Part shown: positions 1-64,000 of the stretch, piece by piece
Position numbering within the stretch: position 1 is the first letter of the stretch
Layout of the letters: each line of letters begins with the position of its first letter
Translations under genes and position numbers: made by a program
Source: Oscillospiraceae bacterium
GTDB lineage: Bacteria; Bacillota; Clostridia; Oscillospirales; Oscillospiraceae
Reading direction: 5' to 3'
NCBI GenBank assembly: GCA_902787755.1
Contig: CADAHL010000010.1
Span: 41,788-105,787 of the forward strand
DNA: 64,000 nt
Notes under the pieces: generated by a model
The model's database searches: none
Told to the model about the DNA's origin: nothing
The model's input: the letters and a program-made list of their open reading frames with translations, nothing else

Positions 1-644
1 TTGTAGGCTACGCCGCCCTTCAGATCCACGATCCGGTCCAGACCGATCCTGGAGACGATACGGCCATGGAAGATGCCCTTCTCTCCGTTGCAGAGGGGGA
101 AGTCCGCGTCCGGGCTGAAGCAGAACAGAGGCGCGGGGTAGTTGGCCAGATAGTGCTCCACGTCCTTCATCCCGGTCTCCTCGTTGGCGCCCAGCAAGGC
201 CCGAATGGGGTATTTGAGCTCCACGCCGCGCTCCAGCAGATATTTGAGCGCATAGAGGCAGACCACGCTGGGTCCCTTGTCATCCAGCACGCCCCGGCCG
301 ATGATATAGCCCTCCCGGTCGCGCATGGTGAAGGGATCTTCCTTCCAGCCCTCGCCCACCGGCACCACGTCCAGGTGGGTGATGGTGGCCAGATACCGGT
401 CGTCATCCCCGCCCAGCTGGGCGTAGCCGATCTTATTCTCGCAGTTGACCGCCTTCAGCCCCAGCTCCCGGGCGATCTCCAGGCCCTTCTCCAGGGCCTT
501 TTTGGGACCTGCGCCAAAGGGTGCGCCTTCCTCCGGCTCTCCTTCCACGCTGTCGATCGCCACCAGGCGGGCGATATCCCGGAAGATGGCCTCCCGGTTC
601 TCTTCTATGAACAGGTCGATATCCCGAAGCAGTTCCTTTGCCAT
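1..644 (-). CDS. pepV: M20 family dipeptidase, PepV-like (3' end outside window)
   Basis: Zinc-dependent cytoplasmic peptidase of the M20 family, close to PepV-type dipeptidases. The visible N-terminal 214 residues hold the first metal-ligand motif THLDVVPVGEGW followed by DPF, the second ligand region GRGVLDDKGP, and ANEETGMKD with the catalytic Glu pair. The start at 644 is preferred over the ATG at 650 because AGGAGG lies 7 bases before 644 but only 1 base before 650. The C-terminal part runs off the left edge. Family assignment is firm; the exact substrate is inferred. Confidence 0.88.
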   Translation of the reverse strand, partial: MAKELLRDIDLFIEENREAIFRDIARLVAIDSVEGEPEEGAPFGAGPKKALEKGLEIARELGLKAVNCENKIGYAQLGGDDDRYLATITHLDVVPVGEGWKEDPFTMRDREGYIIGRGVLDDKGPSVVCLYALKYLLERGVELKYPIRALLGANEETGMKDVEHYLANYPAPLFCFSPDADFPLCNGEKGIFHGRIVSRIGLDRIVDLKGGVAY

Positions 645-759
645 AACCATGCCTCCTGTGCACTTATTTTCTCCCTCACACTATACCACCGAAGCCGTCC
701 CTTTGCAAGGCTGCGGCGGTGTGAAAAACCGCCCCTCCGTTTCGGAGAGGCGGTCTGCT

Positions 760-1365
760 TCACATTTTCTCTTTTCCGGCTTTGAAATCCGGTTCGGTTC
801 CCTTCAGAAGCCGCTTGAAGTTTTCCCGGTGCTGGAACAGGGCCAGGCACATGGCGCAGATCGCCAGGATCAGCTTCGGTGTGGAGACGGCGAAGAGGAT
901 GGACGACACCGTGATCGCCACTGCCGCGGTCATGGAACCGGCAGAGACCTTTTTGGTCAGCAGCGCCACGATCAGGAAGGCAATGATGATAAACACGAAC
1001 ACGCGCCAGTCGATGGCAAGGCCGATGGCGGCCCCGACGGAGATCCCCTTGCCGCCCTTGAAGCTATGGAACACCGGGAAGCAGTGCCCGGTCATGCAGG
1101 CAATCCCGCCAATGGAAAGGCCCAGATCTCCCAGAAGCAGATAGCCCAGAAGCGTGGCAGCACCGGCCTTGAACATATCCCCCAGCAAGGTAATGACTCC
1201 GGCCTTCCAGCCGAATACTCTGGTCATGTTAGTGGCGCCGGCGTTTCCGCTGCCCTCTTCGCGCACATCCTTTCCCAGGGCAGCTCGGGAAAGGATAATG
1301 GAAGCACTGACAGAACCCAGCAGATAACCCGCCACAGCAATCAGACAGATCTTGGCTATAAGCAT
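760..1365 (-). CDS. plsY: Glycerol-3-phosphate acyltransferase PlsY
   Basis: Integral membrane acyltransferase that transfers acyl from acyl-phosphate to glycerol-3-phosphate, the first step of phospholipid synthesis in Firmicutes. The 201 residues are of normal PlsY length with about five to seven hydrophobic segments. The three conserved cytoplasmic motifs are visible: SGNAGATNMTR (about 39-49), GKGISVGAA in the second loop, and HRENFKRLLKGTE near the C terminus. It lies downstream of the RluA-family gene on the same strand with about 70 bp between them. Confidence 0.95.
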   Translation of the reverse strand: MLIAKICLIAVAGYLLGSVSASIILSRAALGKDVREEGSGNAGATNMTRVFGWKAGVITLLGDMFKAGAATLLGYLLLGDLGLSIGGIACMTGHCFPVFHSFKGGKGISVGAAIGLAIDWRVFVFIIIAFLIVALLTKKVSAGSMTAAVAITVSSILFAVSTPKLILAICAMCLALFQHRENFKRLLKGTEPDFKAGKEKM

Positions 1366-1434
1366 CGCAATCCGCTCCAGTTTACTTCATAATTTTGATA
1401 TTGTTTCACATTATAGTCCAGGGTCACGGTGTTT

Positions 1435-2097
1435 TCAAGCCTTAAGATTGTCAGATTTGAGATAATCGGAAAAGCAGGCCCATGGCTCCGTTTGCTCCGG
1501 TGACAGCGTAAAGCATAGGCTCTCCCCGGTCCTCGGGTGCCGGAAGCGCAGCAGGCAGGACCAGAGTGCCAGCGGCCAGGGATCCTCCAGGGTACTGTAT
1601 TTCCGCTCCCCGGCCAGGGGATGGCCGTGGGCGGCAAACTGGCAGCGGATCTGGTGGGTCCTCCCGGTAATAAGCCGCACGCGAACCAGGCTCAGTCCCT
1701 CACAGCGGCCCAGGGTCCGGTACTCCAGGATCGCCTCCTGGACCCCCTTGCCGGGGGTATCTGTGACGAAAGACATCTTCCGGGCCTTGTCTCGGAACAT
1801 CAGGTCCCGCAGTTCTCCCCCCTCACCGCAGTCTCCATGGACTACAGCCAGATACTCCTTTTGAAATTCCCCGTCCCGGACCTGCCGGGAAAGCTCCGAG
1901 GCCGCGGCGGCGCTCCGGGCCAGGACCATCAGGCCGCCTACCACCCGGTCCAGCCGATGGACCGTGCGCACGTCCGCCCGGGGATCCCCCAGCTCCCGGC
2001 GCAGCAGCTCCGGAACTCCGCCGGGTTCATCTGTGGACAGGACTCCCGCAGGCTTCACGCAGACCAGGATGACCTCGTCAGAATACACAATTTTCAT
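1435..2097 (-). CDS. RluA-family pseudouridine synthase
   Basis: RNA uridine isomerase of the RluA/RsuA-like superfamily. Motif II with the catalytic aspartate is seen as VHRLDRVVGGLMVLAR, followed by FQKEYLAVVHG and the RVRLITGRTHQIRCQFAAHGHPL motif III. There is no S4 domain, so this is a short single-domain enzyme of 220 residues. The open frame extends upstream to 2133, but the ATG at 2097 has a GGGGGATCGAGA ribosome site and begins the usual MKIVYSDE-type strand. Target RNA cannot be told from sequence. Confidence 0.9.
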   Translation of the reverse strand: MKIVYSDEVILVCVKPAGVLSTDEPGGVPELLRRELGDPRADVRTVHRLDRVVGGLMVLARSAAAASELSRQVRDGEFQKEYLAVVHGDCGEGGELRDLMFRDKARKMSFVTDTPGKGVQEAILEYRTLGRCEGLSLVRVRLITGRTHQIRCQFAAHGHPLAGERKYSTLEDPWPLALWSCLLRFRHPRTGESLCFTLSPEQTEPWACFSDYLKSDNLKA

Positions 2098-2169
2098 TCT
2101 CGATCCCCCGTGATCTTTTTCGCCATTGTACATCTCAGCTTGAGCCGCGTCAATATCGCAAAAAAGGCC

Positions 2170-2198
2170 TTGACAAAGCCGGACTCCGGGGGTATCAT
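2170..2198 (+). promoter_or_regulatory. Sigma-A type promoter of the T-box/trpXYZ operon
   Basis: TTGACA at 2170-2175 and TATCAT at 2193-2198 are separated by exactly 17 bases and sit just upstream of the T-box leader, so transcription should begin near 2205. It overlaps nothing coding; the divergent RluA gene begins at 2097. Confidence 0.75.
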
Positions 2199-2204
2199 CG
2201 TCAC

Positions 2205-2475
2205 ATCAAATCGATAAACCGCTGAAGAAGAGTAAGTAGCCCTCGATTCGTCTTGCAGAGAGCCGCCGTTGGCTGAAAGGCGGTATTCGGGTCGTTGGTG
2301 AATGGACTTCTGAGGGTGACCGAAAGGCCCAGGGGCCGAGTAGCAGTCAACGGGTGATCCGCTCCCGTTATCCGTGCGGACTCGTATGATGGTACGAGAG
2401 AGTGGGCGCTTCGGCGTCAATTTGGGTGGCACCGCAGGTTTTCCTGTCCCTTGTTTGAGGGACGGGTTTTTTTAT
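2205..2475 (+). promoter_or_regulatory. T-box riboswitch, tryptophan specifier
   Basis: A tRNA-sensing leader. The conserved T-box GGGTGGCACCGC is at 2424-2435 and is followed by a terminator hairpin CCTGTCCC/GGGACGGG with seven T residues (2443-2473). Stem I carries the usual GAGTAAGTAG, GCAGAGAG and TTGGCTGAAAG elements. The specifier loop reads GAA-TGG-A with the codon TGG at 2303-2305, which predicts uncharged tRNA-Trp as ligand. This matches the ABC importer downstream. Confidence 0.93.
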
Positions 2476-2585
2476 TGCTTACAGGAGGGATATCTCATGA
2501 AACATCTGGACAGACGATGGCGATGCTTCTTTTGATCGGGAAAGGTAACAGAACAATATGGATCGATCTGAAGGAGGATCTCATC

Positions 2586-3620
2586 ATGAAAAAAGTCATT
2601 TCCGTTCTGCTGGCCCTGAGCCTGCTCCTCGTCCTGGCCGCCTGCGGCTCTTCCAATCCCTCCAATGGCGCGAAAACTTATAAAATTGGCATCTGCAATT
2701 ATGTGGACGACGCATCCCTGAACCAGATCGTGGAGAACATCCAGTCCAGCCTCCTGGCCATCGGCGAGGAAAAGGGCGTAACGTTTGATATCATCATTCA
2801 GAACTGCAACGCCGACGCCAACGTGCTGGCCCAGATCATCTCCAGCTTCCAGGCCGAGGGCGTGGATCTGATGGTGGGCGTGGCCACCCCCGTGGCCGCC
2901 GCCATGCAGGCCGCCACCGAGGACAGCAAGGTCCCCGTGGTCTTCGCAGCCGTTTCCGATCCGGTGGGCAGCAAGCTGGTCGCTTCGCTGGACGCCCCGG
3001 GCGCAAACATCACCGGCACCTCGGACTATCTGGACACCGCCGCCATTCTGAACCTGATCTTCGCAGCCGATCCCGACTGCAGCAAGGTGGGTCTGCTGTA
3101 CGACGTGGGACAGGACGCCTCCACCACCCCCATCGCCGAGGCCAAAAAGGCTCTGGAGGCCCGGGGCGTTACCGTGATCGAGCGCACCGGCACCAATGTG
3201 GACGAGGTGGTCCTGGCCGCCCAGGCCTTGATCGCGGACGGGGCCCAGGCCGTCTTCACCCCCACCGACAACACCATCATGACCGCGGAACTTTCCATTT
3301 ACGAGCTCTTCGCCCAGGCCGGGATCCCCCACTACACCGGGGCCGACTCCTTTGCCCTGAACGGCGCCTTCCTGGGTTACGGCGTGGACTATGCCAATCT
3401 GGGCCGGGTCACCGGGGAGATGGCGGCGGATATCCTGCTCAATGCCAAGGATCCCGGCACCGTCCCCGTCCGCACCTTCGACAACGGCACCGCCACCGTG
3501 AATACCGATACCTGCGCCGCCCTGGGTCTGGACTACGACGCCGTCTCTCAGGTCTTCGCCCCCTATTGCACCCAGGTCCAGCCCATCGTCACGGCTGAGA
3601 GCTTCAGCGATCTGGGCTGA
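2586..3620 (+). CDS. trpX: ABC transporter substrate-binding lipoprotein, TrpX-like
   Basis: Surface lipoprotein that should capture the substrate, probably tryptophan, for the TrpYZ importer. The lipoprotein signal MKKVISVLLALSLLLVLAACG is followed by a periplasmic-binding fold of the ABC_sub_bind family: IGICNYVDDASLNQIVENIQ at the start, GVATPVAAAMQAAT, VFAAVSDPVGSKLV, and FTPTDNTIMTAE in the second lobe. An AAGGAGG site precedes the ATG at 2586; the frame is open further upstream to 2451 but that part is T-box terminator. Substrate is inferred from the Trp T-box; 344 residues, normal length. Confidence 0.9.
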   Translation: MKKVISVLLALSLLLVLAACGSSNPSNGAKTYKIGICNYVDDASLNQIVENIQSSLLAIGEEKGVTFDIIIQNCNADANVLAQIISSFQAEGVDLMVGVATPVAAAMQAATEDSKVPVVFAAVSDPVGSKLVASLDAPGANITGTSDYLDTAAILNLIFAADPDCSKVGLLYDVGQDASTTPIAEAKKALEARGVTVIERTGTNVDEVVLAAQALIADGAQAVFTPTDNTIMTAELSIYELFAQAGIPHYTGADSFALNGAFLGYGVDYANLGRVTGEMAADILLNAKDPGTVPVRTFDNGTATVNTDTCAALGLDYDAVSQVFAPYCTQVQPIVTAESFSDLG

Positions 3621-3656
3621 AGCAGCAGGAATTCATAGAAAAGAGGAATCATCCGA

Positions 3657-4598
3657 ATGTCCGCAGCCAACCTGTTGAGTCTGGGCCAGACGGCTCTGGA
3701 GCAGGGTCTCATCAGCTCCCTGACCGTGCTGGCGCTGTTTCTGAGTTATTCCATGCTGAACGTGTGCGACCTGTCCACCGACGGCTGCTTCACCCTGGGA
3801 GCCACCGTGGGAGCCATCGTGGCCCTTGCGGGGCATCCCTGGCTGTCCCTGCCGGCGGCCATGGCGGCGGGGATGCTCTCGGGCCTGGTCACCGCTGTCC
3901 TGCAGACCAAAATGGGCGTGGACAGCCTGCTGGCCGGCATCATCGTGAACACCGGACTGTACTCGGTGAACATCGCCGTCATGGGCAACGCCTCGTTTAT
4001 GAATCTGAATCAGACCGAGACCGTCTTCACCGTCTTGAAGGGGCTTCTTTCCGGTTCCGTTCTGGCCGGACAGTACAAGACTCTGGCGGCGCTGCTGACC
4101 GTGGGCCTTACGGTGGGCTTTCTCTGCTGGTTTCTTCACACCAGGATGGGCCTGGCGATCCGGGCCACAGGCGATAATCCGGACATGGTCCGCTCCTCCT
4201 CGGTAAACACCGCGCTGACCACCATCGTGGGTCTGTGCGTGGCCAATGCCTTCACCGCGCTCTCCGGCTGCCTGCTGGCCCAGAGCCAGAAATCGGTGAA
4301 CATCGACATCGGCAGCGGTATGGTGACCATCGCCCTGGCCTCTCTGCTCATCGGCAACGTGTTCTTCAACCGCACCCGGCCCCTGGGCCTCCGGACTCTG
4401 GGGGCGGTGATCGGCGCCATTCTCTTCCGTCTGGTCTATGCTCTGGCGCTGCTGCTGCGGATGCCGGCCTATATGCTGAAGCTGGTGAGCTCGGTGATCG
4501 TGGTCATCGCCATCTCCGGGCCTTATCTGAGAAGCCGTCTTCCTCTCTGGAAACGGCAGCTGAACGCCCGCAGGAAAGGAGGCGCCGGGGAATGCTGA
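3657..4598 (+). CDS. trpY: ABC transporter permease, TrpY-like
   Basis: Membrane permease of the branched-chain-amino-acid type (BPD_transp_2), 313 residues with about eight to nine hydrophobic helices. The typical first-helix region SYSMLNVCDLSTDGCFTLGA and the coupling-loop region RMGLAIRATGDNPDMVRSSSVN are visible. It follows trpX after 36 bp, and its stop codon overlaps the trpZ start (ATGCTGA), so the three genes are translationally linked under the Trp T-box. Confidence 0.92.
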   Translation: MSAANLLSLGQTALEQGLISSLTVLALFLSYSMLNVCDLSTDGCFTLGATVGAIVALAGHPWLSLPAAMAAGMLSGLVTAVLQTKMGVDSLLAGIIVNTGLYSVNIAVMGNASFMNLNQTETVFTVLKGLLSGSVLAGQYKTLAALLTVGLTVGFLCWFLHTRMGLAIRATGDNPDMVRSSSVNTALTTIVGLCVANAFTALSGCLLAQSQKSVNIDIGSGMVTIALASLLIGNVFFNRTRPLGLRTLGAVIGAILFRLVYALALLLRMPAYMLKLVSSVIVVIAISGPYLRSRLPLWKRQLNARRKGGAGEC

Positions 4599-5389
4599 GT
4601 CTGCAGAACATCTCCATGACCTTTCACCCCGGAACGGTGAATGCCCGGCTGGCTCTGGATGATCTCAGTCTCCACCTGGCCCCCGGGGATTTCGCCGCCA
4701 TCGTCGGCTCCAACGGCGCGGGCAAGTCCACCCTCTTCAACGCCATCGCCGGAAATTTCTTCGTGGACAGCGGCCGGATCCTGCTGGACGGCCGGGACAT
4801 GACCTTTCTGCCCCAGCACAAGCGCAGCCGTCAGATCGGCAGACTGTTCCAGGATCCTCTCCGGGGAACCGCCCCCAATATGAGCATCGAAGAAAATCTG
4901 GCCCTGGCCTATCTGCGCACCAGTCCCAGCAAGGCCCCCTTCTCCCGGCTGTCCAACCGGGACCGGGAGCTGTTTCGGGAGCGTCTGCGGCTGCTGGACA
5001 TGGGCCTGGAAGATCGGATGCGCCAGCCGGTGGGGCTCCTGAGCGGCGGCCAGCGCCAGGCGCTGACCCTGCTGATGGCCACCATCGTACCGCCCAAGCT
5101 GCTGCTCCTGGACGAGCACACCGCCGCCCTGGATCCCGCCGCCGCGGAGAAGGTGCTGAAGCTCACCCGGGAAACGGTGGAGCGGGATCGGATCACCTGC
5201 CTGATGGTGACCCATAACATGTCCCAGGCTCTGGAATACGGCAACCGGACCCTGATGATGGCCGGGGGCCGGATCGTTCTGGACGTATCCGGCGAAGAGA
5301 GACGGGCTCTGAGCGTAGGCGATCTGATCGATCGTTTCCGGAAGGAATCCGGCACCGAGGGCGACAACGACAGGATCCTGCTGGAATAA
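4592..5389 (+). CDS. trpZ: ABC transporter ATP-binding protein, TrpZ-like
   Basis: Cytoplasmic ATPase of the importer, 265 residues. Walker A GSNGAGKST, Q-loop LFQDP, signature LSGGQRQAL, Walker B LLLLDEHTAALDP and the switch histidine in VTHNMSQ are all present. The start at 4592 overlaps the permease stop by a few bases and has AAAGGAGGCG upstream; the longer open frame from 4235 is out-of-frame read-through of the permease gene and was not used. A perfect hairpin terminator follows at 5421. Confidence 0.94.
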   Translation: MLSLQNISMTFHPGTVNARLALDDLSLHLAPGDFAAIVGSNGAGKSTLFNAIAGNFFVDSGRILLDGRDMTFLPQHKRSRQIGRLFQDPLRGTAPNMSIEENLALAYLRTSPSKAPFSRLSNRDRELFRERLRLLDMGLEDRMRQPVGLLSGGQRQALTLLMATIVPPKLLLLDEHTAALDPAAAEKVLKLTRETVERDRITCLMVTHNMSQALEYGNRTLMMAGGRIVLDVSGEERRALSVGDLIDRFRKESGTEGDNDRILLE

Positions 5390-5420
5390 GGCGGGACATA
5401 TATTTTACTACGAACGCCGG

Positions 5421-5450
5421 AAAAGGGCTGCGGAAAACCGCAGCCCTTTT
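5421..5450. terminator. Bidirectional intrinsic terminator
   Basis: Perfect 13-bp inverted repeat AAAAGGGCTGCGG with an AAAA loop, flanked by A and T runs on both strands. It sits between the converging trpXYZ operon and the GPH symporter gene and can serve both. Confidence 0.88.
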
Positions 5451-5473
5451 CATGACCGTTGCAGTATTGTGCC

Positions 5474-6829
5474 TCAGGCTTTTTTCGCCTTCAGCTCCTC
5501 GATCTTGCCCAGGATCATCTTCTCGTTATACAGCAGGAACAGGCAGGCGCCGATGACGCAGGTGACGAAGGCCACCCCAGCGGTCAGGCGATAGCTGCCC
5601 TTGGTCTCGGACACGGTCAGGGAGGTGAAGACCACCATGGCGATGGCCTGGCCCATCTTGAAGGCGAAGGTGCGGGCGGCGAAGAACATGCCGCTGCGGT
5701 CCTCGCCGGTCTCCAGGCGGCTCAGCTCCGCCACGTCAGCCACGCAGGCCTGGGGCAGGATGCCCAGAATGGCCATGGGGATGGAGGCGCACACCGCGAT
5801 GATAAAGCCCCAGTACAGGCCCTTGCCGCAGAGAGCGGTGATCAGGAACACCGCGGCGTAGGCAAAGAAGCCTGTGACGATCAGCTTCTTCTTGCCCAGC
5901 TTGGGCGCCAGCTTGTTTACCGCGGGATACAGGCAGACGCTGATGAAGGTCATGGTGGCAGTAAGCACAAAGGTCCAGGTGTCCTCGATCTCCATGAGCT
6001 TGGTCTCATAGAAGGCCAGGCCCGTCTGGAACAGGGTCAGAGCGAAGAAATAGATCACGTCGGAATACACGAAGCGCCGGAACTGGCCGTTTTTGAAGGT
6101 CTTGAGCAGGGAGCTGAAGGCCTTGGTCTGGCTGGGCTTGGAGTCGATGTAGTCCCGCTCCTTGATGTAGAAGGACGGGATCAGCATGGCGATGCAGGCG
6201 ATGGTGGCCATAATGGCGACTGCCAGGCGGATGGAGCTGGCCTGACCCACGGCGCCCTGGAGCATGCCCGCCAGGTTGGGGAGCATGAAGGAGATGCTCT
6301 GGCCGGCGATAAAGGTAAAGGAGATGTAGGTGGAGACGTTGATGCGGTGCTCCTGCGTATCCCCCAGCTCGGCGATCAGCGCGTTGTAGGGGGTGCAGAA
6401 GATGGTCATAAACAGGTAGAAGACCATCAGCAGCACAAACAGCAGCACGTCGTTCACGCCCTGGCTACCGGTCTGGGGCAGGGTGAACAGGCCGATGGTA
6501 ACGGCGGCGAAGGGAATGGCGATGGTGCGCATAAAGGGGATGCGGCGGCCGCCCTTGAAGTTGCTGCGGTCGGACCAGCCGGCGATCAGCGGGTCGGTGA
6601 CGGCGTCGAAGATGCGGCCCACGGCCAGCACCAGGCCGAACAGCGTCAGGCGGAACAGAATGGGATCCTGAGTGATGCCGGAGGCGAAAATGCCGGTGTT
6701 GGGATTCTGCGCGTCGGGACTGCCGGTGTAGTAGTAGACCATCCAGTTGGACACCACGCCGGACAGCAGGCTCCAGCCGAACTGGCCGATGGCAAAGATC
6801 CACAGGAGCTTGTTGGTGATCTTTTTCAC
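5474..6829 (-). CDS. GPH-type (MelB-like) sugar:cation symporter
   Basis: Major-facilitator membrane transporter of the glycoside-pentoside-hexuronide family, 451 residues with 12 predicted helices. GPH hallmarks are the RIFDAVTDPLIAGWSDRSNFKGGRR stretch (quoted in part: FDAVTDPLIAGWSDR) after helix 2 and FCTPYNALIAELGD in the central part. The start is GTG at 6829 behind GAGAGGAAAG. It is a single-gene unit with its own promoter (6896-6924). The sugar is not predictable. Confidence 0.88.
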   Translation of the reverse strand: MKKITNKLLWIFAIGQFGWSLLSGVVSNWMVYYYTGSPDAQNPNTGIFASGITQDPILFRLTLFGLVLAVGRIFDAVTDPLIAGWSDRSNFKGGRRIPFMRTIAIPFAAVTIGLFTLPQTGSQGVNDVLLFVLLMVFYLFMTIFCTPYNALIAELGDTQEHRINVSTYISFTFIAGQSISFMLPNLAGMLQGAVGQASSIRLAVAIMATIACIAMLIPSFYIKERDYIDSKPSQTKAFSSLLKTFKNGQFRRFVYSDVIYFFALTLFQTGLAFYETKLMEIEDTWTFVLTATMTFISVCLYPAVNKLAPKLGKKKLIVTGFFAYAAVFLITALCGKGLYWGFIIAVCASIPMAILGILPQACVADVAELSRLETGEDRSGMFFAARTFAFKMGQAIAMVVFTSLTVSETKGSYRLTAGVAFVTCVIGACLFLLYNEKMILGKIEELKAKKA

Positions 6830-6895
6830 GTTTCTTTCCTCTCTTCTCCGCAGGCCTTCCGGGCCTGCCGTGATACCCCTCGGGTCCTACGGGAG

Positions 6896-6924
6896 ATTGT
6901 ACAGAGATTGGAAGGGAAAGTCAA
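6896..6924 (-). promoter_or_regulatory. Promoter of the GPH symporter gene
   Basis: Read on the minus strand, TTGACT (6919-6924) and TACAAT (6896-6901) are 17 bases apart, about 67 bp upstream of the GTG start. No operator was recognised. Confidence 0.65.
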
Positions 6925-6972
6925 TGATTCTCCAAAAAATCCTTTCCGGCGCCGGAGCGGCCCGCGCTTTGC

Positions 6973-7410
6973 TCAGCCATGCTGATCCTGGAACCGGGCC
7001 AGCTCCCGATTCAGCTCCTTCGCCTCCGCCGAGGCCCGGAGCCATTGGAAGAGATTGGCCAGCGCAAAGATCAGCAGCACGCTCCCGGCCAAAGCCAGCA
7101 CGACCTCCAAGCGGTCCGTGTCGATGACGGGGCTGGTATAGCCGATCAGCAGGATCACAGTCTCCAGCAGGACCAGCATCAGGACCTTTCGCAACAGCAG
7201 CTGCTTCACCGAAAGCTCATGCCGGGACCAGGTCACCAGCGTGGGCAGCAGGCAGAGACCGGCATATTTGACCGGCGCCAGAAGGCTGTCGTATCCCAGG
7301 CGGGCCTGACTGTCAAAGGCGGTGCCGAGCAGGGCCACCGCCACGGTGATCAGCGTGGACAGCATAAAAAACAGGATCAGCTTGTTGACAAGAAAGCGTT
7401 TGAATTCCAT
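6973..7410 (-). CDS. DUF3021-like four-helix membrane protein
   Basis: A 145-residue protein with four hydrophobic segments and a charged C-terminal tail. The size, topology and position directly after a LytTR regulator match the DUF3021 family, which typically pairs with LytTR DNA-binding proteins in Firmicutes and is thought to modulate them from the membrane. Four bases separate it from the LytTR stop codon, so the two are co-translated. Function of the family is not established. Confidence 0.75.
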   Translation of the reverse strand: MEFKRFLVNKLILFFMLSTLITVAVALLGTAFDSQARLGYDSLLAPVKYAGLCLLPTLVTWSRHELSVKQLLLRKVLMLVLLETVILLIGYTSPVIDTDRLEVVLALAGSVLLIFALANLFQWLRASAEAKELNRELARFQDQHG

Positions 7411-7414
7411 CCCT

Positions 7415-7855
7415 TTATTCCCCCTTCAGGGCCGCTTTCAGGGCCTTGACATAGCTTCGCGAAATGATGATCTTCTCCCCCGAACGAAGGTTGGCGGTAA
7501 AGCGTCCGTTAAAAGCGGGCTGGATCGACTGGATCTTCATGAGATTCACCAGCATAGCCTTGGAGATGCGGAGAAAGTGCTTGCTTTTCAGCATCTCCTC
7601 CAGCTCGTAGATTCGATAGGCGCTCTCGTACACCCTGTTGCTGGTATAGAGGAAGGTCCTTCCGTCCACGGACTCGATATAGCAGAGATCCGCCACCGCG
7701 ATCTCGTACTGCTTCTGCTCCGCTGTGCCGGAGAGGCTCCCCTGCCGGGACTTGATGAAGGCAGCGATCTCCCGTACCTGGTCCGTCACCTCATGGCAGC
7801 GGATCAGGATCTCTTCTCTTTCCCCTGTTCCGATTTGTTCGATGCGAAGTTCCAT
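7415..7855 (-). CDS. LytTR-domain DNA-binding regulator
   Basis: Stand-alone transcription regulator of 146 residues without a receiver domain. The C-terminal half is a LytTR domain: IAVADLCYIESVDGRTFLYT, then YELEEMLKSKHFLRISKAML and VNLMKIQSIQP, ending in GEKIIISRSYVKALKAAL. The N-terminal 55 residues form a short alpha-beta lead-in common to this subgroup. It lies between an alpha/beta hydrolase gene (17 bp upstream) and DUF3021, in one operon. Confidence 0.9.
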   Translation of the reverse strand: MELRIEQIGTGEREEILIRCHEVTDQVREIAAFIKSRQGSLSGTAEQKQYEIAVADLCYIESVDGRTFLYTSNRVYESAYRIYELEEMLKSKHFLRISKAMLVNLMKIQSIQPAFNGRFTANLRSGEKIIISRSYVKALKAALKGE

Positions 7856-7872
7856 AGGCCTTCCGCGGGCGA

Positions 7873-9228
7873 TCAGTAGATATCCTGAACGGTAAATTCG
7901 CCCTCACCTTTCAAATAGCAGTTGAAGAAATCCAGCACCAGAGAGTTGACGATGGTCATGGTCTCTTCCGTGCCGCGTTCACCGCTGCCCAGCAGCTTCC
8001 CCAGCGTGGGAGAAAGCAGAGGCAGATCGGTAAAGTCCATGTGCTCGGTATCCCGGATCCCGGCGCGGAAGCCCTTCTCGGCTCCGCTGATCACGGTCGT
8101 ATTGGGATAGGCATAACCCTGGGCTGTATACTCCAATTGGTCATTATACGATTCCCAGTTGTTCAAATCAAGCACCGGGAGGGGGTACTTTTCGTAGTTG
8201 ACCGCAAGCTCCCCGTTTTCCACTGCCAGGTATTCTCCCAGCATGGTCCCGTCCAGATCGATGACAGCGGTAATATCGTCCCGCTCCCGGCCCACCTGCA
8301 CCGAGGTAGCCCCGCCCATGGAGTGGCCCATCAGGCCGATTTTGGAGACGTCGGTCCTGGCCAGCGCCGCGAGGACGGCGTCCCGGTTCTTTTCGGGGAT
8401 AAACCAGCTCTCGTCCGGCTGTCCGCCCGCGGCGGCCTTGATCTCGTCCAGGGCAAAGCTCATATCCGGCACCCGCAGACCCATCCAGTCCCGGTACAGC
8501 TCCAGCTGCCGCTGTTTGTCGGTTCCACTGTTCAGGTTCAGAGCGGTATTGATGAAGTCCATATCCACCAGCACCGTCTGCCCTTCCGTATCCTCCGTGA
8601 AGAAGGCGTGGTGGGGATGATCCAGCGCCGCGACCACGTAGCCGTTGCTGGCCAGCTCCATATAGGTAGAGGTGTTGCTCTGATAGTACCCAAAAGCCCC
8701 GTGGGAGAAGACCACCAGGGGGAAGCGCTCGCCCGGAGCGGCGTCGGCGGGATAGTAGAAGTGCACCGGCACCTCCCGGAAGCTGCCGTCCTGCTCAAAG
8801 GGGTCGGTCCGGCTGCTGTCGATCAGGATCGCGGAGCTCTCCCCGATCTCATGGTTGCCCGTCACCGGCAGGCCTTTGTAGCCGGTGAAAATAAAAGCCG
8901 GGAGCAGCAGCAGCGCGCAGGCAAAGATACACAGTATGCAGCCTGCGACGGCGCCGCCGGCCTTCTTCACGCCGTCCTCCTTGTTTCTTCCAATCAGCCA
9001 GGACAGCCCGGCGATGATGCAGAGGATCACAAGGAAACCCAGCACGGGCACAAAGCGCCACTTCTGACCGGCAGAGGTCAGCAAATGCAGAAGGATCAGC
9101 GCGATCTCAGCGCCCCGGACCACCAGCCGGTCCCGGCGCCAGATTTTCTTCTCGGGACGGTTCCGGCAGGTCCTTACGGCCAGCGCGATCTCCAGAACAG
9201 CAAGTACAAGCAAAGCGGTGATTCCCAT
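7873..9228 (-). CDS. Membrane-anchored alpha/beta hydrolase (PAF-acetylhydrolase/dienelactone hydrolase type)
   Basis: A 451-residue serine hydrolase. Residues 1-120 contain about four hydrophobic helices; the catalytic domain begins near VPVHFYYPADAAPGERFPLVVFSHG (oxyanion region FSHGAFG). The nucleophile elbow is GHSMGG, with an acid residue likely in the VIDLDGTM region and a histidine in RDTEHMDFTDLPLLSP. The catalytic part is predicted outside the membrane on the extracytoplasmic side. It leads a three-gene operon with LytTR and DUF3021. Substrate unknown; lipase/esterase activity is inferred from the fold. Confidence 0.8.
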   Translation of the reverse strand: MGITALLVLAVLEIALAVRTCRNRPEKKIWRRDRLVVRGAEIALILLHLLTSAGQKWRFVPVLGFLVILCIIAGLSWLIGRNKEDGVKKAGGAVAGCILCIFACALLLLPAFIFTGYKGLPVTGNHEIGESSAILIDSSRTDPFEQDGSFREVPVHFYYPADAAPGERFPLVVFSHGAFGYYQSNTSTYMELASNGYVVAALDHPHHAFFTEDTEGQTVLVDMDFINTALNLNSGTDKQRQLELYRDWMGLRVPDMSFALDEIKAAAGGQPDESWFIPEKNRDAVLAALARTDVSKIGLMGHSMGGATSVQVGRERDDITAVIDLDGTMLGEYLAVENGELAVNYEKYPLPVLDLNNWESYNDQLEYTAQGYAYPNTTVISGAEKGFRAGIRDTEHMDFTDLPLLSPTLGKLLGSGERGTEETMTIVNSLVLDFFNCYLKGEGEFTVQDIY

Positions 9229-9345
9229 ATTGATAGCCTTCCTTTCTCTTGGAATGGCTCCAGTGTATCCTTTCTTCTCCGCTTTTCAAGGGTTTCGGGG
9301 CCAAGATGCATTTTCCGGCCGCAAGATGCACCGGACATGACAGAA

Positions 9346-9372
9346 CCGCTCTCCGGAAACTCCGGAGAGCGG
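9346..9372 (-). terminator. Hairpin terminator after trxA
   Basis: 12-bp perfect stem CCGCTCTCCGGA with a 3-base loop, 22 bp after the trxA stop. The T-run on the minus strand is weak (TTCTGT). Confidence 0.6.
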
Positions 9373-9393
9373 CTTCGTGCGTTCAGAATGGAT

Positions 9394-9705
9394 TCAGTTC
9401 AGCAGGGCCTCGATGGCGGCCTTGGGGATGACGCCGATGGACTTGTTGACGACTTCGCCGTTCTTGAAGACCATCAGGGTGGGGATGCTGGCGATGCCGT
9501 ACTTGACGCTCAGCTCCGGCTCCTCGTCCACGTCGATCTTACCGACCTTGATCTTGCCCTCCTGCTCCTCGGCGATCTTGGCAATGGTGGGGGCCAGCAT
9601 GCGGCAGGGACCGCACCAGGTCGCCCAGAAATCCACCAGGACGGGGATCTCGGACTGCAGAACCTCTTTCTCGAAATTGTCCTCGGACAGAATAATCTCA
9701 GCCAT
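9394..9705 (-). CDS. trxA: Thioredoxin
   Basis: Cytoplasmic disulfide reductant, 103 residues, full family length. The active site WCGPC is at residues 30-34 after VLVDFWAT, and the cis-proline loop is seen in [16 protein letters not shown]. It is transcribed away from the Rrf2/Fe-S genes, with a roughly 210-bp shared intergenic region. Confidence 0.96.
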
Positions 9706-9862
9706 AGTATTGCTCCTTTCGGTTTTCCTTCGGCTGTCCGGCAGCCGAATCTATTTTGCACAATCAAATCCTACCATATTCCCCGGGAATTTGCAAGAGC
9801 TAACCGCCCGGCCTCCGTCCTCCGCCGGCAGCTTTCAAAATTTATTTCCATTCCCCTCTTTA

Positions 9863-9885
9863 ATTCCTACTAACTTTATGGTATA
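9863..9885 (+). promoter_or_regulatory. Candidate Rrf2/IscR-type operator upstream of the rrf2 gene
   Basis: A 23-bp imperfect palindrome with half-sites ATTCCTAC and, inverted, ATACCAT. Its length and half-site pattern (ATnCCnA) match the better palindrome in front of nifS (10362-10384). It lies about 32 bp before the rrf2 start, so autoregulation is inferred. Confidence 0.5.
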
Positions 9886-9916
9886 TTGAATTGCGAGCAA
9901 GAAAGGGGGTCATCCT

Positions 9917-10339
9917 TTGAATGTGACCAGTCGCGGGCGCTACGCCCTGCGTGTGATGCTGGATCTGGCCCAGCACCCGGAAGACGGCTATGTATCCCTG
10001 AAAACCGTGGCGGAACGGCAGGACATTTCCATGAAGTACCTGGAGGCCATTGTGTGCAGCCTGAAAAAAGCGGAGCTCGTGGAGAGCTCCCGGGGCAAGG
10101 AGGGCGGATACCGCCTGGTGAAATCCCCTGCCGAGTACACCGTGGGCGAGATCCTGCGCTGCCTGGAGGATAACCTGGCTCCCGTGGCCTGTATTCGGGA
10201 AGATGGGGTCCACTGCGACCAGGCCGCCGGCTGCATGACCCTGCCCATGTGGCGGGAGCTGGACGAGATCACCAACGCCTATCTGGACCGGGTGTCCCTC
10301 CAGGATCTAATCACGGGAGACAAGTGGAAAAGCCATTGA
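9917..10339 (+). CDS. iscR: Rrf2 family transcription regulator, IscR-like
   Basis: Winged-helix regulator of 140 residues that probably senses Fe-S status for the desulfurase/scaffold genes next door. The opening TSRGRYALRVMLDLA and the recognition-helix region ISMKYLEAIVCSLKKAELVES and GKEGGYRL are typical of Rrf2. Three cysteines at 92, 100 and 106 match the Fe-S ligand arrangement of IscR-type proteins (spacing 7 then 5). The start is TTG at 9917, 6 bases after AAAGGGGGT; a GTG at 9923 is the alternative. Confidence 0.9.
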   Translation: MNVTSRGRYALRVMLDLAQHPEDGYVSLKTVAERQDISMKYLEAIVCSLKKAELVESSRGKEGGYRLVKSPAEYTVGEILRCLEDNLAPVACIREDGVHCDQAAGCMTLPMWRELDEITNAYLDRVSLQDLITGDKWKSH

Positions 10340-10384
10340 CAATCCGGAAAGCTGTGATATAATTCCCATTGAATTGATAGGAAT
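10336..10384 (+). promoter_or_regulatory. nifS promoter with overlapping palindromic operator
   Basis: TTGACA (10336-10341) overlaps the rrf2 stop codon, and TATAAT (10358-10363) follows at a 16-bp spacing. A 23-bp palindrome (10362-10384; arms ATTCCnAT and ATnGGAAT around a 7-bp centre) starts inside the -10 box. This is the position expected for repression by the upstream Rrf2 protein. Confidence 0.68.
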
Positions 10385-10406
10385 ATAAAGAAAGGAACGA
10401 CATTCT

Positions 10407-11594
10407 ATGTTTGTATATGCCGACAACGCGGCGACGACCCAGGTGAGCAAGACCGCTCTGGACGCCATGCTCCCCTACCTGACCGAGATCTACGGCAACC
10501 CCTCCAGCCTGTACTCCTTTGCCCAGAAGGCCACTGAGGCGCTCCAGGAGGCCCGTGAGACCGTGGCCGCCTGCCTGAACGCCGATCCCCGGGAGATCTA
10601 CTTCACCTCCGGCGGCTCCGAGGCCGACAACCAGGCCATCGTCTCCGCCGCCCGTCTGGGCGCCCGGAAAGGCAAAAAGCACCTGATCTCCACCAAGTTC
10701 GAGCATCATGCCGTGCTGCACACCCTGGCCCGTCTGGAGAAGGAGGGCTTCGAGGTCACGCTTCTGGACGTGCATGAGGACGGTGTGGTCCGTCTGGAGG
10801 ATCTGGAGGCCGCCATCCGCGAGGATACGGCCCTGGTCACCATCATGTTCGCCAACAATGAGATCGGCACCGTGCAGCCCATCGCCGAGATCGGCGCTCT
10901 GTGCCGGGCCAGAAAGATCCCCTTCCACACCGACGCCGTCCAGGCCGCCGGCCACATGGCCATCGACGTGAAGGCCATGAACATTGATATGCTCTCCATC
11001 TCCGGCCACAAGTTCCACGCGCCCAAGGGCGTAGGCGCGCTGTACGCCAGAAAGGGCATGGTCCTGACCAACATCATCGAGGGCGGCGCCCAGGAACGGG
11101 GCAAGCGCGCCGGCACCGAGAACGTGGCCGGGATCGTGGCCATGGCCGCGGCTCTGAAGGAATCCTGCGTTCATATGGAGGAAAACACCGCCAAGATCAT
11201 CCCCATGCGGGACAAGCTCTTCGCGGAACTGAGCAAGATCCCCCACAGCAAAATCAACGGCAGTCTGGAGCATCACGTGCCCGGCACGGTGAACATGTGC
11301 TTTGAGGGCATTGAGGGCGAGAGCCTGCTGCTGATGCTGGACGACGCGGGCATCTGCGCCTCCTCCGGTTCGGCCTGCACCTCCGGCTCCCTGGATCCCA
11401 GCCATGTGCTGCTGGCCATCGGACTGCCCCACGAGGTGGCCCACGGCTCCCTGAGGCTCTCCATCGGCGAGTACAATACCATGGACCAGATCGACCACAT
11501 CATCGCCACCGTTCCCGGCATCGTACAGTATCTGCGCAACATGTCCCCCGTCTGGGACGAGCTGCAGAAGGGCGAACGCCCCCACCTAATCTAA
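10407..11594 (+). CDS. nifS: Cysteine desulfurase, NifS/IscS type
   Basis: PLP enzyme that takes sulfur from cysteine for Fe-S cluster assembly, 395 residues. It opens with [11 protein letters not shown], has the PLP lysine at K202 in [12 protein letters not shown], and the sulfur-accepting loop [17 protein letters not shown] with Cys324. The insert-containing loop is that of group I (NifS/IscS) enzymes. It has its own promoter after rrf2 and is followed 36 bp later by the IscU-type scaffold. Confidence 0.95.
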
Positions 11595-11630
11595 GTCTAC
11601 AGCTTTGAATATATAACTGGAGGTAATCTC

Positions 11631-12077
11631 ATGGCTCTCTATAGTGAAAAAGTAATGGACCATTTCCGCAATCCCCGGAACGTGGGCAAGATCGACGACG
11701 CCGACGGCGTGGGTGAAGTGGGCAACGCCAAATGCGGCGATATCATGCGCATGTATATCAAGGTGGACGACAACGGCGTCATCACCGACTGCAAGTTCAA
11801 TACCTTCGGCTGCGGCAGCGCCATCGCCACCAGCTCCATGGCCACCGAAATGATCATCGGCAAAACGGTGGAGGAGGCTCTGGACCTTTCGAACAAGGCC
11901 GTGGTCGAGGCTCTGGACGGGCTGCCGGTGCACAAGCTGCACTGCAGCGTTCTGGCCGAGCAGGCCGTGCGCGCCGCTGTCAAGGACTACTACGACCGCC
12001 GCGGCATCTCCTACGATCCCGAACTGTTCAAGGACATGGATGAGGAAGAGCTGCATCATCACGTCGGTCTGGACTAA
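11631..12077 (+). CDS. nifU: Fe-S cluster scaffold, NifU N-terminal/IscU type
   Basis: Scaffold protein that receives sulfur from the upstream desulfurase, 148 residues. The three cluster ligands are Cys35 in GNAKCGD, Cys61 in NTFGCGSAIATSS and Cys105 in KLHCSVLAEQA. The protein ends with an acidic, His-containing tail DEEELHHHVGLD. Only the IscU-like domain is present; there is no NifU C-terminal domain. A strong terminator follows. Confidence 0.95.
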   Translation: MALYSEKVMDHFRNPRNVGKIDDADGVGEVGNAKCGDIMRMYIKVDDNGVITDCKFNTFGCGSAIATSSMATEMIIGKTVEEALDLSNKAVVEALDGLPVHKLHCSVLAEQAVRAAVKDYYDRRGISYDPELFKDMDEEELHHHVGLD

Positions 12078-12101
12078 AGCGCCGTCTCAAATCGGAATAG
12101 C

Positions 12102-12136
12102 AAAAGCCCCGCGGTTTCCCTGCCGCGGGGCTTTTT
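12102..12136 (+). terminator. Intrinsic terminator after nifU
   Basis: 13-bp perfect stem AAAAGCCCCGCGG with an 8-base loop and a T5 tail, 25 bp after the stop codon. Confidence 0.92.
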
Positions 12137-12197
12137 GTTATTCTGCACAATTTTTCTTTGATCGATTCTACACAAATGCTAAATTCTAACCAATCTA

Positions 12198-12226
12198 TTG
12201 ATTTTGAACCCTTGGGGCAGTAAAAT
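12198..12226 (+). promoter_or_regulatory. Promoter of the 2-hydroxyacyl-CoA dehydratase-like genes
   Basis: TTGATT (12198-12203) and TAAAAT (12221-12226) at 17-bp spacing in an AT-rich stretch between the nifU terminator and the ATG at 12320. No other element was recognised in this 180-bp gap. Confidence 0.5.
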
Positions 12227-12319
12227 AGGTTCAGCGTTTTACGCCCGTTTGTGACCGCTTTTTTGGGGAACGGCACAGTTCAGGGCAGTTCTGAAAAGAT
12301 TGGGGGAATCAACAAAACC

Positions 12320-13519
12320 ATGAGGGATTTGAAGCATCTGATCTACTTTGAAAACCTCCTGCGGGAGGCCAGCAACCCGCTGATCGCACAGGCCAAAGAA
12401 GAGGGCAAGGTCTGTATCGCCTATACCTGCGAGAACGTTCCCGAGCCGCTGCTCAATCTGCCCGGCACCTTTTCCATCCGTCTCTCCGCGCCCAATACCG
12501 GCTCCATGGATATCGCCACCTACTACATGACGAACCTTCTCTGCGAGCCCAGCCGGGCCCTGCTGGAGCGTGCGATCGAAGGCGGCTTCAATTTTGCCGA
12601 CTGCGTCATTACGCCCGACGGCTGCACCATGATCAACCGCTCCGTCGAGAACATGGAGCTTCTTCACACCATGGGCGAGGGCAATCCCAGGTTCTTCCAC
12701 GAATATATGGAGATCGCCTTCAAGAACACCGAGAGCGACGTTCAGCTGGCGGTCCTTCAGTGCACCAACCACATCCTCACTCCCCTGCGGGAGAAATACG
12801 GCATCGACGTTTCCGACGCCGCCATTCGTCAGGCCGTGGCCGACCACAACAAGCTCTGCCGTCTGATCCGGGCGATCGGCGACTTCCGCAAGGAGGAGCA
12901 CCCCCGCATCACCGGCTATGAGTTTCACGTTCTGTGTCTGGCTACCTACGTCTGTCCCTCCTATCTGGTCATCGACAAGCTGGAGGAGACGCTGGAAGAG
13001 CTGAAGACCCGGGAGCCCGAGGAGAAAACCGCCCGGGCCAGAGTCCTGGTCGTAGGCTCCGAAGTGGACGACAGCGGCTTTATCAAGCTCATTGAGGAGC
13101 AGGGCGCCTTCGTCTGCTGCGACCGCTTCTGCTTCGGCTCCTATCCCGGCCGGGTGGAGATCGAGCTCAACGACGAGGAAGACGCGCTGACCCAGGTCTG
13201 CCGCCACTACATCCAGCACTGCCAGTGTCCGCGTATGATGAGCATGGACAAGGTCTACGGCCGCAAAGCCTATGTGGCGGAGCTGGCCAAGGAGTACCAT
13301 GCCGACGGCATTATCTATGAGCAGGTGAAGTTCTGCGACCCCTGGGCCTACGAGAGAACGCTGGGCTCCTCCATGCTGCACCTGGACTACGGCTTCCCCG
13401 TGCTCTCTGTGGACCGGCCTTACAACATCGCTTCCTCCTCCGGCCAGATGCGCACCCGGGTGCAAGCCTTCGTGGAGAGCATCGAGATCAAGAAGATTCA
13501 GAGAGGTGAGAAAGCATGA
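12320..13519 (+). CDS. 2-hydroxyacyl-CoA dehydratase/benzoyl-CoA reductase family subunit (HgdB/BcrC type)
   Basis: A 399-residue subunit of the family of radical 2-hydroxyacyl-CoA dehydratases and benzoyl-CoA reductases. Family features are ITPDGCTMINR in the first half, a QGAFVCCDRFCFGSY stretch, and the C-terminal EQVKFCDPWAYER motif with the cluster-ligand cysteine. The ATG at 12320 has GGGGGAA upstream; the frame is open upstream to 12251 but no site supports a longer start. It overlaps the next gene (ATGA at 13516). No activator ATPase (HgdC/BadF type) is encoded nearby, so the reaction is not certain. Confidence 0.85.
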   Translation: MRDLKHLIYFENLLREASNPLIAQAKEEGKVCIAYTCENVPEPLLNLPGTFSIRLSAPNTGSMDIATYYMTNLLCEPSRALLERAIEGGFNFADCVITPDGCTMINRSVENMELLHTMGEGNPRFFHEYMEIAFKNTESDVQLAVLQCTNHILTPLREKYGIDVSDAAIRQAVADHNKLCRLIRAIGDFRKEEHPRITGYEFHVLCLATYVCPSYLVIDKLEETLEELKTREPEEKTARARVLVVGSEVDDSGFIKLIEEQGAFVCCDRFCFGSYPGRVEIELNDEEDALTQVCRHYIQHCQCPRMMSMDKVYGRKAYVAELAKEYHADGIIYEQVKFCDPWAYERTLGSSMLHLDYGFPVLSVDRPYNIASSSGQMRTRVQAFVESIEIKKIQRGEKA

Positions 13520-15056
13520 AGACTGTGGAAAAGGTCGTCAATCCCGTCAAGCGCGCCGGCGAGCAGTCTCCCGGCAAGATCTATGACGAAAAGCTGAAGG
13601 TCCGGGCCCGCCGGGAATGGCGCGGCGTAAAGGACACCTTCTATGACTATACCCGCTGGCTGTACCTGATGTTCGTTCTGGCCCGCTTTATCGTGGTCCC
13701 CCGGAACATCAAGGGCTTCTTCCGCTACCGCTGGATGATGAGCTACCTCTTCGTCCCCCACGGCATGGACAAATTCACCATCGGCCTGAGAAACGAGGCT
13801 CTGCGCATCGCCCACACCTCCTTTAACTTCGTGATCGCCGACGTGACCCAGGCCATCGCCAACTGCTTCCGCGGCGACCGCCGGGTGGGCAACGACAAGG
13901 CCTACTCCGACAAGTGCGTCATCACCGACGAGAACTCCATGGTCACCTTCATGATGCATGATGGGCTTCGACACCAAGAAGGTCCACACCATTCTCCGCG
14001 AAGTGCCCACCATGTTCGCCTCCAACATCTTCCATCAGTTCAACGTCATGCACTATCTGGATATCGCCCAGCAGTACGGCATCCCCGGCGACGTGTGTCC
14101 CATGCCCGAGGCCGAGGCCGGCATCTCCATCGACGACGACTTCTGTGTTCTGGGCTGCTGCGCCGTACAGAACAACACCACCTGCGACGGCTCTCTGATG
14201 GGCAACGGCATCATTGCCAAGCGCCTGGAACGGGAGTACGGGATCCCCACTTTCCAGCTGGCCACTCCCCTGCGCCACAAGGAGCCGGACGTCATGGAAT
14301 ACGCCGCGGGCGAAATCAAGAAGGCCATCGCCTTCGTCGAGGAGCACACCGGCGAGAAGTGGGACTGGGACGTGTATTTCAAGGCCGCCAAGCGCGTCAA
14401 CGACGCCACCCGCTGCCGTATCGCCCAGATGGAGATCAACTCCACCCCCTATCCCCAGTTCTTCGGCGCCGCCTTCAGCCTGTACAACGACACCAACTAC
14501 ATGGGCAACTCCGGCCGCAACGCCGACTTCGTCACCATCGACCACAAGCTGCTTGACCTGGCCCAGAAGGGCTACGCCGCCAAGCGTATGTACGCCAAAG
14601 AGTACCGCCACCGCGCCATCGTCTGGGGCGTGCAGCCGCAGTATGTCATCGACATGCTCTACTGGTTGGTCCAGTGCTGGGGCGTGGTGCCTCTGACCGA
14701 TATGCTCTCCGTCATCAACACCGATATGATCGCCGAGGAGGACACTCCGGAAAACCGGGAACAGGCCTACCGCGACATGGCCATGCTGAACATGGAGATG
14801 ATCATGCGCAACCACACCCACGGCGGCTACAAGGTGCTGCTGGACGATCTGTGGGAGCTGTATGCACGGCTTCTTCGAGGAGCAGGCCCGGGAGCGCGGC
14901 ATCCATATCATGTGGGTCTCCCACGACCTGTGTGATCCCCGGGTGTTTACGCGCCAGGCCATCCGCGATCAGGTCAACTCCTACATGCGCACCGTCATGC
15001 GGGAGGAGCCCCTGGATCCCTCCCTGGAGAACATCCCCGACAACGAGGCATACTAA
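13516..15056 (+). pseudogene. 2-hydroxyacyl-CoA dehydratase family second subunit, interrupted by two frameshifts
   Basis: Three consecutive open frames make one continuous protein of about 512 residues of the same dehydratase family. Frame 1 runs from ATG 13516 to about 13956, frame 2 to about 14860, and frame 3 from about 14862 to the stop at 15056. Each junction is restored by removing one base (C at 13957, T at 14861). Protein and codon style are even throughout, with DDFCVLGCCAVQNNTTCDGSLMGN and MWVSHDLCDPR in later frames. Both indels lie in ATGCA contexts. Either the gene is recently inactivated, the sequence has two errors, or decoding is unusual. Neighbouring genes show no similar damage. 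Confidence 0.8.
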
Positions 15057-15074
15057 GAAAAGGAGACGTCGTTC

Positions 15075-15242
15075 ATGGCTAAATTTCTGAAACTCCCCCT
15101 CTATGCGCTGCTGGCCGTTCTGGGGTTCTTTGTAGTCACCTTTACCATCTACTTCTTCAATCTGGATATGAAAGGCCTGGCCCTGCTGGCCCCCCTGCTG
15201 GAGAAGTGGTACGATCATCTGGAGCATAAGCAGTATATCTGA
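15075..15242 (+). CDS. 55-residue membrane protein after the dehydratase genes
   Basis: A short gene with AAAAGGAGACG upstream of ATG 15075. It encodes one transmembrane helix (about residues 8-28, PLYALLAVLGFFVVTFTIYF), a loop, and a charged C-terminal end EKWYDHLEHKQYI. It starts 18 bp after the dehydratase stop and ends just before the operon terminator, so it is the last gene of that operon. The family is not recognised. A role in tethering or assisting the dehydratase is only a guess from position. Confidence 0.72.
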   Translation: MAKFLKLPLYALLAVLGFFVVTFTIYFFNLDMKGLALLAPLLEKWYDHLEHKQYI

Positions 15243-15253
15243 GCGTCACAAAG

Positions 15254-15296
15254 AACGCGGGCTGTGGAGAAAGACCTCCCCAGCCCGCGTTTTTTC
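15254..15296 (+). terminator. Intrinsic terminator after the dehydratase operon
   Basis: 11-bp stem AACGCGGGCTG/CAGCCCGCGTT with an inner GGAG/CTCC pairing, followed by T6. Confidence 0.88.
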
Positions 15297-15313
15297 TATT
15301 CTTTTTCTCCGGC

Positions 15314-16705
15314 TCAGCCGACCAGATTCCTCACCCAGAGCCGGCGTCTGACCAGCACAAAGCCCAGAGCGCACTTGACCAGATTCAGGCTCTCCACGGC
15401 GATATACATGGGCAGGATGGGCAGGGCCGTAAAGCGGGAGAGGACGAAGGCCAGCGGGATGCACAGCACCCAGGTGAACAGGCTGTCAAACACGAAGGTA
15501 ATGATCGTCTTGCCGCCGGAACGGAGGGTGAAATAACAGGCGTTGGCATAGGAATTCATGGGCATCAGGCAGGCGCCCACCAGCAGCAGCTGCACCGCCA
15601 GCTTCTTGACGCCGTCGGTCGTGTTGTATACCTGCGGCACCAGCGGCGCCAGCAGCGCCATAGCCAGGCCCACCACAATGCTCAGCACCACGGAGAAGGC
15701 GATCAGCTTCCGGTCCTCGTCCACCGCCCGTTCCGTATCTCCGGAGCCCAGGATCTGTCCCACCAGGATGCCGATGGCGTTGCCGGTGGCAATGAAGGCA
15801 CAGAAGAACAGGCTGGAGATCGTGGTAGAGATGTTGAAGGCGGAGACCACCTCCAAACCGCGTAGGGAGTAGCACTGGTTCAGCGTCGTCATGCCGCCGG
15901 ACCAGAGGACCTCGTTGAGCAGCAGCGGCGCGCTCATCACCGCGACCTTTTTCAGCAGGTCTCCCGGCACCCTCAGGCTTTGGTACAGGCCGGGGATGAA
16001 GGAACACCGCTCCCGGTGGCTGTGGGCCCAGAACACCACGATGAAGCACTCCACAAAGCGGGACAGGACCGTAGCCACAGCGGCTCCCACCACACCCAGA
16101 GCCGGCGCTCCGAGCTTACCGAAGATCAGGATATAGTTGAACACCAGATTCACAAACACCGCCGTGATCCCGGCCTTCATGGGCAGCATGGTCTCCCCGG
16201 TCTCCCGAAGCGTGCTGGTATAGACCTGGCACAGCGCAAAGGGCAGCGTCTGGATCAGCATCACAGCCAGATACTCCCTGCCGTAATGCAGAGTCGCCTC
16301 CAGGTCCAGGTCTTCCTCCCCGGCGTGTAAAAACAGCCCGATCAGGCGGTCCCCAAGGCCAAGCAGGATCGCCAGCGCCAGTCCGACCACAAGGAGGCCG
16401 AACCAGAGCTTCAGACGCATGGTGTTGCGCACGCCCTCCTTGTCGCCCTTCCCGTAAAACTGGGCGGTAAAGATCCCCGCTCCGGCCAGGCCGCCGAAAA
16501 TGCAGAGGTTAAACACAAAGAACAGCTGATTGACAATGGCAACGCCGGACATGGGCTCCGTGCCAACCTGGCCAACCATAATGTTGTCCAGGAGACTGAC
16601 AAAGTTCGTGATCAGATTTTGAATCAGGATCGGCAGCAATACCGTGAACAGTCTGTGATAGAAGGCCCGGTCCCCGATATATCGTCTCAGATTCAAAGCG
16701 CTCAC
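15314..16705 (-). CDS. MATE family efflux transporter
   Basis: Multidrug and toxin extrusion type antiporter with 12 predicted helices in 463 residues. The N-terminal LLPILIQNLITNFVSLLDNIMVGQVG and the middle repeat MSAPLLLNEVLWSGGMTTLNQCYSL are the paired MATE domain openings. It is transcribed as a single gene, divergent from the small membrane protein at 16822. Exported compound unknown. Confidence 0.92.
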   Translation of the reverse strand: MSALNLRRYIGDRAFYHRLFTVLLPILIQNLITNFVSLLDNIMVGQVGTEPMSGVAIVNQLFFVFNLCIFGGLAGAGIFTAQFYGKGDKEGVRNTMRLKLWFGLLVVGLALAILLGLGDRLIGLFLHAGEEDLDLEATLHYGREYLAVMLIQTLPFALCQVYTSTLRETGETMLPMKAGITAVFVNLVFNYILIFGKLGAPALGVVGAAVATVLSRFVECFIVVFWAHSHRERCSFIPGLYQSLRVPGDLLKKVAVMSAPLLLNEVLWSGGMTTLNQCYSLRGLEVVSAFNISTTISSLFFCAFIATGNAIGILVGQILGSGDTERAVDEDRKLIAFSVVLSIVVGLAMALLAPLVPQVYNTTDGVKKLAVQLLLVGACLMPMNSYANACYFTLRSGGKTIITFVFDSLFTWVLCIPLAFVLSRFTALPILPMYIAVESLNLVKCALGFVLVRRRLWVRNLVG

Positions 16706-16767
16706 CTCCGCTTTCGGCGTATTCTACACGATGGCGGCGGAAAAAGCAAGTCCCGGCACGGTTTTCC

Positions 16768-16797
16768 TTGGACAAGGCCGCCGTAAAATGCTATAAT
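16768..16797 (+). promoter_or_regulatory. Promoter of the Pr6Pr-like gene
   Basis: TTGGAC (16768-16773) and TATAAT (16792-16797), 18-bp spacer, 25 bp before the ATG at 16822. Confidence 0.65.
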
Positions 16798-16821
16798 GAT
16801 CATCGGATTGGAGGTTATTTT

Positions 16822-17415
16822 ATGCTTTTGGCTGTCCTGATCAATTTTGCCGTCTTCGGACTGACCGCGGGGATCTACGTCTCCTGCTTCCGGGATCGGG
16901 ACGGGAACTGGTCGCTGAATAACGGGCTCCAGGCCCTGCGTTTCTTCACGCTGTTATCCAATCTGTTCTGCGGTCTGGTCTCCCTTCTCATGGGTCTGGC
17001 CCTTCTCGGCAGCGTTCCCCGCTGGCTTTGGCTTCTCAAATACCTGGCGACGCATACGGTTACGGTAACCCTGCTGACGGTATTGGTGTTTCTCGGGCCT
17101 TCCCTGGGGTATTCGGAGATGTTTCGGGGCCGTGATCTCTATCTGCATCTGATCGGCCCGGTGCTTGCCATCCTATCGTTCTGTTTTCTGGAGCGCATCT
17201 ATCCGCTCTCTTTTTCCGCGTCTCTGATCGGCCTGATCCCGGTAGCCCTGTACGGTCTGTTCTATCTGTACAAGGTGGTGCTCTGTCCCGAGGGGCAGCG
17301 CTGGGAGGACTTCTACGGCTTCAACAAAACCGGGAAATGGCCCATCAGCTTTGCCGCCATGCTTCTGGGCGCCTTTGTGATCTGCCTGCTGCTCCGGCTG
17401 CTGACCCGAATCTGA
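16822..17415 (+). CDS. Six-helix membrane protein, Pr6Pr-like
   Basis: A 197-residue protein that is almost entirely hydrophobic with about six transmembrane helices and short loops. Helix-2 region LRFFTLLSNLFCGLVSLLMG and LATHTVTVTLLTVLVFLGP, and the central YLHLIGPVLAILSF, resemble the Pr6Pr/FAR-17a group of membrane proteins. A GGATTGGAGG site precedes ATG 16822, and the -10 box at 16792 excludes the longer frame. Function is unknown for bacterial members. Confidence 0.75.
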   Translation: MLLAVLINFAVFGLTAGIYVSCFRDRDGNWSLNNGLQALRFFTLLSNLFCGLVSLLMGLALLGSVPRWLWLLKYLATHTVTVTLLTVLVFLGPSLGYSEMFRGRDLYLHLIGPVLAILSFCFLERIYPLSFSASLIGLIPVALYGLFYLYKVVLCPEGQRWEDFYGFNKTGKWPISFAAMLLGAFVICLLLRLLTRI

Positions 17416-17435
17416 ACACAAATCCTGCAAGAGAC

Positions 17436-17479
17436 AACTGCAGGCTGTGAAAGCGTTTCTTCACAGCCTGCAGTTTTTT
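17436..17479. terminator. Intrinsic terminator between converging genes
   Basis: 16-bp stem AACTGCAGGCTGTGAA/TTCACAGCCTGCAGTT with an 8-base loop and T6. It lies between the Pr6Pr-like gene and the end of the PrsW-like gene. Confidence 0.88.
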
Positions 17480-18323
17480 ACCATTTGTAGTTGTCCGAAT
17501 AGCCGGAGGAGGGCTCGCTGCTGCTCTCTCCCGGGTCCCGGTAGCGATAGGGCTCCTCTCCCAAGGACGCCCAGGTCCCGCCGCCGGAATACGGTTCCCC
17601 CGGGTAGCCCGCTCCCACCGGCTCCGGCGGGACGATGTAATCGTCCTCTCTGGCCATCTTGCGCACCAGACGCAGGGCCGTGACAAACATGGCGATCACG
17701 AAGACCAGGAACAACAGCAGCAGCCATTCGCTCTCCATGGTGGCAATAAAGTCATAGGCCCCATGGATCAGCGCCGGGATCAGGATCGACAGCCGCCTGC
17801 ACTGCCGGGAGCGTGGCTCGTCCCCATGCTGTTCCGCACGCTTGGCCATGCCGTACCAGGCGCCCATGAACACACCGAAGCAGGCATGTCCCGGCACCGC
17901 GGTCACCGCTCTGGCAATGGCAGTGGAAAGGCCGTAGGCCAGCACATAGTGGATGTTCTCCCAAAGGGCAAAGCCCAGAGAGACGAACACCGCGTACACC
18001 ACGCCGTCGAACTGGCAGTTGAAGTGGGGCGAGGTCCAGCTGCGATTCTTCAGTACCATGTATTTAAAGCCCTCTTCCGCGAAGGCAACAATACCGATAT
18101 AGAGAATGATATTGTAAAGAAGCGTACCCTCCGGGACAAAATAGCTGAGCAGCAGATCCCCCAGCTGCTCGGTCACCGAAGCCAGGAACGTGGAGACGAT
18201 CCCCGCCACAGCCAGCATCAGAAGCATTCCGACCGGTTCCTTTTCCAGGCGGTCCGCCCGGTAGATCTGAATGAGCAGGATCACCGCCGGAATCACCGCC
18301 GCGGCTACCAACGCCAGATTCAT
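17478..18323 (-). CDS. PrsW-type intramembrane metalloprotease
   Basis: Membrane protease of the PrsW/CPBP-related group, 281 residues with about eight helices. The conserved elements are EE at 83-84 in AFAEEGFKY, ENIHYV at 122-127, the histidine in PGHACFG (146) and IHGAYDF near residue 187. PrsW cleaves anti-sigma factors in Bacillus; no sigma/anti-sigma pair is seen here. The last 50 residues are a polar Pro/Gly/Ser-rich tail, which is not part of the protease fold. Confidence 0.9.
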   Translation of the reverse strand: MNLALVAAAVIPAVILLIQIYRADRLEKEPVGMLLMLAVAGIVSTFLASVTEQLGDLLLSYFVPEGTLLYNIILYIGIVAFAEEGFKYMVLKNRSWTSPHFNCQFDGVVYAVFVSLGFALWENIHYVLAYGLSTAIARAVTAVPGHACFGVFMGAWYGMAKRAEQHGDEPRSRQCRRLSILIPALIHGAYDFIATMESEWLLLLFLVFVIAMFVTALRLVRKMAREDDYIVPPEPVGAGYPGEPYSGGGTWASLGEEPYRYRDPGESSSEPSSGYSDNYKW

Positions 18324-18368
18324 ATCGCCACCCTCTTTCTGTTTTCCCTATTGTTCCACAAATCCCGC

Positions 18369-18398
18369 AAAAAAACAAGCCCTGAATTCACAGGGCTT
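18369..18398 (-). terminator. Intrinsic terminator of the surface-protein gene
   Basis: Stem AAGCCCTG/CAGGGCTT with a 6-base loop; on the minus strand it is followed by GTTTTTTT. It ends transcription of the long gene at 18530-21703 before the PrsW gene. Confidence 0.82.
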
Positions 18399-18404
18399 AT
18401 CAAG

Positions 18405-18436
18405 CTGTCGGCAAAGCCGGGAGGCTTTGCCGACAG
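18405..18436. repeat. Perfect 14-bp hairpin downstream of the surface-protein gene
   Basis: CTGTCGGCAAAGCC is followed by GGGA and its exact reverse complement. It lies immediately before the T-tailed terminator on the minus strand, so the message would end with two stacked hairpins. The rest of 18437-18529 holds no gene. Confidence 0.75.
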
Positions 18437-18529
18437 AGTGGGATCACGCTTTGCGGCGCGAAAAACGCTGCGAGGCTTTCTCTCTAACGGAGTTTGCCTG
18501 TCGGATCCTGCGAAGGTCCCGCAGGTGAT

Positions 18530-21500
18530 TCAGCAGGCAGAGCCTTTCTTCTTCAGCGTCCGGAGCGCGGCGCCAAGCAAAAGCAGGCTGGCGCTCAGCA
18601 TGACGCCCCAGAGCATCGGCTGCTCGCCGTCTCCGCTCTCGCTCTCCGCGTCGGGAACGTACACCCGCATCACGCCGGTGTTGTCCACGCCCAGAGATTC
18701 GGTGGGATCCAGGTTGGGATTGTCGTGCATGTCCTCCGCGGAGCGGATCTGGCCCAGGACCTTCTCGCTGCCGATCAGGCGCACATTGGGAACCGAGGCA
18801 AAGCGGTAATAGTAGTGGGCCTGATAGGTCTCAAACTGATAGCCCACGCAGTTCTCCCGCAGGATGTTGATCCGGTTGTCACCGATGGAGACGCAGGACT
18901 TATCCAGATGGAACCATTCACCGGTCTGAGGATCATAGTCGGCCACGGCGACGTACTCATCTCCGTACTTGAGCCACAGGCGAACGGTCTCCTTATACTC
19001 GGCGCTCAGAGGCGTGGCCAGATCGGGAACCCGGTCGGCCGGAGTCTCCCGGTCCCATACGTTCCAGTATCTGTTGGAAGTATTTCTGTCGAACTTTGCG
19101 GTATTGACATTATAGGCCCGGTCGTAGTACCGGAAGTCATAGCCGATATAGTCGATCTGGTAGTCCCCGGTGCCCAGCAGCACGGAGGGGTGCTCCCCCT
19201 CATGGGTCAGGCCAAAGGCCTCGTCATAGAGATAGAAGGTCTCGTCGCTGAAAATGAGGTGCATGGGGCTGCGGTAGTAATAGTACTGGACACAGCGCGG
19301 ATCGGTGGAAGGATCGGCATATTCCGGCACCTGATCAAAGGGCAGCGCCGCCTGGGCCGCCTGCATCTTGGCCTGGTAATCCGGGTCTCTGGACCAGGAC
19401 AGTCCGTAGCAGGTGGTCCCGATCGCGTAGTCCAGATTTTCCAGGTAGGTCTTTTTGCCGGTGATCAGATCGTCCAGGTCGTAGCGGGAATAGTAGCCGG
19501 CGACCATCCCCAGCTCCTGCAGGGCCACTCTGGGCCAGAGGTCAAGATCGGCCTGGTGACGGTACATACCGTCGGCCCACTTGAAGATGTCCACGTAGCC
19601 GGGGCTTCCGCCCGGATCAAAGATCGGCTTGTTCCAGTAGAAGATCCGGCGGTAGGTGGCGGAGGTGATCGGATCGTACTCGTCGTCCGGGATCACGTTG
19701 GCAACCACGTCGTTTACCAGCTTCCAGTGGTTCATATCATTCCAGAAGTCCTTGCGGACCGCTGTCAGAATGTAGTCATAGCGCATGCCGTAGTTGGTCT
19801 GGTCCTGCTGAGTGGCGCAATAGGTCTGCCGCTCCTCATCCCAGGTCATGAGACGAGGGCTGTTCTCGCCGGCAAAGCGCACCGCAATGGGGATCACGCT
19901 GTTGGCCGGGATCTCGCCGGTATGGTTCACTCCGCCTCTGGAGGCCTCAAGCAGCTCATAGACCAGATTGTCGCAGATCTCGAAGTCGTAAACCTGAGAG
20001 TTGTCGTTGATGCGGCTGCGGATCTCCCAGACCTGGTACAGATAATCATTGGGGTTGAACGCAACCTCGTTTCCGTTTTTGTCAACGATGTGCTGTGCGC
20101 CGATGGCGGCCTTCACAGCCTGGTCCGAAGGCGCGCTGCCCCAGGGCCAGCGCTCGTACACGTCGGGAACACGCTTCTCGGTGGTGTGGATGGTGGCCTG
20201 GGTGTTGATGTAAACCGGCCCGGCCTCGGCGTCCTTGACCCCGTCTTCATAGCCGATCACGTTGCCTTCGGTGTCGGTCAGGGTGGCATGGGCCGTCATA
20301 TGTGCGTTCACCAGCTCGGAGACGGTCATGTCGTGGTAGGCGAAGGTCTCGCTGTTGGTGATGTAGCTGAATTCCACAAAGCCGTCAAAGCCGGATTCAA
20401 TATCCCGGAAGTTGTAGATCACGATGTCGCCGTCTTCGTTCTCGTACCAGGCGAAGCTCATATCAGCGTCCAGCGGCAGGCCGTTTGCCAGAGCCTCCTC
20501 CACTTCCTCCCGGGACGGGATGGACATCTCCAGCCGGTCGTCGTACGCGCCATCGCGGTTGCGGATAATATGGGCGGGGATCGTGATCTTCACCGAGGCC
20601 TCGTCCGGATCGGGAGAGCCCAGGAAGGTGGCCACACCCGCGCTCGGGCTGTTCAGGCCGAAGGCCACGCGGAAATTGAAATGGTGGTCCGAATTGCGGC
20701 TGGCAGCCGTCCAGACGTACTCGTCCCCTTCATGGTCCACGATCTTGTTCGGATCCTCTCCGTCTGCGAGGGCGGCGGGATCATAGTACTGCTTCCCATC
20801 CACGTCGACCCACTCGCCGCCATAGAACACGGAAGCGGTCAGATAGGTGATCGGCGCATCGTCGCCGTCGCTCTGAGGCGGGTTCTCAAACAGCGCCGCG
20901 CGCAGCGGGGTCCACTCCGTGACCAGAGCGTCGGGAAGCGGATCCATGTGCAGCAGCTGGATCTGGACTTCTGTTGTTCCGCTCTCCGGCTCTTCGTAAG
21001 CAGCCGGCTCCGGTTCCGCCTTCGGCTCTACAAGAGCAAAGCGGCCGGGTGCCTGTACGGCAAAGCGGATCGTATCCGCAGTATCCTCCACCGCTTCGAA
21101 GGGCAGCGTTTCGACTGTGCCGTTTATATTTATATGGTAGAGTACCGCCCATTCGCTGCGCGTCGCCAGAGAGGCAGCCTGAACGGTAACCGTCAGAGTC
21201 TCGTCGGGGTCGATTCCTCCAACGGTCATCTCCCACAGCAGGACAGCACTGTCGGCTCCGACAGAGGCCAGGATACTCTCTTGGTCCTCAACATCGAACA
21301 GGGCCAGGGAGGCGCCGGAAGGCACGCCAAGCAGCGAGGCCCGGATCTCCTCCGCCTCGCCCTCATGAAGCACTGTCGCGATGTCCAACCGCACCGGCTC
21401 ATCCGTCTGTTCGGCGGTCTCGGGTTCCGTCACCTCGCTTTGAACGCTCAGTACGTCCGGTTCCGAAGCCACGATCGGCTCCGGTTCCGTTGTCTGTTCG

Positions 21501-21703
21501 TGTTCCGGAATCGGCTCCTCCCCCTGCTCTTCGGGCCTCACGGTGCCGCAGGCCAGGCAGATTCCGTCCTCGCCGTACTCATGCTCCGGACACAGCTGGC
21601 CCTCCCCGGCGTCGTCGGCAAACGCCATCGACGGCGCCATGCTGAACAGCATGACCAGCATCAGCATGAACGACAATACCTTCTGTCCGATTCTTCTCAC
21701 CAT
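18530..21703 (-). CDS. Large secreted, C-terminally membrane-anchored surface protein
   Basis: 1057 residues. A signal peptide (RIGQKVLSFMLMLVMLFSMA, cleavage near AFA-DDAGEG) is followed by a short Cys pattern CPEHEYGEDGICLACG, a Glu/Pro-rich linker to about 100, then a domain (about 105-220) with YHININGTVETLPFEAVED typical of gut adhesin modules. The long middle part is rich in aromatic and acidic residues and has no recognised fold. The C-terminus has one hydrophobic helix (LWGVMLSASLLLLGAALRTL) and the tail KKKGSAC. There is no LPxTG motif. Likely a cell-surface adhesin or matrix protein, but the function is unknown. Confidence 0.8.
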   Translation of the reverse strand: MVRRIGQKVLSFMLMLVMLFSMAPSMAFADDAGEGQLCPEHEYGEDGICLACGTVRPEEQGEEPIPEHEQTTEPEPIVASEPDVLSVQSEVTEPETAEQTDEPVRLDIATVLHEGEAEEIRASLLGVPSGASLALFDVEDQESILASVGADSAVLLWEMTVGGIDPDETLTVTVQAASLATRSEWAVLYHININGTVETLPFEAVEDTADTIRFAVQAPGRFALVEPKAEPEPAAYEEPESGTTEVQIQLLHMDPLPDALVTEWTPLRAALFENPPQSDGDDAPITYLTASVFYGGEWVDVDGKQYYDPAALADGEDPNKIVDHEGDEYVWTAASRNSDHHFNFRVAFGLNSPSAGVATFLGSPDPDEASVKITIPAHIIRNRDGAYDDRLEMSIPSREEVEEALANGLPLDADMSFAWYENEDGDIVIYNFRDIESGFDGFVEFSYITNSETFAYHDMTVSELVNAHMTAHATLTDTEGNVIGYEDGVKDAEAGPVYINTQATIHTTEKRVPDVYERWPWGSAPSDQAVKAAIGAQHIVDKNGNEVAFNPNDYLYQVWEIRSRINDNSQVYDFEICDNLVYELLEASRGGVNHTGEIPANSVIPIAVRFAGENSPRLMTWDEERQTYCATQQDQTNYGMRYDYILTAVRKDFWNDMNHWKLVNDVVANVIPDDEYDPITSATYRRIFYWNKPIFDPGGSPGYVDIFKWADGMYRHQADLDLWPRVALQELGMVAGYYSRYDLDDLITGKKTYLENLDYAIGTTCYGLSWSRDPDYQAKMQAAQAALPFDQVPEYADPSTDPRCVQYYYYRSPMHLIFSDETFYLYDEAFGLTHEGEHPSVLLGTGDYQIDYIGYDFRYYDRAYNVNTAKFDRNTSNRYWNVWDRETPADRVPDLATPLSAEYKETVRLWLKYGDEYVAVADYDPQTGEWFHLDKSCVSIGDNRINILRENCVGYQFETYQAHYYYRFASVPNVRLIGSEKVLGQIRSAEDMHDNPNLDPTESLGVDNTGVMRVYVPDAESESGDGEQPMLWGVMLSASLLLLGAALRTLKKKGSAC

Positions 21704-22140
21704 AGTCTTCCTCCCGGGTTATTTTCCACCCCACTGGGGAATTTTCGGGACCGCAAAACACACCCGCTTGTCCGCCTGTATGCTCTCCGTCCCGGTATAT
21801 TCGCGTCCTGTCCCGGGCGCGAACCGTAGTTTGTATCTCTTTCTTAACGTCTCCTGTAGCGACCGGCCCTTTTCAGGCCACAGGACACCAGATTACATAT
21901 ATAATAGTCTCTTGATTCACCATGCAAATGCACTGACCGTTAACAAACAAATTACAAATTTATACCGCTTTGTCGTAAATTCAGATCACCGGGCATTTTG
22001 GAAAGCCCTGTTCTTTCCTCTTCCCCCGATCAGGAGATCAACCGGGCTCCCCGAAAGCGCCTTTTCTTATCATAAAGGAACGTCCGCGCGAAGCTCATCG
22101 GATCTTCAGCGTGGTCGGCCCCATTCCTCCACTGAAACAA
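21704..22140 (-). promoter_or_regulatory. Long upstream region and leader of the surface-protein gene
   Basis: A 437-bp region without a supported gene. On the minus strand a weak promoter (TTGCAT then TATATA, 18-bp spacer, near 21895-21925) would give a leader of about 185 nt. The leader contains a paired segment CCTGTGGCC...GGCC...ACAGG around 21845-21880, and GGGAGGAAG before the ATG. It is AT-rich near 21890-21990. No known riboswitch was recognised. Confidence 0.35.
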
Positions 22141-22192
22141 AAAAAAGCGCTGCCTCCCGACAGCGCGGAGCTGTTTGGAAGCAGCGTTTTTT
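22141..22192 (-). terminator. Terminator of the RNF/EET operon
   Basis: On the minus strand CGCTGCTTCC pairs with GGGAGGCAGCG around a smaller inner hairpin, then T7. It begins at the end of the last gene (EetB-like) of the operon. Confidence 0.85.
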
Positions 22193-22689
22193 CAAATTTC
22201 CAGTTTGATTCTTTGGACCATAATGGCCGATACGACGCCGATGACCACACCGGCCAGCACGCCGGAGAGGATCAGAAAAGGCAGATAGTAACGAATGATA
22301 TCCGTCTCCAGCAGGATACAGGCCATGAGGATCTGTCCCACGTTGTGGAGAACCCCGCCGGCCACACTGACGGCCACGGCGGAAAATTTCTCCGAGTGCT
22401 TCAGCAGGATCATCCCCAGAAGGCTCAGCACCGCGCCGGCCAGGCTGTAAAACAGGCTTGCAAAATTGCCGAACAGGACGCTGATGAGCAGCACCCGGAT
22501 CAGGGAGATCCCGGCGGCCTCTTTCCAGCCCAGCTTGTACAGGGCGAAGACCACCGCAATGTTCGCAAGACCCACCTTGACGCCGGGGATGGCCACGAAG
22601 GCCGGGATCTGGCTTTCAAGGAAGGACAGGACCATAGCCAGGGCGATCGTCAGGGCCATGACCGTCAGTTTTTTCGTGCGCATCGGCAT
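22192..22689 (-). CDS. eetB: EetB-like membrane protein (Gx transporter / Hpre_diP_synt_I family)
   Basis: A 165-residue protein with five to six helices. It has the family signature FLESQIPAFVAIPGVKVGLANI and a Gly-rich GGVLHNVGQI stretch. The family was once called heptaprenyl diphosphate synthase component I, later Gx transporter; its Listeria member EetB is required for flavin-based extracellular electron transfer. ATG 22689 overlaps the stop of the preceding EetA-like gene (TGATG). No prenyl transferase component II lies next to it. Family call firm; role inferred from the RNF/ApbE operon. Confidence 0.85.
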   Translation of the reverse strand: MPMRTKKLTVMALTIALAMVLSFLESQIPAFVAIPGVKVGLANIAVVFALYKLGWKEAAGISLIRVLLISVLFGNFASLFYSLAGAVLSLLGMILLKHSEKFSAVAVSVAGGVLHNVGQILMACILLETDIIRYYLPFLILSGVLAGVVIGVVSAIMVQRIKLEI

Positions 22690-23069
22690 CACCCCACCAC
22701 GATATCCACGCCGGGCTGGCTGCCGCCCACCACGGTCACGGTTACCCGGTTGGGCAGGCAGATGATCGCCTGCCCTTCCCGGCTGATCCTTCCCTGGGAG
22801 ATGCAGATCTTATCCGGGCAGTCCGCCTCTTCCATCCAGGCCGCACCGTCCCGGATCACCAGAACATTGGTGCCGCCGTTGAGCGGATAGGTCCCGTTCT
22901 CGGTCAAGGCGTGCCGCTCCGTCTCCACCCCGTCGACCCGGACGACCACAAAGCCGTCCTTCGCGCCCCGGGAGGACACCAGCAGCCAGAAGGCTCCGGC
23001 CAGAATCAGCAGCCCCAGAATCAGGATCAGATCGTTGCGAAGTCTGTTTTTGTTTCCCGCGCTGTTCAT
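22689..23069 (-). CDS. eetA: EetA-like protein (NusG domain II family, membrane-anchored)
   Basis: A 126-residue protein with one N-terminal helix (LILILGLLILAGAFWLLVSS) and an extracytoplasmic NusG_II-type beta domain: VVRVDGVETERHALTENGTY, then CPDKICISQGRISREGQAIICLPNRVTVTV. The CPDKIC...C cysteine pattern is typical of this family. Listeria EetA belongs to the same family and acts with EetB. The start at 23069 overlaps the RnfA stop by one base (TGATG), and the gene occupies the slot where rnfB is normally found. Confidence 0.87.
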   Translation of the reverse strand: MNSAGNKNRLRNDLILILGLLILAGAFWLLVSSRGAKDGFVVVRVDGVETERHALTENGTYPLNGGTNVLVIRDGAAWMEEADCPDKICISQGRISREGQAIICLPNRVTVTVVGGSQPGVDIVVG

Positions 23070-23611
23070 CAGAAGGCAAGCAGCGCCATGGACACGATGG
23101 CGGCCGCCAGCAGCGCGATGGGCAGACCGCGGAAGGCCTTGGGCACATACTGCTCCTGGATCCGGCTCTGGACCCCGGCCATGAGATAGAGAGCCACCAG
23201 GAAGCCCAGGCCGACTCCCAAAGCGCTCAGCAGGGTCTCCACGAAACCCAGGGCGGCGGTATTCACCGCCAGGCCCAGCACCGCGGTGTTCAGCGCGATC
23301 AGGGGGAAGAAGCCCCCAAGAGGCTGTTTGAAGATGGCGCCCAGGGCCCATACCAGGATCAGGATCACGGCCACGAAGCACAGCAGCTGCAGCGCACCCA
23401 GATTCAGGGGCGCCAGCACAAAGCTGTTCAGCGGCCAGGTGATCAGCGCGCTCAGCACGGTCACCAGGGTCACGCACAGCCCCAGAGGCAGGAGCTTATC
23501 CTCCTTCTTGCTGAAGCCCAGCAGCGGAGTCAGGCCCAGGAACTTCTCCAGGGCGTAGTTGTTGGCCAACACGCCGCCCAGGAAAATCAGAAGCAAAGTT
23601 TTAAAATCCAT
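23069..23611 (-). CDS. rnfA: RNF complex membrane subunit RnfA
   Basis: Six-helix membrane subunit of the RNF/Nqr ion-translocating oxidoreductase, 180 residues. It opens with LLIFLGGVLANNYALEKFLGLTPLLG, the conserved NN-containing half-helix that binds the intramembrane Fe-S cluster; the matching half in the second repeat is PLIALNTAVLGLAVN. In RnfA the cluster cysteines are normally in these half-helices; here the typical C positions are less evident (N/A), which deserves checking. It follows RnfE with 3 bp between. Confidence 0.88.
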   Translation of the reverse strand: MDFKTLLLIFLGGVLANNYALEKFLGLTPLLGFSKKEDKLLPLGLCVTLVTVLSALITWPLNSFVLAPLNLGALQLLCFVAVILILVWALGAIFKQPLGGFFPLIALNTAVLGLAVNTAALGFVETLLSALGVGLGFLVALYLMAGVQSRIQEQYVPKAFRGLPIALLAAAIVSMALLAF

Positions 23612-23614
23612 GGC

Positions 23615-24214
23615 TCATTCTCCTTCCTGCGGATCGCCCGCAGCCTGAGCGGTAAAGCCCTCCAGAGCCATCCGGTCCGGGAAGAGTCTCAAGCACAGGG
23701 CGGCCACAAAGGCATAGATCATCAGTCCGCCGGGGGCCTTCACCAGCACCGGGATCTTATAGTCGGCCAGGAAGTCGATGGAAAGCCCGGCAAAGCTGGC
23801 GGAACCGAAGATCTCCCGCACAGCGGCGGTAAGGAACAGAAGCAGCGTAAAGCACAGTCCGGTGAGCAGGTTCTCCTTCAGGGAGGGGGCCTCGGCCTGC
23901 CGGAAGGTCAGCAGGTTTACTGCCAGCACCGCCAGGTACACGCCCAGCATTTGGAACACGTTGGGCAGGAAAGCGGCAAGCAGCAGCTGCAGCAGAGATA
24001 CAAAGCCCGCGGTCACCAGGATGGCGGCGGGAACTTTGGCGCTCTGAGGGAGGATCTTTCCCAGCAGGGACATCACCAGACCGGACAGCAGCATGGTGAT
24101 CAGCGCGGCGCAGCCCATACCCAGGGCGGCGCGGACGTCAGTGGTGGCGCCAAGAGCGGGAGCGGCGCCCAGGAACAGGATCAGCAGCGGATCCAGCGTT
24201 TTCTTATCCTTCAT
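23615..24214 (-). CDS. rnfE: RNF complex membrane subunit RnfE
   Basis: Paralogue of RnfA that forms the other half of the membrane Fe-S cluster site, 199 residues with six helices. It opens with LDPLLILFLGAAPALGATTDVRAALGMGCA, the family consensus although the usual NPV/C residues are altered, and continues with LPNVFQMLGVYLAVLAVNLLTF. The start at 24214 lies inside the end of rnfG, with GGAGGCGAGAGCA upstream, so translation is coupled. Confidence 0.87.
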   Translation of the reverse strand: MKDKKTLDPLLILFLGAAPALGATTDVRAALGMGCAALITMLLSGLVMSLLGKILPQSAKVPAAILVTAGFVSLLQLLLAAFLPNVFQMLGVYLAVLAVNLLTFRQAEAPSLKENLLTGLCFTLLLFLTAAVREIFGSASFAGLSIDFLADYKIPVLVKAPGGLMIYAFVAALCLRLFPDRMALEGFTAQAAGDPQEGE

Positions 24215-25523
24215 TGCTCTCGCCTCCATTCTCAGTGACTTCCTCGGCGGAGCCCAGCTCCACGATCGGACGCAGCAGGTCGTAGGCGTTAAAGATGTCG
24301 TTCACCGCGGTGTTCACGGCCTCGGTGCTCATGGTGGCGCCGGAAATGACCGCCTGCTCGCCGGTATAGGCGTCCTTCGTCAGGCCTGCGAAGCCTTCCT
24401 TGTAGGAGGGTTCATCCAGGGTGTAGTTGGTAAAGTACTCCTTGATGAGGATCAGCTCGTCGGCGTTCATGGCCACGATCGCGCCGTTTTCATCCAGCAC
24501 GTAGTAAGTCACGATGGCCTGGTTGGAATATCCGAAGCTCCGGGCGGACAGGGCCAGATATGTGTTGGCGCCGTCCTGCAGCAGATAAGCGCCGGTGACG
24601 GAGCTGTAGACGCCCTCCAGGGAGACGGGTGTCAGGGTGGCCTCGGGGAACATGCGGCCGAAGGCCTTGGCGTCGGACTGGCTGAAGTCGGTCATCGCGG
24701 CCTTGGCGTCCTCCACCAGAGGAGCCAGCAGGGCCTGGTCGACGTCGACCTTGCCCGCGTCCACGCTGTAGGCCATGGGATAGCCGGCGGCGTTCACGAT
24801 CACCAGCACCATGTGCTCGCCGTCGGGGACGATATAGGCCGCGCCGCTGCCCAGAGTGGAGAGCATTCCGCCGGCGGCGGTGGGCTCTTCCGCGATCTGC
24901 ACAACCGCAGCGTTGTTGGCCATTCCCGGGAAGACCAGGGGCAGCAGCTCACGCAGGATCTGATCCTCGCCCTTCACGCCTTCCTTCACCAGACCGTTCT
25001 CGATCAGGGCCGCAAAGCCGTCGGAAACGGCGTTCTTGAAGGCGGAGGAGGAATAGGTCACGCCCGCGACCAGCGCCACGTCCGGCATGGCGGAATCCTG
25101 GCCCACATAGGTCAGGGGGTAGCTGTCCACGCCCATATCCTTGGTGTCCGGATATTCGTCCACCTGGGCACCGGTGATCTTGCCCTCAGCGTCCACGCCG
25201 AAGGTCAGGGTCATAGGCTCGCCGGTGTAGCCCTGGGTGGTGCTGAGCTTCAGCGCGTAGCCCAGGCCGGAGGTCTCAGCGTAGATGCCAGTCACGGTGG
25301 CGGGCACATTGCTGAGACCGGAGGCGACGGGATCCGCCGCGTCATAGATCTGCTCGAAGCCCTTGGCCTCGGGCATTACCGCCATCAGGGGAGCCAGGGC
25401 GGCGGCGGTATTGTTTTTCTCGATCAGGGGGGCGGCAAACACGTTGACCCCCAGGGTCAGCCCGGCGAAGACCGCGAAGATCAGCACCAGGGCCAGTACG
25501 GATTTCAGAATGTCATTTTTCAT
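24204..25523 (-). CDS. rnfG: RNF complex subunit RnfG with duplicated FMN-binding domain
   Basis: Membrane-anchored flavoprotein subunit. It is 439 residues, about twice the usual RnfG. One N-terminal helix (VLALVLIFAVFAGLTLGV) leads into two FMN_bind-like halves. The first (about 50-195) ends in LVAGVTYSSSAFKNAV and the second (about 230-425) in AVISGATMSTEAVNTAV. The second has the canonical SGAT flavinylation motif; the first aligns as AGVT, keeping the acceptor threonine. The start is ATG 25523, 8 bases after GGGAGG, not the GTG at 25532. ApbE in the same operon would attach the FMN. Confidence 0.88.
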   Translation of the reverse strand: MKNDILKSVLALVLIFAVFAGLTLGVNVFAAPLIEKNNTAAALAPLMAVMPEAKGFEQIYDAADPVASGLSNVPATVTGIYAETSGLGYALKLSTTQGYTGEPMTLTFGVDAEGKITGAQVDEYPDTKDMGVDSYPLTYVGQDSAMPDVALVAGVTYSSSAFKNAVSDGFAALIENGLVKEGVKGEDQILRELLPLVFPGMANNAAVVQIAEEPTAAGGMLSTLGSGAAYIVPDGEHMVLVIVNAAGYPMAYSVDAGKVDVDQALLAPLVEDAKAAMTDFSQSDAKAFGRMFPEATLTPVSLEGVYSSVTGAYLLQDGANTYLALSARSFGYSNQAIVTYYVLDENGAIVAMNADELILIKEYFTNYTLDEPSYKEGFAGLTKDAYTGEQAVISGATMSTEAVNTAVNDIFNAYDLLRPIVELGSAEEVTENGGESNEG

Positions 25524-25524
25524 C

Positions 25525-26451
25525 TCAGACACCTCCCAGGGGTTTCACGCGGGTCAGGCGCTCCAGATAAGGCGAGAGAATGTTCATGCACAGGATGGAG
25601 AAGGACACGCCCTCCGGATAGGAGAAGAATTGACGGATCACCACAGTGAGGATGCCGCAGCCCAGGGCGAAGAGCATTTTGGCTCTCAGGCTCAGGGGCG
25701 TGGAGGCATAATCGGTGGCCATGAAGATGGCGCCCAGGAACAGGCCGCCGCCCAGGGTCTGATACAGGGCCAGCTGGAAGCTGCCCTCGAAAATCAGAGA
25801 CAGGACGAAAACGGTGCCGATGAAGATGGCGGGCACCTGCCAGCGGATCACCTTGCGGAGGATCAGATAGCCGCCGCCCAGGATCAGGGCCAGCACGCAG
25901 GTCTCGCCGATGGCGCCGCCGCGCAGGCCCAGGAACATATCCAGCAGGCTGGGGAGTTCTTCCGTGGCGCCCTTGCCCAGCAGCTCCAGCGGAGTGGCGG
26001 AGCTCACGGCGTCCACGCCCTGGGGCATAGCGCCGCCGGCAACGGCGGAGAAGGCCAGAAGCATGAAGATACGGGCCGTGATGGCGGGGTTGGCAAAGTT
26101 CCGGCCCAGGCCGCCGAAGAGGCATTTGACCACTACGATGGCGAAGACGGAACCCACGGCGCACTGCCACAGAGGCACGTTGGTGCTCAGGTTCAGGCCC
26201 AGCAGCAGGCCGGTGACCACAGCGCTCAGATCACTGACGGTGAGGCTTTTCCGGGTAATGACGCAGAAGAGAGCTTCCGCGAATACGGCAGCCAGGCAGC
26301 AGGTCAGCAGGATCCATAGGGCCTTCATCCCGAAGATCCAGACCGCAGCCACACAGGCGGGCAGCAGGGCCAGGATCACGTCCAGCATGATCCGTCTGCT
26401 GTTGTCCTTGCTGTGAATATGCGGGCCGGCAGACATGATGGGTTTATCCAT
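25525..26451 (-). CDS. rnfD: RNF complex membrane subunit RnfD
   Basis: Integral membrane flavoprotein subunit, 308 residues with about nine helices. It opens with AGPHIHSKDNSRRIMLDVILALLP, the classic RnfD/NqrB start, and has the FMN attachment motif in AVSSATPLELL (acceptor threonine) and GGLGRNFANPAITAR. It starts 4 bp after rnfC. Confidence 0.93.
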   Translation of the reverse strand: MDKPIMSAGPHIHSKDNSRRIMLDVILALLPACVAAVWIFGMKALWILLTCCLAAVFAEALFCVITRKSLTVSDLSAVVTGLLLGLNLSTNVPLWQCAVGSVFAIVVVKCLFGGLGRNFANPAITARIFMLLAFSAVAGGAMPQGVDAVSSATPLELLGKGATEELPSLLDMFLGLRGGAIGETCVLALILGGGYLILRKVIRWQVPAIFIGTVFVLSLIFEGSFQLALYQTLGGGLFLGAIFMATDYASTPLSLRAKMLFALGCGILTVVIRQFFSYPEGVSFSILCMNILSPYLERLTRVKPLGGV

Positions 26452-26454
26452 GGC

Positions 26455-27798
26455 TTACTTCCCCCCTTCTTTCTGCGCTTTCTCCCAGTTGCGGATCCAG
26501 CCCCGGGCGGCGGTGTTGTTCTCCGCCAGCGGCCGGTGGGCCGGGCACACGTAGGAGCAGCAGCCGCATTCCATGCAGACGTTGACCTGTTCCTTCTGCA
26601 GGATGGCGGCGCGCTGGGCGTCCATCCCCTCGGGCAGCTCCATGGCGTTGGAGAAAGCGACCGGGTTCAGGCCCAGCGGGCAGACGGAGACGCAGCGCCC
26701 GCAGTGGATGCAGGGCGTAGGCTCGGCCTTCTGCGCGTCCTTCTGATTCATAATGACAACGGCGTTGGTGGCCTTGAGGATCACGGAATCCAGGGACTCC
26801 TGGGTCTTGCCCATCATCGCCCCGCCGAAGATGATCTTGCCCGGCTCCTCTTTCAGGCCGCCGCAGGCCTCCACCACATCGCGCACAGACACGCCGATGG
26901 GGACGATCAGGTTCTTGGGTTCCTTCACCGCGGAGCCCTCCACGGTGATGATCCGCTCCACCATGGGCATGCCGGTGACAAAGTACTCGGCCATCTTCGC
27001 CAGAGAGGAGACGTTGATGATCAGCACACCCAGAGAAGCCATACGCTGGCCCTTCTCCACCACCTTGCCGGTGGCGTTATACAGCAGCACCTGCTTGGCG
27101 CCCTGGGGATAGACGCTGCCAAGCTCCATGATCTTCACGGCCGGGTCGTCCCGGAACCGCTCCTTCAGAGCCTGGATGGCGTCGGGCTTGTTCTTTTCGA
27201 TGCCGATGATATATTCCTCGCTGCCCAGGTATTTCTTGAGCAGCTCGATCCCCTTCTGGATCAGATCGCCGTGCTCCAGCATGAGACGGTGGTCACTGGT
27301 GATGAAGGGCTCGCATTCGGCGCCGTTGATGAGGATGGTCTGGATATGGGCCTTCTGGGCCGCGGAGAGCTTTGCCCACACGGGATAAGCCGCGCCTCCC
27401 AGACCCACCACGCCGCTCTGCCGTACGCACTGGAGAAACTCATCCAGATTCGCAGGCTCGGGCAGCTTCAGGTCGGGACACTTTTCCATCTTGCCGTCGG
27501 ATTCGATGCGGATGGCCGTGGCCTTCCGTCCGCCGCTCATATAGGGCTCGATGGCCTTGACGGTGCCGGAGACCGAGGCGTGGATGTTGGAGCTGCCGCG
27601 GTCCTTCTCGGCCGCGATCAGCTGCCCTACGGTCACATGATCTCCCACCTGCACCACCGGCTCGGAATGGACGCCGGAGTGGGACGTCATGGGAGAGCAG
27701 GGGATCAGCACTTCCTTGGGCAGAGGCATGCGCACGGCCGCCATCGGCGCCGTGCTTTTCAAATGGGGTAATTTCAGGCTCGAGATGGTTCTTTTCAA
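26455..27798 (-). CDS. rnfC: RNF complex peripheral subunit RnfC
   Basis: Cytoplasmic NADH-interacting subunit, 447 residues. It contains the N-terminal barrel-sandwich region, the nucleotide-binding part with GVVGLGGAAYPVWAK and INGAECEPFITSDHRLMLE, a SLBB-like region, and two [4Fe-4S] motifs CIHCGRCVSVCP and CMECGCCSYVCP near the C terminus. The start is TTG 27798 with AGGAGGCGGG 8 bases upstream. It is the first Rnf gene after apbE. Confidence 0.94.
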   Translation of the reverse strand: MKRTISSLKLPHLKSTAPMAAVRMPLPKEVLIPCSPMTSHSGVHSEPVVQVGDHVTVGQLIAAEKDRGSSNIHASVSGTVKAIEPYMSGGRKATAIRIESDGKMEKCPDLKLPEPANLDEFLQCVRQSGVVGLGGAAYPVWAKLSAAQKAHIQTILINGAECEPFITSDHRLMLEHGDLIQKGIELLKKYLGSEEYIIGIEKNKPDAIQALKERFRDDPAVKIMELGSVYPQGAKQVLLYNATGKVVEKGQRMASLGVLIINVSSLAKMAEYFVTGMPMVERIITVEGSAVKEPKNLIVPIGVSVRDVVEACGGLKEEPGKIIFGGAMMGKTQESLDSVILKATNAVVIMNQKDAQKAEPTPCIHCGRCVSVCPLGLNPVAFSNAMELPEGMDAQRAAILQKEQVNVCMECGCCSYVCPAHRPLAENNTAARGWIRNWEKAQKEGGK

Positions 27799-27844
27799 TA
27801 CTCCCGCCTCCTAATCGTGATACATGGTATTCAAAACTCTTTGC

Positions 27845-28921
27845 TCAGTGATTGGCTTCCTCCGGGGCGATCAGCTCTTCGAGCCCCGGGGTCCAGCGCT
27901 GCTCCCCGTCGGGCATGATCCACAGGACCTCCACGCCCTCCAGGCTCTCTGCCAGGGCGCAGGACTCCTCATAGGGCATGCAGTACAGGGCGGTGGAGAG
28001 GGCGTCGGCCAGGCCGCTGTCCTTTGTCACCACGCTGATAGCGGCGTAGTAGGCCGCCGGATACAGGGTGTCCTTATCAATAATATGGTGGTAGCGCTGC
28101 CCGTCTACGGTATAATACCTCTCGTAGGCGCCGGAGCTGACACAGGCGGTATCCTGCAGCCGCAGCCGTAGGGCGAAGTCACCGTCGTTGGGCTGCAGCG
28201 GATCCCGGATCCCGGTGACCCAGCCGGTACCGTCCGGCCGGGAGCCCAGGATGCGGATATTCCCGCCGATGTTGAGCACATAGCTCTCCACGCCCTCCGC
28301 CTCCAGGGCCCGGGCCGCCATCTCGGTGGCGTAGCCCTTGCCGACAGCGCCCACGTCGATGGACGCCTGCGGGTCGGAGATCCGCGCGGTCCCCCGCTCT
28401 TCATCCAGCTCCAGAAGCTCGATGCCGCAGTGTCGGGCCGCCTCCTCCAGGACCTGAGGCTCCGGCAGTCTGGCCTTCGTCGGATCGGCGGAGGCCTCCT
28501 CCCGGCAATCGTGCCACAGATGCAGCACCGAGCCCAGCATCACGTTCATCTCTCCCCCGGTCAGCTCGTAAAGCTGGCGGCAGTAGAGCAGAAACTCCAT
28601 CAGTTCAGGGGCGATCTCCAGCGCTTCTCCCCCGGCGTTTCTGTTGAGCGTGCACAGGTTGTTCTTCCCGGAATATTCATGGTAGATGTCAAAGAGCTGA
28701 TGGTATTCTTCCAGAATATGCGAAACTTCGGCAGAACGGTCCGCAAACTGTTCTGCCGAATCTCCTGCGTAGCTATAGACAAACGAGACGGTATCAAAGA
28801 ATCCGAAATAGGACTTTCCCACCGGCTCACTGCTTTTCTCCGCTCTGCTCCCGCAGCCGCAGAGAGCGGCTGCGAGACACAGGGCGCAGCAGAGGGCGAC
28901 GATCCTTTGAACACGTTTCAA
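27845..28921 (-). CDS. apbE: FAD:protein FMN transferase ApbE, lipoprotein form
   Basis: Extracytoplasmic enzyme that covalently links FMN to Thr/Ser residues of RnfG, RnfD and similar flavoproteins, 358 residues. A lipoprotein signal (VALCCALCLAAALCGCG) precedes the ApbE domain: MNVMLGSVLHLWHDC, IDVGAVGKGYATEMAARAL, VLNIGGNIRILG, and TACVSSGAYERYYTVDG with HHIIDKDTLYPA and SGLADALSTALYCM for the magnesium and FAD site. It begins with TTG 28921 behind GGCGGAGG. Its location between the lipoprotein and rnfC points to these as its clients. Confidence 0.94.
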   Translation of the reverse strand: MKRVQRIVALCCALCLAAALCGCGSRAEKSSEPVGKSYFGFFDTVSFVYSYAGDSAEQFADRSAEVSHILEEYHQLFDIYHEYSGKNNLCTLNRNAGGEALEIAPELMEFLLYCRQLYELTGGEMNVMLGSVLHLWHDCREEASADPTKARLPEPQVLEEAARHCGIELLELDEERGTARISDPQASIDVGAVGKGYATEMAARALEAEGVESYVLNIGGNIRILGSRPDGTGWVTGIRDPLQPNDGDFALRLRLQDTACVSSGAYERYYTVDGQRYHHIIDKDTLYPAAYYAAISVVTKDSGLADALSTALYCMPYEESCALAESLEGVEVLWIMPDGEQRWTPGLEELIAPEEANH

Positions 28922-28946
28922 GTCGGTATCCTCCGCCGGAAGGATC

Positions 28947-29948
28947 TTACTTGGCGTTGCCGGCAGCCTTGACCAGAACGTTGATCATGCCGTCCACGCT
29001 GATGGAGACGGAGGCGTACAGGGTCTCGTCGGCGACGACATGGTGGCCCTCTTCGTTCACAGTGGTCTCAGTGCTCTCCAGCTCAGCGGGGGTCTTGCCA
29101 ACGGCGTAGGCCACGAAGGAAGCGGCCTGCTCATACCACTCGTGAGTGGCGTCGGAGAAGGCGACCATGTTGTAGCCTTCCTTCAGCTCGCGCTTGGTAC
29201 CGTTGAACTTGGTCTCAACGATCTCACCGGCGGTGTTGATGGTGATCTGGGGCTGGGTGGCGTCGGTCAGGGCGGCCAGGATCTTACCGTCAGATCCCAG
29301 AACCACAGCGCCAAACTCGGAGTACATCTTCACAACACCGTCAGCGTCGGCGGTGGCGGCGGTGGACTCGTCAGCGGTGGAGTTGATGGCCAGGCCCAGG
29401 GTGAAGGTGTCGGCAGTGGAGAAGCTCATGCCCTGCTCGTCGTTGCAGGCCTTGGCAACAGCTTCCTGGAAGTCGCTGATGGAGATGGAGACGGATGCGT
29501 ACAGGGTCTCGTCGGTGGCAACGGTGTGGCCCTCGTCGTTGACGGTAGTGGCGATGCCCAGGATCTCGTCGGCAGTCTTGCCGATGCAGTACTGCTCGAA
29601 GTTGTCGGCCTGCTGATACCACTCCAGAGTGGCGTCGGAGAACTTGACCATGTTGTAGTCGTCGCCCTTCTCGTACTTGGACAGGAAGGTGGCGTCGGCA
29701 GCGACAGCGCCGTCGGTCACGTCCATCTTGTTCTGGGCGCAGTCGATCTGGCAGGCAACAATCTTGTTGTCCTTGTCCAGAACCACGGCGGCCACAGTGG
29801 CGTCGACCTGGGCGTTGTTGGTGTCAGAGCTGTCCATGTTCAGGGTAATGCCCATACCCAGCTTGTACTCGGCAGGAGCGGAGCCGCCGCAGGCGGCCAG
29901 CGCCAGGACCATCGTCAGTGCCAGGAGCATTGCGATCATCTTTTTCAT
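28947..29948 (-). CDS. PplA-like lipoprotein with internal duplication
   Basis: First gene of the operon; 333 residues. Lipoprotein signal with cleavage before C20 (LAACGG) and then two similar halves of about 130-150 residues. Each half has GxDYNMVxFSDATxEWYxQA, GKTxxE(I/L), TTVN(D/E)EGH and ETLYASVSIS. This order resembles the flavinylated halves of Listeria PplA (YxM, EWxxQ, GKT, then a (S/A)GAT motif). Here the aligned motif is ASVS in both halves, so covalent FMN on Thr is not expected; Ser is possible. Probably an extracellular electron carrier or a structural partner of the operon's flavoproteins. Family assignment moderate. Confidence 0.7.
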   Translation of the reverse strand: MKKMIAMLLALTMVLALAACGGSAPAEYKLGMGITLNMDSSDTNNAQVDATVAAVVLDKDNKIVACQIDCAQNKMDVTDGAVAADATFLSKYEKGDDYNMVKFSDATLEWYQQADNFEQYCIGKTADEILGIATTVNDEGHTVATDETLYASVSISISDFQEAVAKACNDEQGMSFSTADTFTLGLAINSTADESTAATADADGVVKMYSEFGAVVLGSDGKILAALTDATQPQITINTAGEIVETKFNGTKRELKEGYNMVAFSDATHEWYEQAASFVAYAVGKTPAELESTETTVNEEGHHVVADETLYASVSISVDGMINVLVKAAGNAK

Positions 29949-30011
29949 TTTGTTCGATCTCCTATTTTCAAGATATTGTATCCCGATTTCCTCTTCCTCG
30001 GGATCATGGAT

Positions 30012-30040
30012 ATTTTACCATCGGGCAGGCAAATAGTCAA
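30012..30040 (-). promoter_or_regulatory. Promoter of the RNF/EET operon
   Basis: On the minus strand TTGACT (30035-30040) and TAAAAT (30012-30017) are 17 bp apart, about 64 bp upstream of the lipoprotein start. Two further TTGACT copies lie at 30054-30059 and 30079-30084. The rest of 29949-30270 is AT-rich and holds no gene. Confidence 0.72.
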
Positions 30041-30270
30041 TTGTTTAACGGGTAGTCAAATGCACAAATCTGGGCAAAAGTCAACGGAAAAAACGGGCTT
30101 TTCCCGTCAAAATGCCGAAAGACTGACTTTCCCCTTTTTCGGCGGAAAAGTGATATATTCCTGTAAAATTTTGTCGTTAGCGAAACTTAACTCTATGATT
30201 TTTCACCCTGTTCGTCTCTCTGTTCCCAATCCCTTCAGCATTCTGCCGGAGGAGTCCGAAGGCGCGGAAA

Positions 30271-30299
30271 GCGCCGCGGAGAGGGTTTCTCCGCGGCGC
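30271..30299 (-). terminator. Hairpin after the PIG-L gene
   Basis: 12-bp perfect stem GCGCCGCGGAGA with a 5-base loop, 12 bp beyond the PIG-L stop. The T-run on the minus strand is short. Confidence 0.65.
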
Positions 30300-30310
30300 C
30301 CGGGATGCTC

Positions 30311-31084
30311 TTATTTTCCCGCCTCGGGGAGGCAGTGCATGTGGGTCTGGCCCAGGACCCGGAAGCCCTCGGCCCGGCCCTTCATAGAGCGAAGGCCGAA
30401 ATCCAGACTGCGCAGCGTCAGATAGGCCCGGATGGCCTTTCTCTCCCCGCAGCCGGGAGGAAACTGGCTCCTGTGACAGTCAAAGATGGCCTTCTCCTGG
30501 GTCTTCCGCCAGGGTCCCACCGCCACATAGCGATTGGGCTTCGCCGTCATATACAGGGCCAGGGCCTGCACCGGCGCGGCCTTTGCGCCGTACCGGGCCA
30601 TGATGTCTCCGTATGGCGCAAAGCAGGCAAGCTGCATGGCCGCCTCGCCCACGTTCAGATGGTCCCGGTGACACTCGCTGCTGACTCTGGGATCGGGGGC
30701 GAAGATCAGCTCCGGACCAAAGTCCCCGATCACCCGGGCCATGCCCTCCAGCAGCTCCTGTTGGGAGTAGAAGCCCCCGTCGCAGAGATCCAGAAAGCGC
30801 AGATCGGAGACGCCCAGCAGTCGGGCGCTCTGTCTGGCCTCCTCCTTCCGGAGCGCCGCCAGCTTATCTCCCCGGATCCCCTCCGGGGCGTTGCCGCTGC
30901 CGTAGCGTCCGTCTATACAGACAAGAAAGCAGATCTCCTTCCCCTCCGCGGCCAGCCTCGCCGCCGTAGCCCCGGCGCCGATCTCAATATCGTCCGGGTG
31001 GGGCCCGATGAACAGCACCCGCCGGAAGCTCTCCGGCCTGGGGATGGGAGCGGCGAAGCGCAGGACAGCCCCGGTCAGGCTCAT
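30311..31084 (-). CDS. PIG-L family N-deacetylase
   Basis: Zinc-dependent deacetylase of the LmbE/PIG-L group, 257 residues, cytoplasmic. The metal motif PHPDDIEIGAGAT is near residue 28, followed by RKEEARQSARLLGV and the second metal site with CHRDHLNVGEAA. These enzymes remove N-acetyl groups from amino sugars or their conjugates. It overlaps the preceding symporter gene by four bases (ATGA), so uptake and deacetylation of one glycoside is a reasonable inference. Confidence 0.88.
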   Translation of the reverse strand: MSLTGAVLRFAAPIPRPESFRRVLFIGPHPDDIEIGAGATAARLAAEGKEICFLVCIDGRYGSGNAPEGIRGDKLAALRKEEARQSARLLGVSDLRFLDLCDGGFYSQQELLEGMARVIGDFGPELIFAPDPRVSSECHRDHLNVGEAAMQLACFAPYGDIMARYGAKAAPVQALALYMTAKPNRYVAVGPWRKTQEKAIFDCHRSQFPPGCGERKAIRAYLTLRSLDFGLRSMKGRAEGFRVLGQTHMHCLPEAGK

Positions 31085-32574
31085 GCCTTGCGCTCCTGCA
31101 ATTCCCTGCAGATCCGGTCGTACTCGGCCTCGTCCAGCTTGTAGTGCTTCTTGTACAGGATATAGGACAGGAACATGAGCACGCAGGGGATCACGGTCAT
31201 GACCAGCAGCAGGCCCAGGCTCTGGCCGGGCTGCACACCCTGGAGCAGGGCGGAAATCTCGCTGGCCTTCCGCTCGGCGGTGATTTCGCCGGCGTTGGCG
31301 GCCTGCTCAAGGCCGGAGATGCCGTTGGTGTACTGGAGGATGCCGGAGACCATATAGGTGCCGGTGGCGATGGCCACGGTCAGAGCCGAGGCCAGCTTGG
31401 TCAGGAAGGGCCGCAGGGAGGACACGATGCCCTCATCCCGGGTGCCGTGCTTGTACTCGTTGTACTCCACGGTGTTCATGATGGAGATCATCATGATGAG
31501 ATAGAAGCCGTACTGGCCGAAGTTCGCCAGCATGTAGCCCAGGGTCAGGAACACGAACTTCAGGTCATAGCCGGCCACAAAAGCAGCGCCCTTGGACAGC
31601 GCCAGAGAGGGCACCAGCATCAGGGCATAGCCGATGCCGGAGACGATCATCAGCACGTCCATCAACTTCTTGCGCTGCATGTGACGGGAGATGGCGGGAT
31701 AGAAGAGCATGAGCAGGCCGGTGACCATCATGCCCACCATCTGGAACACGGTGAAGAAGCCGCCCTCATAGCCGAACTCCACGTAGATATAGGTCTGGCC
31801 CACGCCGGCCATCACGATGCCGTTGCCGATCTGCTGCAGCAGGAAGATGACCGCGATCCACACCAGCTGATCGTTGCCGGTGATGGTGGTCCAGATCTTC
31901 TTGAAGCTCACGGGAGGCACCGGCTCGTCATTGTAATTGCGCTGCTCCTTGACGCCGAAGATGGTGATCGCCAGGAACAGTGGCCCCAGGATAGCCATGA
32001 TCAGGGCAATGGCGCCGTAGGCGGTCACCGCGTTGCCGCCGATGGTGTTCTCGCCGGCGGTGAACATGGGGATGAAGGCCGCAGCCGCCATGCCGCCAAT
32101 ACCGGCGAACAGGGTGGCCCGGGAGGTAAACTGGTTGCGGGTGTTGGCGTCCGAGCTCAGGGCCGGCACCATGCCCCAGTAGGAGATGTCGTGCATCGTG
32201 TAGGTGATGGAGTAGAGGAAGTACATCAGTCCGAAGAACCAGACGAAGGCCCAGCCCTCCAGGCGTACGTTGAAGGTCAGATAGATGACCACGGAGGTGG
32301 TGACGATGCCGATGGCCAGCCAGGGCTTGAACTTGCCCCACTTGGTTCGGGTGCGCTCGATGATATTGCCCATGATGGGGTCGTTCAGGGCGTCAAAAAT
32401 TCTGGCGGCCACCATGATGCCCGTAATGGCGGACAGCTGAGCGGCAGTCAGATGCCGGGTAAAGAGCACGAAGGTCAGCAGATAGCTGGTCACCAGATTG
32501 TAGATCATATCTCTGCCGATGGTGCCCAAGGGGAAGGCGATCAGGTTTCTCCTGGTAATGCGTTTGTCTTCCAT
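31081..32574 (-). CDS. GPH-type sugar:cation symporter
   Basis: Second GPH-family transporter of the window, 497 residues and 12 helices. Family motifs are AARIFDALNDPIMGNIIERTR and DISYWGMVPALSSDA. It is co-translated with PIG-L and has a 17-bp spaced promoter at 32622-32650. Longer than usual because of a loop near residues 415-445. Confidence 0.9.
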   Translation of the reverse strand: MEDKRITRRNLIAFPLGTIGRDMIYNLVTSYLLTFVLFTRHLTAAQLSAITGIMVAARIFDALNDPIMGNIIERTRTKWGKFKPWLAIGIVTTSVVIYLTFNVRLEGWAFVWFFGLMYFLYSITYTMHDISYWGMVPALSSDANTRNQFTSRATLFAGIGGMAAAAFIPMFTAGENTIGGNAVTAYGAIALIMAILGPLFLAITIFGVKEQRNYNDEPVPPVSFKKIWTTITGNDQLVWIAVIFLLQQIGNGIVMAGVGQTYIYVEFGYEGGFFTVFQMVGMMVTGLLMLFYPAISRHMQRKKLMDVLMIVSGIGYALMLVPSLALSKGAAFVAGYDLKFVFLTLGYMLANFGQYGFYLIMMISIMNTVEYNEYKHGTRDEGIVSSLRPFLTKLASALTVAIATGTYMVSGILQYTNGISGLEQAANAGEITAERKASEISALLQGVQPGQSLGLLLVMTVIPCVLMFLSYILYKKHYKLDEAEYDRICRELQERKA

Positions 32575-32621
32575 TGCTTCATCTCCCGTATGTATGTATT
32601 GGTTTCGCTTTGCCTGTGTTT

Positions 32622-32650
32622 ATTGTACTCCACCGGCGCTCCCGGTGCAA
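32622..32650 (-). promoter_or_regulatory. Promoter of the symporter/PIG-L operon
   Basis: Minus-strand TTGCAC (32645-32650) and TACAAT (32622-32627), 17-bp spacer. Confidence 0.62.
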
Positions 32651-32684
32651 GGAGAATCGGTGTCAATCCCGGTTTTTTCCGGGC

Positions 32685-33287
32685 TCAGTCCTCCCGGCGC
32701 TCGGCGAAGTACAGGCCCACCTGCTTGAGCGCCTCGATCACGTCGGAGACCTTCCGGTCTTCCAGGGTGATGGCCCGGGACAGACCGGGGGTTTCCCGGG
32801 AAATCAGGTCCCAGGGCCCCTTCAGATCCGGGATCTCCTTCAGCTGTGCGGCTTCGAAGACCTTCCTCAGCGCCCGCAGATCCCCGCTGTGGCTGAAGGC
32901 GTAGATCTCGCCGAATTTGTATTTGCCCAGCTCGTTGCCGCGCTCGGAGGCGAAGCCGAAGCGGACCATTCCGTCGTGGATCAGCAGCGGGCCGAACAGG
33001 TCCAGCAGGTGTACCGCGTCGTTTTCTGAGATCCCGTCCAGGTAGTACACATCCACATGGAATTTTTCAATCGTTCCCTCGGGCAAGGGATTTTCATCCC
33101 GCAGATTGCTCGGCTGTTCCAGAAACAGAGAGAACAGCTCGCTGCCCTCCCGGCGCAGGAAGGTCCGAAACAGGCTGTCCAGCCGCTCGGCGCTGACATT
33201 GGCGTAGAGCCAGCTGCCGTCCCGGCGGTAGCCCTCCTGCAGGCTCTCGGAGCCGGGGATCTGAGCCCCCTGGATGATTTGATACAT
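32685..33287 (-). CDS. Protein of unknown function, 200 residues
   Basis: Soluble, mixed alpha-beta protein with no signal peptide or membrane segment. Notable stretches are IEKFHVDVYYLDGISENDAV, LLIHDGMVRFGFASERGNE and KYKFGEIYAFSHSGDLRALRKVF. AGGGAGAACG precedes the ATG at 33287. It starts 12 bp after the NUDIX gene and is presumably co-transcribed with it. I do not recognise the family; the reading frame is supported by start site, codon style and the tight spacing. Confidence 0.72.
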   Translation of the reverse strand: MYQIIQGAQIPGSESLQEGYRRDGSWLYANVSAERLDSLFRTFLRREGSELFSLFLEQPSNLRDENPLPEGTIEKFHVDVYYLDGISENDAVHLLDLFGPLLIHDGMVRFGFASERGNELGKYKFGEIYAFSHSGDLRALRKVFEAAQLKEIPDLKGPWDLISRETPGLSRAITLEDRKVSDVIEALKQVGLYFAERRED

Positions 33288-33299
33288 CGTTCTCCCTCC

Positions 33300-33803
33300 T
33301 CAGTACGGAAAGCGGTATTCGCCGTCGAAATAGCCATTGAGGAAGGCCTGGGCCAGACTTTCGGGCTTGATGGCGGCCCGGGCCTCGTCGATGGTGAACC
33401 AGCGCCAGGCGTCCACCTCCCAGTTGGGCTGGGCCTCGTGCTCTCTGACCGTGACGGTGAAGTTCAGCATCAGGGTGTTGGTCGGCGGAAAATAGTGGCT
33501 GTGGTTGAAGTGAACGGAGCTGACCGTCATGCCCAACTCCTCCCTGACTTCCCGGACCGCGGCGTCTTCCGCGTCCTCGCCGCGGTTTACATAACCCGCC
33601 ACCAGCACGCCGTGGGGGCGGCCGTACTGGCGGATCAGGATCACCCGCTCCTTCTTCTCGTCCATGACGATCATACTCACCGCGGTGTTGAACACCGGGT
33701 AGCGGAAGGCCCGGCAGGTCTCGCACCAAGGCACGATCCCCTCGGTCTCATGCTGTTTCAGGACCAGCTTTGTCCCGCAGTGCATACAATAATTCATCTC
33801 CAT
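33300..33803 (-). CDS. NUDIX hydrolase with N-terminal zinc ribbon
   Basis: A 167-residue pyrophosphohydrolase of the NUDIX family. The N-terminal ribbon has paired cysteines CMHCG and WCETC (about residues 5-30), as in NudC-like and related enzymes. The NUDIX box is complete: GYVNRGEDAEDAAVREVREE followed by LGM. The ATG at 33803 has AGGAGCGATAGGGGC upstream; a longer frame from 33830 is not needed. Substrate (dinucleoside or sugar nucleotide) cannot be told. Confidence 0.9.
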   Translation of the reverse strand: MEMNYCMHCGTKLVLKQHETEGIVPWCETCRAFRYPVFNTAVSMIVMDEKKERVILIRQYGRPHGVLVAGYVNRGEDAEDAAVREVREELGMTVSSVHFNHSHYFPPTNTLMLNFTVTVREHEAQPNWEVDAWRWFTIDEARAAIKPESLAQAFLNGYFDGEYRFPY

Positions 33804-33860
33804 GCCCCTATCGCTCCTTTCCCTTTTCATGCCCAGTATATCACAGCCCCCGAACCTAAA

Positions 33861-33893
33861 ACAAGGGACCCGGCCAAAAAGCCAGGTCCCGTT
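33861..33893 (-). terminator. Intrinsic terminator of the ribbon-helix-helix gene
   Basis: Stem GGGACCcGGC/GCCaGGTCCC with a 6-base loop; on the minus strand it continues with TTGTTTT. It separates the tiny gene from the NUDIX unit. Confidence 0.78.
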
Positions 33894-34070
33894 TCATTCC
33901 TCTTCAAACGTGATCTCTCCGTGGTCCTTCTCAAAAGCCGCGATCCGATGAACGATCATCTGCTCCAGTTCCCTGTTCTTGGTCCTGCCGTTGTACTCGG
34001 CGATAAAACCCAGCTTGTCCATGAGGATCGGGTCCACCCGCAGCGTAAAGTGACTTTTCTTTTCCGTCAT
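33894..34070 (-). CDS. 58-residue ribbon-helix-helix (Arc-type) DNA-binding protein
   Basis: A short gene that encodes an Arc/MetJ-fold repressor. The beta strand is SHFTLRVDP, helix A is ILMDKLGFIAEYNG and the second helix is RTKNRELEQMIVHRIAAFEK. The C-terminal end is acidic (ITFEEE). It is divergent from the 56-residue gene at 34168 with a palindrome between them, so autoregulation and control of the neighbour are likely. Proteins of this kind are common in phage and plasmid remnants of gut Clostridia. Confidence 0.8.
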   Translation of the reverse strand: MTEKKSHFTLRVDPILMDKLGFIAEYNGRTKNRELEQMIVHRIAAFEKDHGEITFEEE

Positions 34071-34135
34071 TGTGACGCCTCCCTGACGTAGTATTGACAG
34101 AATTGTAAAGTCAGATTAAGATAATGTGTGATTTT

Positions 34136-34152
34136 GACTTCAACATGAAGTC
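34136..34152. promoter_or_regulatory. Candidate operator between two divergent tiny genes
   Basis: Perfect 7-bp inverted repeat GACTTCA-ACA-TGAAGTC in the 97-bp space between the ribbon-helix-helix gene and the 56-residue gene. A TTGACA-like box lies at 34094-34099. Binding by the Arc-type protein is inferred from position only. Confidence 0.45.
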
Positions 34153-34167
34153 ATCGGAGGAAAGAAA

Positions 34168-34338
34168 ATGTATCAAAAGTTGTATTTGTCTTTGTTCAAC
34201 CGGGTAACGGATGCGATCCGGGCCCTGGAGACCGAGCAGCCGGTGTTGGCCCGGCAGATCCTGATCCAGGCTCAGCAGGACTGCGAAGAGCTATATCTGA
34301 AACAGTCCCCGGATGACAGGTCAAACGGCCAGCAGTAA
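34168..34338 (+). CDS. 56-residue helical protein of a small conserved Clostridial type
   Basis: The gene has ATCGGAGGAAAG before ATG 34168. The product begins MYQKLYLSLFNRVTDAIRAL, then VLARQILIQAQQDCEELYL, so it is two amphipathic helices with a polar C-terminal tail. Similar short proteins are frequent, from memory, beside phage or integrative-element genes in gut Firmicutes, but no function is known. It pairs divergently with the ribbon-helix-helix gene. Confidence 0.72.
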   Translation: MYQKLYLSLFNRVTDAIRALETEQPVLARQILIQAQQDCEELYLKQSPDDRSNGQQ

Positions 34339-34404
34339 CCGCAGCAAGTCCGCCTTCGTCCCCTGCATTCCGAATTTTCAATTCCAAACTATGTATAAAA
34401 TGGT

Positions 34405-34440
34405 CTTGAGCGTGATCCGCCGTTTTGGATCACGCTCAAG
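34405..34440. repeat. 14-bp perfect inverted repeat
   Basis: CTTGAGCGTGATCC, an 8-base loop and its exact reverse complement, 66 bp after the 56-residue gene. It may terminate that gene although no T-run follows. The remaining stretch 34441-34640 contains no gene that I can support. Confidence 0.6.
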
Positions 34441-34640
34441 TAAAGTTTGGGGTATCGGTTGTATGTTCACCCTGTAGGCTTCATTCGCGGCGCTGCCGCG
34501 ACATCAGGGCCGCCGGTGTTTTCTGTTTCCGAGCGGGACCGCCCGCCCTTGTGAGACTATACTACCACAGCCCGGGTGAAAAGTGCTGAACGAAGGCTGA
34601 ACTCTTTGTTAAATCTTTGTTACGTTGTTACCAGATTCTC

Positions 34641-37055
34641 TCAGCCGTTGAGTTCCTTTGCCAGTCGGATCACCCGGCTGACGTTGATGCGCAGGCGCTC
34701 CTCGGTCACGGTGCCGTTTTCCAGGCCCGACAGGATCGCCTTCACATCGTCGGCGCAGCCAGGCATCGTCAGATCATTGCCGGCTGCGGCAATGCGATCG
34801 GCCCGGGGCGCTTTATAAAGGCTGCCCTTTGGGGGCTTGAGCATGCCGATGATCCAGTCGGTCATCACCACGCCCGTAAAGCCGAACTCCTGGCGCAGGA
34901 TCCGCTCAATCAGGCCCTGCCGCTCGGAGGTGTGGATGCCGTTGAGCAGGTTGTAGGAGGTCATCAGGGTCTTGGGCTGGCTCTCCCGGACGCAGATCTC
35001 AAAGCCCTTCAGATAGATCTCCCGCAGGGCCCGCTCGGAGACCCGGCTGTTATTGAAGTAGCGGTTGGTCTCCTGGTTGTTGGCCGCATAGTGCTTGATG
35101 GTCACCGCCCGGCCGGGGTGCTTCTGCACGCCCCGGGTGATGGCGGCCGCGAATTTGCCGGAGATCAGGGGATCCTCGGAGAAGTACTCAAAGTTCCGGC
35201 CGCAGCGCACATCCCGATGGATGTTCAGCGCCGGGGCCAGCCACAAGTGGATGCCGAAGCGGCGCATCTCGTCGCCCACCAGGTCTCCGCAGGCCTCAGC
35301 CAGGCTCAGATCCCAGCTCTGGGCGATGGCGGTGCCGATGGGGATGGCGGTGCAGTACTGATGCTTCACCTCGCCCTGAATGGGTTTCTGGTTCATCTTG
35401 GACATGACCCATTTGGCCGGACCGGGCAGGAAATCGCTGATGCCGGCGGGCATGGTCTCGCCGATGGGATGCACGCCCTTCTCGTCCACGGTAAAGTCCT
35501 TGTTGAGCCGCAGACCCGCAGGTCCGTCGGCCATGACCAGGGACGGGATCCCCCTGTCCTTCAGGCCGCCGTAGGTCTCACCGGCGGCGCCGGCCACAGA
35601 GATGGCAGCGTTCCCGATCACGCTCAGCGCGCCGCCCTTCTCGCTGAAAGCGCCCACGCTCATGTAGGCCAGCTCCTCCGGGCTGAGCTGGGCAGCCTCG
35701 GGCTCCACCCGGGTCTCGGCCTCAAACAGAGGCTGCTCAGGCAGGCTGGCGGCGGAGATCTTCAGCACCTTCAGGAAGCGATGTTTCTTCCCCTTGGGCA
35801 GCTTCTCCGGCGCCCAGTCGGTAAATTCCGGCTTGCCCAGGCAGCGGACGGTATGCTTCAGAACGGCGTCCTTGTCCAGCCGCAGAATCACGACCGCGTC
35901 CGTGCTGCGGCTGCTGTTTCCCAGACGCAGGGTATAATCCCCCTTCTCCAGGACCCAGGCGCCGCGGAAGTCGTCAAAGGAGGCCAGATCGCGGACGCTG
36001 AAGCGCAGCGACACCGTTTCGGTCTCGCCGGGCTGCAGTTCTCCGGTCTTGGCAAAGGCGGCCAGGACCTGATAGGGCTTGTCCAGCACGCCCGCGGGCT
36101 GAGAGGCATAGAGCTGCACCACTTCCCTGCCGGGACGCTTGCCGGTATTGGTCACCGCCGCCGTGAGGGTGATCCACTCGCCCTCGGCTTTGGCCTCGCC
36201 GGCCTTGATGGCAAAGTCCGTGTAGCCCAGGCCGAAGCCGAAGGGGAACATGGGCTCCTTGCCCACGGAATCGAACCAGCGATAGCCCACGTAAATGCCT
36301 TCCCGGTACTCGGTGTTGTCCTGCTGGGCAAAGTCGCCCAGATTGCAGCCCTCGCCCCAGGCGCTCCAGGTGGTGGTGAGCTTGCCGGAGGGATAGCTTC
36401 TGCCCAGCAGCAGATCCGCCAGCACCGGACCGGTGACCACGCCCAGCTGGCTGAGGATCAGAATGTTTCCGACCTCCTCCAGGGGGCTCAGATCCACCGG
36501 GCCGCCCACGTTGAGCACCAGCAGGAAGCGAGGGTATTTCCTGTTCAGCGCCAGGATATCCCACTTCTCGGTCTCCGTCAGCAGCAGATCGCCGCCCACG
36601 GCCTGACGGTCGTTGCCCTCGCCGGAGATCCGGGAGAGCACGTACACGGCGGTGTCGCCCTCGCCGTAGAGAGGGATCCGGTACTCCGGCTCCGGCATCA
36701 CCGCGCCCATACCCTCCAGCACGGCCAGGGTATGCTTCTCCTTGGCCCGGCGCTTGATCTCCCCGATAAAGGCGTCCTTGGCGGCGCTGCGGAACAGATC
36801 GTAGTCATCCAGCCAGTACTTGGTGGTGATGGTGAAGCCCTCCTGCTCCAGAGCTTCCTCAATGGTCAGAAAGCTGCGGGAGTTCACGTCGCCGGAGCCG
36901 GTGCCGCCCTTGACGGTATACCGGGCACCGCTGCCGTAGAGGGCCAGCTCGCCGGGTTTCTCCAGGGGGAAGGCCCCATTCCGGCGCAGCAGCACCGTAC
37001 AGCCCGGGGCGAGGCTCCGGAGAAGCTCCAGATGTTCCTGTTCGTAGTCGTACAT
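34641..37055 (-). CDS. GH3 family glycoside hydrolase with permuted domain order
   Basis: An 804-residue cytoplasmic enzyme, probably a beta-glucosidase or related exo-glycosidase. The domain order is reversed: the GH3 C-domain comes first (ELALYGSGARYTVKGGTGSG at 30-50, through SQLGVVTGPVLADLLLGRSYPSGKL), then a fibronectin-III-like domain (VTNTGKRPGREVVQLYAS), then the catalytic N-type barrel (GIPSLVMADGPAGLR, RCGRNFEYFSEDP, VTIKHYAANNQE). The likely nucleophile is the Asp of VVMTDW near residue 720. ATG 37055 with AGAGGAG upstream was chosen over an open frame to 37229. This order is known from Ruminococcus and Butyrivibrio enzymes. Confidence 0.9.
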   Translation of the reverse strand: MYDYEQEHLELLRSLAPGCTVLLRRNGAFPLEKPGELALYGSGARYTVKGGTGSGDVNSRSFLTIEEALEQEGFTITTKYWLDDYDLFRSAAKDAFIGEIKRRAKEKHTLAVLEGMGAVMPEPEYRIPLYGEGDTAVYVLSRISGEGNDRQAVGGDLLLTETEKWDILALNRKYPRFLLVLNVGGPVDLSPLEEVGNILILSQLGVVTGPVLADLLLGRSYPSGKLTTTWSAWGEGCNLGDFAQQDNTEYREGIYVGYRWFDSVGKEPMFPFGFGLGYTDFAIKAGEAKAEGEWITLTAAVTNTGKRPGREVVQLYASQPAGVLDKPYQVLAAFAKTGELQPGETETVSLRFSVRDLASFDDFRGAWVLEKGDYTLRLGNSSRSTDAVVILRLDKDAVLKHTVRCLGKPEFTDWAPEKLPKGKKHRFLKVLKISAASLPEQPLFEAETRVEPEAAQLSPEELAYMSVGAFSEKGGALSVIGNAAISVAGAAGETYGGLKDRGIPSLVMADGPAGLRLNKDFTVDEKGVHPIGETMPAGISDFLPGPAKWVMSKMNQKPIQGEVKHQYCTAIPIGTAIAQSWDLSLAEACGDLVGDEMRRFGIHLWLAPALNIHRDVRCGRNFEYFSEDPLISGKFAAAITRGVQKHPGRAVTIKHYAANNQETNRYFNNSRVSERALREIYLKGFEICVRESQPKTLMTSYNLLNGIHTSERQGLIERILRQEFGFTGVVMTDWIIGMLKPPKGSLYKAPRADRIAAAGNDLTMPGCADDVKAILSGLENGTVTEERLRINVSRVIRLAKELNG

Positions 37056-37108
37056 TCGATTTCTCCTCTCAGATATTTCCGGACGGCCCCGACAGGACCG
37101 TATGTGGT

Positions 37109-37795
37109 TCAGTAGGGAAATTCTCTCAGCAGCGTATGCTCGGGCTGACCCCAGGTGCGGTAATCCGGCAGGATCCCATAGCACATGATCCCCTTGGAAT
37201 CCGAGCGGTAGCTGCGCCGGTGGACGCAATTGGAAGTATTGCCCTCAATGGTCTCGATGGTAAAGCCCCTGCTGTCCTCCGTCACACTGGTAATGACGCC
37301 CACATGGGTGCTGAAGCCCTTTTTGGTCCAGGCAAAGAACACCAGATCGCCCACCTTGGGCACATATTCCCCGGGATAGCCGATCTGGTCTTTTTCCTCC
37401 AGGTCCTCCACCCACCACTGGCAGTAGGAATACTCGGGCATGGCCTCGGTGGGCACCTGCGCAAAGTGCAGGCAGAAGGACAGGAACATGGCGCACCAGT
37501 CGCCGTAGGGCACGCCCCACCAGTCGCCGTAGATGGTATAGCCCTTATGCTCGCCGTCGAATATGATCCAGTCCGACTTGCTCTCTTCATAGCCCAGCTG
37601 CGTCTCGGCCACGGTGATCACATCCTGCGCCCAGTTTCCGCTCAGCTCCAGATCGTCGAACATATGGTCCCAGGGCTTTTTCGGCGGTCTGACATGCCAG
37701 GGCGTCAGATCGCCCGGATCCTCCACCGTCAGCTCCGGAGGCGGTACCGCCAGGGCCGGCTGCGTCAGCACCGAGGCCGTCAGGAGCCCCGCCAT
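37109..37795 (-). CDS. Secreted CHAP-domain amidase/peptidase-like protein
   Basis: A 228-residue protein with the catalytic cysteine in GDWCAMFLSFC, the histidine in FSTHVGVITSV and the polar residue in ETIEGNTSN, matching CHAP/NlpC-type peptidoglycan hydrolases. From ATG 37795 the signal peptide is short (MAGLLTASVLTQPALA). In frame upstream an arginine-rich, hydrophobic extension R-R-I-L-A-A-L would complete a normal signal peptide, but only a stop codon and no start is found there. The true start is therefore uncertain. It precedes the GH3 gene by 53 bp on the same strand. Confidence 0.82.
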   Translation of the reverse strand: MAGLLTASVLTQPALAVPPPELTVEDPGDLTPWHVRPPKKPWDHMFDDLELSGNWAQDVITVAETQLGYEESKSDWIIFDGEHKGYTIYGDWWGVPYGDWCAMFLSFCLHFAQVPTEAMPEYSYCQWWVEDLEEKDQIGYPGEYVPKVGDLVFFAWTKKGFSTHVGVITSVTEDSRGFTIETIEGNTSNCVHRRSYRSDSKGIMCYGILPDYRTWGQPEHTLLREFPY

Positions 37796-38000
37796 CAGGG
37801 CCGCCAGGATCCGGCGCCCGGGGGCTCTTCTTTCTCTCTCTTTCGCGGCACGTCACTCCCTTCTCTCTCCCGCGCCGCCGCAATGACGCGGGTGGGTCCT
37901 CTCTCTGTTTCCGGCCTTCGCCGGACGACTTTTTTATTTTACCAAGATTTTTTCAAAGAAGCAAGGGCGGAAACGAGAAAGTCCGGGTTCGGCGCAAAAC

Positions 38001-38082
38001 GAAGAGGGAAGCGTTGCGGTATCGTCTTCGGCGATGGATCCACATCCGTCCGCAAAGCGGGCGCCACAGCTCTTCCCTCTTC
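38001..38082 (-). terminator. Long-looped inverted repeat after gluQ
   Basis: GAAGAGGGAAG (38001-38011) and its reverse complement (38072-38082) flank 60 bases; on the minus strand GTTTTG follows. It begins 13 bp beyond the gluQ stop and may act as an extended terminator stem. Confidence 0.4.
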
Positions 38083-38094
38083 TCTTTTCTCTCT

Positions 38095-39048
38095 TCACGT
38101 GTTTGCCGGTCCGCCCGGAGCCTCAAACCGGACGTCCTCCCGCCGAACCTTCTCCCAGGAGAAGTCCGGCAGCAGATCCCATGCCGTAACCGGCTCTTCC
38201 CGGTCGATCAGGCCGGCGAGGAAGGCCAGGCGGCCCAGGATCTCCTCCGGCCGATGCTGCCCGCGCAGAACCTGGGTGCTCAGGCTGCCCAGGCGCTTGG
38301 AGAGCTTGCCTTCTCCGTCTGTCAGCAGCGGACCGTGGCAGTAGTCAGGCGCGGGATAGCCCAGCGTCTCGATGAGCCATTTCTGCCTTGGCGCGGAAGC
38401 GAGCAGATCCCGGCCCCGGACCACTCTGGTCACGCCCATCAGGGCGTCGTCCACGCTCACCGCAAGCTGGTAGGCAAAGACGCCGTCGGCCCGACGAAGA
38501 ATGAAGTCCCCCGCGTCCCGGCGCAGATTCTGCTCCACCGGCCCGTAGTGTCCGTCCAGCAGGCGCACCTTTTCATCCGGGCATCTCAGCTTCCAGGCCG
38601 GGGCTTTCCCGGAGGTGAGGCGTTCCCGCCGCTCCTCCCGAGTCAGGCCGGCGCAGGGGCAGCCCGGGTCACGATCCCGCTCCCCGGGGTGAGGCGCCGA
38701 GGCCGCTGCCAGGCGCTGTGCCCGGGTGCACCAGCAGGGATAGGCCAGGTCCCGCCGCCGCAGAGTCTCGAAGGCGGCTTCGTAAAGTTCGGTCCGGGCC
38801 GACTGGGCATATTGCGGCTCCTCCGGGTAGCCCCGATCCCAGTCCAGACCCAGCCAGCGCAGGTCCGAGATCATGGCCTCGCTGTACTCCTTTTTCGAGC
38901 GGGCCGGGTCCAGGTCCTCCAGGCGAAAGATCAGCTCCCCGCCCAGGCTCCGGCAATCCAGCCAGGCCAGCAGCAGGCTCAGCAGGTTTCCCATATGCAG
39001 ATAGCCCGAGGGGCTGGGGGCGAAGCGCCCCACCACAGGCTTGTTCAT
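38095..39048 (-). CDS. gluQ: Glutamyl-Q tRNA(Asp) synthetase-like protein
   Basis: Truncated glutamyl-tRNA synthetase paralogue of 317 residues that attaches glutamate to queuosine of tRNA-Asp. The HIGH-like motif is PSGYLHMGN, zinc-type cysteines are YPCWC and the later CPC, and the KMSKS-like motif is GKLSKRLGS. There is no anticodon-binding domain, as is typical of the GluQ family. Single gene, divergent from none. Confidence 0.92.
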   Translation of the reverse strand: MNKPVVGRFAPSPSGYLHMGNLLSLLLAWLDCRSLGGELIFRLEDLDPARSKKEYSEAMISDLRWLGLDWDRGYPEEPQYAQSARTELYEAAFETLRRRDLAYPCWCTRAQRLAAASAPHPGERDRDPGCPCAGLTREERRERLTSGKAPAWKLRCPDEKVRLLDGHYGPVEQNLRRDAGDFILRRADGVFAYQLAVSVDDALMGVTRVVRGRDLLASAPRQKWLIETLGYPAPDYCHGPLLTDGEGKLSKRLGSLSTQVLRGQHRPEEILGRLAFLAGLIDREEPVTAWDLLPDFSWEKVRREDVRFEAPGGPANT

Positions 39049-39171
39049 GGCAGTACTCTCCTTGTATTCATAGGAACTTTATATCACGCTCCTCCGCCCT
39101 TTGCAACGGCAAAAACGAGGCGGGAGTTCTCGTTCCCGCCTCGTTCCAAAGCATGAAGAAGTTTTTCTCTT

Positions 39172-41160
<1,989 letters not shown>

Positions 41161-41204
41161 AGGATCAGCCCTTCTTTCATGATATGTGTCTCTGACATTT
41201 GTGT

Positions 41205-41233
41205 ATTTTATCCTAAAGGCATCTATTTTTCAA
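41205..41233 (-). promoter_or_regulatory. Promoter of hppA
   Basis: Minus-strand TTGAAA (41228-41233) and TAAAAT (41205-41210), 17-bp spacer, 45 bp before the ATG. The AT-rich stretch 41234-41540 upstream holds a small TTTCCCC/GGGGAAA hairpin and no supported gene. Confidence 0.68.
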
Positions 41234-41540
41234 GCTGTTCGGACTCTCGTTTTGTTCATTTCGCTCATATTTATGGAATGTTCCAAATGTTTTCCCCTTT
41301 CTTCGGGGAAACTTCGTCAAATGATACAAGGTTTTGTTTCTTTTTGTCTTTTTCCGCCGGATCCAAACGGTCAGTTTTCACAGGGTCGCTCTCCGTTTTT
41401 GGTCATTCTTCACAATTCACGCCAATTTGTTTTTGCTTTCCCCCGCCGTTTTTGGTTGAAAAGCAGAACAATCCCCCGCTCTTTCGGAAGAAAGGCTTTG
41501 GTCAAATCGCCCAAGCGCCTCGTCCCCCGGGCAAAACAGC

Positions 41541-41575
41541 CGAAACGGCAGACCCGGAGTGGGTCTGCCGTTTCG
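41541..41575. terminator. Terminator-type hairpin after nrdG
   Basis: Perfect 15-bp stem CGAAACGGCAGACCC with a 5-base loop, 17 bp beyond the nrdG stop; only a TGTTTT tail on the minus strand. Confidence 0.75.
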
Positions 41576-41591
41576 CAGTCTGTTCTTTTGT

Positions 41592-42104
41592 TCAGTACTC
41601 GCCCTGCCAGCGGGGCGGCGCGGGGATCGCTCTCCCCTGCCGCAGGCTCTCGGGCACATCCAGGATCCTCTGGTTGGCGCTGCCCCGGTAGACCAGATCC
41701 AGGCTCCGCTGGCTCAGGACGAAGGGCCCGTCCACCAGCACGTCCAGCAGTCCCAGCAGCCTGCGCTGCTCCGGTGTTCCCTGCAGCAGCTGCTCAAAGG
41801 TGTAGCCGGTATAGCTGGCAATCTCGTAGCCCTCGGCCTTCAGGATCTCCGCCAGCTCCGCAAAGCCCTCGGGCTGGGCGAAGGGCTCGCCCCCGGAGAA
41901 GGTCACGCCCCGGCACAGGGGATTGTCCCTGGCGATTTGGGCCAGATCCCGGGTCTCCATCGGCGTCCCGGCGTCGAAGTCCCAGGTCTCGGGATTGTGG
42001 CAGCCCTGGCAGTGATGCGGGCAGCCCTGGCAGAAATAGGTGGTGCGGATGCCGGGGCCGTCAACGATCGAATCCCCGGCCACGCCGGCCATACAGATGA
42101 TCAT
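41592..42104 (-). CDS. nrdG: Anaerobic ribonucleotide reductase activase NrdG
   Basis: Radical SAM enzyme of 170 residues that installs the glycyl radical on the reductase. The cluster motif is CPHHCQGC in FCQGCPHHCQGCHNPETWDF, and SGGEPFAQ holds the SAM-binding region. ATG 42104 follows the small radical-peptide gene after 3 bp. It is the last gene of a three-gene operon with nrdD. Confidence 0.95.
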   Translation of the reverse strand: MIICMAGVAGDSIVDGPGIRTTYFCQGCPHHCQGCHNPETWDFDAGTPMETRDLAQIARDNPLCRGVTFSGGEPFAQPEGFAELAEILKAEGYEIASYTGYTFEQLLQGTPEQRRLLGLLDVLVDGPFVLSQRSLDLVYRGSANQRILDVPESLRQGRAIPAPPRWQGEY

Positions 42105-42107
42105 GTC

Positions 42108-42284
42108 TCAGCGGCCGTCAGTGCAGCTGTTGCCGGTCAGGCTGTGCTTGACGCGATCCCGCTCCTCCGCCTTCTTGGCGTCGTTCCATTTATCCATGGT
42201 GCCCACCAGGTAACCGGTGATGCGGCGGATCCGCTCAAAGCCTACGCCCTTACCCATCTTGGCCATTTTCGTTTCAGCAGTCAT
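42108..42284 (-). CDS. Separate glycyl-radical peptide of the class III ribonucleotide reductase
   Basis: A 58-residue protein that matches the C-terminal glycyl-radical end of NrdD: FERIRRITGYLVGTMDKWND and KKAEERDRVKHSL. The radical glycine would be Gly24 in RITGY. It is not fused to NrdD; the nrdD frame stops 27 bp upstream and this gene has its own strong AAGGAGG site. It therefore acts as a separate subunit of the reductase, comparable in idea to the GrcA/YfiD spare part of pyruvate formate-lyase. NrdG follows at once. Confidence 0.88.
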   Translation of the reverse strand: MTAETKMAKMGKGVGFERIRRITGYLVGTMDKWNDAKKAEERDRVKHSLTGNSCTDGR

Positions 42285-42311
42285 TTTATTTTCCTCCTTG
42301 TCCGGAAACTT

Positions 42312-44591
42312 TTATTCAATACCGATAAACGTTCTCATCTGGGGGTATTTCTTGATCAGTTCATCCACCCGCTGGGGATCCACGGCTTCGCCCTCACGGC
42401 GACCGCAGCGGGGGCACACGTCGCCGATCACGCCCACATAGCCGCAGATGGGATCCCGGTCCACCGGGTGGTTGATGGAACCGTAGCCGATTCCCTCGTC
42501 GTGCATGCATCTGACGATGCTCTCAAAGGCCTCCACGTTCTTGGCGGTGTCGCCGTCCAGCTCCACGTAGCTGATGTGGCCGGCGTTGCACAGGGCGTGG
42601 TAGGGAGCCTCGATGTGGATCTTCTCATAGGCGGAGATGGGATACCACACGGGCACGTGGAAGGAGTTGGTGTAATACTCCCGGTCGGTGACGCCGGGGA
42701 TCTTGCCGTAGCGCTTCTGGTCCTCCCGGATGAAGCGTCCGGCCAGGCCTTCGGCGGGGGTGGCCAGCAGGGTGAAGTTCATGCCCATCTCCTGGGACTT
42801 TTCGTTGCAGAACTTCCGCATCCGGCCGATGATCTCCAGGCCCTTCTTCTGCATCTCGGGATCCTCGGCGTGATGGTGACCGTACAGAGCGGTCAGGGTC
42901 TCCGCCAGACCGATGAAGCCGATGGACAGGGTCCCGTGCTTGAGCACCTCACGGACCTCGTCATAGGGCCCCAGCTTGTCCGAATCCAGCCACACGCCCT
43001 GGCCCATCAGGAAGGGGTAGTTGTACACCCGCTTCTTGGCCTGGATCTCGAAGCGGTCCAGCAGCTGCTGGGCCACCAGCTCCAGCATATCGTCCAGCTT
43101 CCGCAGGAACTCCGCCTCATCTCCCCGGCTCTCAATGGCCAGACGGGGCAGGTTGATGGAGGTGAAGGACAGATTGCCTCTGGAGTAGGAGATCTCCTTG
43201 GTGGGGTCGTAGACGTTGCCCATCACACGGGTGCGGCAGCCCATGGTGGCCACTTCGGTCTCGGGATGGCCGGGCTTGTAGTACTGCAGGTTGTAGGGGC
43301 TGTCCAGGAAAACGTAGTTGGGGAACAGCCGTTTGGCGGAGACCTTGCAGCTCAGGCGGAACAGATCATAGTTGGGATCGCCGGGATTGTAGTTGACCCC
43401 TTCCTTGACCTTGAAGATGTGGATGGGGAAAATGCAGGTCTCGCCGTGGCCCAGACCGGCGTCCAGCGCCAGCAGGATATTGCGGATGACCATCCGCCCC
43501 TCGGGCGTGGTGTCCGTGCCGTAGTTGATGGAGGAGAAGGGCGTCTGCGCGCCGGCCCGGGAATGCATGGTGTTCAGGTTGTGAACAAAGCCCTCCATGG
43601 CCTGGTAGCAGCTGCGCTCGGTCTGCTTCAGGGCTCTCTGCCGGGCCCGGGCCACCAGGTGCTCCAGCCGGGGCAGCTCCAGACCGTAGGCCTGGGCCAG
43701 GTCAGCCGCCACCGCCCCGTCGAAGCCCTCGGGCGGGGTCAAGCTGTTGTCACCCAGCAGCTTCTCTTCCGCTTCCACCAGCTGCTTCACCTCGTCGGTG
43801 AGGCCGTCACGGTCCAACTCGTCCTCCACGATAGCCGCCAGGGCCTTCTTGTACTGCCGCCGGAAGGTCTTCTTTACGCCCAGGGCCATGCCATAGTCAA
43901 AGTTGGGGATGGACTGGCCGCCGTGCTGGTCGTTCTGGTTGGACTGGATGGCGATAGCCGCCAGGGCCGCGTAGCTCTGGATGGACTGGGGCTCCCGCAG
44001 GAAGCCGTGCCCGGTGGAGAAACCGTCCTTGAACAGACGGATGATGTCGATCTGGGTGCAGGTGGTGGTCAGAGCATAGAAGTCAAAATCGTGGATGTGA
44101 ATATCGCCCTCCAGGTGGGCCTTGGCATGCTCGGGCCGGAGCAGATAGGCAGCGTTGTAGGCCTTGGCGCCGGCAGAGCCGATCTGCAGCATGGCGCCCA
44201 TGGCGGTATTGCCGTCGATGTTGGCGTTGTCCCGCTTCAGGTCGGACAGGCGGGCATCCTTGCTGGCGATCTCGTCGATGGTGCGCATCAGGCTGGTCTG
44301 GGATTCCCTGGCCTGGGTCCGCTTGGCCCGGTACAGAATATAGGCCTTGGCAGTACCGGAGAAGCCGTGGCTCATCAGCTTCTTCTCCACCGTGTCCTGA
44401 ATGATCTCAATCTGCGGAGGCTCGGCGCCGCAGCGGCTGACAAGGTCACTCTCCACCGCGTCCGCCACTCTTGCAGCGTCCGCCACGGTGCCCTCGCCGC
44501 TGGCCTTCATAGCCATCAAAACGGCCATCGCGATCTTTTCTTTATCATAGGGGACGATCCGTCCGTCCCGCTTTACGATCATCTGTATCAT
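42312..44591 (-). CDS. nrdD: Anaerobic ribonucleoside-triphosphate reductase catalytic subunit, without its radical tail
   Basis: Class III reductase of 759 residues. An ATP-cone (VKRDGRIVPYDKEKIAMAVL) occupies about residues 4-95. Then come the barrel with GDIHIHDFDFY, the Asn-rich SIQSNQNDQHGGQSIPN and NLSFTSINLPRLA, and a C-terminal zinc-ribbon-like DPICGYVGVIGDVCPRCG. That ribbon shows three cysteines; the first expected one is Asp. The protein ends MRTFIGIE with no RxxGY radical site. ATG 44591 with GGGGGAAATGAC was chosen. Reduces NTPs in anaerobic growth. Confidence 0.94.
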   Translation of the reverse strand: MIQMIVKRDGRIVPYDKEKIAMAVLMAMKASGEGTVADAARVADAVESDLVSRCGAEPPQIEIIQDTVEKKLMSHGFSGTAKAYILYRAKRTQARESQTSLMRTIDEIASKDARLSDLKRDNANIDGNTAMGAMLQIGSAGAKAYNAAYLLRPEHAKAHLEGDIHIHDFDFYALTTTCTQIDIIRLFKDGFSTGHGFLREPQSIQSYAALAAIAIQSNQNDQHGGQSIPNFDYGMALGVKKTFRRQYKKALAAIVEDELDRDGLTDEVKQLVEAEEKLLGDNSLTPPEGFDGAVAADLAQAYGLELPRLEHLVARARQRALKQTERSCYQAMEGFVHNLNTMHSRAGAQTPFSSINYGTDTTPEGRMVIRNILLALDAGLGHGETCIFPIHIFKVKEGVNYNPGDPNYDLFRLSCKVSAKRLFPNYVFLDSPYNLQYYKPGHPETEVATMGCRTRVMGNVYDPTKEISYSRGNLSFTSINLPRLAIESRGDEAEFLRKLDDMLELVAQQLLDRFEIQAKKRVYNYPFLMGQGVWLDSDKLGPYDEVREVLKHGTLSIGFIGLAETLTALYGHHHAEDPEMQKKGLEIIGRMRKFCNEKSQEMGMNFTLLATPAEGLAGRFIREDQKRYGKIPGVTDREYYTNSFHVPVWYPISAYEKIHIEAPYHALCNAGHISYVELDGDTAKNVEAFESIVRCMHDEGIGYGSINHPVDRDPICGYVGVIGDVCPRCGRREGEAVDPQRVDELIKKYPQMRTFIGIE

Positions 44592-44640
44592 GTCATTTCC
44601 CCCGATCGTTCCATATCTTGTTGTTCCGCTTCCGGGTACG

Positions 44641-44698
44641 GCACTAAATATAGTATTTGGAACCGCGTTTGTCAAGTCCTGAATCCAACATTTAGTTT
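44641..44698 (-). promoter_or_regulatory. nrdD promoter with two NrdR-box-like sites
   Basis: On the minus strand TTGACA (44670-44675) and TATATT (44647-44652) are 17 bp apart. A site at 44641-44656 fits the 16-bp NrdR consensus at about 14 positions and covers the -10 box. A weaker one at 44683-44698 (about 11 positions) lies just upstream of -35. Their starts are 42 bp apart, four helical turns. NrdR control is inferred; no nrdR gene is in the window. Confidence 0.65.
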
Positions 44699-44882
44699 TC
44701 TTCGCCACATTTTATCCGGGTGTCCCCTCTTTGCCTCTGAGGTGAAAACGCTTTGTCACCTTTTTTCAAATCATTCGTCAATCCTCGTATGGCCCGGAGC
44801 GCAGACAGGTCCGAAGCCGATCGAGCGCCCCGGTCGGCTCCGGACACCGAAGAATGTTTTATTTTTCTCAGAGGTCAGCTCC

Positions 44883-45653
44883 TCAGATCCGGCGGATCGC
44901 CAGGGTCTCCAGCAAGCGCAGGCCCAGCCGCTCCGCCATGTCCAGCGCGGCGGTCTCGGCGCGGTCGCCCAGCTGCTCCGGGCTGTGCGCGTCGCTGCCC
45001 AGGATCACGGCGTTGCCCTCCTCCGCGGCAATACGCCAGAACCGCGGGTTGGGATAATGACGGCCTTCCCGGATCCCCAGGAGGTTGAGCTCCAGGGGCG
45101 TATCGGTTTCCCGGGCGGCCCGGCAGAGCTTTCGCATCTCCCGCTCATACACCTTCCGGCTGCCCACGTAGCGGATCAGGTCCGGGTGGGCAAAGCAGGT
45201 AAACAGCCCCGTATCCAGCGCCTCGGAAGTCTGGGACACATAGCGCGCCAGGGTTTTTCCGTCCAGGGTGGGCCGGCCGCTGTAGGGCTCGCCGATCTCA
45301 TTCCCTAGGAAATGCTGGCCCAGGATCATGTATTCCACGCCGCTTTCCCGCAGCAGTTCCAGAAGCCGGGAGAAGTATTTGGGATAGTACTCCGCCTCCA
45401 CGCCCAGCCGGATCTCCAGCCTGTCCCGGTACTCCGCCGCCAGTGCGCGCACCGATTCGGCATACTCCGGCAGCTCCTCCGGTTTCATGCGCATGGGCCG
45501 GCTCCGGGGCCGGCTGTCGAAATACTCATAGGGCGTGTGGTCGGAAAAGCCCAGGATCCGCAGCCCGGCTCTCACAGCCTGCTCTGCGTAATCCCGGTCG
45601 CTGCCCGTCGCATGACCGCAGCGGAAGGTATGCGTATGGTAATTGGCGATCAT
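44883..45653 (-). CDS. PHP-domain phosphatase, histidinol-phosphatase (HisK) type
   Basis: A 256-residue metal-dependent phosphoesterase. The metal sites are NYHTHTFRCGHA at the N terminus, LGFSDHTPYE, LGVEAEYY, ILGQHFLG, FAHPDLIRY and GSDAHSPEQLG. These are the ordered motifs of HisK-like histidinol phosphatases. ATG 45653 has GGAGCGGG upstream; the open frame to 45779 is not needed. No other histidine genes are near, so the physiological substrate is uncertain. Confidence 0.88.
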   Translation of the reverse strand: MIANYHTHTFRCGHATGSDRDYAEQAVRAGLRILGFSDHTPYEYFDSRPRSRPMRMKPEELPEYAESVRALAAEYRDRLEIRLGVEAEYYPKYFSRLLELLRESGVEYMILGQHFLGNEIGEPYSGRPTLDGKTLARYVSQTSEALDTGLFTCFAHPDLIRYVGSRKVYEREMRKLCRAARETDTPLELNLLGIREGRHYPNPRFWRIAAEEGNAVILGSDAHSPEQLGDRAETAALDMAERLGLRLLETLAIRRI

Positions 45654-45751
45654 AAATTCCCGCTCCGTCTCTTCAGATATTCTCATTTTACCACGAAACG
45701 AGAGGCGCGGCAATCCTCCTTTCGGCTGCCCGCCGGATTTCCCGCTTTCCC

Positions 45752-45780
45752 TTGTCAAGCGTCCTCCGATCGTGTACAAT
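45752..45780 (+). promoter_or_regulatory. Promoter of the membrane-anchored secreted protein gene
   Basis: TTGTCA (45752-45757) and TACAAT (45775-45780), 17-bp spacer. The 105-nt leader has short stems such as CCGGT...ACCGG near 45840-45860 followed by T5; no known riboswitch was recognised. Confidence 0.6.
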
Positions 45781-45892
45781 ATTTACAGCGTCCGCGGGGA
45801 GCCTCCGGGTTCCCGGGAAATGACGCGTCCCGCAGCAATCCGGTAGTAAACCGGTCGGTTTTTATTTCAAAACCCAAAGGTGGGATCCAAGC

Positions 45893-47176
45893 ATGAAACA
45901 ATTTTGGGCTATTCTTCTCTCCGCTGTCCTCCTCGTTTCCCTGATCCCCTGTGCCGGAGCGGAGGACTCGCAGGACTTCACCATCGACGAGCAGATGGTG
46001 TTCAGCGATATGAGCCGCTCCTACCTTCAGGGCTACCAGCCCAGCACCTCCTACAACCGGCTGAATCTGGTAATCCCGATCCGCTCCGAGCACGCCGTGG
46101 GCAGCATCAACGCGGAGCTGATCCCGGCGCAGGAGTCGATCGCACCCTTCAAGCTCCAGAACATGGGCGTCCGGGCCCAATCGGTGGAGGACGGGCTGTG
46201 GGCGGTGCGCTTCAGCCTGGAACTGTTCTCCGACCGGCGCAATGGCGACTATCCCTGCACCGTCCGCGTCAGCGGCGCCGACAGCAGCAGCCGGGAGCTG
46301 AGCACCGACTTTGAGATGGTCATCCATATCCGGGACGGCAGGCCCAGCACACAGCTTCCCCAGCTCTCGGTCGAGGATGGCGGCACCCGGCTCCTTGCCG
46401 GCAGTGACGGGACCCTGTCCCTGCTCTTCTCCAACCCCAGCCCCAGCCTGGGCTTTCAGAACCTGTCTGTGAGGATCACCGATCCCGACGGAGAGATCCT
46501 GTCCCAGGGCTCGGACACGGTGGCCCTGGGCGATCTGATGCCCGGAGAAAGCAAGGAGATCCCCTTCCCCGTCACGGTGACCCCGGAGGCCGCGATCGGT
46601 CCCCACAGTCTGAACTTCGCCTTTATCGGCCACGTTCTGGGGCACGAGACCCGGCTGGAGCTGGGCTGCACCTTTGAGGTGCTTCAGGAGGTCCGCCTGG
46701 AGCAGGGCGGGCTCCGGATGCCGGATCACACGGCGGCCGGGGAAGACCTTGCCCTCTCCCTGCCCCTGATGAATCTGGGAAGCTACGAGATCAGAAACGC
46801 CATGATAACCGTCTCCCTGCCCGGGATCGCCGAGGGACAGAAGGTGCTGGTCGGCGTCATTCCGCCCGGAGAGACCCGCCTGGCAGAGCTTCTGCTCCCC
46901 GTTCCCGGGGAGGCCGGCGGAGAATATCAGGGCAGCCTGACCGTCTCCGGCGAGGGCCTGGGCAGCAGCGCCGCCTCCTTCCAGCTGCCCCTCAACCTGA
47001 CGGTGGAGGCCGCCGACGGTCCGAAAGCGCCGGAGCCTCCGGAGGACAAAGGGGAGCATCCGCCTCTTGCCCTGTTCCTTCTGTCCGCCCTGTGCGCCTT
47101 GCTCCTGGCGGCACTGGTGGTTCAGGGTGTCCTTCTGCGAGGCAGGATCCGCCGGCTGGAGGAAAGGCTGCAATAG
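45893..47176 (+). CDS. Secreted, C-terminally membrane-anchored protein with repeated beta domains
   Basis: A 427-residue protein. Signal peptide 1-22 (FWAILLSAVLLVSLIPCAGA) is followed by three or more Ig-like beta modules of about 110 residues (for example LSLLFSNPSPSLGFQNLSV and LALSLPLMNLGSYEIRNAM), similar to COG1361-type S-layer or NEW3 domains. A Pro/Glu linker and one transmembrane helix (LALFLLSALCALLLAALVVQ) precede a short basic cytoplasmic tail RRLEERLQ. Probably an extracellular scaffold held to the membrane; partner unknown. Confidence 0.75.
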   Translation: MKQFWAILLSAVLLVSLIPCAGAEDSQDFTIDEQMVFSDMSRSYLQGYQPSTSYNRLNLVIPIRSEHAVGSINAELIPAQESIAPFKLQNMGVRAQSVEDGLWAVRFSLELFSDRRNGDYPCTVRVSGADSSSRELSTDFEMVIHIRDGRPSTQLPQLSVEDGGTRLLAGSDGTLSLLFSNPSPSLGFQNLSVRITDPDGEILSQGSDTVALGDLMPGESKEIPFPVTVTPEAAIGPHSLNFAFIGHVLGHETRLELGCTFEVLQEVRLEQGGLRMPDHTAAGEDLALSLPLMNLGSYEIRNAMITVSLPGIAEGQKVLVGVIPPGETRLAELLLPVPGEAGGEYQGSLTVSGEGLGSSAASFQLPLNLTVEAADGPKAPEPPEDKGEHPPLALFLLSALCALLLAALVVQGVLLRGRIRRLEERLQ

Positions 47177-47180
47177 GTTC

Positions 47181-47226
47181 CCGGCAGACAGTGAGATTTC
47201 TCCGCTGTCTGCCGGTTCTTTCGTTT
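47181..47226 (+). terminator. Intrinsic terminator
   Basis: 11-bp stem CCGGCAGACAG/CTGTCTGCCGG with a 13-base loop and a T-rich tail, directly after the secreted-protein gene. Confidence 0.82.
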
Positions 47227-47331
47227 TCCTCCTTTTCCGTTAATTTTCCTATTTCTTTTCCTCCGCACTTGTGCTATTGTAACAATCAGCGCGCTGGCGG
47301 CGTCCGCCGCCGGAAAAGGGAGTTATCGTCT

Positions 47332-48021
47332 ATGGAACTGTTTGATATTCTGGGGCCTATCATGATCGGGCCGTCCAGCTCTCACACCGCGGGCGCAGCC
47401 CGCATCGGGAAAATCTCCCGGATCCTGCTGGGAGAAAAGCCCGTGGAGGCCAAGGTCCATCTGCATGGGTCCTTCGCCGAAACGGGGATCGGTCACGGTA
47501 CCAACCTGGCCATCATTGGCGGCCTTCTGGGCATGAACCCGGATGACCTGCGGATCCCCTTCGCCTTCGAGGAGGCGGAAAAGGAAGGGCTGCGCTTTTG
47601 CTTCGATACGGTGGAACTGCGGGACGTTCACCCCAACACCGCCGTGCTGGAGCTGACCGGCGAGAAGGGCGGGCACCTGACGATCCAGGCCTGCAGCATC
47701 GGCGGCGGTGCCATCGAGGTCACGGCCCTGGACGGCTACGAGGTATCCTTCACCGGCAACTACAATACGCTGGTGATCCGCAACCAGGATGAATTCGGCA
47801 CCCTGGCCGGAGTCACCACCATTCTCAGCCAGTTCCACATCAACGTGGGCAATATGAGCCTGCACCGGAACAAGCGGGGCGGGGACGCGCTGATGATCAT
47901 CGAGACCGACCAGCACATCAAGCCCTCCCAGGTGGCCTTCCTGGGAGAGCTGCCCGGGATCCGCGCCATCACCTACTACGACAAGGAGGATGAGGAATAT
48001 GGATTTACGCTCCATCGCTGA
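47332..48021 (+). CDS. sdaAB: L-serine ammonia-lyase, iron-sulfur type, beta subunit
   Basis: Smaller subunit of the [4Fe-4S] L-serine dehydratase that turns serine into pyruvate and ammonia, 229 residues. It starts ELFDILGPIMIGPSSSHTAGA, the conserved substrate-region motif, and has HGSFAETGIGHGTN. The last 75 residues form an ACT-like domain (FGTLAGVTTILSQFHINVGN). ATG 47332 has AAAAGGGAG upstream. It overlaps sdaAA by 23 bp. Confidence 0.95.
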   Translation: MELFDILGPIMIGPSSSHTAGAARIGKISRILLGEKPVEAKVHLHGSFAETGIGHGTNLAIIGGLLGMNPDDLRIPFAFEEAEKEGLRFCFDTVELRDVHPNTAVLELTGEKGGHLTIQACSIGGGAIEVTALDGYEVSFTGNYNTLVIRNQDEFGTLAGVTTILSQFHINVGNMSLHRNKRGGDALMIIETDQHIKPSQVAFLGELPGIRAITYYDKEDEEYGFTLHR

Positions 48022-48886
48022 GATCCTGGAGGAGAGCCGTAGCACCGGTCTCCCCTTCTGGGAAGTGATCCTCCATTATGACATGGACGAGCGCCAGGTC
48101 AGCCGGGAGGAATCCATGGCCAAAATGCTCATCACCTGGCAGGCCATGCAGGACGCGGCCGACGCCTATACCGGCACCCGGCGCAGCGTCAGCGGCCTGG
48201 TGGGCGGCGACGGCATGCGGATGCGTCAGTATCAGCTTCGGGGCAAATCCCTCTGCGGCGGCTATGTGGGCGACGTGATGGCCGAGGCCCTGTCCATGGC
48301 GGAGTCCAACGCCTGTATGCGCCGCATCGTGGCGGCCCCCACCGCCGGGGCCTGCGGGGTCCTGCCGGCTGTTCTGCTGCCCTTGACCCGTTATGCGGAG
48401 CTGACCCAGCGGCAGATCCTGGAGGCCTTCTATGTGGCCAGCGGCGTGGGCGTGGTCATCGCCCGCAACGCCGGCATTTCCGGTGCCGCCGGCGGCTGCC
48501 AGGCGGAGATCGGCACCGCCTCGGCCATGGCCGCGGCTGCTCTGGTCCAGCTTCGGGGCGGTACGGATCAAATGATCGCCCACGCGGTGGCCATCGCCCT
48601 GGCGAACCTGATGGGTCTGGTCTGCGACCCGGTGGCGGGCCTGGTGGAGATCCCCTGCGTCAAGCGCAACGTGATCGGCGCCATGAACGCCGTCAGCGCC
48701 GCCGACATGGCCCTGGCGGGCATCGAGAGCAAGATCCCCGTGGACGAGGTCATCGAGGCCATGGGTGAAGTGGGCCGGCACATGCCGGTGGAATACCGGG
48801 AGACCGCCCAGGGCGGTCTGGCCAACACCCCCACCGGCCGGGCGGTCAAGGAAAAGCTGCTGGGCAGCAATTCATCGGCAAAGTAA
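47999..48886 (+). CDS. sdaAA: L-serine ammonia-lyase, iron-sulfur type, alpha subunit
   Basis: Catalytic and cluster-bearing subunit, 295 residues. Cluster cysteines are in APTAGACGVLPA, VCDPVAGLVEIPC and nearby; GISGAAGGCQAEIGTASAMA is also a family signature. The ATG at 47999 is 9 bases after AAGGAGG; an ATG at 47990 sits immediately on the site and was rejected. Overlap with sdaAB indicates coupled translation. Confidence 0.95.
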   Translation: MDLRSIAEILEESRSTGLPFWEVILHYDMDERQVSREESMAKMLITWQAMQDAADAYTGTRRSVSGLVGGDGMRMRQYQLRGKSLCGGYVGDVMAEALSMAESNACMRRIVAAPTAGACGVLPAVLLPLTRYAELTQRQILEAFYVASGVGVVIARNAGISGAAGGCQAEIGTASAMAAAALVQLRGGTDQMIAHAVAIALANLMGLVCDPVAGLVEIPCVKRNVIGAMNAVSAADMALAGIESKIPVDEVIEAMGEVGRHMPVEYRETAQGGLANTPTGRAVKEKLLGSNSSAK

Positions 48887-48900
48887 CGGCAATACAGACC

Positions 48901-48950
48901 GAAGAAACCGAAACGGCCCCATGGAGAAGCCAGTTTCGGTTTCTTCTTTT
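48901..48950 (+). terminator. Intrinsic terminator after sdaAA
   Basis: 14-bp perfect stem GAAGAAACCGAAAC/GTTTCGGTTTCTTC with an 18-base loop and a T-rich tail. Confidence 0.85.
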
Positions 48951-49055
48951 CTTCCATGGACGCTCTGCCTGTTTCCCGGTAAATAACACGTGACGGTGCG
49001 GGATGGTCTGTGGTATGATAAGCGCAGGCATCCACTGGAAAGGAGGCGCCGGGAT

Positions 49056-50564
49056 ATGTGGGAGAAAACCTATATCGCCATTGACCTGAAGAGCTTCTAT
49101 GCTTCGGTGGAGTGCCGGGAGCTGGGTCTGGATCCGCTGAGCACCAACCTGGTGGTGGCGGACAAAAGCCGGACGGACAAGACGATCTGTCTGGCCGTCT
49201 CCCCTTCCCTGCGGGCGCTGGGCATTCCGGGCCGGGCACGGCTTTTCGAGGTGGTGCAGCAGGTCAAGCTCATTAACGCCTCCCGGCTGGCCAAGGCCCC
49301 GGGGCGGGTCTTTCGGGGCAGAAGCTGTGACGCCGGAGAGCTTGCCCGGGATCCCTCTCTGGAGCTGGACTACCACGTGGCCACGCCCCGGATGTCCTAC
49401 TATATGCAGTACAGCACCCGGATCTATGATATCTATCTGAAATACGCGGCCCCGGAGGATATGCACGTCTACTCCATCGACGAGATCTTTCTGGACGCCA
49501 CCGAATATCTGAAAACCACCGGGCTCAGCGCCCATGATTACGCCATGCGGATGATCCGGGACGTGCTGACCACCACCGGCATCACCGCTACCGCCGGCAT
49601 CGGTCCCAATCTGTACCTGTGCAAAGTGGCTCTGGACATCTGGGCCAAGCACAGCCCGGCGGACAAGGACGGCGTGCGGATCGCCGCCCTGGACGAGAGC
49701 ACCTATCGGCAGTATCTCTGGGCCCACACCCCCATCACCGATTTCTGGCGGGTGGGCCGGGGCATCGCAAAAAAGCTGGCTGATTACGGCATGTACACCA
49801 TGGGCGACGTGGCCCGCTGTTCTCTGGGAAAACCGGAGGAGCCCCGGAACGAGGAGCTGCTGTATCGGCTCTTCGGCGTGAACGCGGAGCTGCTCATTGA
49901 TCACGCCTGGGGCTGGGAGCCCTGCGAGATCCGGCACATCAAGGCCTATAAGCCCGAGGGCAGCAGTCTGAGTGTGGGTCAGGTGCTGCAGGAGCCCTAT
50001 CCGGCGGACAAGGCCCGGATCGTGGTCCGGGAGATGACCGACGGGCTCATTATGGACCTGGTGGAAAAGGGTCTGGTCACCGATCAGGTGGTGCTCACCG
50101 TGGGCTACGATATTGAGAACGTGACCCGGGACTTCACCGGCGAGATCACCACCGACTGGTACGGCCGGAAGGTCCCCAAGCAGGCCCATGGTTCGGAGAA
50201 TCTGGACAGGCCCGGTTCCAGCACCCGGAAGATCCAGGAGGCCATGATGCGCCTCTACGACCGGATCGTGGATCCGAAGCTGTTGGTGCGCCGGATGTAC
50301 GTGGTGGCAAACCATGTTGTCCCGGCGGCATCCGTTCCCCGGGAGGCGGAATTTGAACAGCTGGATCTGTTCTCCGACCCGGCGGAGGCGGAAGCCCGGA
50401 AGGCCGAGGAACAGTCCGCGCTGGAAAAGGAACAGCGCTTGCAGCGGGCCATGCTCTCCATCAAGCAGCGCTACGGGAAAAACTCCATCCTCCACGGCAC
50501 CAGCTACGAGGAAGGCGCCACCGGCCGGGAGCGCAACGGGCAGATCGGAGGGCACAAGGCATGA
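49056..50564 (+). CDS. Y-family DNA polymerase (UmuC/UvrX type)
   Basis: Translesion polymerase or repair protein of 502 residues. Palm motifs are [14 protein letters not shown] and [11 protein letters not shown]; a helix-hairpin-helix region with [20 protein letters not shown] and the little-finger region follow. The first metal-site Asp and the SIDE acidic pair are present. A charged coiled tail ([20 protein letters not shown]) closes the protein. ATG 49056 follows AAAGGAGG. It overlaps the YolD-like gene, a known pairing in Firmicutes and their mobile elements. No LexA box was found upstream. Confidence 0.9.
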
Positions 50565-50968
50565 TGGAACGATCCCACCTGTATGACGATATCCTCTCTC
50601 TTCCCCACCACGTGTCCGAGACCCATCCCCGGATGCCGATGCTCAGCCGGGCGGCTCAGTTCTCCCCCTTCGCGGCCCTGACCGGCTACGACGCCGCCAT
50701 TGAGGAGACCGCCCGCCTGACCGACGAGCGCCGGGAGCTGACGGAGGAGGAGCAGCATCGGATCAGCGAAAGGCTCCGGCAGCTGCAGGAGCAGATCCGT
50801 CAGAGGCCGCCGGTGAAGCTCCGCTATTTCCGTCCGGACGACCGCAAGGCCGGCGGCGCCTATCTGAGCATCAGCGGAAGCGTTCGAAAAGTGGACGAAT
50901 ACGCCGGCGTTCTGGAGCTGGAGGACGGTCTTCGGATCCCCTTCTCGGATATTCTCAGCCTGGAATGA
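50561..50968 (+). CDS. YolD-like protein
   Basis: A 135-residue protein of the YolD-like family, a partner of UvrX-type Y-family polymerases in SOS loci. Typical elements are [38 protein letters not shown] and the C-terminal SH3-like part [20 protein letters not shown]. Its ATG overlaps the polymerase stop (ATGATGG). Its biochemical role is not established. Confidence 0.88.
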
Positions 50969-50984
50969 TCCGATTCTTCCCCAT

Positions 50985-51038
50985 AAAAAGCACGGAGCAG
51001 AGCCTGCCGATAGCGCAGGTCCTGCTCCGTGTTTTGTT
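50985..51038. terminator. Intrinsic terminator between converging genes
   Basis: Stem CACGGAGCAG/CTGCTCCGTG with an inner CCTGC/GCAGG pair and TTTTGTTTT. It follows the YolD gene and faces the beta-helix lipoprotein gene. Confidence 0.85.
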
Positions 51039-51045
51039 TTCCCGC

Positions 51046-52758
51046 TCAGCCCAGGCAGAAGCCATCGTCGAAATAATGGATCCCTTCTCTCAGGACTTCC
51101 TCATTCCAGGTGACGGCGCCGCCGAAGACCGAGATGCTGTTGTTGCCGTCGTCGCAGTCATAGATACGACAGCCCTCGAAAAGCACGTCCTCGCAGCTGT
51201 CGATCACAGCGCCGCCGGAGGAGCACTCATAGATGTCGCTGCTGCGTACGGTGAAGCCTTCACAGTTCCAGGCCCAGATGCCCAGGACTCCGCAGCCGAA
51301 GAGCCCGCAGTCCTCCACGTGCACGCCCAGACAGCTGCTGAAGTCCAGCACGTTGCCGGCGCAGTAGCCCGGCTCTTCGCTGTGCCCGGCGGTAAGACCG
51401 GCGATCCAGATATTCTGGCAGTCCCGGAACGCGAACACCGCCGCATAGCGGGGAGAAACGCTGACCAGGGTCTGTTCCCGGCCGGCGCCCCGGATGCACA
51501 GGTCATGGACGCCTTCCAGCGTCAGGCAATAGCCGTCGTAGACCGGCTCCCAGCCATACCACTCGCCGCCCCGGGTGCCATAACCCTCCACGGCGCTCAG
51601 ATCGTACTCGCCGGGCTCCAGAAGGATGGTAGTATTGGGGGCGATGGCCGCCAGCAGCTCCTCGGCGCTGCTGACCTTCACCTCGAAGTTGCCGTCCGGC
51701 AGCTCTGTGCGCACCGGTTCCTCCGGCGTCAGCTCCACCGGGCCGTCGTACTCCGCACGCCCCAGCTCCATGTGGTCCAGATCGAAGCTGATCAGGTCCT
51801 CCCCCGCCGGATCATGGGCGAAAAGCTTCCGGTCCCGGGCGTAGAAGTCCTCGCTGCTGCGACGTTGGAAGGAGCATTTGTCCACGGTAACGCTGCGTCC
51901 CTGGAGTTCAAAAAAGCAGTTGAAGACCCGGTTGTCCTCCACCCGGCAGCCCAGGAGGGACACCTGCTCCGACCACTGGTTCTGCAGCAGCTGATTGACC
52001 CGGTTGCCCGTGATCTCGCAGTTGACCAGCGCGAAGCCCTTGCATCGCTCGGTGTAGATCAGGCTGCCGCCGGGGTAGTCCCCGCTCAGCCCGCAGTCAC
52101 AGAGACGGCAGTCCTCCAGGCGCAGGTCCTTGCAGCGGTTGGCGGTAACGGCACCGTCGCTGCAGCTGTCGATCTGGGTAGAGCGCAGAAAGACCGACTG
52201 GCAGTTGGCCGCCGTGACGCCCATGGAGCCGCAGCCGAACAGACGGCAGTCCTCCACGCTGACGTTCTCGCAGTCTGACAGATTCAGCACGCCGGAGGCG
52301 CAGCCGCCCGGCTGCGTGGTGTGGCCCAGGGTCAGATTCTCCAGTCTGAGATCCCAGCAGCCGGAAAAGCTGAGCACCTCGGCATACCGGGGCCGGGCCA
52401 GGATGGAGACCTGTCCCCGACCGATCAGGCTCAGCCCGTACACATCGGAGATATCCAGCTGACAGCCGCCGTAGACCAGTTCCCAGCGATAGGGGCCGCG
52501 CAGATCCTCCTCGCCGTAGTCGGAGGCCGCAGACAGATCATACTCGCCCTCCTGCAGCACGATCACAGCATTGGGGGCGATGGCCGCCAGCAGCTCATCC
52601 ACCGTGCTCACCAGCACCGCTCCATCTGGCAGGGCCTCTTCCGTTGCCGGTTCCTGTGTGCTCTCCGTCTCCGCCGGCGCCGCCCCGGTACCGCAGCCGG
52701 TCAGGATCAGCAGACAGAGCAGCAAAGCCAGAAGGCTGTGAAAGCCGTGATGGTTCAT
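51046..52758 (-). CDS. Lipoprotein with two right-handed beta-helix domains
   Basis: 570 residues. Lipoprotein signal with cleavage before Cys22 (LLILTGCG), a Thr/Glu linker, then two parallel halves (about 45-330 and 360-565). Each half begins V(S/T)xxELLAAIAPNxxIxLxxGEYDLSA and continues with short repeated turns such as CENVSVEDCRLFGCGSMGV and LGVHVEDCGLFGCGVLGI, typical of a right-handed beta helix (pectate-lyase-like fold). Many cysteines line the helix turns. Possibly carbohydrate-binding or degrading; catalytic residues not identified. The gene is single. Confidence 0.8.
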   Translation of the reverse strand: MNHHGFHSLLALLLCLLILTGCGTGAAPAETESTQEPATEEALPDGAVLVSTVDELLAAIAPNAVIVLQEGEYDLSAASDYGEEDLRGPYRWELVYGGCQLDISDVYGLSLIGRGQVSILARPRYAEVLSFSGCWDLRLENLTLGHTTQPGGCASGVLNLSDCENVSVEDCRLFGCGSMGVTAANCQSVFLRSTQIDSCSDGAVTANRCKDLRLEDCRLCDCGLSGDYPGGSLIYTERCKGFALVNCEITGNRVNQLLQNQWSEQVSLLGCRVEDNRVFNCFFELQGRSVTVDKCSFQRRSSEDFYARDRKLFAHDPAGEDLISFDLDHMELGRAEYDGPVELTPEEPVRTELPDGNFEVKVSSAEELLAAIAPNTTILLEPGEYDLSAVEGYGTRGGEWYGWEPVYDGYCLTLEGVHDLCIRGAGREQTLVSVSPRYAAVFAFRDCQNIWIAGLTAGHSEEPGYCAGNVLDFSSCLGVHVEDCGLFGCGVLGIWAWNCEGFTVRSSDIYECSSGGAVIDSCEDVLFEGCRIYDCDDGNNSISVFGGAVTWNEEVLREGIHYFDDGFCLG

Positions 52759-52867
52759 TCTCTCGTCCTTCTTTCCTCTTGATATCCCGATCCTACACCC
52801 TTTTCTCCCAATTGTCGATGGCCTCCCGTCAATCTTTATATTTTCTAAGAATTGACGCCGCCTTTGC

Positions 52868-53296
52868 TCAAAAGAAGCGGCTGCGAGTTCCGGCCAGGAG
52901 CAGCACGATCAGGACCAAGAGATACGCGCCCAGCTTCAGCAGCGGGAAGAGGTTGAACTTCCCCTTCAGCTTCACGGAAGCCGAGGCGATGGAGAACAGG
53001 GTAAAGCCCAGGGCGATCCCGTATAGGACCGGGCTTCCCGCCCGGAAAAAGGCATAGGCTGTCAGGCCCTGGACCAGACCCACCGCAAAGGTCACCCAGC
53101 CCATCATCCGGGCAAAGCGTCCCCTCTTTTCCGGATCCTCATATCTCTCCATCAGCTTGTCGGACAGCTCCAGGGGATTCAGTTCCTTCTTCCCGCCTGC
53201 ATACATAAGGCCGGTCACGATACTGAACACGCACAGCAGCCCATAGAAGCCTCCGCACAGCCAGGACGGAACATTTCCCGCAAAGAAACCCGCCAT
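52868..53296 (-). CDS. Four-helix membrane protein, DUF3784-like
   Basis: A 142-residue protein with four hydrophobic segments and a polar charged loop (KKELNPLELSDKLMERYEDP) after the first. The pattern resembles DUF3784/DUF3899-type small membrane proteins, but the assignment is weak. It is followed by an AT-rich 70-bp gap to surE and has no visible partner gene. Confidence 0.65.
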   Translation of the reverse strand: MAGFFAGNVPSWLCGGFYGLLCVFSIVTGLMYAGGKKELNPLELSDKLMERYEDPEKRGRFARMMGWVTFAVGLVQGLTAYAFFRAGSPVLYGIALGFTLFSIASASVKLKGKFNLFPLLKLGAYLLVLIVLLLAGTRSRFF

Positions 53297-53365
53297 GGAT
53301 CACCACTCCCTATCGAGAAATATTATGTTAAGTTATTTATGTTTACTTTATTATGTTAACCTTTC

Positions 53366-54088
53366 TCAGGTCCATCCCACGTTGTTTACCAGTCCGATGG
53401 AAATATATCCGTCCACAAGGGCCCGGAAATCCGTACCCTCGTCGGCGTCCTCGTTATAGATCCCATCCACACGGAAAACCATCTGTCCGTCGGGAAGCGT
53501 CTCCAACAGGCGGTAGCGATCCCGATAAAAGGCCCGGCGCGAGACCTTTCGATCCCGGAGGATCCCCCGAAACTCTTCCAGGGGGCAGCCGGGGAAATTC
53601 ACGTTCAGCACCTGTCCGGGGCCGGTCGGCGTCTCGATCGCTTCCTCCAGGACCGGAAGAAGCTGCGCATCCGTCACCTCGTGGACAGGACAGGCGCACT
53701 CGGAGAGCGCCACGGACCGGCAGCCCTGGTTAGCGCCTTCAAAAGCGGCCCCCAGCGTGGCGGAATACTGGATATCCGAGGCGGCGTTATACCCGTAGTT
53801 GATCCCCGCCACCAGCAAATCCGGTTTTCCCGGCAGAAGGTTCAGGCAGCCCAGGCGCACGCAGTCGGCCGGGGTACCGTCGCAGGCGAAAGCCCGCACG
53901 CTCTCCACCGGGAACTCCGCCGGGCGGACCCGGATCGGGTGCCGCAGCGTAACGCTCTGGGACGCGGCGCTGCGCTCTCCGTCCGGAGCCACCACCCACA
54001 CTTCGCCAAACCGCAGGGCCGCCCGGGCCAGGCGGATCAGGCCGTCGGACAGAAGCCCGTCGTCATTGGTCAGAAGGATCCTTCTCAC
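53366..54088 (-). CDS. surE: 5'/3'-nucleotidase SurE
   Basis: Metal-dependent nucleoside monophosphatase of 240 residues. Family motifs are ILLTNDDGLLSDG at the N terminus, VVAPDGERSAASQS, and LVAGINYGYNAASDIQYSAT with the conserved Asn and Ser ligands. The start is GTG 54088 (GTGAGAAGGATC) with GGAGTGAGG upstream. It lies 7 bp after the M28 peptidase gene and is probably co-transcribed with it. Confidence 0.93.
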   Translation of the reverse strand: MRRILLTNDDGLLSDGLIRLARAALRFGEVWVVAPDGERSAASQSVTLRHPIRVRPAEFPVESVRAFACDGTPADCVRLGCLNLLPGKPDLLVAGINYGYNAASDIQYSATLGAAFEGANQGCRSVALSECACPVHEVTDAQLLPVLEEAIETPTGPGQVLNVNFPGCPLEEFRGILRDRKVSRRAFYRDRYRLLETLPDGQMVFRVDGIYNEDADEGTDFRALVDGYISIGLVNNVGWT

Positions 54089-54095
54089 AGGTCCC

Positions 54096-55328
54096 TCACT
54101 CCCCTTTCCGCCGCCGGTACAAATACTCGTCCAGCTCCTTGCGCACCTTCTCCGGGATCTCCCGGCCCACCGGGCAGACCGCGGCGCAGGCCATCCGCCG
54201 GGTCAGCTCCGCGATGAAGCCGATATCCTCCGCCAGATGCTCCATGTCCATCAGCTCCGGCCGGTCATAGCGGCCGTGGATCGGAGCGTGATCGCTCTTG
54301 GCGATCCGGGCCAGGGACACCGCCGGAACCCCCTTGTCGGCAAAGCTGGTGGAATCGCTGGAATAGACGCCGACCCGGGTGGAGATGGGATAGCCCAGCT
54401 CAGCGCCCATATAGCTGAGATAGTGGGCCAGCTTCTCCTCGCCGGAGACACAGGCAATGGCCTTGCCCATCAGCGAGCCGATCATATCCAGGTTGATGTT
54501 CAGGGCGATCTTCTCCAGCTCCGCCTCGTGGTCCCGGACATAGGCCTTGGAGCCCAGCAGGCCCCGCTCCTCACTGCCGCAGAACACGAAGCGCAGGCCA
54601 TAGTTGAGATCCTGATCCTTCAGGGCCTCCATCACGCCCAGCAGACCCACGCAGCCGGACAGATTGTCATAGGAGCCGTGGGACAGGGCGGTGCTGTCAT
54701 AGTGGGCGGTGAGGGTGATCCACTCGTCCCGGCGTCCGGGGATCCGGGCCACCACGTTGTGGGAGCAACCGTCGTATTCCCGCTGCCGGATGGTGATGCG
54801 CACCCGCCGCACCCTGTCTCTCACCAGGCGAACCGCGGTTTTGGCGTTGAGCATGGCGCACAGCAGCTTCTTCTCGCCGTTCACCACATGCTCCCGCAGG
54901 TCCCGCCGGTCGATATCCTCATGCTCCGCGTGGAGCTTTCCGTACTGGAACAGGATCCCCTTCGCCCCGGCCTTTACCAGATCCTGATAGGTAAACCGGC
55001 CGATCCCCAGGGTATCCATCAGAACGATCTTGTCCCTGGCCCCGGCGATGGACACCGGATCCTGGCCGGGCATGTAATACAGTTCCCCTTCCACGCTTCC
55101 GCTGCCGCAGCAGCGCAGGCCCTCGCAGGGGATGGGCTCGCCGTCGGCCAGCACCTGGGCTTCCTCAATTTGGCCCATAGGGACCCGGAATTCCTCCAGC
55201 CAGGCCTGAACGCCCAGAGCCTCGCACCGGGCCTTCAGATACTCCGCCGCCCGCAGCTCCTCCGGGGTCCCGCTGGCATGCACGTAGTCCAGGTCCTCGA
55301 AAATCTTCCGCATTTTTTCCGCATCCAT
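54096..55328 (-). CDS. M28 family zinc peptidase with PA-type insert
   Basis: A 410-residue aminopeptidase-like protein without signal peptide. The zinc site shows TLTAHYDSTALSHGSYDNLS, then FCGSEERGLLGSKAYV, INLDMIGS and SDHAPIHGRYDRPE. Residues 60-150 form a protease-associated-like domain (IAGARDKIVLMDTLGIGRFTYQD). ATG 55328 follows AGAGAGGAG; the longer frame from 55388 crosses a divergent promoter area. Substrates unknown. Confidence 0.88.
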   Translation of the reverse strand: MDAEKMRKIFEDLDYVHASGTPEELRAAEYLKARCEALGVQAWLEEFRVPMGQIEEAQVLADGEPIPCEGLRCCGSGSVEGELYYMPGQDPVSIAGARDKIVLMDTLGIGRFTYQDLVKAGAKGILFQYGKLHAEHEDIDRRDLREHVVNGEKKLLCAMLNAKTAVRLVRDRVRRVRITIRQREYDGCSHNVVARIPGRRDEWITLTAHYDSTALSHGSYDNLSGCVGLLGVMEALKDQDLNYGLRFVFCGSEERGLLGSKAYVRDHEAELEKIALNINLDMIGSLMGKAIACVSGEEKLAHYLSYMGAELGYPISTRVGVYSSDSTSFADKGVPAVSLARIAKSDHAPIHGRYDRPELMDMEHLAEDIGFIAELTRRMACAAVCPVGREIPEKVRKELDEYLYRRRKGE

Positions 55329-55519
55329 AGCCGGTCTCCTCTCTGTCTTTGATAGTCCGATTATACCATAGCCGCGCCTGAGGCGCAACAGAGCCCGTCA
55401 GGGGAGGCTGGCGAGTCCGAGTCTGCTTCCCAAACTTGCTCTTTTCCGGCCCGGAAAACTGTGCTATACTGTTATTTGTTCCCAATAACGACAGATCATC
55501 CCAACAAAGGAGGTCCCCT

Positions 55520-56254
55520 ATGGATCAAAAGCGTATGGAAGAGCTGATGCAGAACGAACAGGTGCGCGCATTGGTGCATTCCGTCATCGACGGCTTTATG
55601 AAGCAGGGCGCCAAGGAGCAGGAGCGGAAGCTGCGCAATTTCCGCGAGCTGAACAAAACGGCGGTAAAAGGTCAGACTCTCTTTACCGGCTCCTCCCTGA
55701 TGGAGCATTTTCCCATCACCGAGCTGTGGGCCGCCGCGGGGCTGCCGGGCCTGGTGTACAACCGGGGCATCGGCGGCTACACCAGCGACGATTTTGTCCG
55801 GGCCCTGGACGTACAGCTTCTGGATCTGGAGCCGAAGCTGGTGTTTCTGAACATCGGCACCAATGACATGCGGGAATGGCCCGACGGCCGGGATTGGGAA
55901 CAGGGCATCCTGGACAATTATGAGATCATCCTCCGGCGCTGCCGGGAGGCCCTTCCGGATACCCGGATCGTGATGATGGCCTTCTATCCGGTGAACCCCG
56001 AGGTTGCGGGAGACACGCCCTTTGCTCAGGGCATGCTGAAGGTCCGAAACAAGGAGAATCTGGCGCGCATCAACGCCAGGCTCAAGGCCTTCGCCGCGGA
56101 CCACGGCTGCGAGTTTGTGGACGCCAACGCCGGCCTCACCGATGAGAAGGGCAATCTGAAGGCCGAATACACCGTGGAGGGCGTGCACATGTACGCCGAC
56201 GCCTACCGGATTGTCTTCAACAATCTCCTGCCCTACCTGCCAGGCAGAGAATAA
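55520..56254 (+). CDS. SGNH/GDSL hydrolase
   Basis: A 244-residue esterase-like protein of the SGNH superfamily. Block I is TLFTGSSLMEHFP (Ser), block II RGIGGYTSDD (Gly), block III LNIGTNDMREWPD (Asn), and block V VEGVHMYADAYR (His). N-terminal helices precede the fold. AAAGGAGG lies 8 bases before ATG 55520. Probably a cytoplasmic deacylase or esterase. A terminator follows. Confidence 0.9.
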   Translation: MDQKRMEELMQNEQVRALVHSVIDGFMKQGAKEQERKLRNFRELNKTAVKGQTLFTGSSLMEHFPITELWAAAGLPGLVYNRGIGGYTSDDFVRALDVQLLDLEPKLVFLNIGTNDMREWPDGRDWEQGILDNYEIILRRCREALPDTRIVMMAFYPVNPEVAGDTPFAQGMLKVRNKENLARINARLKAFAADHGCEFVDANAGLTDEKGNLKAEYTVEGVHMYADAYRIVFNNLLPYLPGRE

Positions 56255-56275
56255 GCAGCCGCGGAACAAAGCGCA

Positions 56276-56308
56276 AAAACGGAGGCCGTTAAACGGTCTC
56301 CGTTTTTT
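56276..56308. terminator. Intrinsic terminator between converging genes
   Basis: Stem AAAAACGGAGgCCGTT/AACGGtCTCCGTTTTTT with a 3-base loop; serves the SGNH gene and faces the end of the BMP-fusion gene. Confidence 0.85.
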
Positions 56309-56324
56309 GTGCGCCGCCGGGTTC

Positions 56325-59300
56325 TCAGCTTCCGAAGAACAGGTTGGCGGCCTGGTTATACAGGTAGATGGTCTTCACCAGATCCCGGAGCAGCTCGGAG
56401 GCGCCGGAATAGCTCAGGGTCGAGGTGCAGTAGCTCAGCCCGCAGAACTGAATCCGGGCCACCTCTTCCCCGGCTCTGGTCACCAGCAGCTCATGCTCCG
56501 TATCCAGCTGGGCCGCGGGAACTCCGGGCGTCTGCACATACCAGTACCCGCCGTTGTTCACCGGGGTCGCCTCGGTGCCGTCGATGGTGAAGCAGTAGTC
56601 GCCGATGCTGCCGGAATCCAGCCGGAAGTAGTTGCGGATCACACTGCTGCTCTCCACCACCAGACTCAATCCGTAGTAGCTCAGGCTGCCGCCGGCCTGC
56701 AGATCCACCACCAGGGCATAGGGGGCCAGATCCGTCTCCGTCACGCCGGTGACGGTGGGCAGCTTCTCTTCTTCCCGGAAGAAGGCGTGGGCATAGACGC
56801 CGTAGTCAGCCATCGCCCGGGCCAGTCCTGCCAGGTTTTGGTTGGAGGACCCGGACACAGCGTTCAGATAATCCTTGATGCTGGTGGTGATCCCATCCTC
56901 GAAGATCGTATCCGTACTCTGATTGTACAGGGGGACCTGTCGGCCGGAGCCGGTGAACACCCGAAGGCTGACCGGCTCGTCCATGTCCGGCGCCGCCTTC
57001 AGGGCGGTGAATTTATACAGCGTCTGGGACCCCGCCTGGGTCGTATCAGCCTGGGCAATGAGCTGCGTCTCGTCGCCGAAGATCACATAGGCGTCCTCAT
57101 CGGCGGTCAGCTCCTCGGGCAGCACCAGGTAGAGGTTCAGGCCGATGCTGCCGGTGGTGGTGATGCTGAAGCCGTAGATCTCCGCCGTGGGCCGGGCAAA
57201 GAGATCGTCGATCACCAGGACCCGGGCAGCGGTCGCCATGCTCTCCGGCTCGGCCATCCAGTCGTCGGAAATCAGCACGTTGCCCTCCAGGATTCCGGCC
57301 ACCAGATCGGCGTAAACAGTCTCGTTAAAGCTCTCGCTCCACTGGGTGCTGGGCGCAAGCTGCACGTAGTTGCGGTCCGTTTCGTAATACTCGATCCCCA
57401 GCCTGGTCACCATCCCGCTCGGATTCATTCCGTAAAGCAGCCGGTAGAGATAGTCGGTCACCGCAGCGCCGATCCCCTTCATAGCCGAGGTCAGGGTCAC
57501 GTTCTCCCCGGCGACGGCATTCAGAGCGTTCGCCTGGTCCACGTCCACGCCGATCACCCGTCCGCCGCAGGTTCCGGCCGCCTGGGCCACGGAATTGCCG
57601 ATCCCGCCGCCGCAGGCGAACACCACCTGGGTGCCGTCTTCAAACCAGCCCTCCATAGCCTCGGTGATCCGGTCGTCAGGGAAAAACTGGTTGGCGTAGG
57701 CAAATTTGATCTCCGTATCCGGAAGGTTCAGCTCTCTGGCCGCGAAATCCGCGCCCTGGATGAAACCGTAGCCGTAGCGTACCACGGCGGGCACAGCCAT
57801 TCCGCCCAGGAAGCCCAGCCGGGTGTAGCCCAGCTTCACCGCCGCATAGCCGGCCAGGAAGCCGGCCTGCTCTTCCTCATAGCTGACGCACTCCACGTTC
57901 TCCGGGATCTCGTCCAGGCCGGCCAGGTGCAGATCGGTCTCGGAGAGATCCAGGCCCAGGAACATCACTTCCGGGTGATCCGGCGCCAGGGCCGCGATGC
58001 TCTCGGCAGCGCTCATGCCCGGCAGGATCAGCACATCGCAGCCGTCGGCGATGGCCTGCCCGGTGGTGGAGACGAGCTGATCGGGATCCGTAGGGACATA
58101 GGAAGTGAGATCGAGGTCATTGCCTGCGCAGAAATCTGCCGCCGCCCCATAGGCCGCCTGGTTGAAGGCTTCGTCGTTGACCGGGCCGCCGTCGGTCACC
58201 ACCGCCACCCGGAAGCCGGTCACCGTGACGAAGACCTCGGCAGAACCCAGAATCTCGTTGCTTTCCGCATCGAACAGGAGAAATTCCAGAATCTCCATGC
58301 CCGGCCGGCAGGGATTGACCGACCAGGTATTCTCCGCGCAATAGGAGACGCTGGCGCAGCCGGTCCTACACCGATAGCCCACATAGCACGGTCCCAGGGA
58401 GGGATCCGTGGTGACGGTGATCGTCCCCGGCTCGCCGAAGCGCTGGATGCTCAGCTCCGCGGGACTGACCTGGATCAGTCCGCTGCCCCGGGGATAATCC
58501 GTGGGGCTCATGGGATAGGCCGCGGCGAAGTCTTCTCCGTCATAGGGAGCCGTCCGCTCATGGTGGGGATCCCGGAAGTGCTCCATGTTCCGCAGGAAAT
58601 AAACATGGGACGGGTCGGGCCCGGAATCCCAGGTGGCATCCACATTGTAGTACACATCGCCCAGGCGCACGATGTTCCAGCTGTGGTCCACACTGGCCAC
58701 GACCCGGCAGTCCACGTCAAGGCTCAGAAGCAGACGGTACAGCAGCACCGCGTAGCCCTGGCACACCGCGGTCCCGTTCATCAGCGCCGCATATGCCGTG
58801 CGCTTGAGCCCGTAGCTGTCGTCGTACAGATTGTCATAGTCGTAGGTCACATGGCTGCAGACGTAATCATACACGCCCAGAATTTTTTCATAGGGCTCCT
58901 CATTGTAGAGATCCAGCGAATCCAGCAGCTGGTTCACCGCGGCGTCCAGCTCCTGCTCCTGCTGGGCGCTGGTATAGTAGGCCATGGTGAGGCAGAACAC
59001 GCCGCCCTGATAGCTGCTCTGGGCGCCTTCCCACTGCCACTGGAGATAGTCTCCCGCAGTGGGGTCTCCGTTGTGCTCCATCGCCTGATCAAAAGCGGTG
59101 GAGTAGCTGATGCTCTCCGTCCCGGTATAGCAGACGCGGATGTTCTCCTCCCGGGCCTGCATGCCCTCCCGGAAGGCCGTGACCACCTGGTCAAAGCTGG
59201 CGCAGTTCGTGATCGCGCTGTTCTGTTCCGCCGTCTCGAGTCTGGCCTGCAGTTCACTCTCCGAGATCTCCCCTGCGTACAGAGGGTTCACCCGGAGCTC

Positions 59301-59522
59301 CATCAGCTCCTCCGGGATCGGTCCGGCCAGGGTCTCCGTCCCGTCCTCGGGTATTTCGGCTTCGGCGGCGAGCTCCTCCTCCGGCAGATCGACAGGAGAG
59401 ACCTCGAGCAGTTCCTCCGCCGGAGCGCCGTCGCTCTCTTCGGCAAGCGCCGCCGGCATCAGGCCCAGAAGCAGCACCAGGCACAGCAGCAGCGCAAGGG
59501 TTTTCTGAACGGTTCTTCTCAT
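56325..59522 (-). CDS. Secreted transglutaminase-like/BMP-type binding-protein fusion
   Basis: 1065 residues. Signal peptide 1-27 (LALLLCLVLLLGLMPAALA), an acidic linker to about 70, then a transglutaminase-like core with Cys254 (GTAVCQGYAVLLYRL), His280 (VDHSWNIV) and Asp295 (NVDATWD). A beta module (about 350-435) leads to a BMP/PnrA-type periplasmic-binding fold from about 437 to 745 (VVTDGGPVNDEAFNQAAYG, CGGGIGNSVAQAAG). The last 320 residues hold beta-rich modules of unknown type. No lipobox or C-terminal anchor. The combination is unusual; function may be sensing or processing at the cell surface. ATG 59522 has GGAGGAAGGAATC upstream. Confidence 0.82.
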   Translation of the reverse strand: MRRTVQKTLALLLCLVLLLGLMPAALAEESDGAPAEELLEVSPVDLPEEELAAEAEIPEDGTETLAGPIPEELMELRVNPLYAGEISESELQARLETAEQNSAITNCASFDQVVTAFREGMQAREENIRVCYTGTESISYSTAFDQAMEHNGDPTAGDYLQWQWEGAQSSYQGGVFCLTMAYYTSAQQEQELDAAVNQLLDSLDLYNEEPYEKILGVYDYVCSHVTYDYDNLYDDSYGLKRTAYAALMNGTAVCQGYAVLLYRLLLSLDVDCRVVASVDHSWNIVRLGDVYYNVDATWDSGPDPSHVYFLRNMEHFRDPHHERTAPYDGEDFAAAYPMSPTDYPRGSGLIQVSPAELSIQRFGEPGTITVTTDPSLGPCYVGYRCRTGCASVSYCAENTWSVNPCRPGMEILEFLLFDAESNEILGSAEVFVTVTGFRVAVVTDGGPVNDEAFNQAAYGAAADFCAGNDLDLTSYVPTDPDQLVSTTGQAIADGCDVLILPGMSAAESIAALAPDHPEVMFLGLDLSETDLHLAGLDEIPENVECVSYEEEQAGFLAGYAAVKLGYTRLGFLGGMAVPAVVRYGYGFIQGADFAARELNLPDTEIKFAYANQFFPDDRITEAMEGWFEDGTQVVFACGGGIGNSVAQAAGTCGGRVIGVDVDQANALNAVAGENVTLTSAMKGIGAAVTDYLYRLLYGMNPSGMVTRLGIEYYETDRNYVQLAPSTQWSESFNETVYADLVAGILEGNVLISDDWMAEPESMATAARVLVIDDLFARPTAEIYGFSITTTGSIGLNLYLVLPEELTADEDAYVIFGDETQLIAQADTTQAGSQTLYKFTALKAAPDMDEPVSLRVFTGSGRQVPLYNQSTDTIFEDGITTSIKDYLNAVSGSSNQNLAGLARAMADYGVYAHAFFREEEKLPTVTGVTETDLAPYALVVDLQAGGSLSYYGLSLVVESSSVIRNYFRLDSGSIGDYCFTIDGTEATPVNNGGYWYVQTPGVPAAQLDTEHELLVTRAGEEVARIQFCGLSYCTSTLSYSGASELLRDLVKTIYLYNQAANLFFGS

Positions 59523-59573
59523 GATTCCTTCCTCCGCTTCCATGATTCATGTGGCTTTTCTCTTTCCATCCGG

Positions 59574-59673
59574 GACGGACACGTCCGTCCGCCGGTCTTG
59601 TACGCGCCGACGGACAGGGAAAAAATCTCATATCCGACAGGTCCATTATAAATGGCTTTCTGTTCTATCGCAA
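59574..59673 (-). promoter_or_regulatory. Promoter and structured leader of the fusion-protein gene
   Basis: Minus-strand TTGCGA (59668-59673) and TATAAT (59645-59650) are 17 bp apart. The leader then has GTCCGTCGGC, a GGACGGAC segment, and GTCCGTCC (59574-59615). The middle segment can pair with either neighbour, so two exclusive hairpins are possible. The 115-nt leader has no T-run terminator. Confidence 0.5.
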
Positions 59674-59769
59674 CCCTTATTTCCGCAAATGAGCGGCCCG
59701 ATCCGGGCCGTTTCTCTCCTAAAAGCACAGCGCCCGCCACCGCTTTACTGGTGCTGAAGGTCCTGTGCT

Positions 59770-59904
59770 GTGTATCGGGATGAAGGGATTCCCAAGACCT
59801 TCGTTATCAAAAAAGCTGTCAAAGGGTATCTCGATCAGAGAGAAAATCAGGGGCAGGAAAAGATTAAAGAGACTAAAGAGGAAGGCCAAAAATCGGATGT
59901 CTAA
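59770..59904 (+). pseudogene. Possible ribbon-helix-helix gene fragment
   Basis: A short open stretch reads YRDEGIPKTFVIKKAVKGYL then D and a charged tail EKIKETKEEG. It looks like the second helix of a CopG-type ribbon-helix-helix protein, without the N-terminal strand and with only GTG as possible start. It ends just before an inverted repeat AGAACAGCG/CGCTGTTCT (59911-59944). Its base use is richer in A than its neighbours. Probably the remnant of a small regulator; low confidence. Confidence 0.3.
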
Positions 59905-59982
59905 CAACAGAGAACAGCGCCGCCGTGATTGGTGACGCTGTTCTTACCCGACGATATTCGGCAAAGATCGGCATGAAAATGC

Positions 59983-60050
59983 CATCCACCTCAGAGTGTG
60001 CTGCAACAGCAGAAGGCATTTCTATTTTTTTAAAAAGCATCCACCTCAGA
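59983..60050. repeat. Two direct repeats of CATCCACCTCAGA in an AT-rich gap
   Basis: The 13-base word occurs at 59983-59995 and 60038-60050, 55 bp apart, between the fragment above and hypA. The gap 59905-60158 has no supported gene; a TATGAT -10 box near 60101 may start hypA. Confidence 0.55.
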
Positions 60051-60158
60051 TTTTAGATATCCACATCTTACTTTTTTCGTGACTTTCCCGCACTTCTATG
60101 GTATGATGAGCCCGAACGACAGGGCCGCGGCCCGGAGAAGCGGAGAGGTTTCATCGCC

Positions 60159-60503
60159 ATGCACGAACTGGGAACCATTTATTACGTCATTGATACGGTT
60201 GAGAAGCTGATGGTGGAAAACCAGCTGACCAAGGTGGCCTCCATCACCCTGGAGATCGGTGAGGTCAGCGGCATCGTGCCCCAGTATCTGACCGATTTCT
60301 GGCTCTACGCCCGGGCCAAGACCGAACATTTCCAGGAGACCGAGCTGAAGGTCGAGACGCTGAAGGCCGTCACCTACTGTCAGGACTGCGGGAAGACCTA
60401 TCCCACCCTGCAATACGCCAAGATCTGCCCCTACTGCCAGAGCGGCAACACCTTCCTGGTCACGGGCAACGAATACAACATCAAGGAGATCGAGGCCATG
60501 TGA
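60159..60503 (+). CDS. hypA: Hydrogenase/urease nickel metallochaperone HypA
   Basis: A 114-residue nickel and zinc binding maturation protein. The nickel site is the N-terminal MHEL, with His2 and the amino terminus; the zinc site has Cys74, Cys77, Cys90 and Cys93 (CQDCG and CPYC). Normal HypA length. No hydrogenase, hypB or other hyp gene is in the window, so it is an orphan here. Confidence 0.93.
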   Translation: MHELGTIYYVIDTVEKLMVENQLTKVASITLEIGEVSGIVPQYLTDFWLYARAKTEHFQETELKVETLKAVTYCQDCGKTYPTLQYAKICPYCQSGNTFLVTGNEYNIKEIEAM

Positions 60504-60521
60504 GCCCGCTCTCAACGAAAC

Positions 60522-60561
60522 AACCGGCTACGAAGAAGAGCCTGTCTTCGCAGCCGGTTTT
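60522..60561. terminator. Intrinsic terminator after hypA
   Basis: Stem AACCGGCTaCGAAGA/TCTTCGcAGCCGGTT with a short loop and TTTCCTTTAT; also close to the end of the converging membrane-protein gene. Confidence 0.82.
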
Positions 60562-60564
60562 CCT

Positions 60565-60909
60565 TTATCCCTCCCAGGGGACTTTTTCTTTTTTTGGTTT
60601 TCGGAGCTTTTGGATCCGGGCCTTCCAGGCTTTCCGTCGATTCTCCCTCTTGTATTCTTTCGGAAACTGAGCGAAAAACTGCTCGTCTCCCAGAAGCCGC
60701 CGAAATTCATCCATCTCCCGGCGCCAGCGGATGGCGAGGCCCGCGAACATGAACAGTCCGATATACAGCAGCATCAGGATGGACCACCAGTAGCCCAACT
60801 GCTCGGAATAATCGAACAACAGCAGCGCCGGAACGATCGCGGCAAAGAAGAGCAGGCGGATCAGGATATAGGTGAGCATGGGGCTGCCGCCCCTGCGTCC
60901 GCGTCTCAT
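60565..60909 (-). CDS. Small two-helix membrane protein of unknown function
   Basis: A 114-residue protein with two transmembrane helices (ILIRLLFFAAIVPALLLF and WSILMLLYIGLFMFAGLAI) followed by a strongly basic cytoplasmic tail of about 50 residues (KEYKRENRRKAWKARIQKLR). ATG 60909 is behind AAGGAGGGGACGGAG. It lies 26 bp after tatD on the same strand. The family is not recognised. Confidence 0.75.
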   Translation of the reverse strand: MRRGRRGGSPMLTYILIRLLFFAAIVPALLLFDYSEQLGYWWSILMLLYIGLFMFAGLAIRWRREMDEFRRLLGDEQFFAQFPKEYKRENRRKAWKARIQKLRKPKKEKVPWEG

Positions 60910-60935
60910 CTCCGTCCCCTCCTTTCGATTTTTTC

Positions 60936-61697
60936 TCAGGCGATGCCGAACAGCCGCTTTCCGTTTTCCCAGGTGATCGCCTCCACCTGCTCTTCGCTCA
61001 GCCCCCGGATCCGGGCAATGGTCTCGATCACATAGCGCAGATTGCGGGAGTCGTTGCGCTTGCCCCGCATGGGAACAGGGCTCAGATAGGGGCTGTCGGT
61101 CTCGATGAGGATCCGGTCCTCCGGGCAGATTTCCAGCACCTCCAGGGCCTTCCGGGCGTTCTTGTAGGTGATGGGGCCGTCGAAGCCCAGGTACCAGCCC
61201 CGCTTCAACAGCTCCGCCGCCATCTCCGGACTGCCGGAGAAGCAGTGGAACACGCCCCGCAGCCCCGGGTAATCCTTCACGATCTCCAGGGAATCGGCGT
61301 GGGCCTCCCGGTCGTGGACGATCACGGGCTTGTCCAGCGCCAGCGCCAGCTCGATCTGCCGGCGAAAGACCTCCTTCTGCAGGTCCTTGTAGCTCTGATC
61401 CCAGTAGTAGTCCAGGCCGATCTCCCCGATGGCAACGCACTTGGGGTGCCGGGCCAGCTCCAGGATCTGCTCCCAGCCCTCGGGGCTGTACTTGTCCAGA
61501 TCCGAGGGGTGATAGCCCACGGCGGCGTAGACGAAGTCGAAGCGCTGGGCCAGCTCCAGGGCCAGGCGGCTGCTCCGTTCGTCGCAGCCCGGGTCCACAA
61601 TGAGCCCCACGCCAGCGGCGTGGACCTGGGTCAGAAGCTCCTCCCGGTCGGCGTTGAAGCTGCCGGAATCGTAATGGGCATGGGTATCAAAGATCAT
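60936..61697 (-). CDS. tatD: TatD family metal-dependent hydrolase (putative DNase)
   Basis: A 253-residue TIM-barrel nuclease. Metal ligands are seen in IFDTHAHYD, AIGEIGLDYYWD, VIVHDREAHAD, VFHCFSGSPE and IETDSPYL. The start at 61697 has GGGAGGCGAGACG upstream. The same site with start codon is repeated twice upstream in frame (61718, 61739), so longer products with M-x-x-G-G-x-T extensions are possible. TatD enzymes cut DNA 3' ends in repair or quality control. Confidence 0.93.
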   Translation of the reverse strand: MIFDTHAHYDSGSFNADREELLTQVHAAGVGLIVDPGCDERSSRLALELAQRFDFVYAAVGYHPSDLDKYSPEGWEQILELARHPKCVAIGEIGLDYYWDQSYKDLQKEVFRRQIELALALDKPVIVHDREAHADSLEIVKDYPGLRGVFHCFSGSPEMAAELLKRGWYLGFDGPITYKNARKALEVLEICPEDRILIETDSPYLSPVPMRGKRNDSRNLRYVIETIARIRGLSEEQVEAITWENGKRLFGIA

Positions 61698-61754
61698 CGT
61701 CTCGCCTCCCGCGATCATCGTCTGGCCTCCCGCAGCCATCGTCTGGCCTCCCGC
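61692..61754 (-). repeat. Three tandem 21-bp units each carrying a ribosome site and ATG
   Basis: The minus strand reads three times GCGGGAGGC(C/G)AGACGATG plus a short tail, at exactly 21-bp spacing. All three ATG codons are in the tatD frame. The units differ at two to four positions. Confidence 0.85.
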
Positions 61755-61913
61755 CGGGCTTTTTATGATTATATCGCAAACCGCGGCCCGGTGCAAGCAC
61801 CGACCCGCGGCGGATTTGTCGCACAATCTCCCGGTTGCTTTGCCGTCCTTGAGATTCCTCTTTTCGCCCGGGGTGGCGGGCCGATTCTGCCTTTTCCACG
61901 TCCGTTTCCTCCA

Positions 61914-61942
61914 TTGTCAGCAAAAGGGCGCTGTGATATAAT
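61914..61942 (+). promoter_or_regulatory. Promoter of the GH4 gene
   Basis: TTGTCA (61914-61919) and TATAAT (61937-61942) with a 17-bp spacer, 52 bp before ATG 61995. Confidence 0.75.
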
Positions 61943-61994
61943 CAGAGCACCATTGAAGTCACGATCTGAGAACACACCGGAAGGGGTACTGACT

Positions 61995-63392
61995 ATGCGC
62001 TATGAAAACGACAGAATGACCGATATCCGTATCGCCTATATCGGCGGCGGGTCCCGGGCCTGGGCCTGGACCTTTATGACGGATCTTGCCATGGACCCGT
62101 CTCTCAGCGGGACCATCCGCCTCTATGACATCAACGAGCAGGCCGCCCGGAACAATGAGATCATCGGCAACCGCCTGAAGGCCCGGGACGACGTGCCAGG
62201 CAAGTGGGACTACCGCACCTTCACCGATCTGGACGAGGCTCTGGACGGGGCGGATTTCGTGGTCATCTCCATCCTGCCCGGCACCTTCGACGAGATGGAG
62301 TCGGACGTGCATCTGCCCGAGCGCCTGGGCATCTACCAGTCCGTGGGCGACACCGCTGGCCCCGGCGGCATTCTCCGGGCCCTGCGCACCATTCCCCTCT
62401 ACGTGGACTTCGCCCGGGCGATCCGGCACTGCTGCCCCGACGCCTGGGTCATCAACTACACCAATCCCATGGCCCTGTGTGTGCGCACGCTCTATGAGAC
62501 CTTCCCCGGGATCAAGGCTTTCGGCTGCTGCCACGAGGTCTTCAACACCCAGAACGTGCTCCGGGACCTGCTGCAGCTGTCCTGCGGCCTTTCCGGGATC
62601 CATCGCCGGGAGATCCTGGTAAACGTACTGGGATTGAACCACTTCACCTGGTTCGACAGCGCCTCCTACAAGGGCATCGACCTGTTCCCCATCTACCGGA
62701 AGTACATCGATGAACACTTTGAGGAGGGCTACAACGATCCCGAGAAGCCCTGGACCGAAAGCACTTTCAACTGCGCCCACCGGGTGAAGTTCGATCTGTT
62801 CCGGCGCTACGGTCTCATTGCCGCCGCCGGGGACCGGCATCTGGCCGAGTTCATGCCCGGCGAGATCTATCTGAAGGACCCTGAGACCATCCGCTCCTGG
62901 AAGTTCTCCCTGACGCCGGTGTCCTGGCGGAAGGCGGATCTGGTGCAGCGGCTGGAGCGCAGCGGGCGTCTGGTCCGGGGCGAGGAGGAGATCTCCCTGA
63001 CTCCCACCGGCGAGGAGGGCATCCTGCTGATCCGGGCCCTGTGCGGTCTGGACCGTCTGGTCAGCAATGTGAACATCCCCAACCGCGCCCTGCAGATCGC
63101 GAATCTCCCGGCCCAGACCGTGGTGGAGACCAACGCCGTGTTCTCCCGGGATGCGGTGCGGCCCATTGCGGCGGGCTCCCTGCCCGAGAACGTGCACGGG
63201 CTTATGCGGCCCCACGTGGAAAATCAGGACCGGGTGCTCAAAGCCGCTCTCACCTGCGACCGGAACCTGGTCTACGAGGCCTTTCTCACCGATCCCCTGG
63301 TACAGGGTCGGGCCACGGAGGCCCAGGTTCGGCAGCTGGTGGACGATATGATCGCCAATACCGCCCGGTATCTGCCCGCGGGCTGGAAGTAA
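61995..63392 (+). CDS. GH4 family glycosidase (NAD+/Mn2+-dependent), CHE subgroup
   Basis: A 465-residue enzyme of the GH4 oxidative-elimination family. The N-terminal NAD fold has IAYIGGGSRAWAWTFM and RLYDINEQAARNNE, then FVVISILPGTFDEM and INYTNPMALC. The metal-cysteine motif is GCCHEVFN and the later metal histidine region is LNHFTWF. CHE-type motifs occur in alpha-glucuronidase or galacturonide-type enzymes rather than the CN(V/I)P phospho-glycosidases. The exact sugar is inferred only. ATG 61995 is backed by its promoter; GNAT follows after 22 bp. Confidence 0.9.
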   Translation: MRYENDRMTDIRIAYIGGGSRAWAWTFMTDLAMDPSLSGTIRLYDINEQAARNNEIIGNRLKARDDVPGKWDYRTFTDLDEALDGADFVVISILPGTFDEMESDVHLPERLGIYQSVGDTAGPGGILRALRTIPLYVDFARAIRHCCPDAWVINYTNPMALCVRTLYETFPGIKAFGCCHEVFNTQNVLRDLLQLSCGLSGIHRREILVNVLGLNHFTWFDSASYKGIDLFPIYRKYIDEHFEEGYNDPEKPWTESTFNCAHRVKFDLFRRYGLIAAAGDRHLAEFMPGEIYLKDPETIRSWKFSLTPVSWRKADLVQRLERSGRLVRGEEEISLTPTGEEGILLIRALCGLDRLVSNVNIPNRALQIANLPAQTVVETNAVFSRDAVRPIAAGSLPENVHGLMRPHVENQDRVLKAALTCDRNLVYEAFLTDPLVQGRATEAQVRQLVDDMIANTARYLPAGWK

Positions 63393-63414
63393 CCCCGGCA
63401 GGAAGGAGCGCACC

Positions 63415-63903
63415 ATGGACGTTCTGATCAAGCCCATGGAGACCGAGGAGGAGATCCGTGGCAAGGCCCGGGTCCACTGGCAGGCCTGGCACGAGGCCTA
63501 CACGGGTCTCATCCGCCAGGACTTTCTGGACCAATGGACCCTGGAGGCCTGTACCCGCCGGGCCTTTCGCTGGACCGACGGCACTCTGGTGGCCAAGGAC
63601 GGCGACCGGGTGGTGGGCTTTATCTGCACCGGTGATCGGGGCCAGGAGGCGCCGGGCGTCGGGGAGGTCTTCGCCCTGTACGTGCTGGCGGAGTACTACG
63701 GCAGCGGTCTGGGTCAAAGGCTGATGCAGGCGGGGCTGGAGGCTCTGGGGGATTATCCGGAAATCTGCCTCTGGGTGCTGAAGGGCAACGCCCGGGCCAT
63801 CCGCTTCTATGAAAAATGCGGCTTTCGCTTTGACGGCAGCGAGACGGTCAGCCCCGCCCACGGCAGCGCGGAGCTGCGCATGGTGCTGGAGCGCCGGCCA
63901 TAA
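63415..63903 (+). CDS. GNAT family N-acetyltransferase
   Basis: A 162-residue acetyl-CoA-dependent acetyltransferase. The acetyl-CoA motif is VLAEYYGSGLGQRLMQAGLEAL (core GSGLGQ), with LWVLKGNARAIRFYEKCGF as motif B. AAGGAGCGCACC precedes ATG 63415. It is probably co-transcribed with GH4. Acceptor not predictable. Confidence 0.92.
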   Translation: MDVLIKPMETEEEIRGKARVHWQAWHEAYTGLIRQDFLDQWTLEACTRRAFRWTDGTLVAKDGDRVVGFICTGDRGQEAPGVGEVFALYVLAEYYGSGLGQRLMQAGLEALGDYPEICLWVLKGNARAIRFYEKCGFRFDGSETVSPAHGSAELRMVLERRP

Positions 63904-63905
63904 AA

Positions 63906-63952
63906 AGGCGTTGTCTCAAAATAGCTAAAGAGGCTATTGAGAGGCAACGCCT
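63906..63952 (+). terminator. Intrinsic terminator after the GNAT gene
   Basis: Long stem AGGCGTTGtCTCAAaATAGC/GCTATTGAGaGGCAACGCCT with a 7-base loop and CTTTCATT, just after the stop. The last 48 bases of the window hold no feature that I can support. Confidence 0.82.
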
Positions 63953-64000
63953 CTTTCATTTGGCAAAGATTGTGGAAAAAGGCGGCCTGTTCAAGCCCTG

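Follow-up and report, generated by a model that had tools for sequence, protein, structure and literature searches.

Results

Organization of the operon

Nine genes make up one minus-strand operon, lipoprotein-apbE-rnfC-rnfD-rnfG-rnfE-rnfA-eetA-eetB, at positions 22192–29948 of the window, i.e., of the whole 64,000-nucleotide stretch of Oscillospiraceae DNA that was analysed (Table 1). The intergenic spacing ranges from an 11-bp overlap (rnfG/rnfE; this value assumes the rnfE start at 24214, the alternative start being 24229) up to 46 bp. The rnfA/eetA and eetA/eetB pairs share one base each (TGATG), and eetA starts at the final base of the rnfA stop codon, as the first-pass annotation had claimed; the order, places and strand of the nine genes, the absence of rnfB among them and the family assignments of EetA and EetB, all taken from the same annotation, also proved correct. 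An rnfB gene concealed inside the operon was ruled out. Promoter-like and terminator-like sites flank the nine-gene set, both being consensus matches, with the count of terminator-like patterns in the region not above that in shuffled sequences, and an Rfam scan of positions 17000–34000 gave zero matches. The bit scores of RnfC and RnfD exceed the curated cut-offs (TIGR01945 and TIGR01946); those of RnfA (125.9 against a cut-off of 229), RnfE (86.9 against 213) and RnfG (44.7 against 102) are far under them, and so these three proteins are divergent.

Table 1 Features of the operon, in coordinates of the window
Feature	Positions	Strand	Evidence
Promoter-like site TTGACT-17-TAAAAT, TG before the second hexamer, 5' of the lipoprotein gene	30012..30040	-	Consensus scan only
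Lipoprotein, 333 aa, two repeats of ~150 aa	28947..29948	-	No Pfam or NCBIfam family
apbE, FAD:protein FMN transferase, lipoprotein-type leader	27845..28921	-	PF02424 6.2e-63
rnfC, FMN/NADH domain PF01512 and two [4Fe-4S] cysteine sets intact	26455..27798	-	TIGR01945 397.8 bits
rnfD, RnfD/NqrB family	25525..26451	-	Pfam 5e-103; TIGR01946 275.5 bits
rnfG, 439 aa, two FMN_bind domains (T156, T397)	24204..25523	-	PF04205 2e-12, 2 stretches
rnfE without cluster cysteines	23615..24214	-	Rnf-Nqr family Pfam 6e-24
Codon of RnfE Ala18, site of lost [2Fe-2S] ligand C25	24161..24163	-	Alignment
Codon of RnfE Leu101, site of lost [2Fe-2S] ligand C108	23912..23914	-	Alignment
rnfA without cluster cysteines	23069..23611	-	Rnf-Nqr family Pfam 2e-28
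Codon of RnfA Thr28, site of lost [2Fe-2S] ligand C25	23528..23530	-	Alignment to 9eri_A
Codon of RnfA Thr109, site of lost [2Fe-2S] ligand C113	23285..23287	-	Alignment to 9eri_A
eetA, NusG domain II (NusG_II) protein	22689..23069	-	PF07009 6.5e-29
eetB, ECF S-type protein, probable FAD-export subunit	22192..22689	-	PF07456 3.5e-41, ECF_trnsprt 1e-4; function from the available text of PMC9973259
Intrinsic-terminator-like hairpin 3' of eetB	22147..22166	-	Pattern match only

Recurrence of the operon

Related loci were found via the lipoprotein (the best 80 of 82 matches), so half-RNFs without this protein would be missed. Twenty of the 80 were dropped for having no lipoprotein operon with rnfA on the same strand, many being cut by contig ends, and the 60 loci counted carry the lipoprotein, rnfE and rnfA genes on one strand. 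Among the dropped loci, L101 has a divergent RNF with rnfB (B-bearing). The rnfB gene is absent from 58 of the 60 operons (B-less); since the same gene order thus recurs in 58 other loci, its absence from the window operon is not a matter of chance. In the tree, from which L039–L041 were omitted (same genomes as L060, L076 and L098), the B-less operons form one clade (SH-aLRT 100) beside the B-bearing RNFs, and the 62 rows of this clade represent 59 distinct operons, L178, L197 and L198 duplicating L108, L117 and L124. In locus L121, the same operon includes rnfB, and all four cluster cysteines are present. Gene order is kept over many species, the genes flanking the nine occurring only as clade-wise sets, and the dN/dS medians are 0.07–0.22 in five genes (15 chosen pairs).

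Loss of the cluster ligands in RnfA and RnfE

RNF is an energy-conserving enzyme, and its RnfA/E cluster is what ties the pumping of Na+ to electron transfer. This intramembrane [2Fe-2S] cluster on two RnfA and two RnfE cysteines, a hallmark of RNF, has lost its ligands in the window, where T28 and T109 of RnfA (aligned directly to C25 and C113 of A. woodii, 9eri_A) and A18 and L101 of RnfE (C25 and C108 of A. woodii by spacing, RnfE being aligned to C. tetanomorphum) stand in their place. In A. woodii, mutation of these cysteines abolished autotrophic growth and Fd-dependent NAD+ reduction (PMC11889175, available text). None of the four cysteines is left in 38 of the 58 B-less operons of other genomes and one is left in 20 (L111 ends before one cysteine site); with the window included, RnfA C25, RnfA C113 (one gap row) and RnfE C108 are each kept in 0/59 and RnfE C25 in 20/59. 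The corresponding figures for the B-bearing controls are 27/27, 27/27, 26/27 and 27/27. All four cysteines are present in the two operons with rnfB among the 60 loci and in 25 of 26 B-bearing family loci (30 best matches inspected), the exception being L016, whose rnfE frame is broken. In locus L112, a cysteine sits one position off the RnfE C25 site. A second set of losses of cluster cysteines was seen as well.

Retained cofactor sites and the lipoprotein

All eight Fe-S cysteines of RnfC and the sampled residues of its FMN/NADH domain are kept in 59/59 operons, the window included, and the eight cysteines of the window protein align with those of the solved RnfC 7zc6_C, so that a second RNF hallmark, an RnfC with an NADH/FMN site and two [4Fe-4S] clusters, is found here (TIGR01945, PF01512, cysteines). 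The Thr of DAVSSATPLE in RnfD is the predicted covalent-FMN site, with Thr/Ser there in 59/59; the riboflavin Asn and Asp are kept equally often, and by alignment these window sites equal A. woodii T156, N123 and D249. RnfG has Thr/Ser at both predicted flavinylation sites in 59/59, and thus the residues expected for covalent FMN and riboflavin in RnfD and for covalent FMN in RnfG are present. This RnfG is the sole FMN_bind protein in 8 of 17 genomes tested.

Each repeat of the lipoprotein carries a motif like D-x-x-L-x-A-[GST]-[CV]-[ST], which departs from [ST]GA[ST], with Thr/Ser at both predicted flavinylation sites in 59/59. Searches gave no Pfam or NCBIfam family, no PF04205 match and nothing at E ≤ 1e-3 with Foldseek; the link to FMN_bind consists of one weak PDB profile match (2kzx_A, E = 5e-4), and the hhalign alignment with RnfG was weak, with the motif outside the aligned part. 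The lipoprotein is proposed to be an FMN-bind2-like two-flavin unit, and it would be flavinylated at the predicted sites, S154 and S315 in the window protein.

rnfB, quinone genes and nrfA across genomes

The lack of rnfB noted in the first-pass annotation holds for the operon but not for the genome, in which contig C8 carries a second, complete RNF operon (rnfC-D-G-E-A-B). An rnfB elsewhere in the genome, which that annotation regarded as contradicting its reading, is thus literally present; it is, however, part of another RNF, complete in itself and different from the complex of the window, which is without the cluster that such an RnfB would reduce. The rnfB, UbiA and FMN-NrfA counts refer to 45 genomes (44 with the half-RNF and that of L121), and the FMN_bind count to 17 of them. 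An rnfB match at E ≤ 1e-15 was found in 36 of the 45, one of these being L121's own operon, and genome G521 has an N-terminal fragment (E = 1.8e-15, 106-aa frame). In 8 of 45, only the ferredoxin-like part of rnfB was matched in a search at E ≤ 0.001, with none over the cut-off. Because nearly all genomes are MAGs, the absence could reflect incompleteness; the rnfB-free genomes include G402 (98% complete) and G391 (90%), the operons of both having been read directly.

Ndh2 and DmkA/DmkB are absent from the operon, in agreement with the first-pass annotation, and UbiA, the family of DmkA, gave no match in the window's genome (controls 14/14 positive) or in 42 of the 45 genomes with the lipoprotein operon, so that a quinone-linked chain was rejected as the general case. 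Neither rnfB nor UbiA nor a further FMN_bind protein was detected in G402 and G391. FMN-NrfA was rejected as a general acceptor, being found in only 16 of 45 genomes. All 16 belong to the window's clade of 22 rows, in which 19 genomes were tested; the 26 genomes outside it gave none. In locus L071, nrfA lies directly 3' of rnfB in a B-bearing RNF, and for this reason nrfA may be fed by the B-bearing RNF.

Discussion

The first-pass annotation read eetA and eetB as a sign of a merger with the Listeria extracellular electron transfer (EET) chain. This part was not supported, and eetAB was dropped as proof of EET: in the available text of PMC9973259, EetB is the ECF-type subunit that exports FAD for ApbE, deletion of eetA in Listeria leaves EET activity at the wild-type level, and 572 genomes of Clostridia have eetB next to Rnf genes. 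A better explanation of the eetAB genes, which are known from the neighbourhood of RNF (PMC9973259), is that they provide ApbE with FAD. They also occur in B-bearing RNF operons of the present set (L042, L043, L054 and L121); of the 58 B-less operons, 7 gave no eetB match and 4 no eetA/eetB match, and the three cysteines of EetA are kept in 55/55.

The operon probably encodes a ferredoxin-independent half-RNF, in which electrons would pass from NADH through RnfC, RnfD and RnfG to the two-flavin lipoprotein outside; the electron path, its outward direction, the acceptor and the role of RnfA/E are what we infer from sequence. The ancestor would have been an RNF that already had apbE, eetAB and the lipoprotein gene as neighbours, and the lineage would then have lost the whole ferredoxin branch, that is, RnfB and the RnfA/RnfE [2Fe-2S] cluster that would normally hand RnfB's electrons across the membrane. 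NADH would reduce RnfC (FMN, two [4Fe-4S]), RnfC would pass electrons to RnfD (riboflavin, covalent FMN), where they would cross the membrane, and from RnfD they would reach RnfG, now with two covalent FMN domains, then the lipid-anchored two-flavin protein and finally extracytosolic acceptors. ApbE would attach the FMNs, with EetB (together with EetA) exporting FAD, and RnfA/E may stay as a membrane dimer without the cluster, keeping RnfG and RnfD together or conducting ions. The first-pass suggestion of a B-less variant sending RnfC-derived electrons outward via flavins is supported by what was directly seen: the gene content, the loss of the RnfA/E ligands along with RnfB, the conservation of the RnfC cofactor and flavinylation sites, the single clade, purifying selection, and genomes that show no rnfB and, in most cases, no UbiA match.

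Among the other readings, persistence of RnfA/E as an ion pump, driven by redox changes of the RnfD/RnfG flavins or by a substitute cofactor for [2Fe-2S], is possible but doubtful. Both genes are under purifying selection (dN/dS medians 0.15 for rnfA and 0.14 for rnfE, 15 chosen pairs), and Foldseek pairs the RnfA structure model with RnfA of A. woodii (E = 2.4e-6; model pLDDT only 72). RnfE has Glu at the Na+ residue E115 in 55/59 and Lys/Arg at R67 in 47/59, and thus ion transport may persist; in A. woodii, R67A and E115K each abolished autotrophic growth, although E115A grew like the wild type (PMC11889175). At the same time, RnfA L108 and T110 and RnfE N107 have drifted, and, according to the available text of PMC11889175, in A. 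woodii reduction of the cluster lost here drives Na+ binding and the inward/outward switch. That the whole operon is a decaying RNF copy, retained through linkage and in the course of being lost, would fit the loss of RnfB and the ligands and the divergence of RnfA, RnfE and RnfG, but it is highly improbable given the stable gene order over many species, the low dN/dS medians and the invariant RnfC, RnfD and flavin sites.

An ordinary RNF that borrows the RnfB encoded by the complete RNF operon elsewhere in its genome could be imagined for the window's genome and the others with an rnfB match, the fragment in G521 making a 37th; we consider it quite unlikely, since no more than one of the four ligands of the RnfA/E cluster, which the borrowed protein would have to reduce, is left in the window or in any of the 58 other B-less operons, and 8 of 45 genomes, G402 and G391 included, have ferredoxin-type matches only. 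It is also unlikely that the same half-complex works in reverse, drawing on external donors (reduced flavins, Fe(II) or a partner cell) to make NADH. RNF works both ways (PMC12174285, available text), and RnfC-RnfD-RnfG is the NAD+-reducing leg of ordinary RNF; however, none of the operon's genes was identified as coding for an electron-uptake protein, the carriers are mostly gut anaerobes, which would be expected to need NADH sinks, and in the window's clade a flavin-linked nitrite reductase could plausibly serve as one.

Compared with RNF (RnfABCDGE, Fd:NAD+ oxidoreductase), the operon shares homologues of RnfC, D, G, E and A, the RnfC Fe-S cysteines and the RnfD/RnfG flavinylation sites, but it is without RnfB and at least three of the four RnfA/E cysteines, has an RnfG with two FMN_bind domains, and includes the lipoprotein, ApbE and usually EetAB. 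The Listeria EET locus resembles it in EetA, EetB and ApbE/FmnB (PF07009, PF07456 and PF02424 are found) and in a two-repeat lipoprotein recalling PplA, which has two FMN_bind domains; unlike that locus, the window operon has no Ndh2 or DmkA/B, with no UbiA in the genome, its lipoprotein is not recognised as FMN_bind, and RnfC/D replace Ndh2 and the quinone. Na+-NQR, proposed to derive from a duplicated rnf operon after rnfB loss (PMC4014512, available text), is the mirror image: in NQR the D/E cluster persists, the RnfC cofactors have gone and NqrF has been added, whereas the half-RNF keeps the RnfC cofactor residues and lost the A/E cluster. No NqrF (FAD, [2Fe-2S], NADH) was found among the operon genes, and an NqrA-like cofactor loss is not seen, the RnfC residues being kept. 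The NQR/RNF-like unidirectional systems described in the available text of PMC8238504, proposed to carry electrons from NAD(P)H to extracytosolic FMN over a single transmembrane leg, consist of an NqrB-NqrF fusion and an FMN_bind protein, whereas RnfC, D, G, E and A are separate in the window, whose RnfD is PF03116 only, with no fused PF00175 NAD-binding domain.

Clostridia RNF operons with RNF genes followed by eetA-eetB are described in PMC9973259; according to its available text, systems were assigned there by the key genes of PMC8238504, a paper that calls RNF by the presence of RnfB, so that B-less clusters would fall outside this assignment, and RnfB-defined RNF surveys would overlook the half-RNF. 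On balance, we lean toward a third functional RNF/NQR class, reciprocal to NQR: a quinone-free and ferredoxin-free NADH:extracytosolic-flavin oxidoreductase of uncultured gut/rumen Clostridia, with RnfA/E kept without an Fe-S cluster. If true, the complex would form a respiratory or EET module sufficient in itself, as in genomes such as G402 and G391, and it would mirror the proposed origin of NQR via rnfB loss. A conserved natural complex without the cluster and ferredoxin entry would be a direct test of the roles of the cluster, RnfA/E and RnfC-D-G, and it suggests a route by which quinone-free rumen and gut anaerobes may discard NADH electrons extracellularly.

Gene order and rnfB

The window belongs to contig C10 of a genome of 2.54 Mb in 86 contigs (92% complete), and gene coordinates and Pfam matches bear out the uninterrupted minus-strand operon of nine genes that the first-pass annotation had read as an RNF complex merged with flavin-based electron transfer genes and missing rnfB, the gene of the ferredoxin-side subunit. 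By pattern match only, the lipoprotein gene is preceded by a sigma-70-like site, and 3' of eetB lies a hairpin carrying a T run; an Rfam search of window positions 17000-34000 gave no family at threshold.

Genes of the operon and a downstream open frame (window positions)
Feature	Position	Strand	Evidence
lipoprotein	29948-28947	minus	no Pfam family
apbE	28921-27845	minus	Pfam
rnfC	27798-26455	minus	Pfam; NCBIfam RNF curated cut-off passed
rnfD	26451-25525	minus	Pfam; NCBIfam RNF curated cut-off passed
rnfG	25523-24204	minus	Pfam; NCBIfam family correct, score far under curated cut-off
rnfE	24214-23615	minus	Pfam; NCBIfam family correct, score far under curated cut-off
rnfA	23611-23069	minus	Pfam; NCBIfam family correct, score far under curated cut-off
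eetA	23069-22689	minus	Pfam
eetB	22689-22192	minus	Pfam
1057-aa open frame	18530-21703	minus	operon-downstream; signal-peptide-like start, hydrophobic C-terminal segment (by eye)

An rnfB elsewhere in the genome had been named as evidence against this reading. One such gene above cut-off does exist, on contig C8, all further matches being under cut-off, so the objection holds literally but not in substance, because this rnfB sits in a separate, complete operon, rnfC-D-G-E-A-B. The window complex is the second, divergent RNF of its genome.

Loss of the intramembrane cluster ligands

Judged by alignment, the key feature of the window operon is the missing cluster cysteines of RnfA and RnfE. In the A. 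woodii RNF, an intramembrane [2Fe-2S] cluster is held by RnfA C25 and C113 and RnfE C25 and C108 (PMC11889175; PMC12174285), and once these cysteines were mutated, A. woodii no longer grew autotrophically or reduced NAD+ in an Fd-dependent way (PMC11889175). Against 9eri_A, the solved structure of RnfA from A. woodii (E=2.7e-31), both positions of the window RnfA are Thr, and the window RnfE has Ala and Leu (alignment to C. tetanomorphum RnfE 7zc6_E). The C8 operon keeps all four, with the A. woodii spacings of 88 and 83.

The window RnfA matched 102 of 120 family genomes at E<=1e-8, and the best 30 loci were inspected. Four of them (the window and genomes G004, G109 and G052) carry rnfG-E-A-eetA without rnfB, each with none of the four cysteines; eetB is present in all but G109, which has eight of the genes, and G004 and G052 show the full nine-gene order. 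The other 26 loci carry rnfB, with all four cysteines in 25 and a broken rnfE frame in L016.

A lipoprotein profile was then run against 84,980 species genomes, and the best 80 of 82 loci are considered here. Lipoprotein-apbE-rnfC-D-G-E-A without rnfB, referred to here as half-RNF, occurs in 58 of these 80: 46 have the complete nine-gene order, seven lack a detected eetB, four lack a detected eetA and eetB (one, L111, ending at a contig edge), and in L090 rnfD is called twice. Two more lipoprotein operons, L121 and L135, carry rnfB, and no such operon was seen in the remaining 20 loci, many of which end at contig edges. The 58 operons keep none of the cluster cysteines (38) or RnfE C25 only (20); L111 stops short of RnfA C113, and in L112 a Cys lies immediately next to the RnfE C25 position. 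All four are kept in L121 and L135, as well as in three other RNFs of the same loci (L071 and L101, with rnfB, and L102, cut by a contig end). The operon without rnfB is real, conserved and more specific than first claimed.

By record title, most loci are rumen or gut MAGs of Oscillospiraceae, Ruminococcaceae or Clostridia, L107 being titled Erysipelotrichaceae, and no half-RNF carrier among the best 80 of 82 is a cultured one. The sole isolate in these loci, Hungatella hathewayi WAL-18680 (L137), has a lipoprotein relative, apbE, eetB and another FMN_bind-like protein, with no other RNF gene detected in its 20.9-kb stretch.

A separate RNF-like set without rnfB nearby was observed at L045 (G089), L046 (G039), L048 (G030) and L049 (G027), where one to four cluster cysteines are missing, rnfE was not found at L046, and eetAB and the lipoprotein were not seen in the stretches read. 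Locus L050 (G032) also has no rnfB nearby, yet keeps four cysteines; L051 ends at a contig edge.

Conservation and origin

Conservation was counted over 59 operons, the window and the 58 others. RnfC keeps in 59/59 its eight Fe-S cysteines as well as the residues sampled in its FMN-binding domain (PF01512), which on the strength of that Pfam domain we take to be FMN/NADH residues. At each predicted flavinylation site (in RnfD, in either RnfG domain and in either repeat of the lipoprotein), 59/59 have Thr/Ser. At the position of RnfE E115, which in A. woodii is a Na+ residue, 55/59 have Glu; at that of R67, 47/59 have Lys/Arg; and in RnfA N112 is kept in 56/59 and T110 in 2/59. An Asn and an Asp of RnfD, present in 59/59, align with the A. 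woodii riboflavin residues N123 and D249 (PMC11889175). Three cysteines of EetA (NusG_II; CPDKIC and ICLPN motifs) are kept in 55/55.

Median dN/dS over 15 hand-picked close pairs was 0.154 for rnfA, 0.135 for rnfE, 0.067 for rnfC, 0.114 for rnfD and 0.224 for the lipoprotein, the top single values being 0.34 (rnfE) and 0.55 (lipoprotein). Decay of the operon is rejected by the site conservation and the low dN/dS, and these comparisons point to selective loss of one branch.

In an RnfC+RnfD tree (from a quick search, midpoint-rooted, without bootstrap and with some long branches), the 62 half-RNF rows (59 distinct) form a single clade with SH-aLRT 100, distant from the complete RNF of the window genome (L044) and adjoining RNFs of the same type with rnfB (L121, L101, L042, L043, L052, L054 and L055). 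In L121, which keeps four cysteines, the gene order differs only by an rnfB placed after rnfA and before eetA. The simplest account would be that a pre-existing lipoprotein-apbE-RNF-eetAB operon lost rnfB and the cluster once.

NQR has been proposed to derive from a duplicated rnf operon via rnfB loss (PMC4014512); it kept the cluster pair and lost the RnfC cofactors, whereas the half-RNF did the reverse. In PMC8238504, RNF is called by RnfB, and unidirectional NQR/RNF-like systems carry an NqrB-NqrF fusion; the window operon matches neither. Among the open-licence papers listed by the literature searches, no description of an RNF without rnfB and cluster was found.

Proposed electron path and genomic setting

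The lipoprotein has two repeats of ~150 aa, in each of which a variant of [ST]GA[ST] resembling D-x-x-L-x-A-[GST]-[CV]-[ST] is found; its final Ser/Thr is kept in 59/59, with few exceptions at the remaining places. Its AlphaFold model is confident (pLDDT 87.7) and gave no Foldseek match at E<=1e-3; the sequence profile matches PDB 2kzx_A (E=5e-4), with the SGAT of 2kzx_A aligned on the motif. FMN-bind2 domains are ~160 aa and paired into a two-flavin unit (PMC10979944), a description that the lipoprotein fits as a candidate member. EetAB most likely supplies FAD to ApbE.

From these observed genes, sites and losses we infer a direction, an acceptor and an electron path, the path being well constrained by sequence: electrons would pass from NADH to RnfC and RnfD, on to RnfG (two FMN), and then through the lipoprotein (two FMN) to an outside acceptor. 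In the window's clade, this acceptor is possibly a membrane-anchored FMN_bind-NrfA fusion (nitrite reductase). One such protein (L173:6410-8035, genome G000, contig C9) has 541 aa, an N-terminal membrane segment, FMN_bind (SGAT) and pentaheme NrfA (PF02335, 4.9e-75); judging from sequence, the next two genes resemble ResB and CcsA. NrfA occurs in 16/45 lipoprotein-operon genomes, solely in the window's clade, and in 13 of these 16 a single frame contains [ST]GA[ST] followed by CxxCK. At L071:2018-8449, an RNF with rnfB (rnfC, D, E, A and B detected) lies divergent beside a half-RNF, and a pentaheme nrfA directly 3' of this rnfB speaks against NrfA as a specific half-RNF partner.

In nine loci (L090, L098, L102, L105, L107, L117, L124, L129 and L139) the half-RNF is adjoined by a pair that we take to be NfnA/NfnB-like, under the NCBIfam names FAD/NAD-binding protein and NADPH-dependent glutamate synthase. 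Genomes of L090, L105, L117 and L124 gave ferredoxin-type matches only, with no rnfB, and that of L107 an rnfB fragment only.

The 45 genomes with the lipoprotein operon comprise 44 with a half-RNF and that of L121. An rnfB was found at E<=1e-15 in 36 of them (above the curated cut-off in 35); of the remaining nine, G521 carries a fragment from the N-terminus of rnfB, and eight matched in the ferredoxin-like part only. These eight include G402 (98% complete) and G391 (90%), in both of which the half-RNF operon was inspected directly. UbiA family members make menaquinone, and UbiA was detected in just 3/45 genomes, the control genomes being positive in 14/14. Of the genomes searched, 8 of the 17 examined for FMN_bind have no such protein other than the half-RNF RnfG (one match each in G467, G402, G391, G513, G517, G526 and G527; two, in the same frame, in G501). 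Because there are genomes without rnfB, UbiA or other FMN_bind matches, the half-RNF module can apparently stand alone, needing neither RnfB nor quinone nor a further FMN_bind reductase, as far as MAG completeness allows this to be judged.
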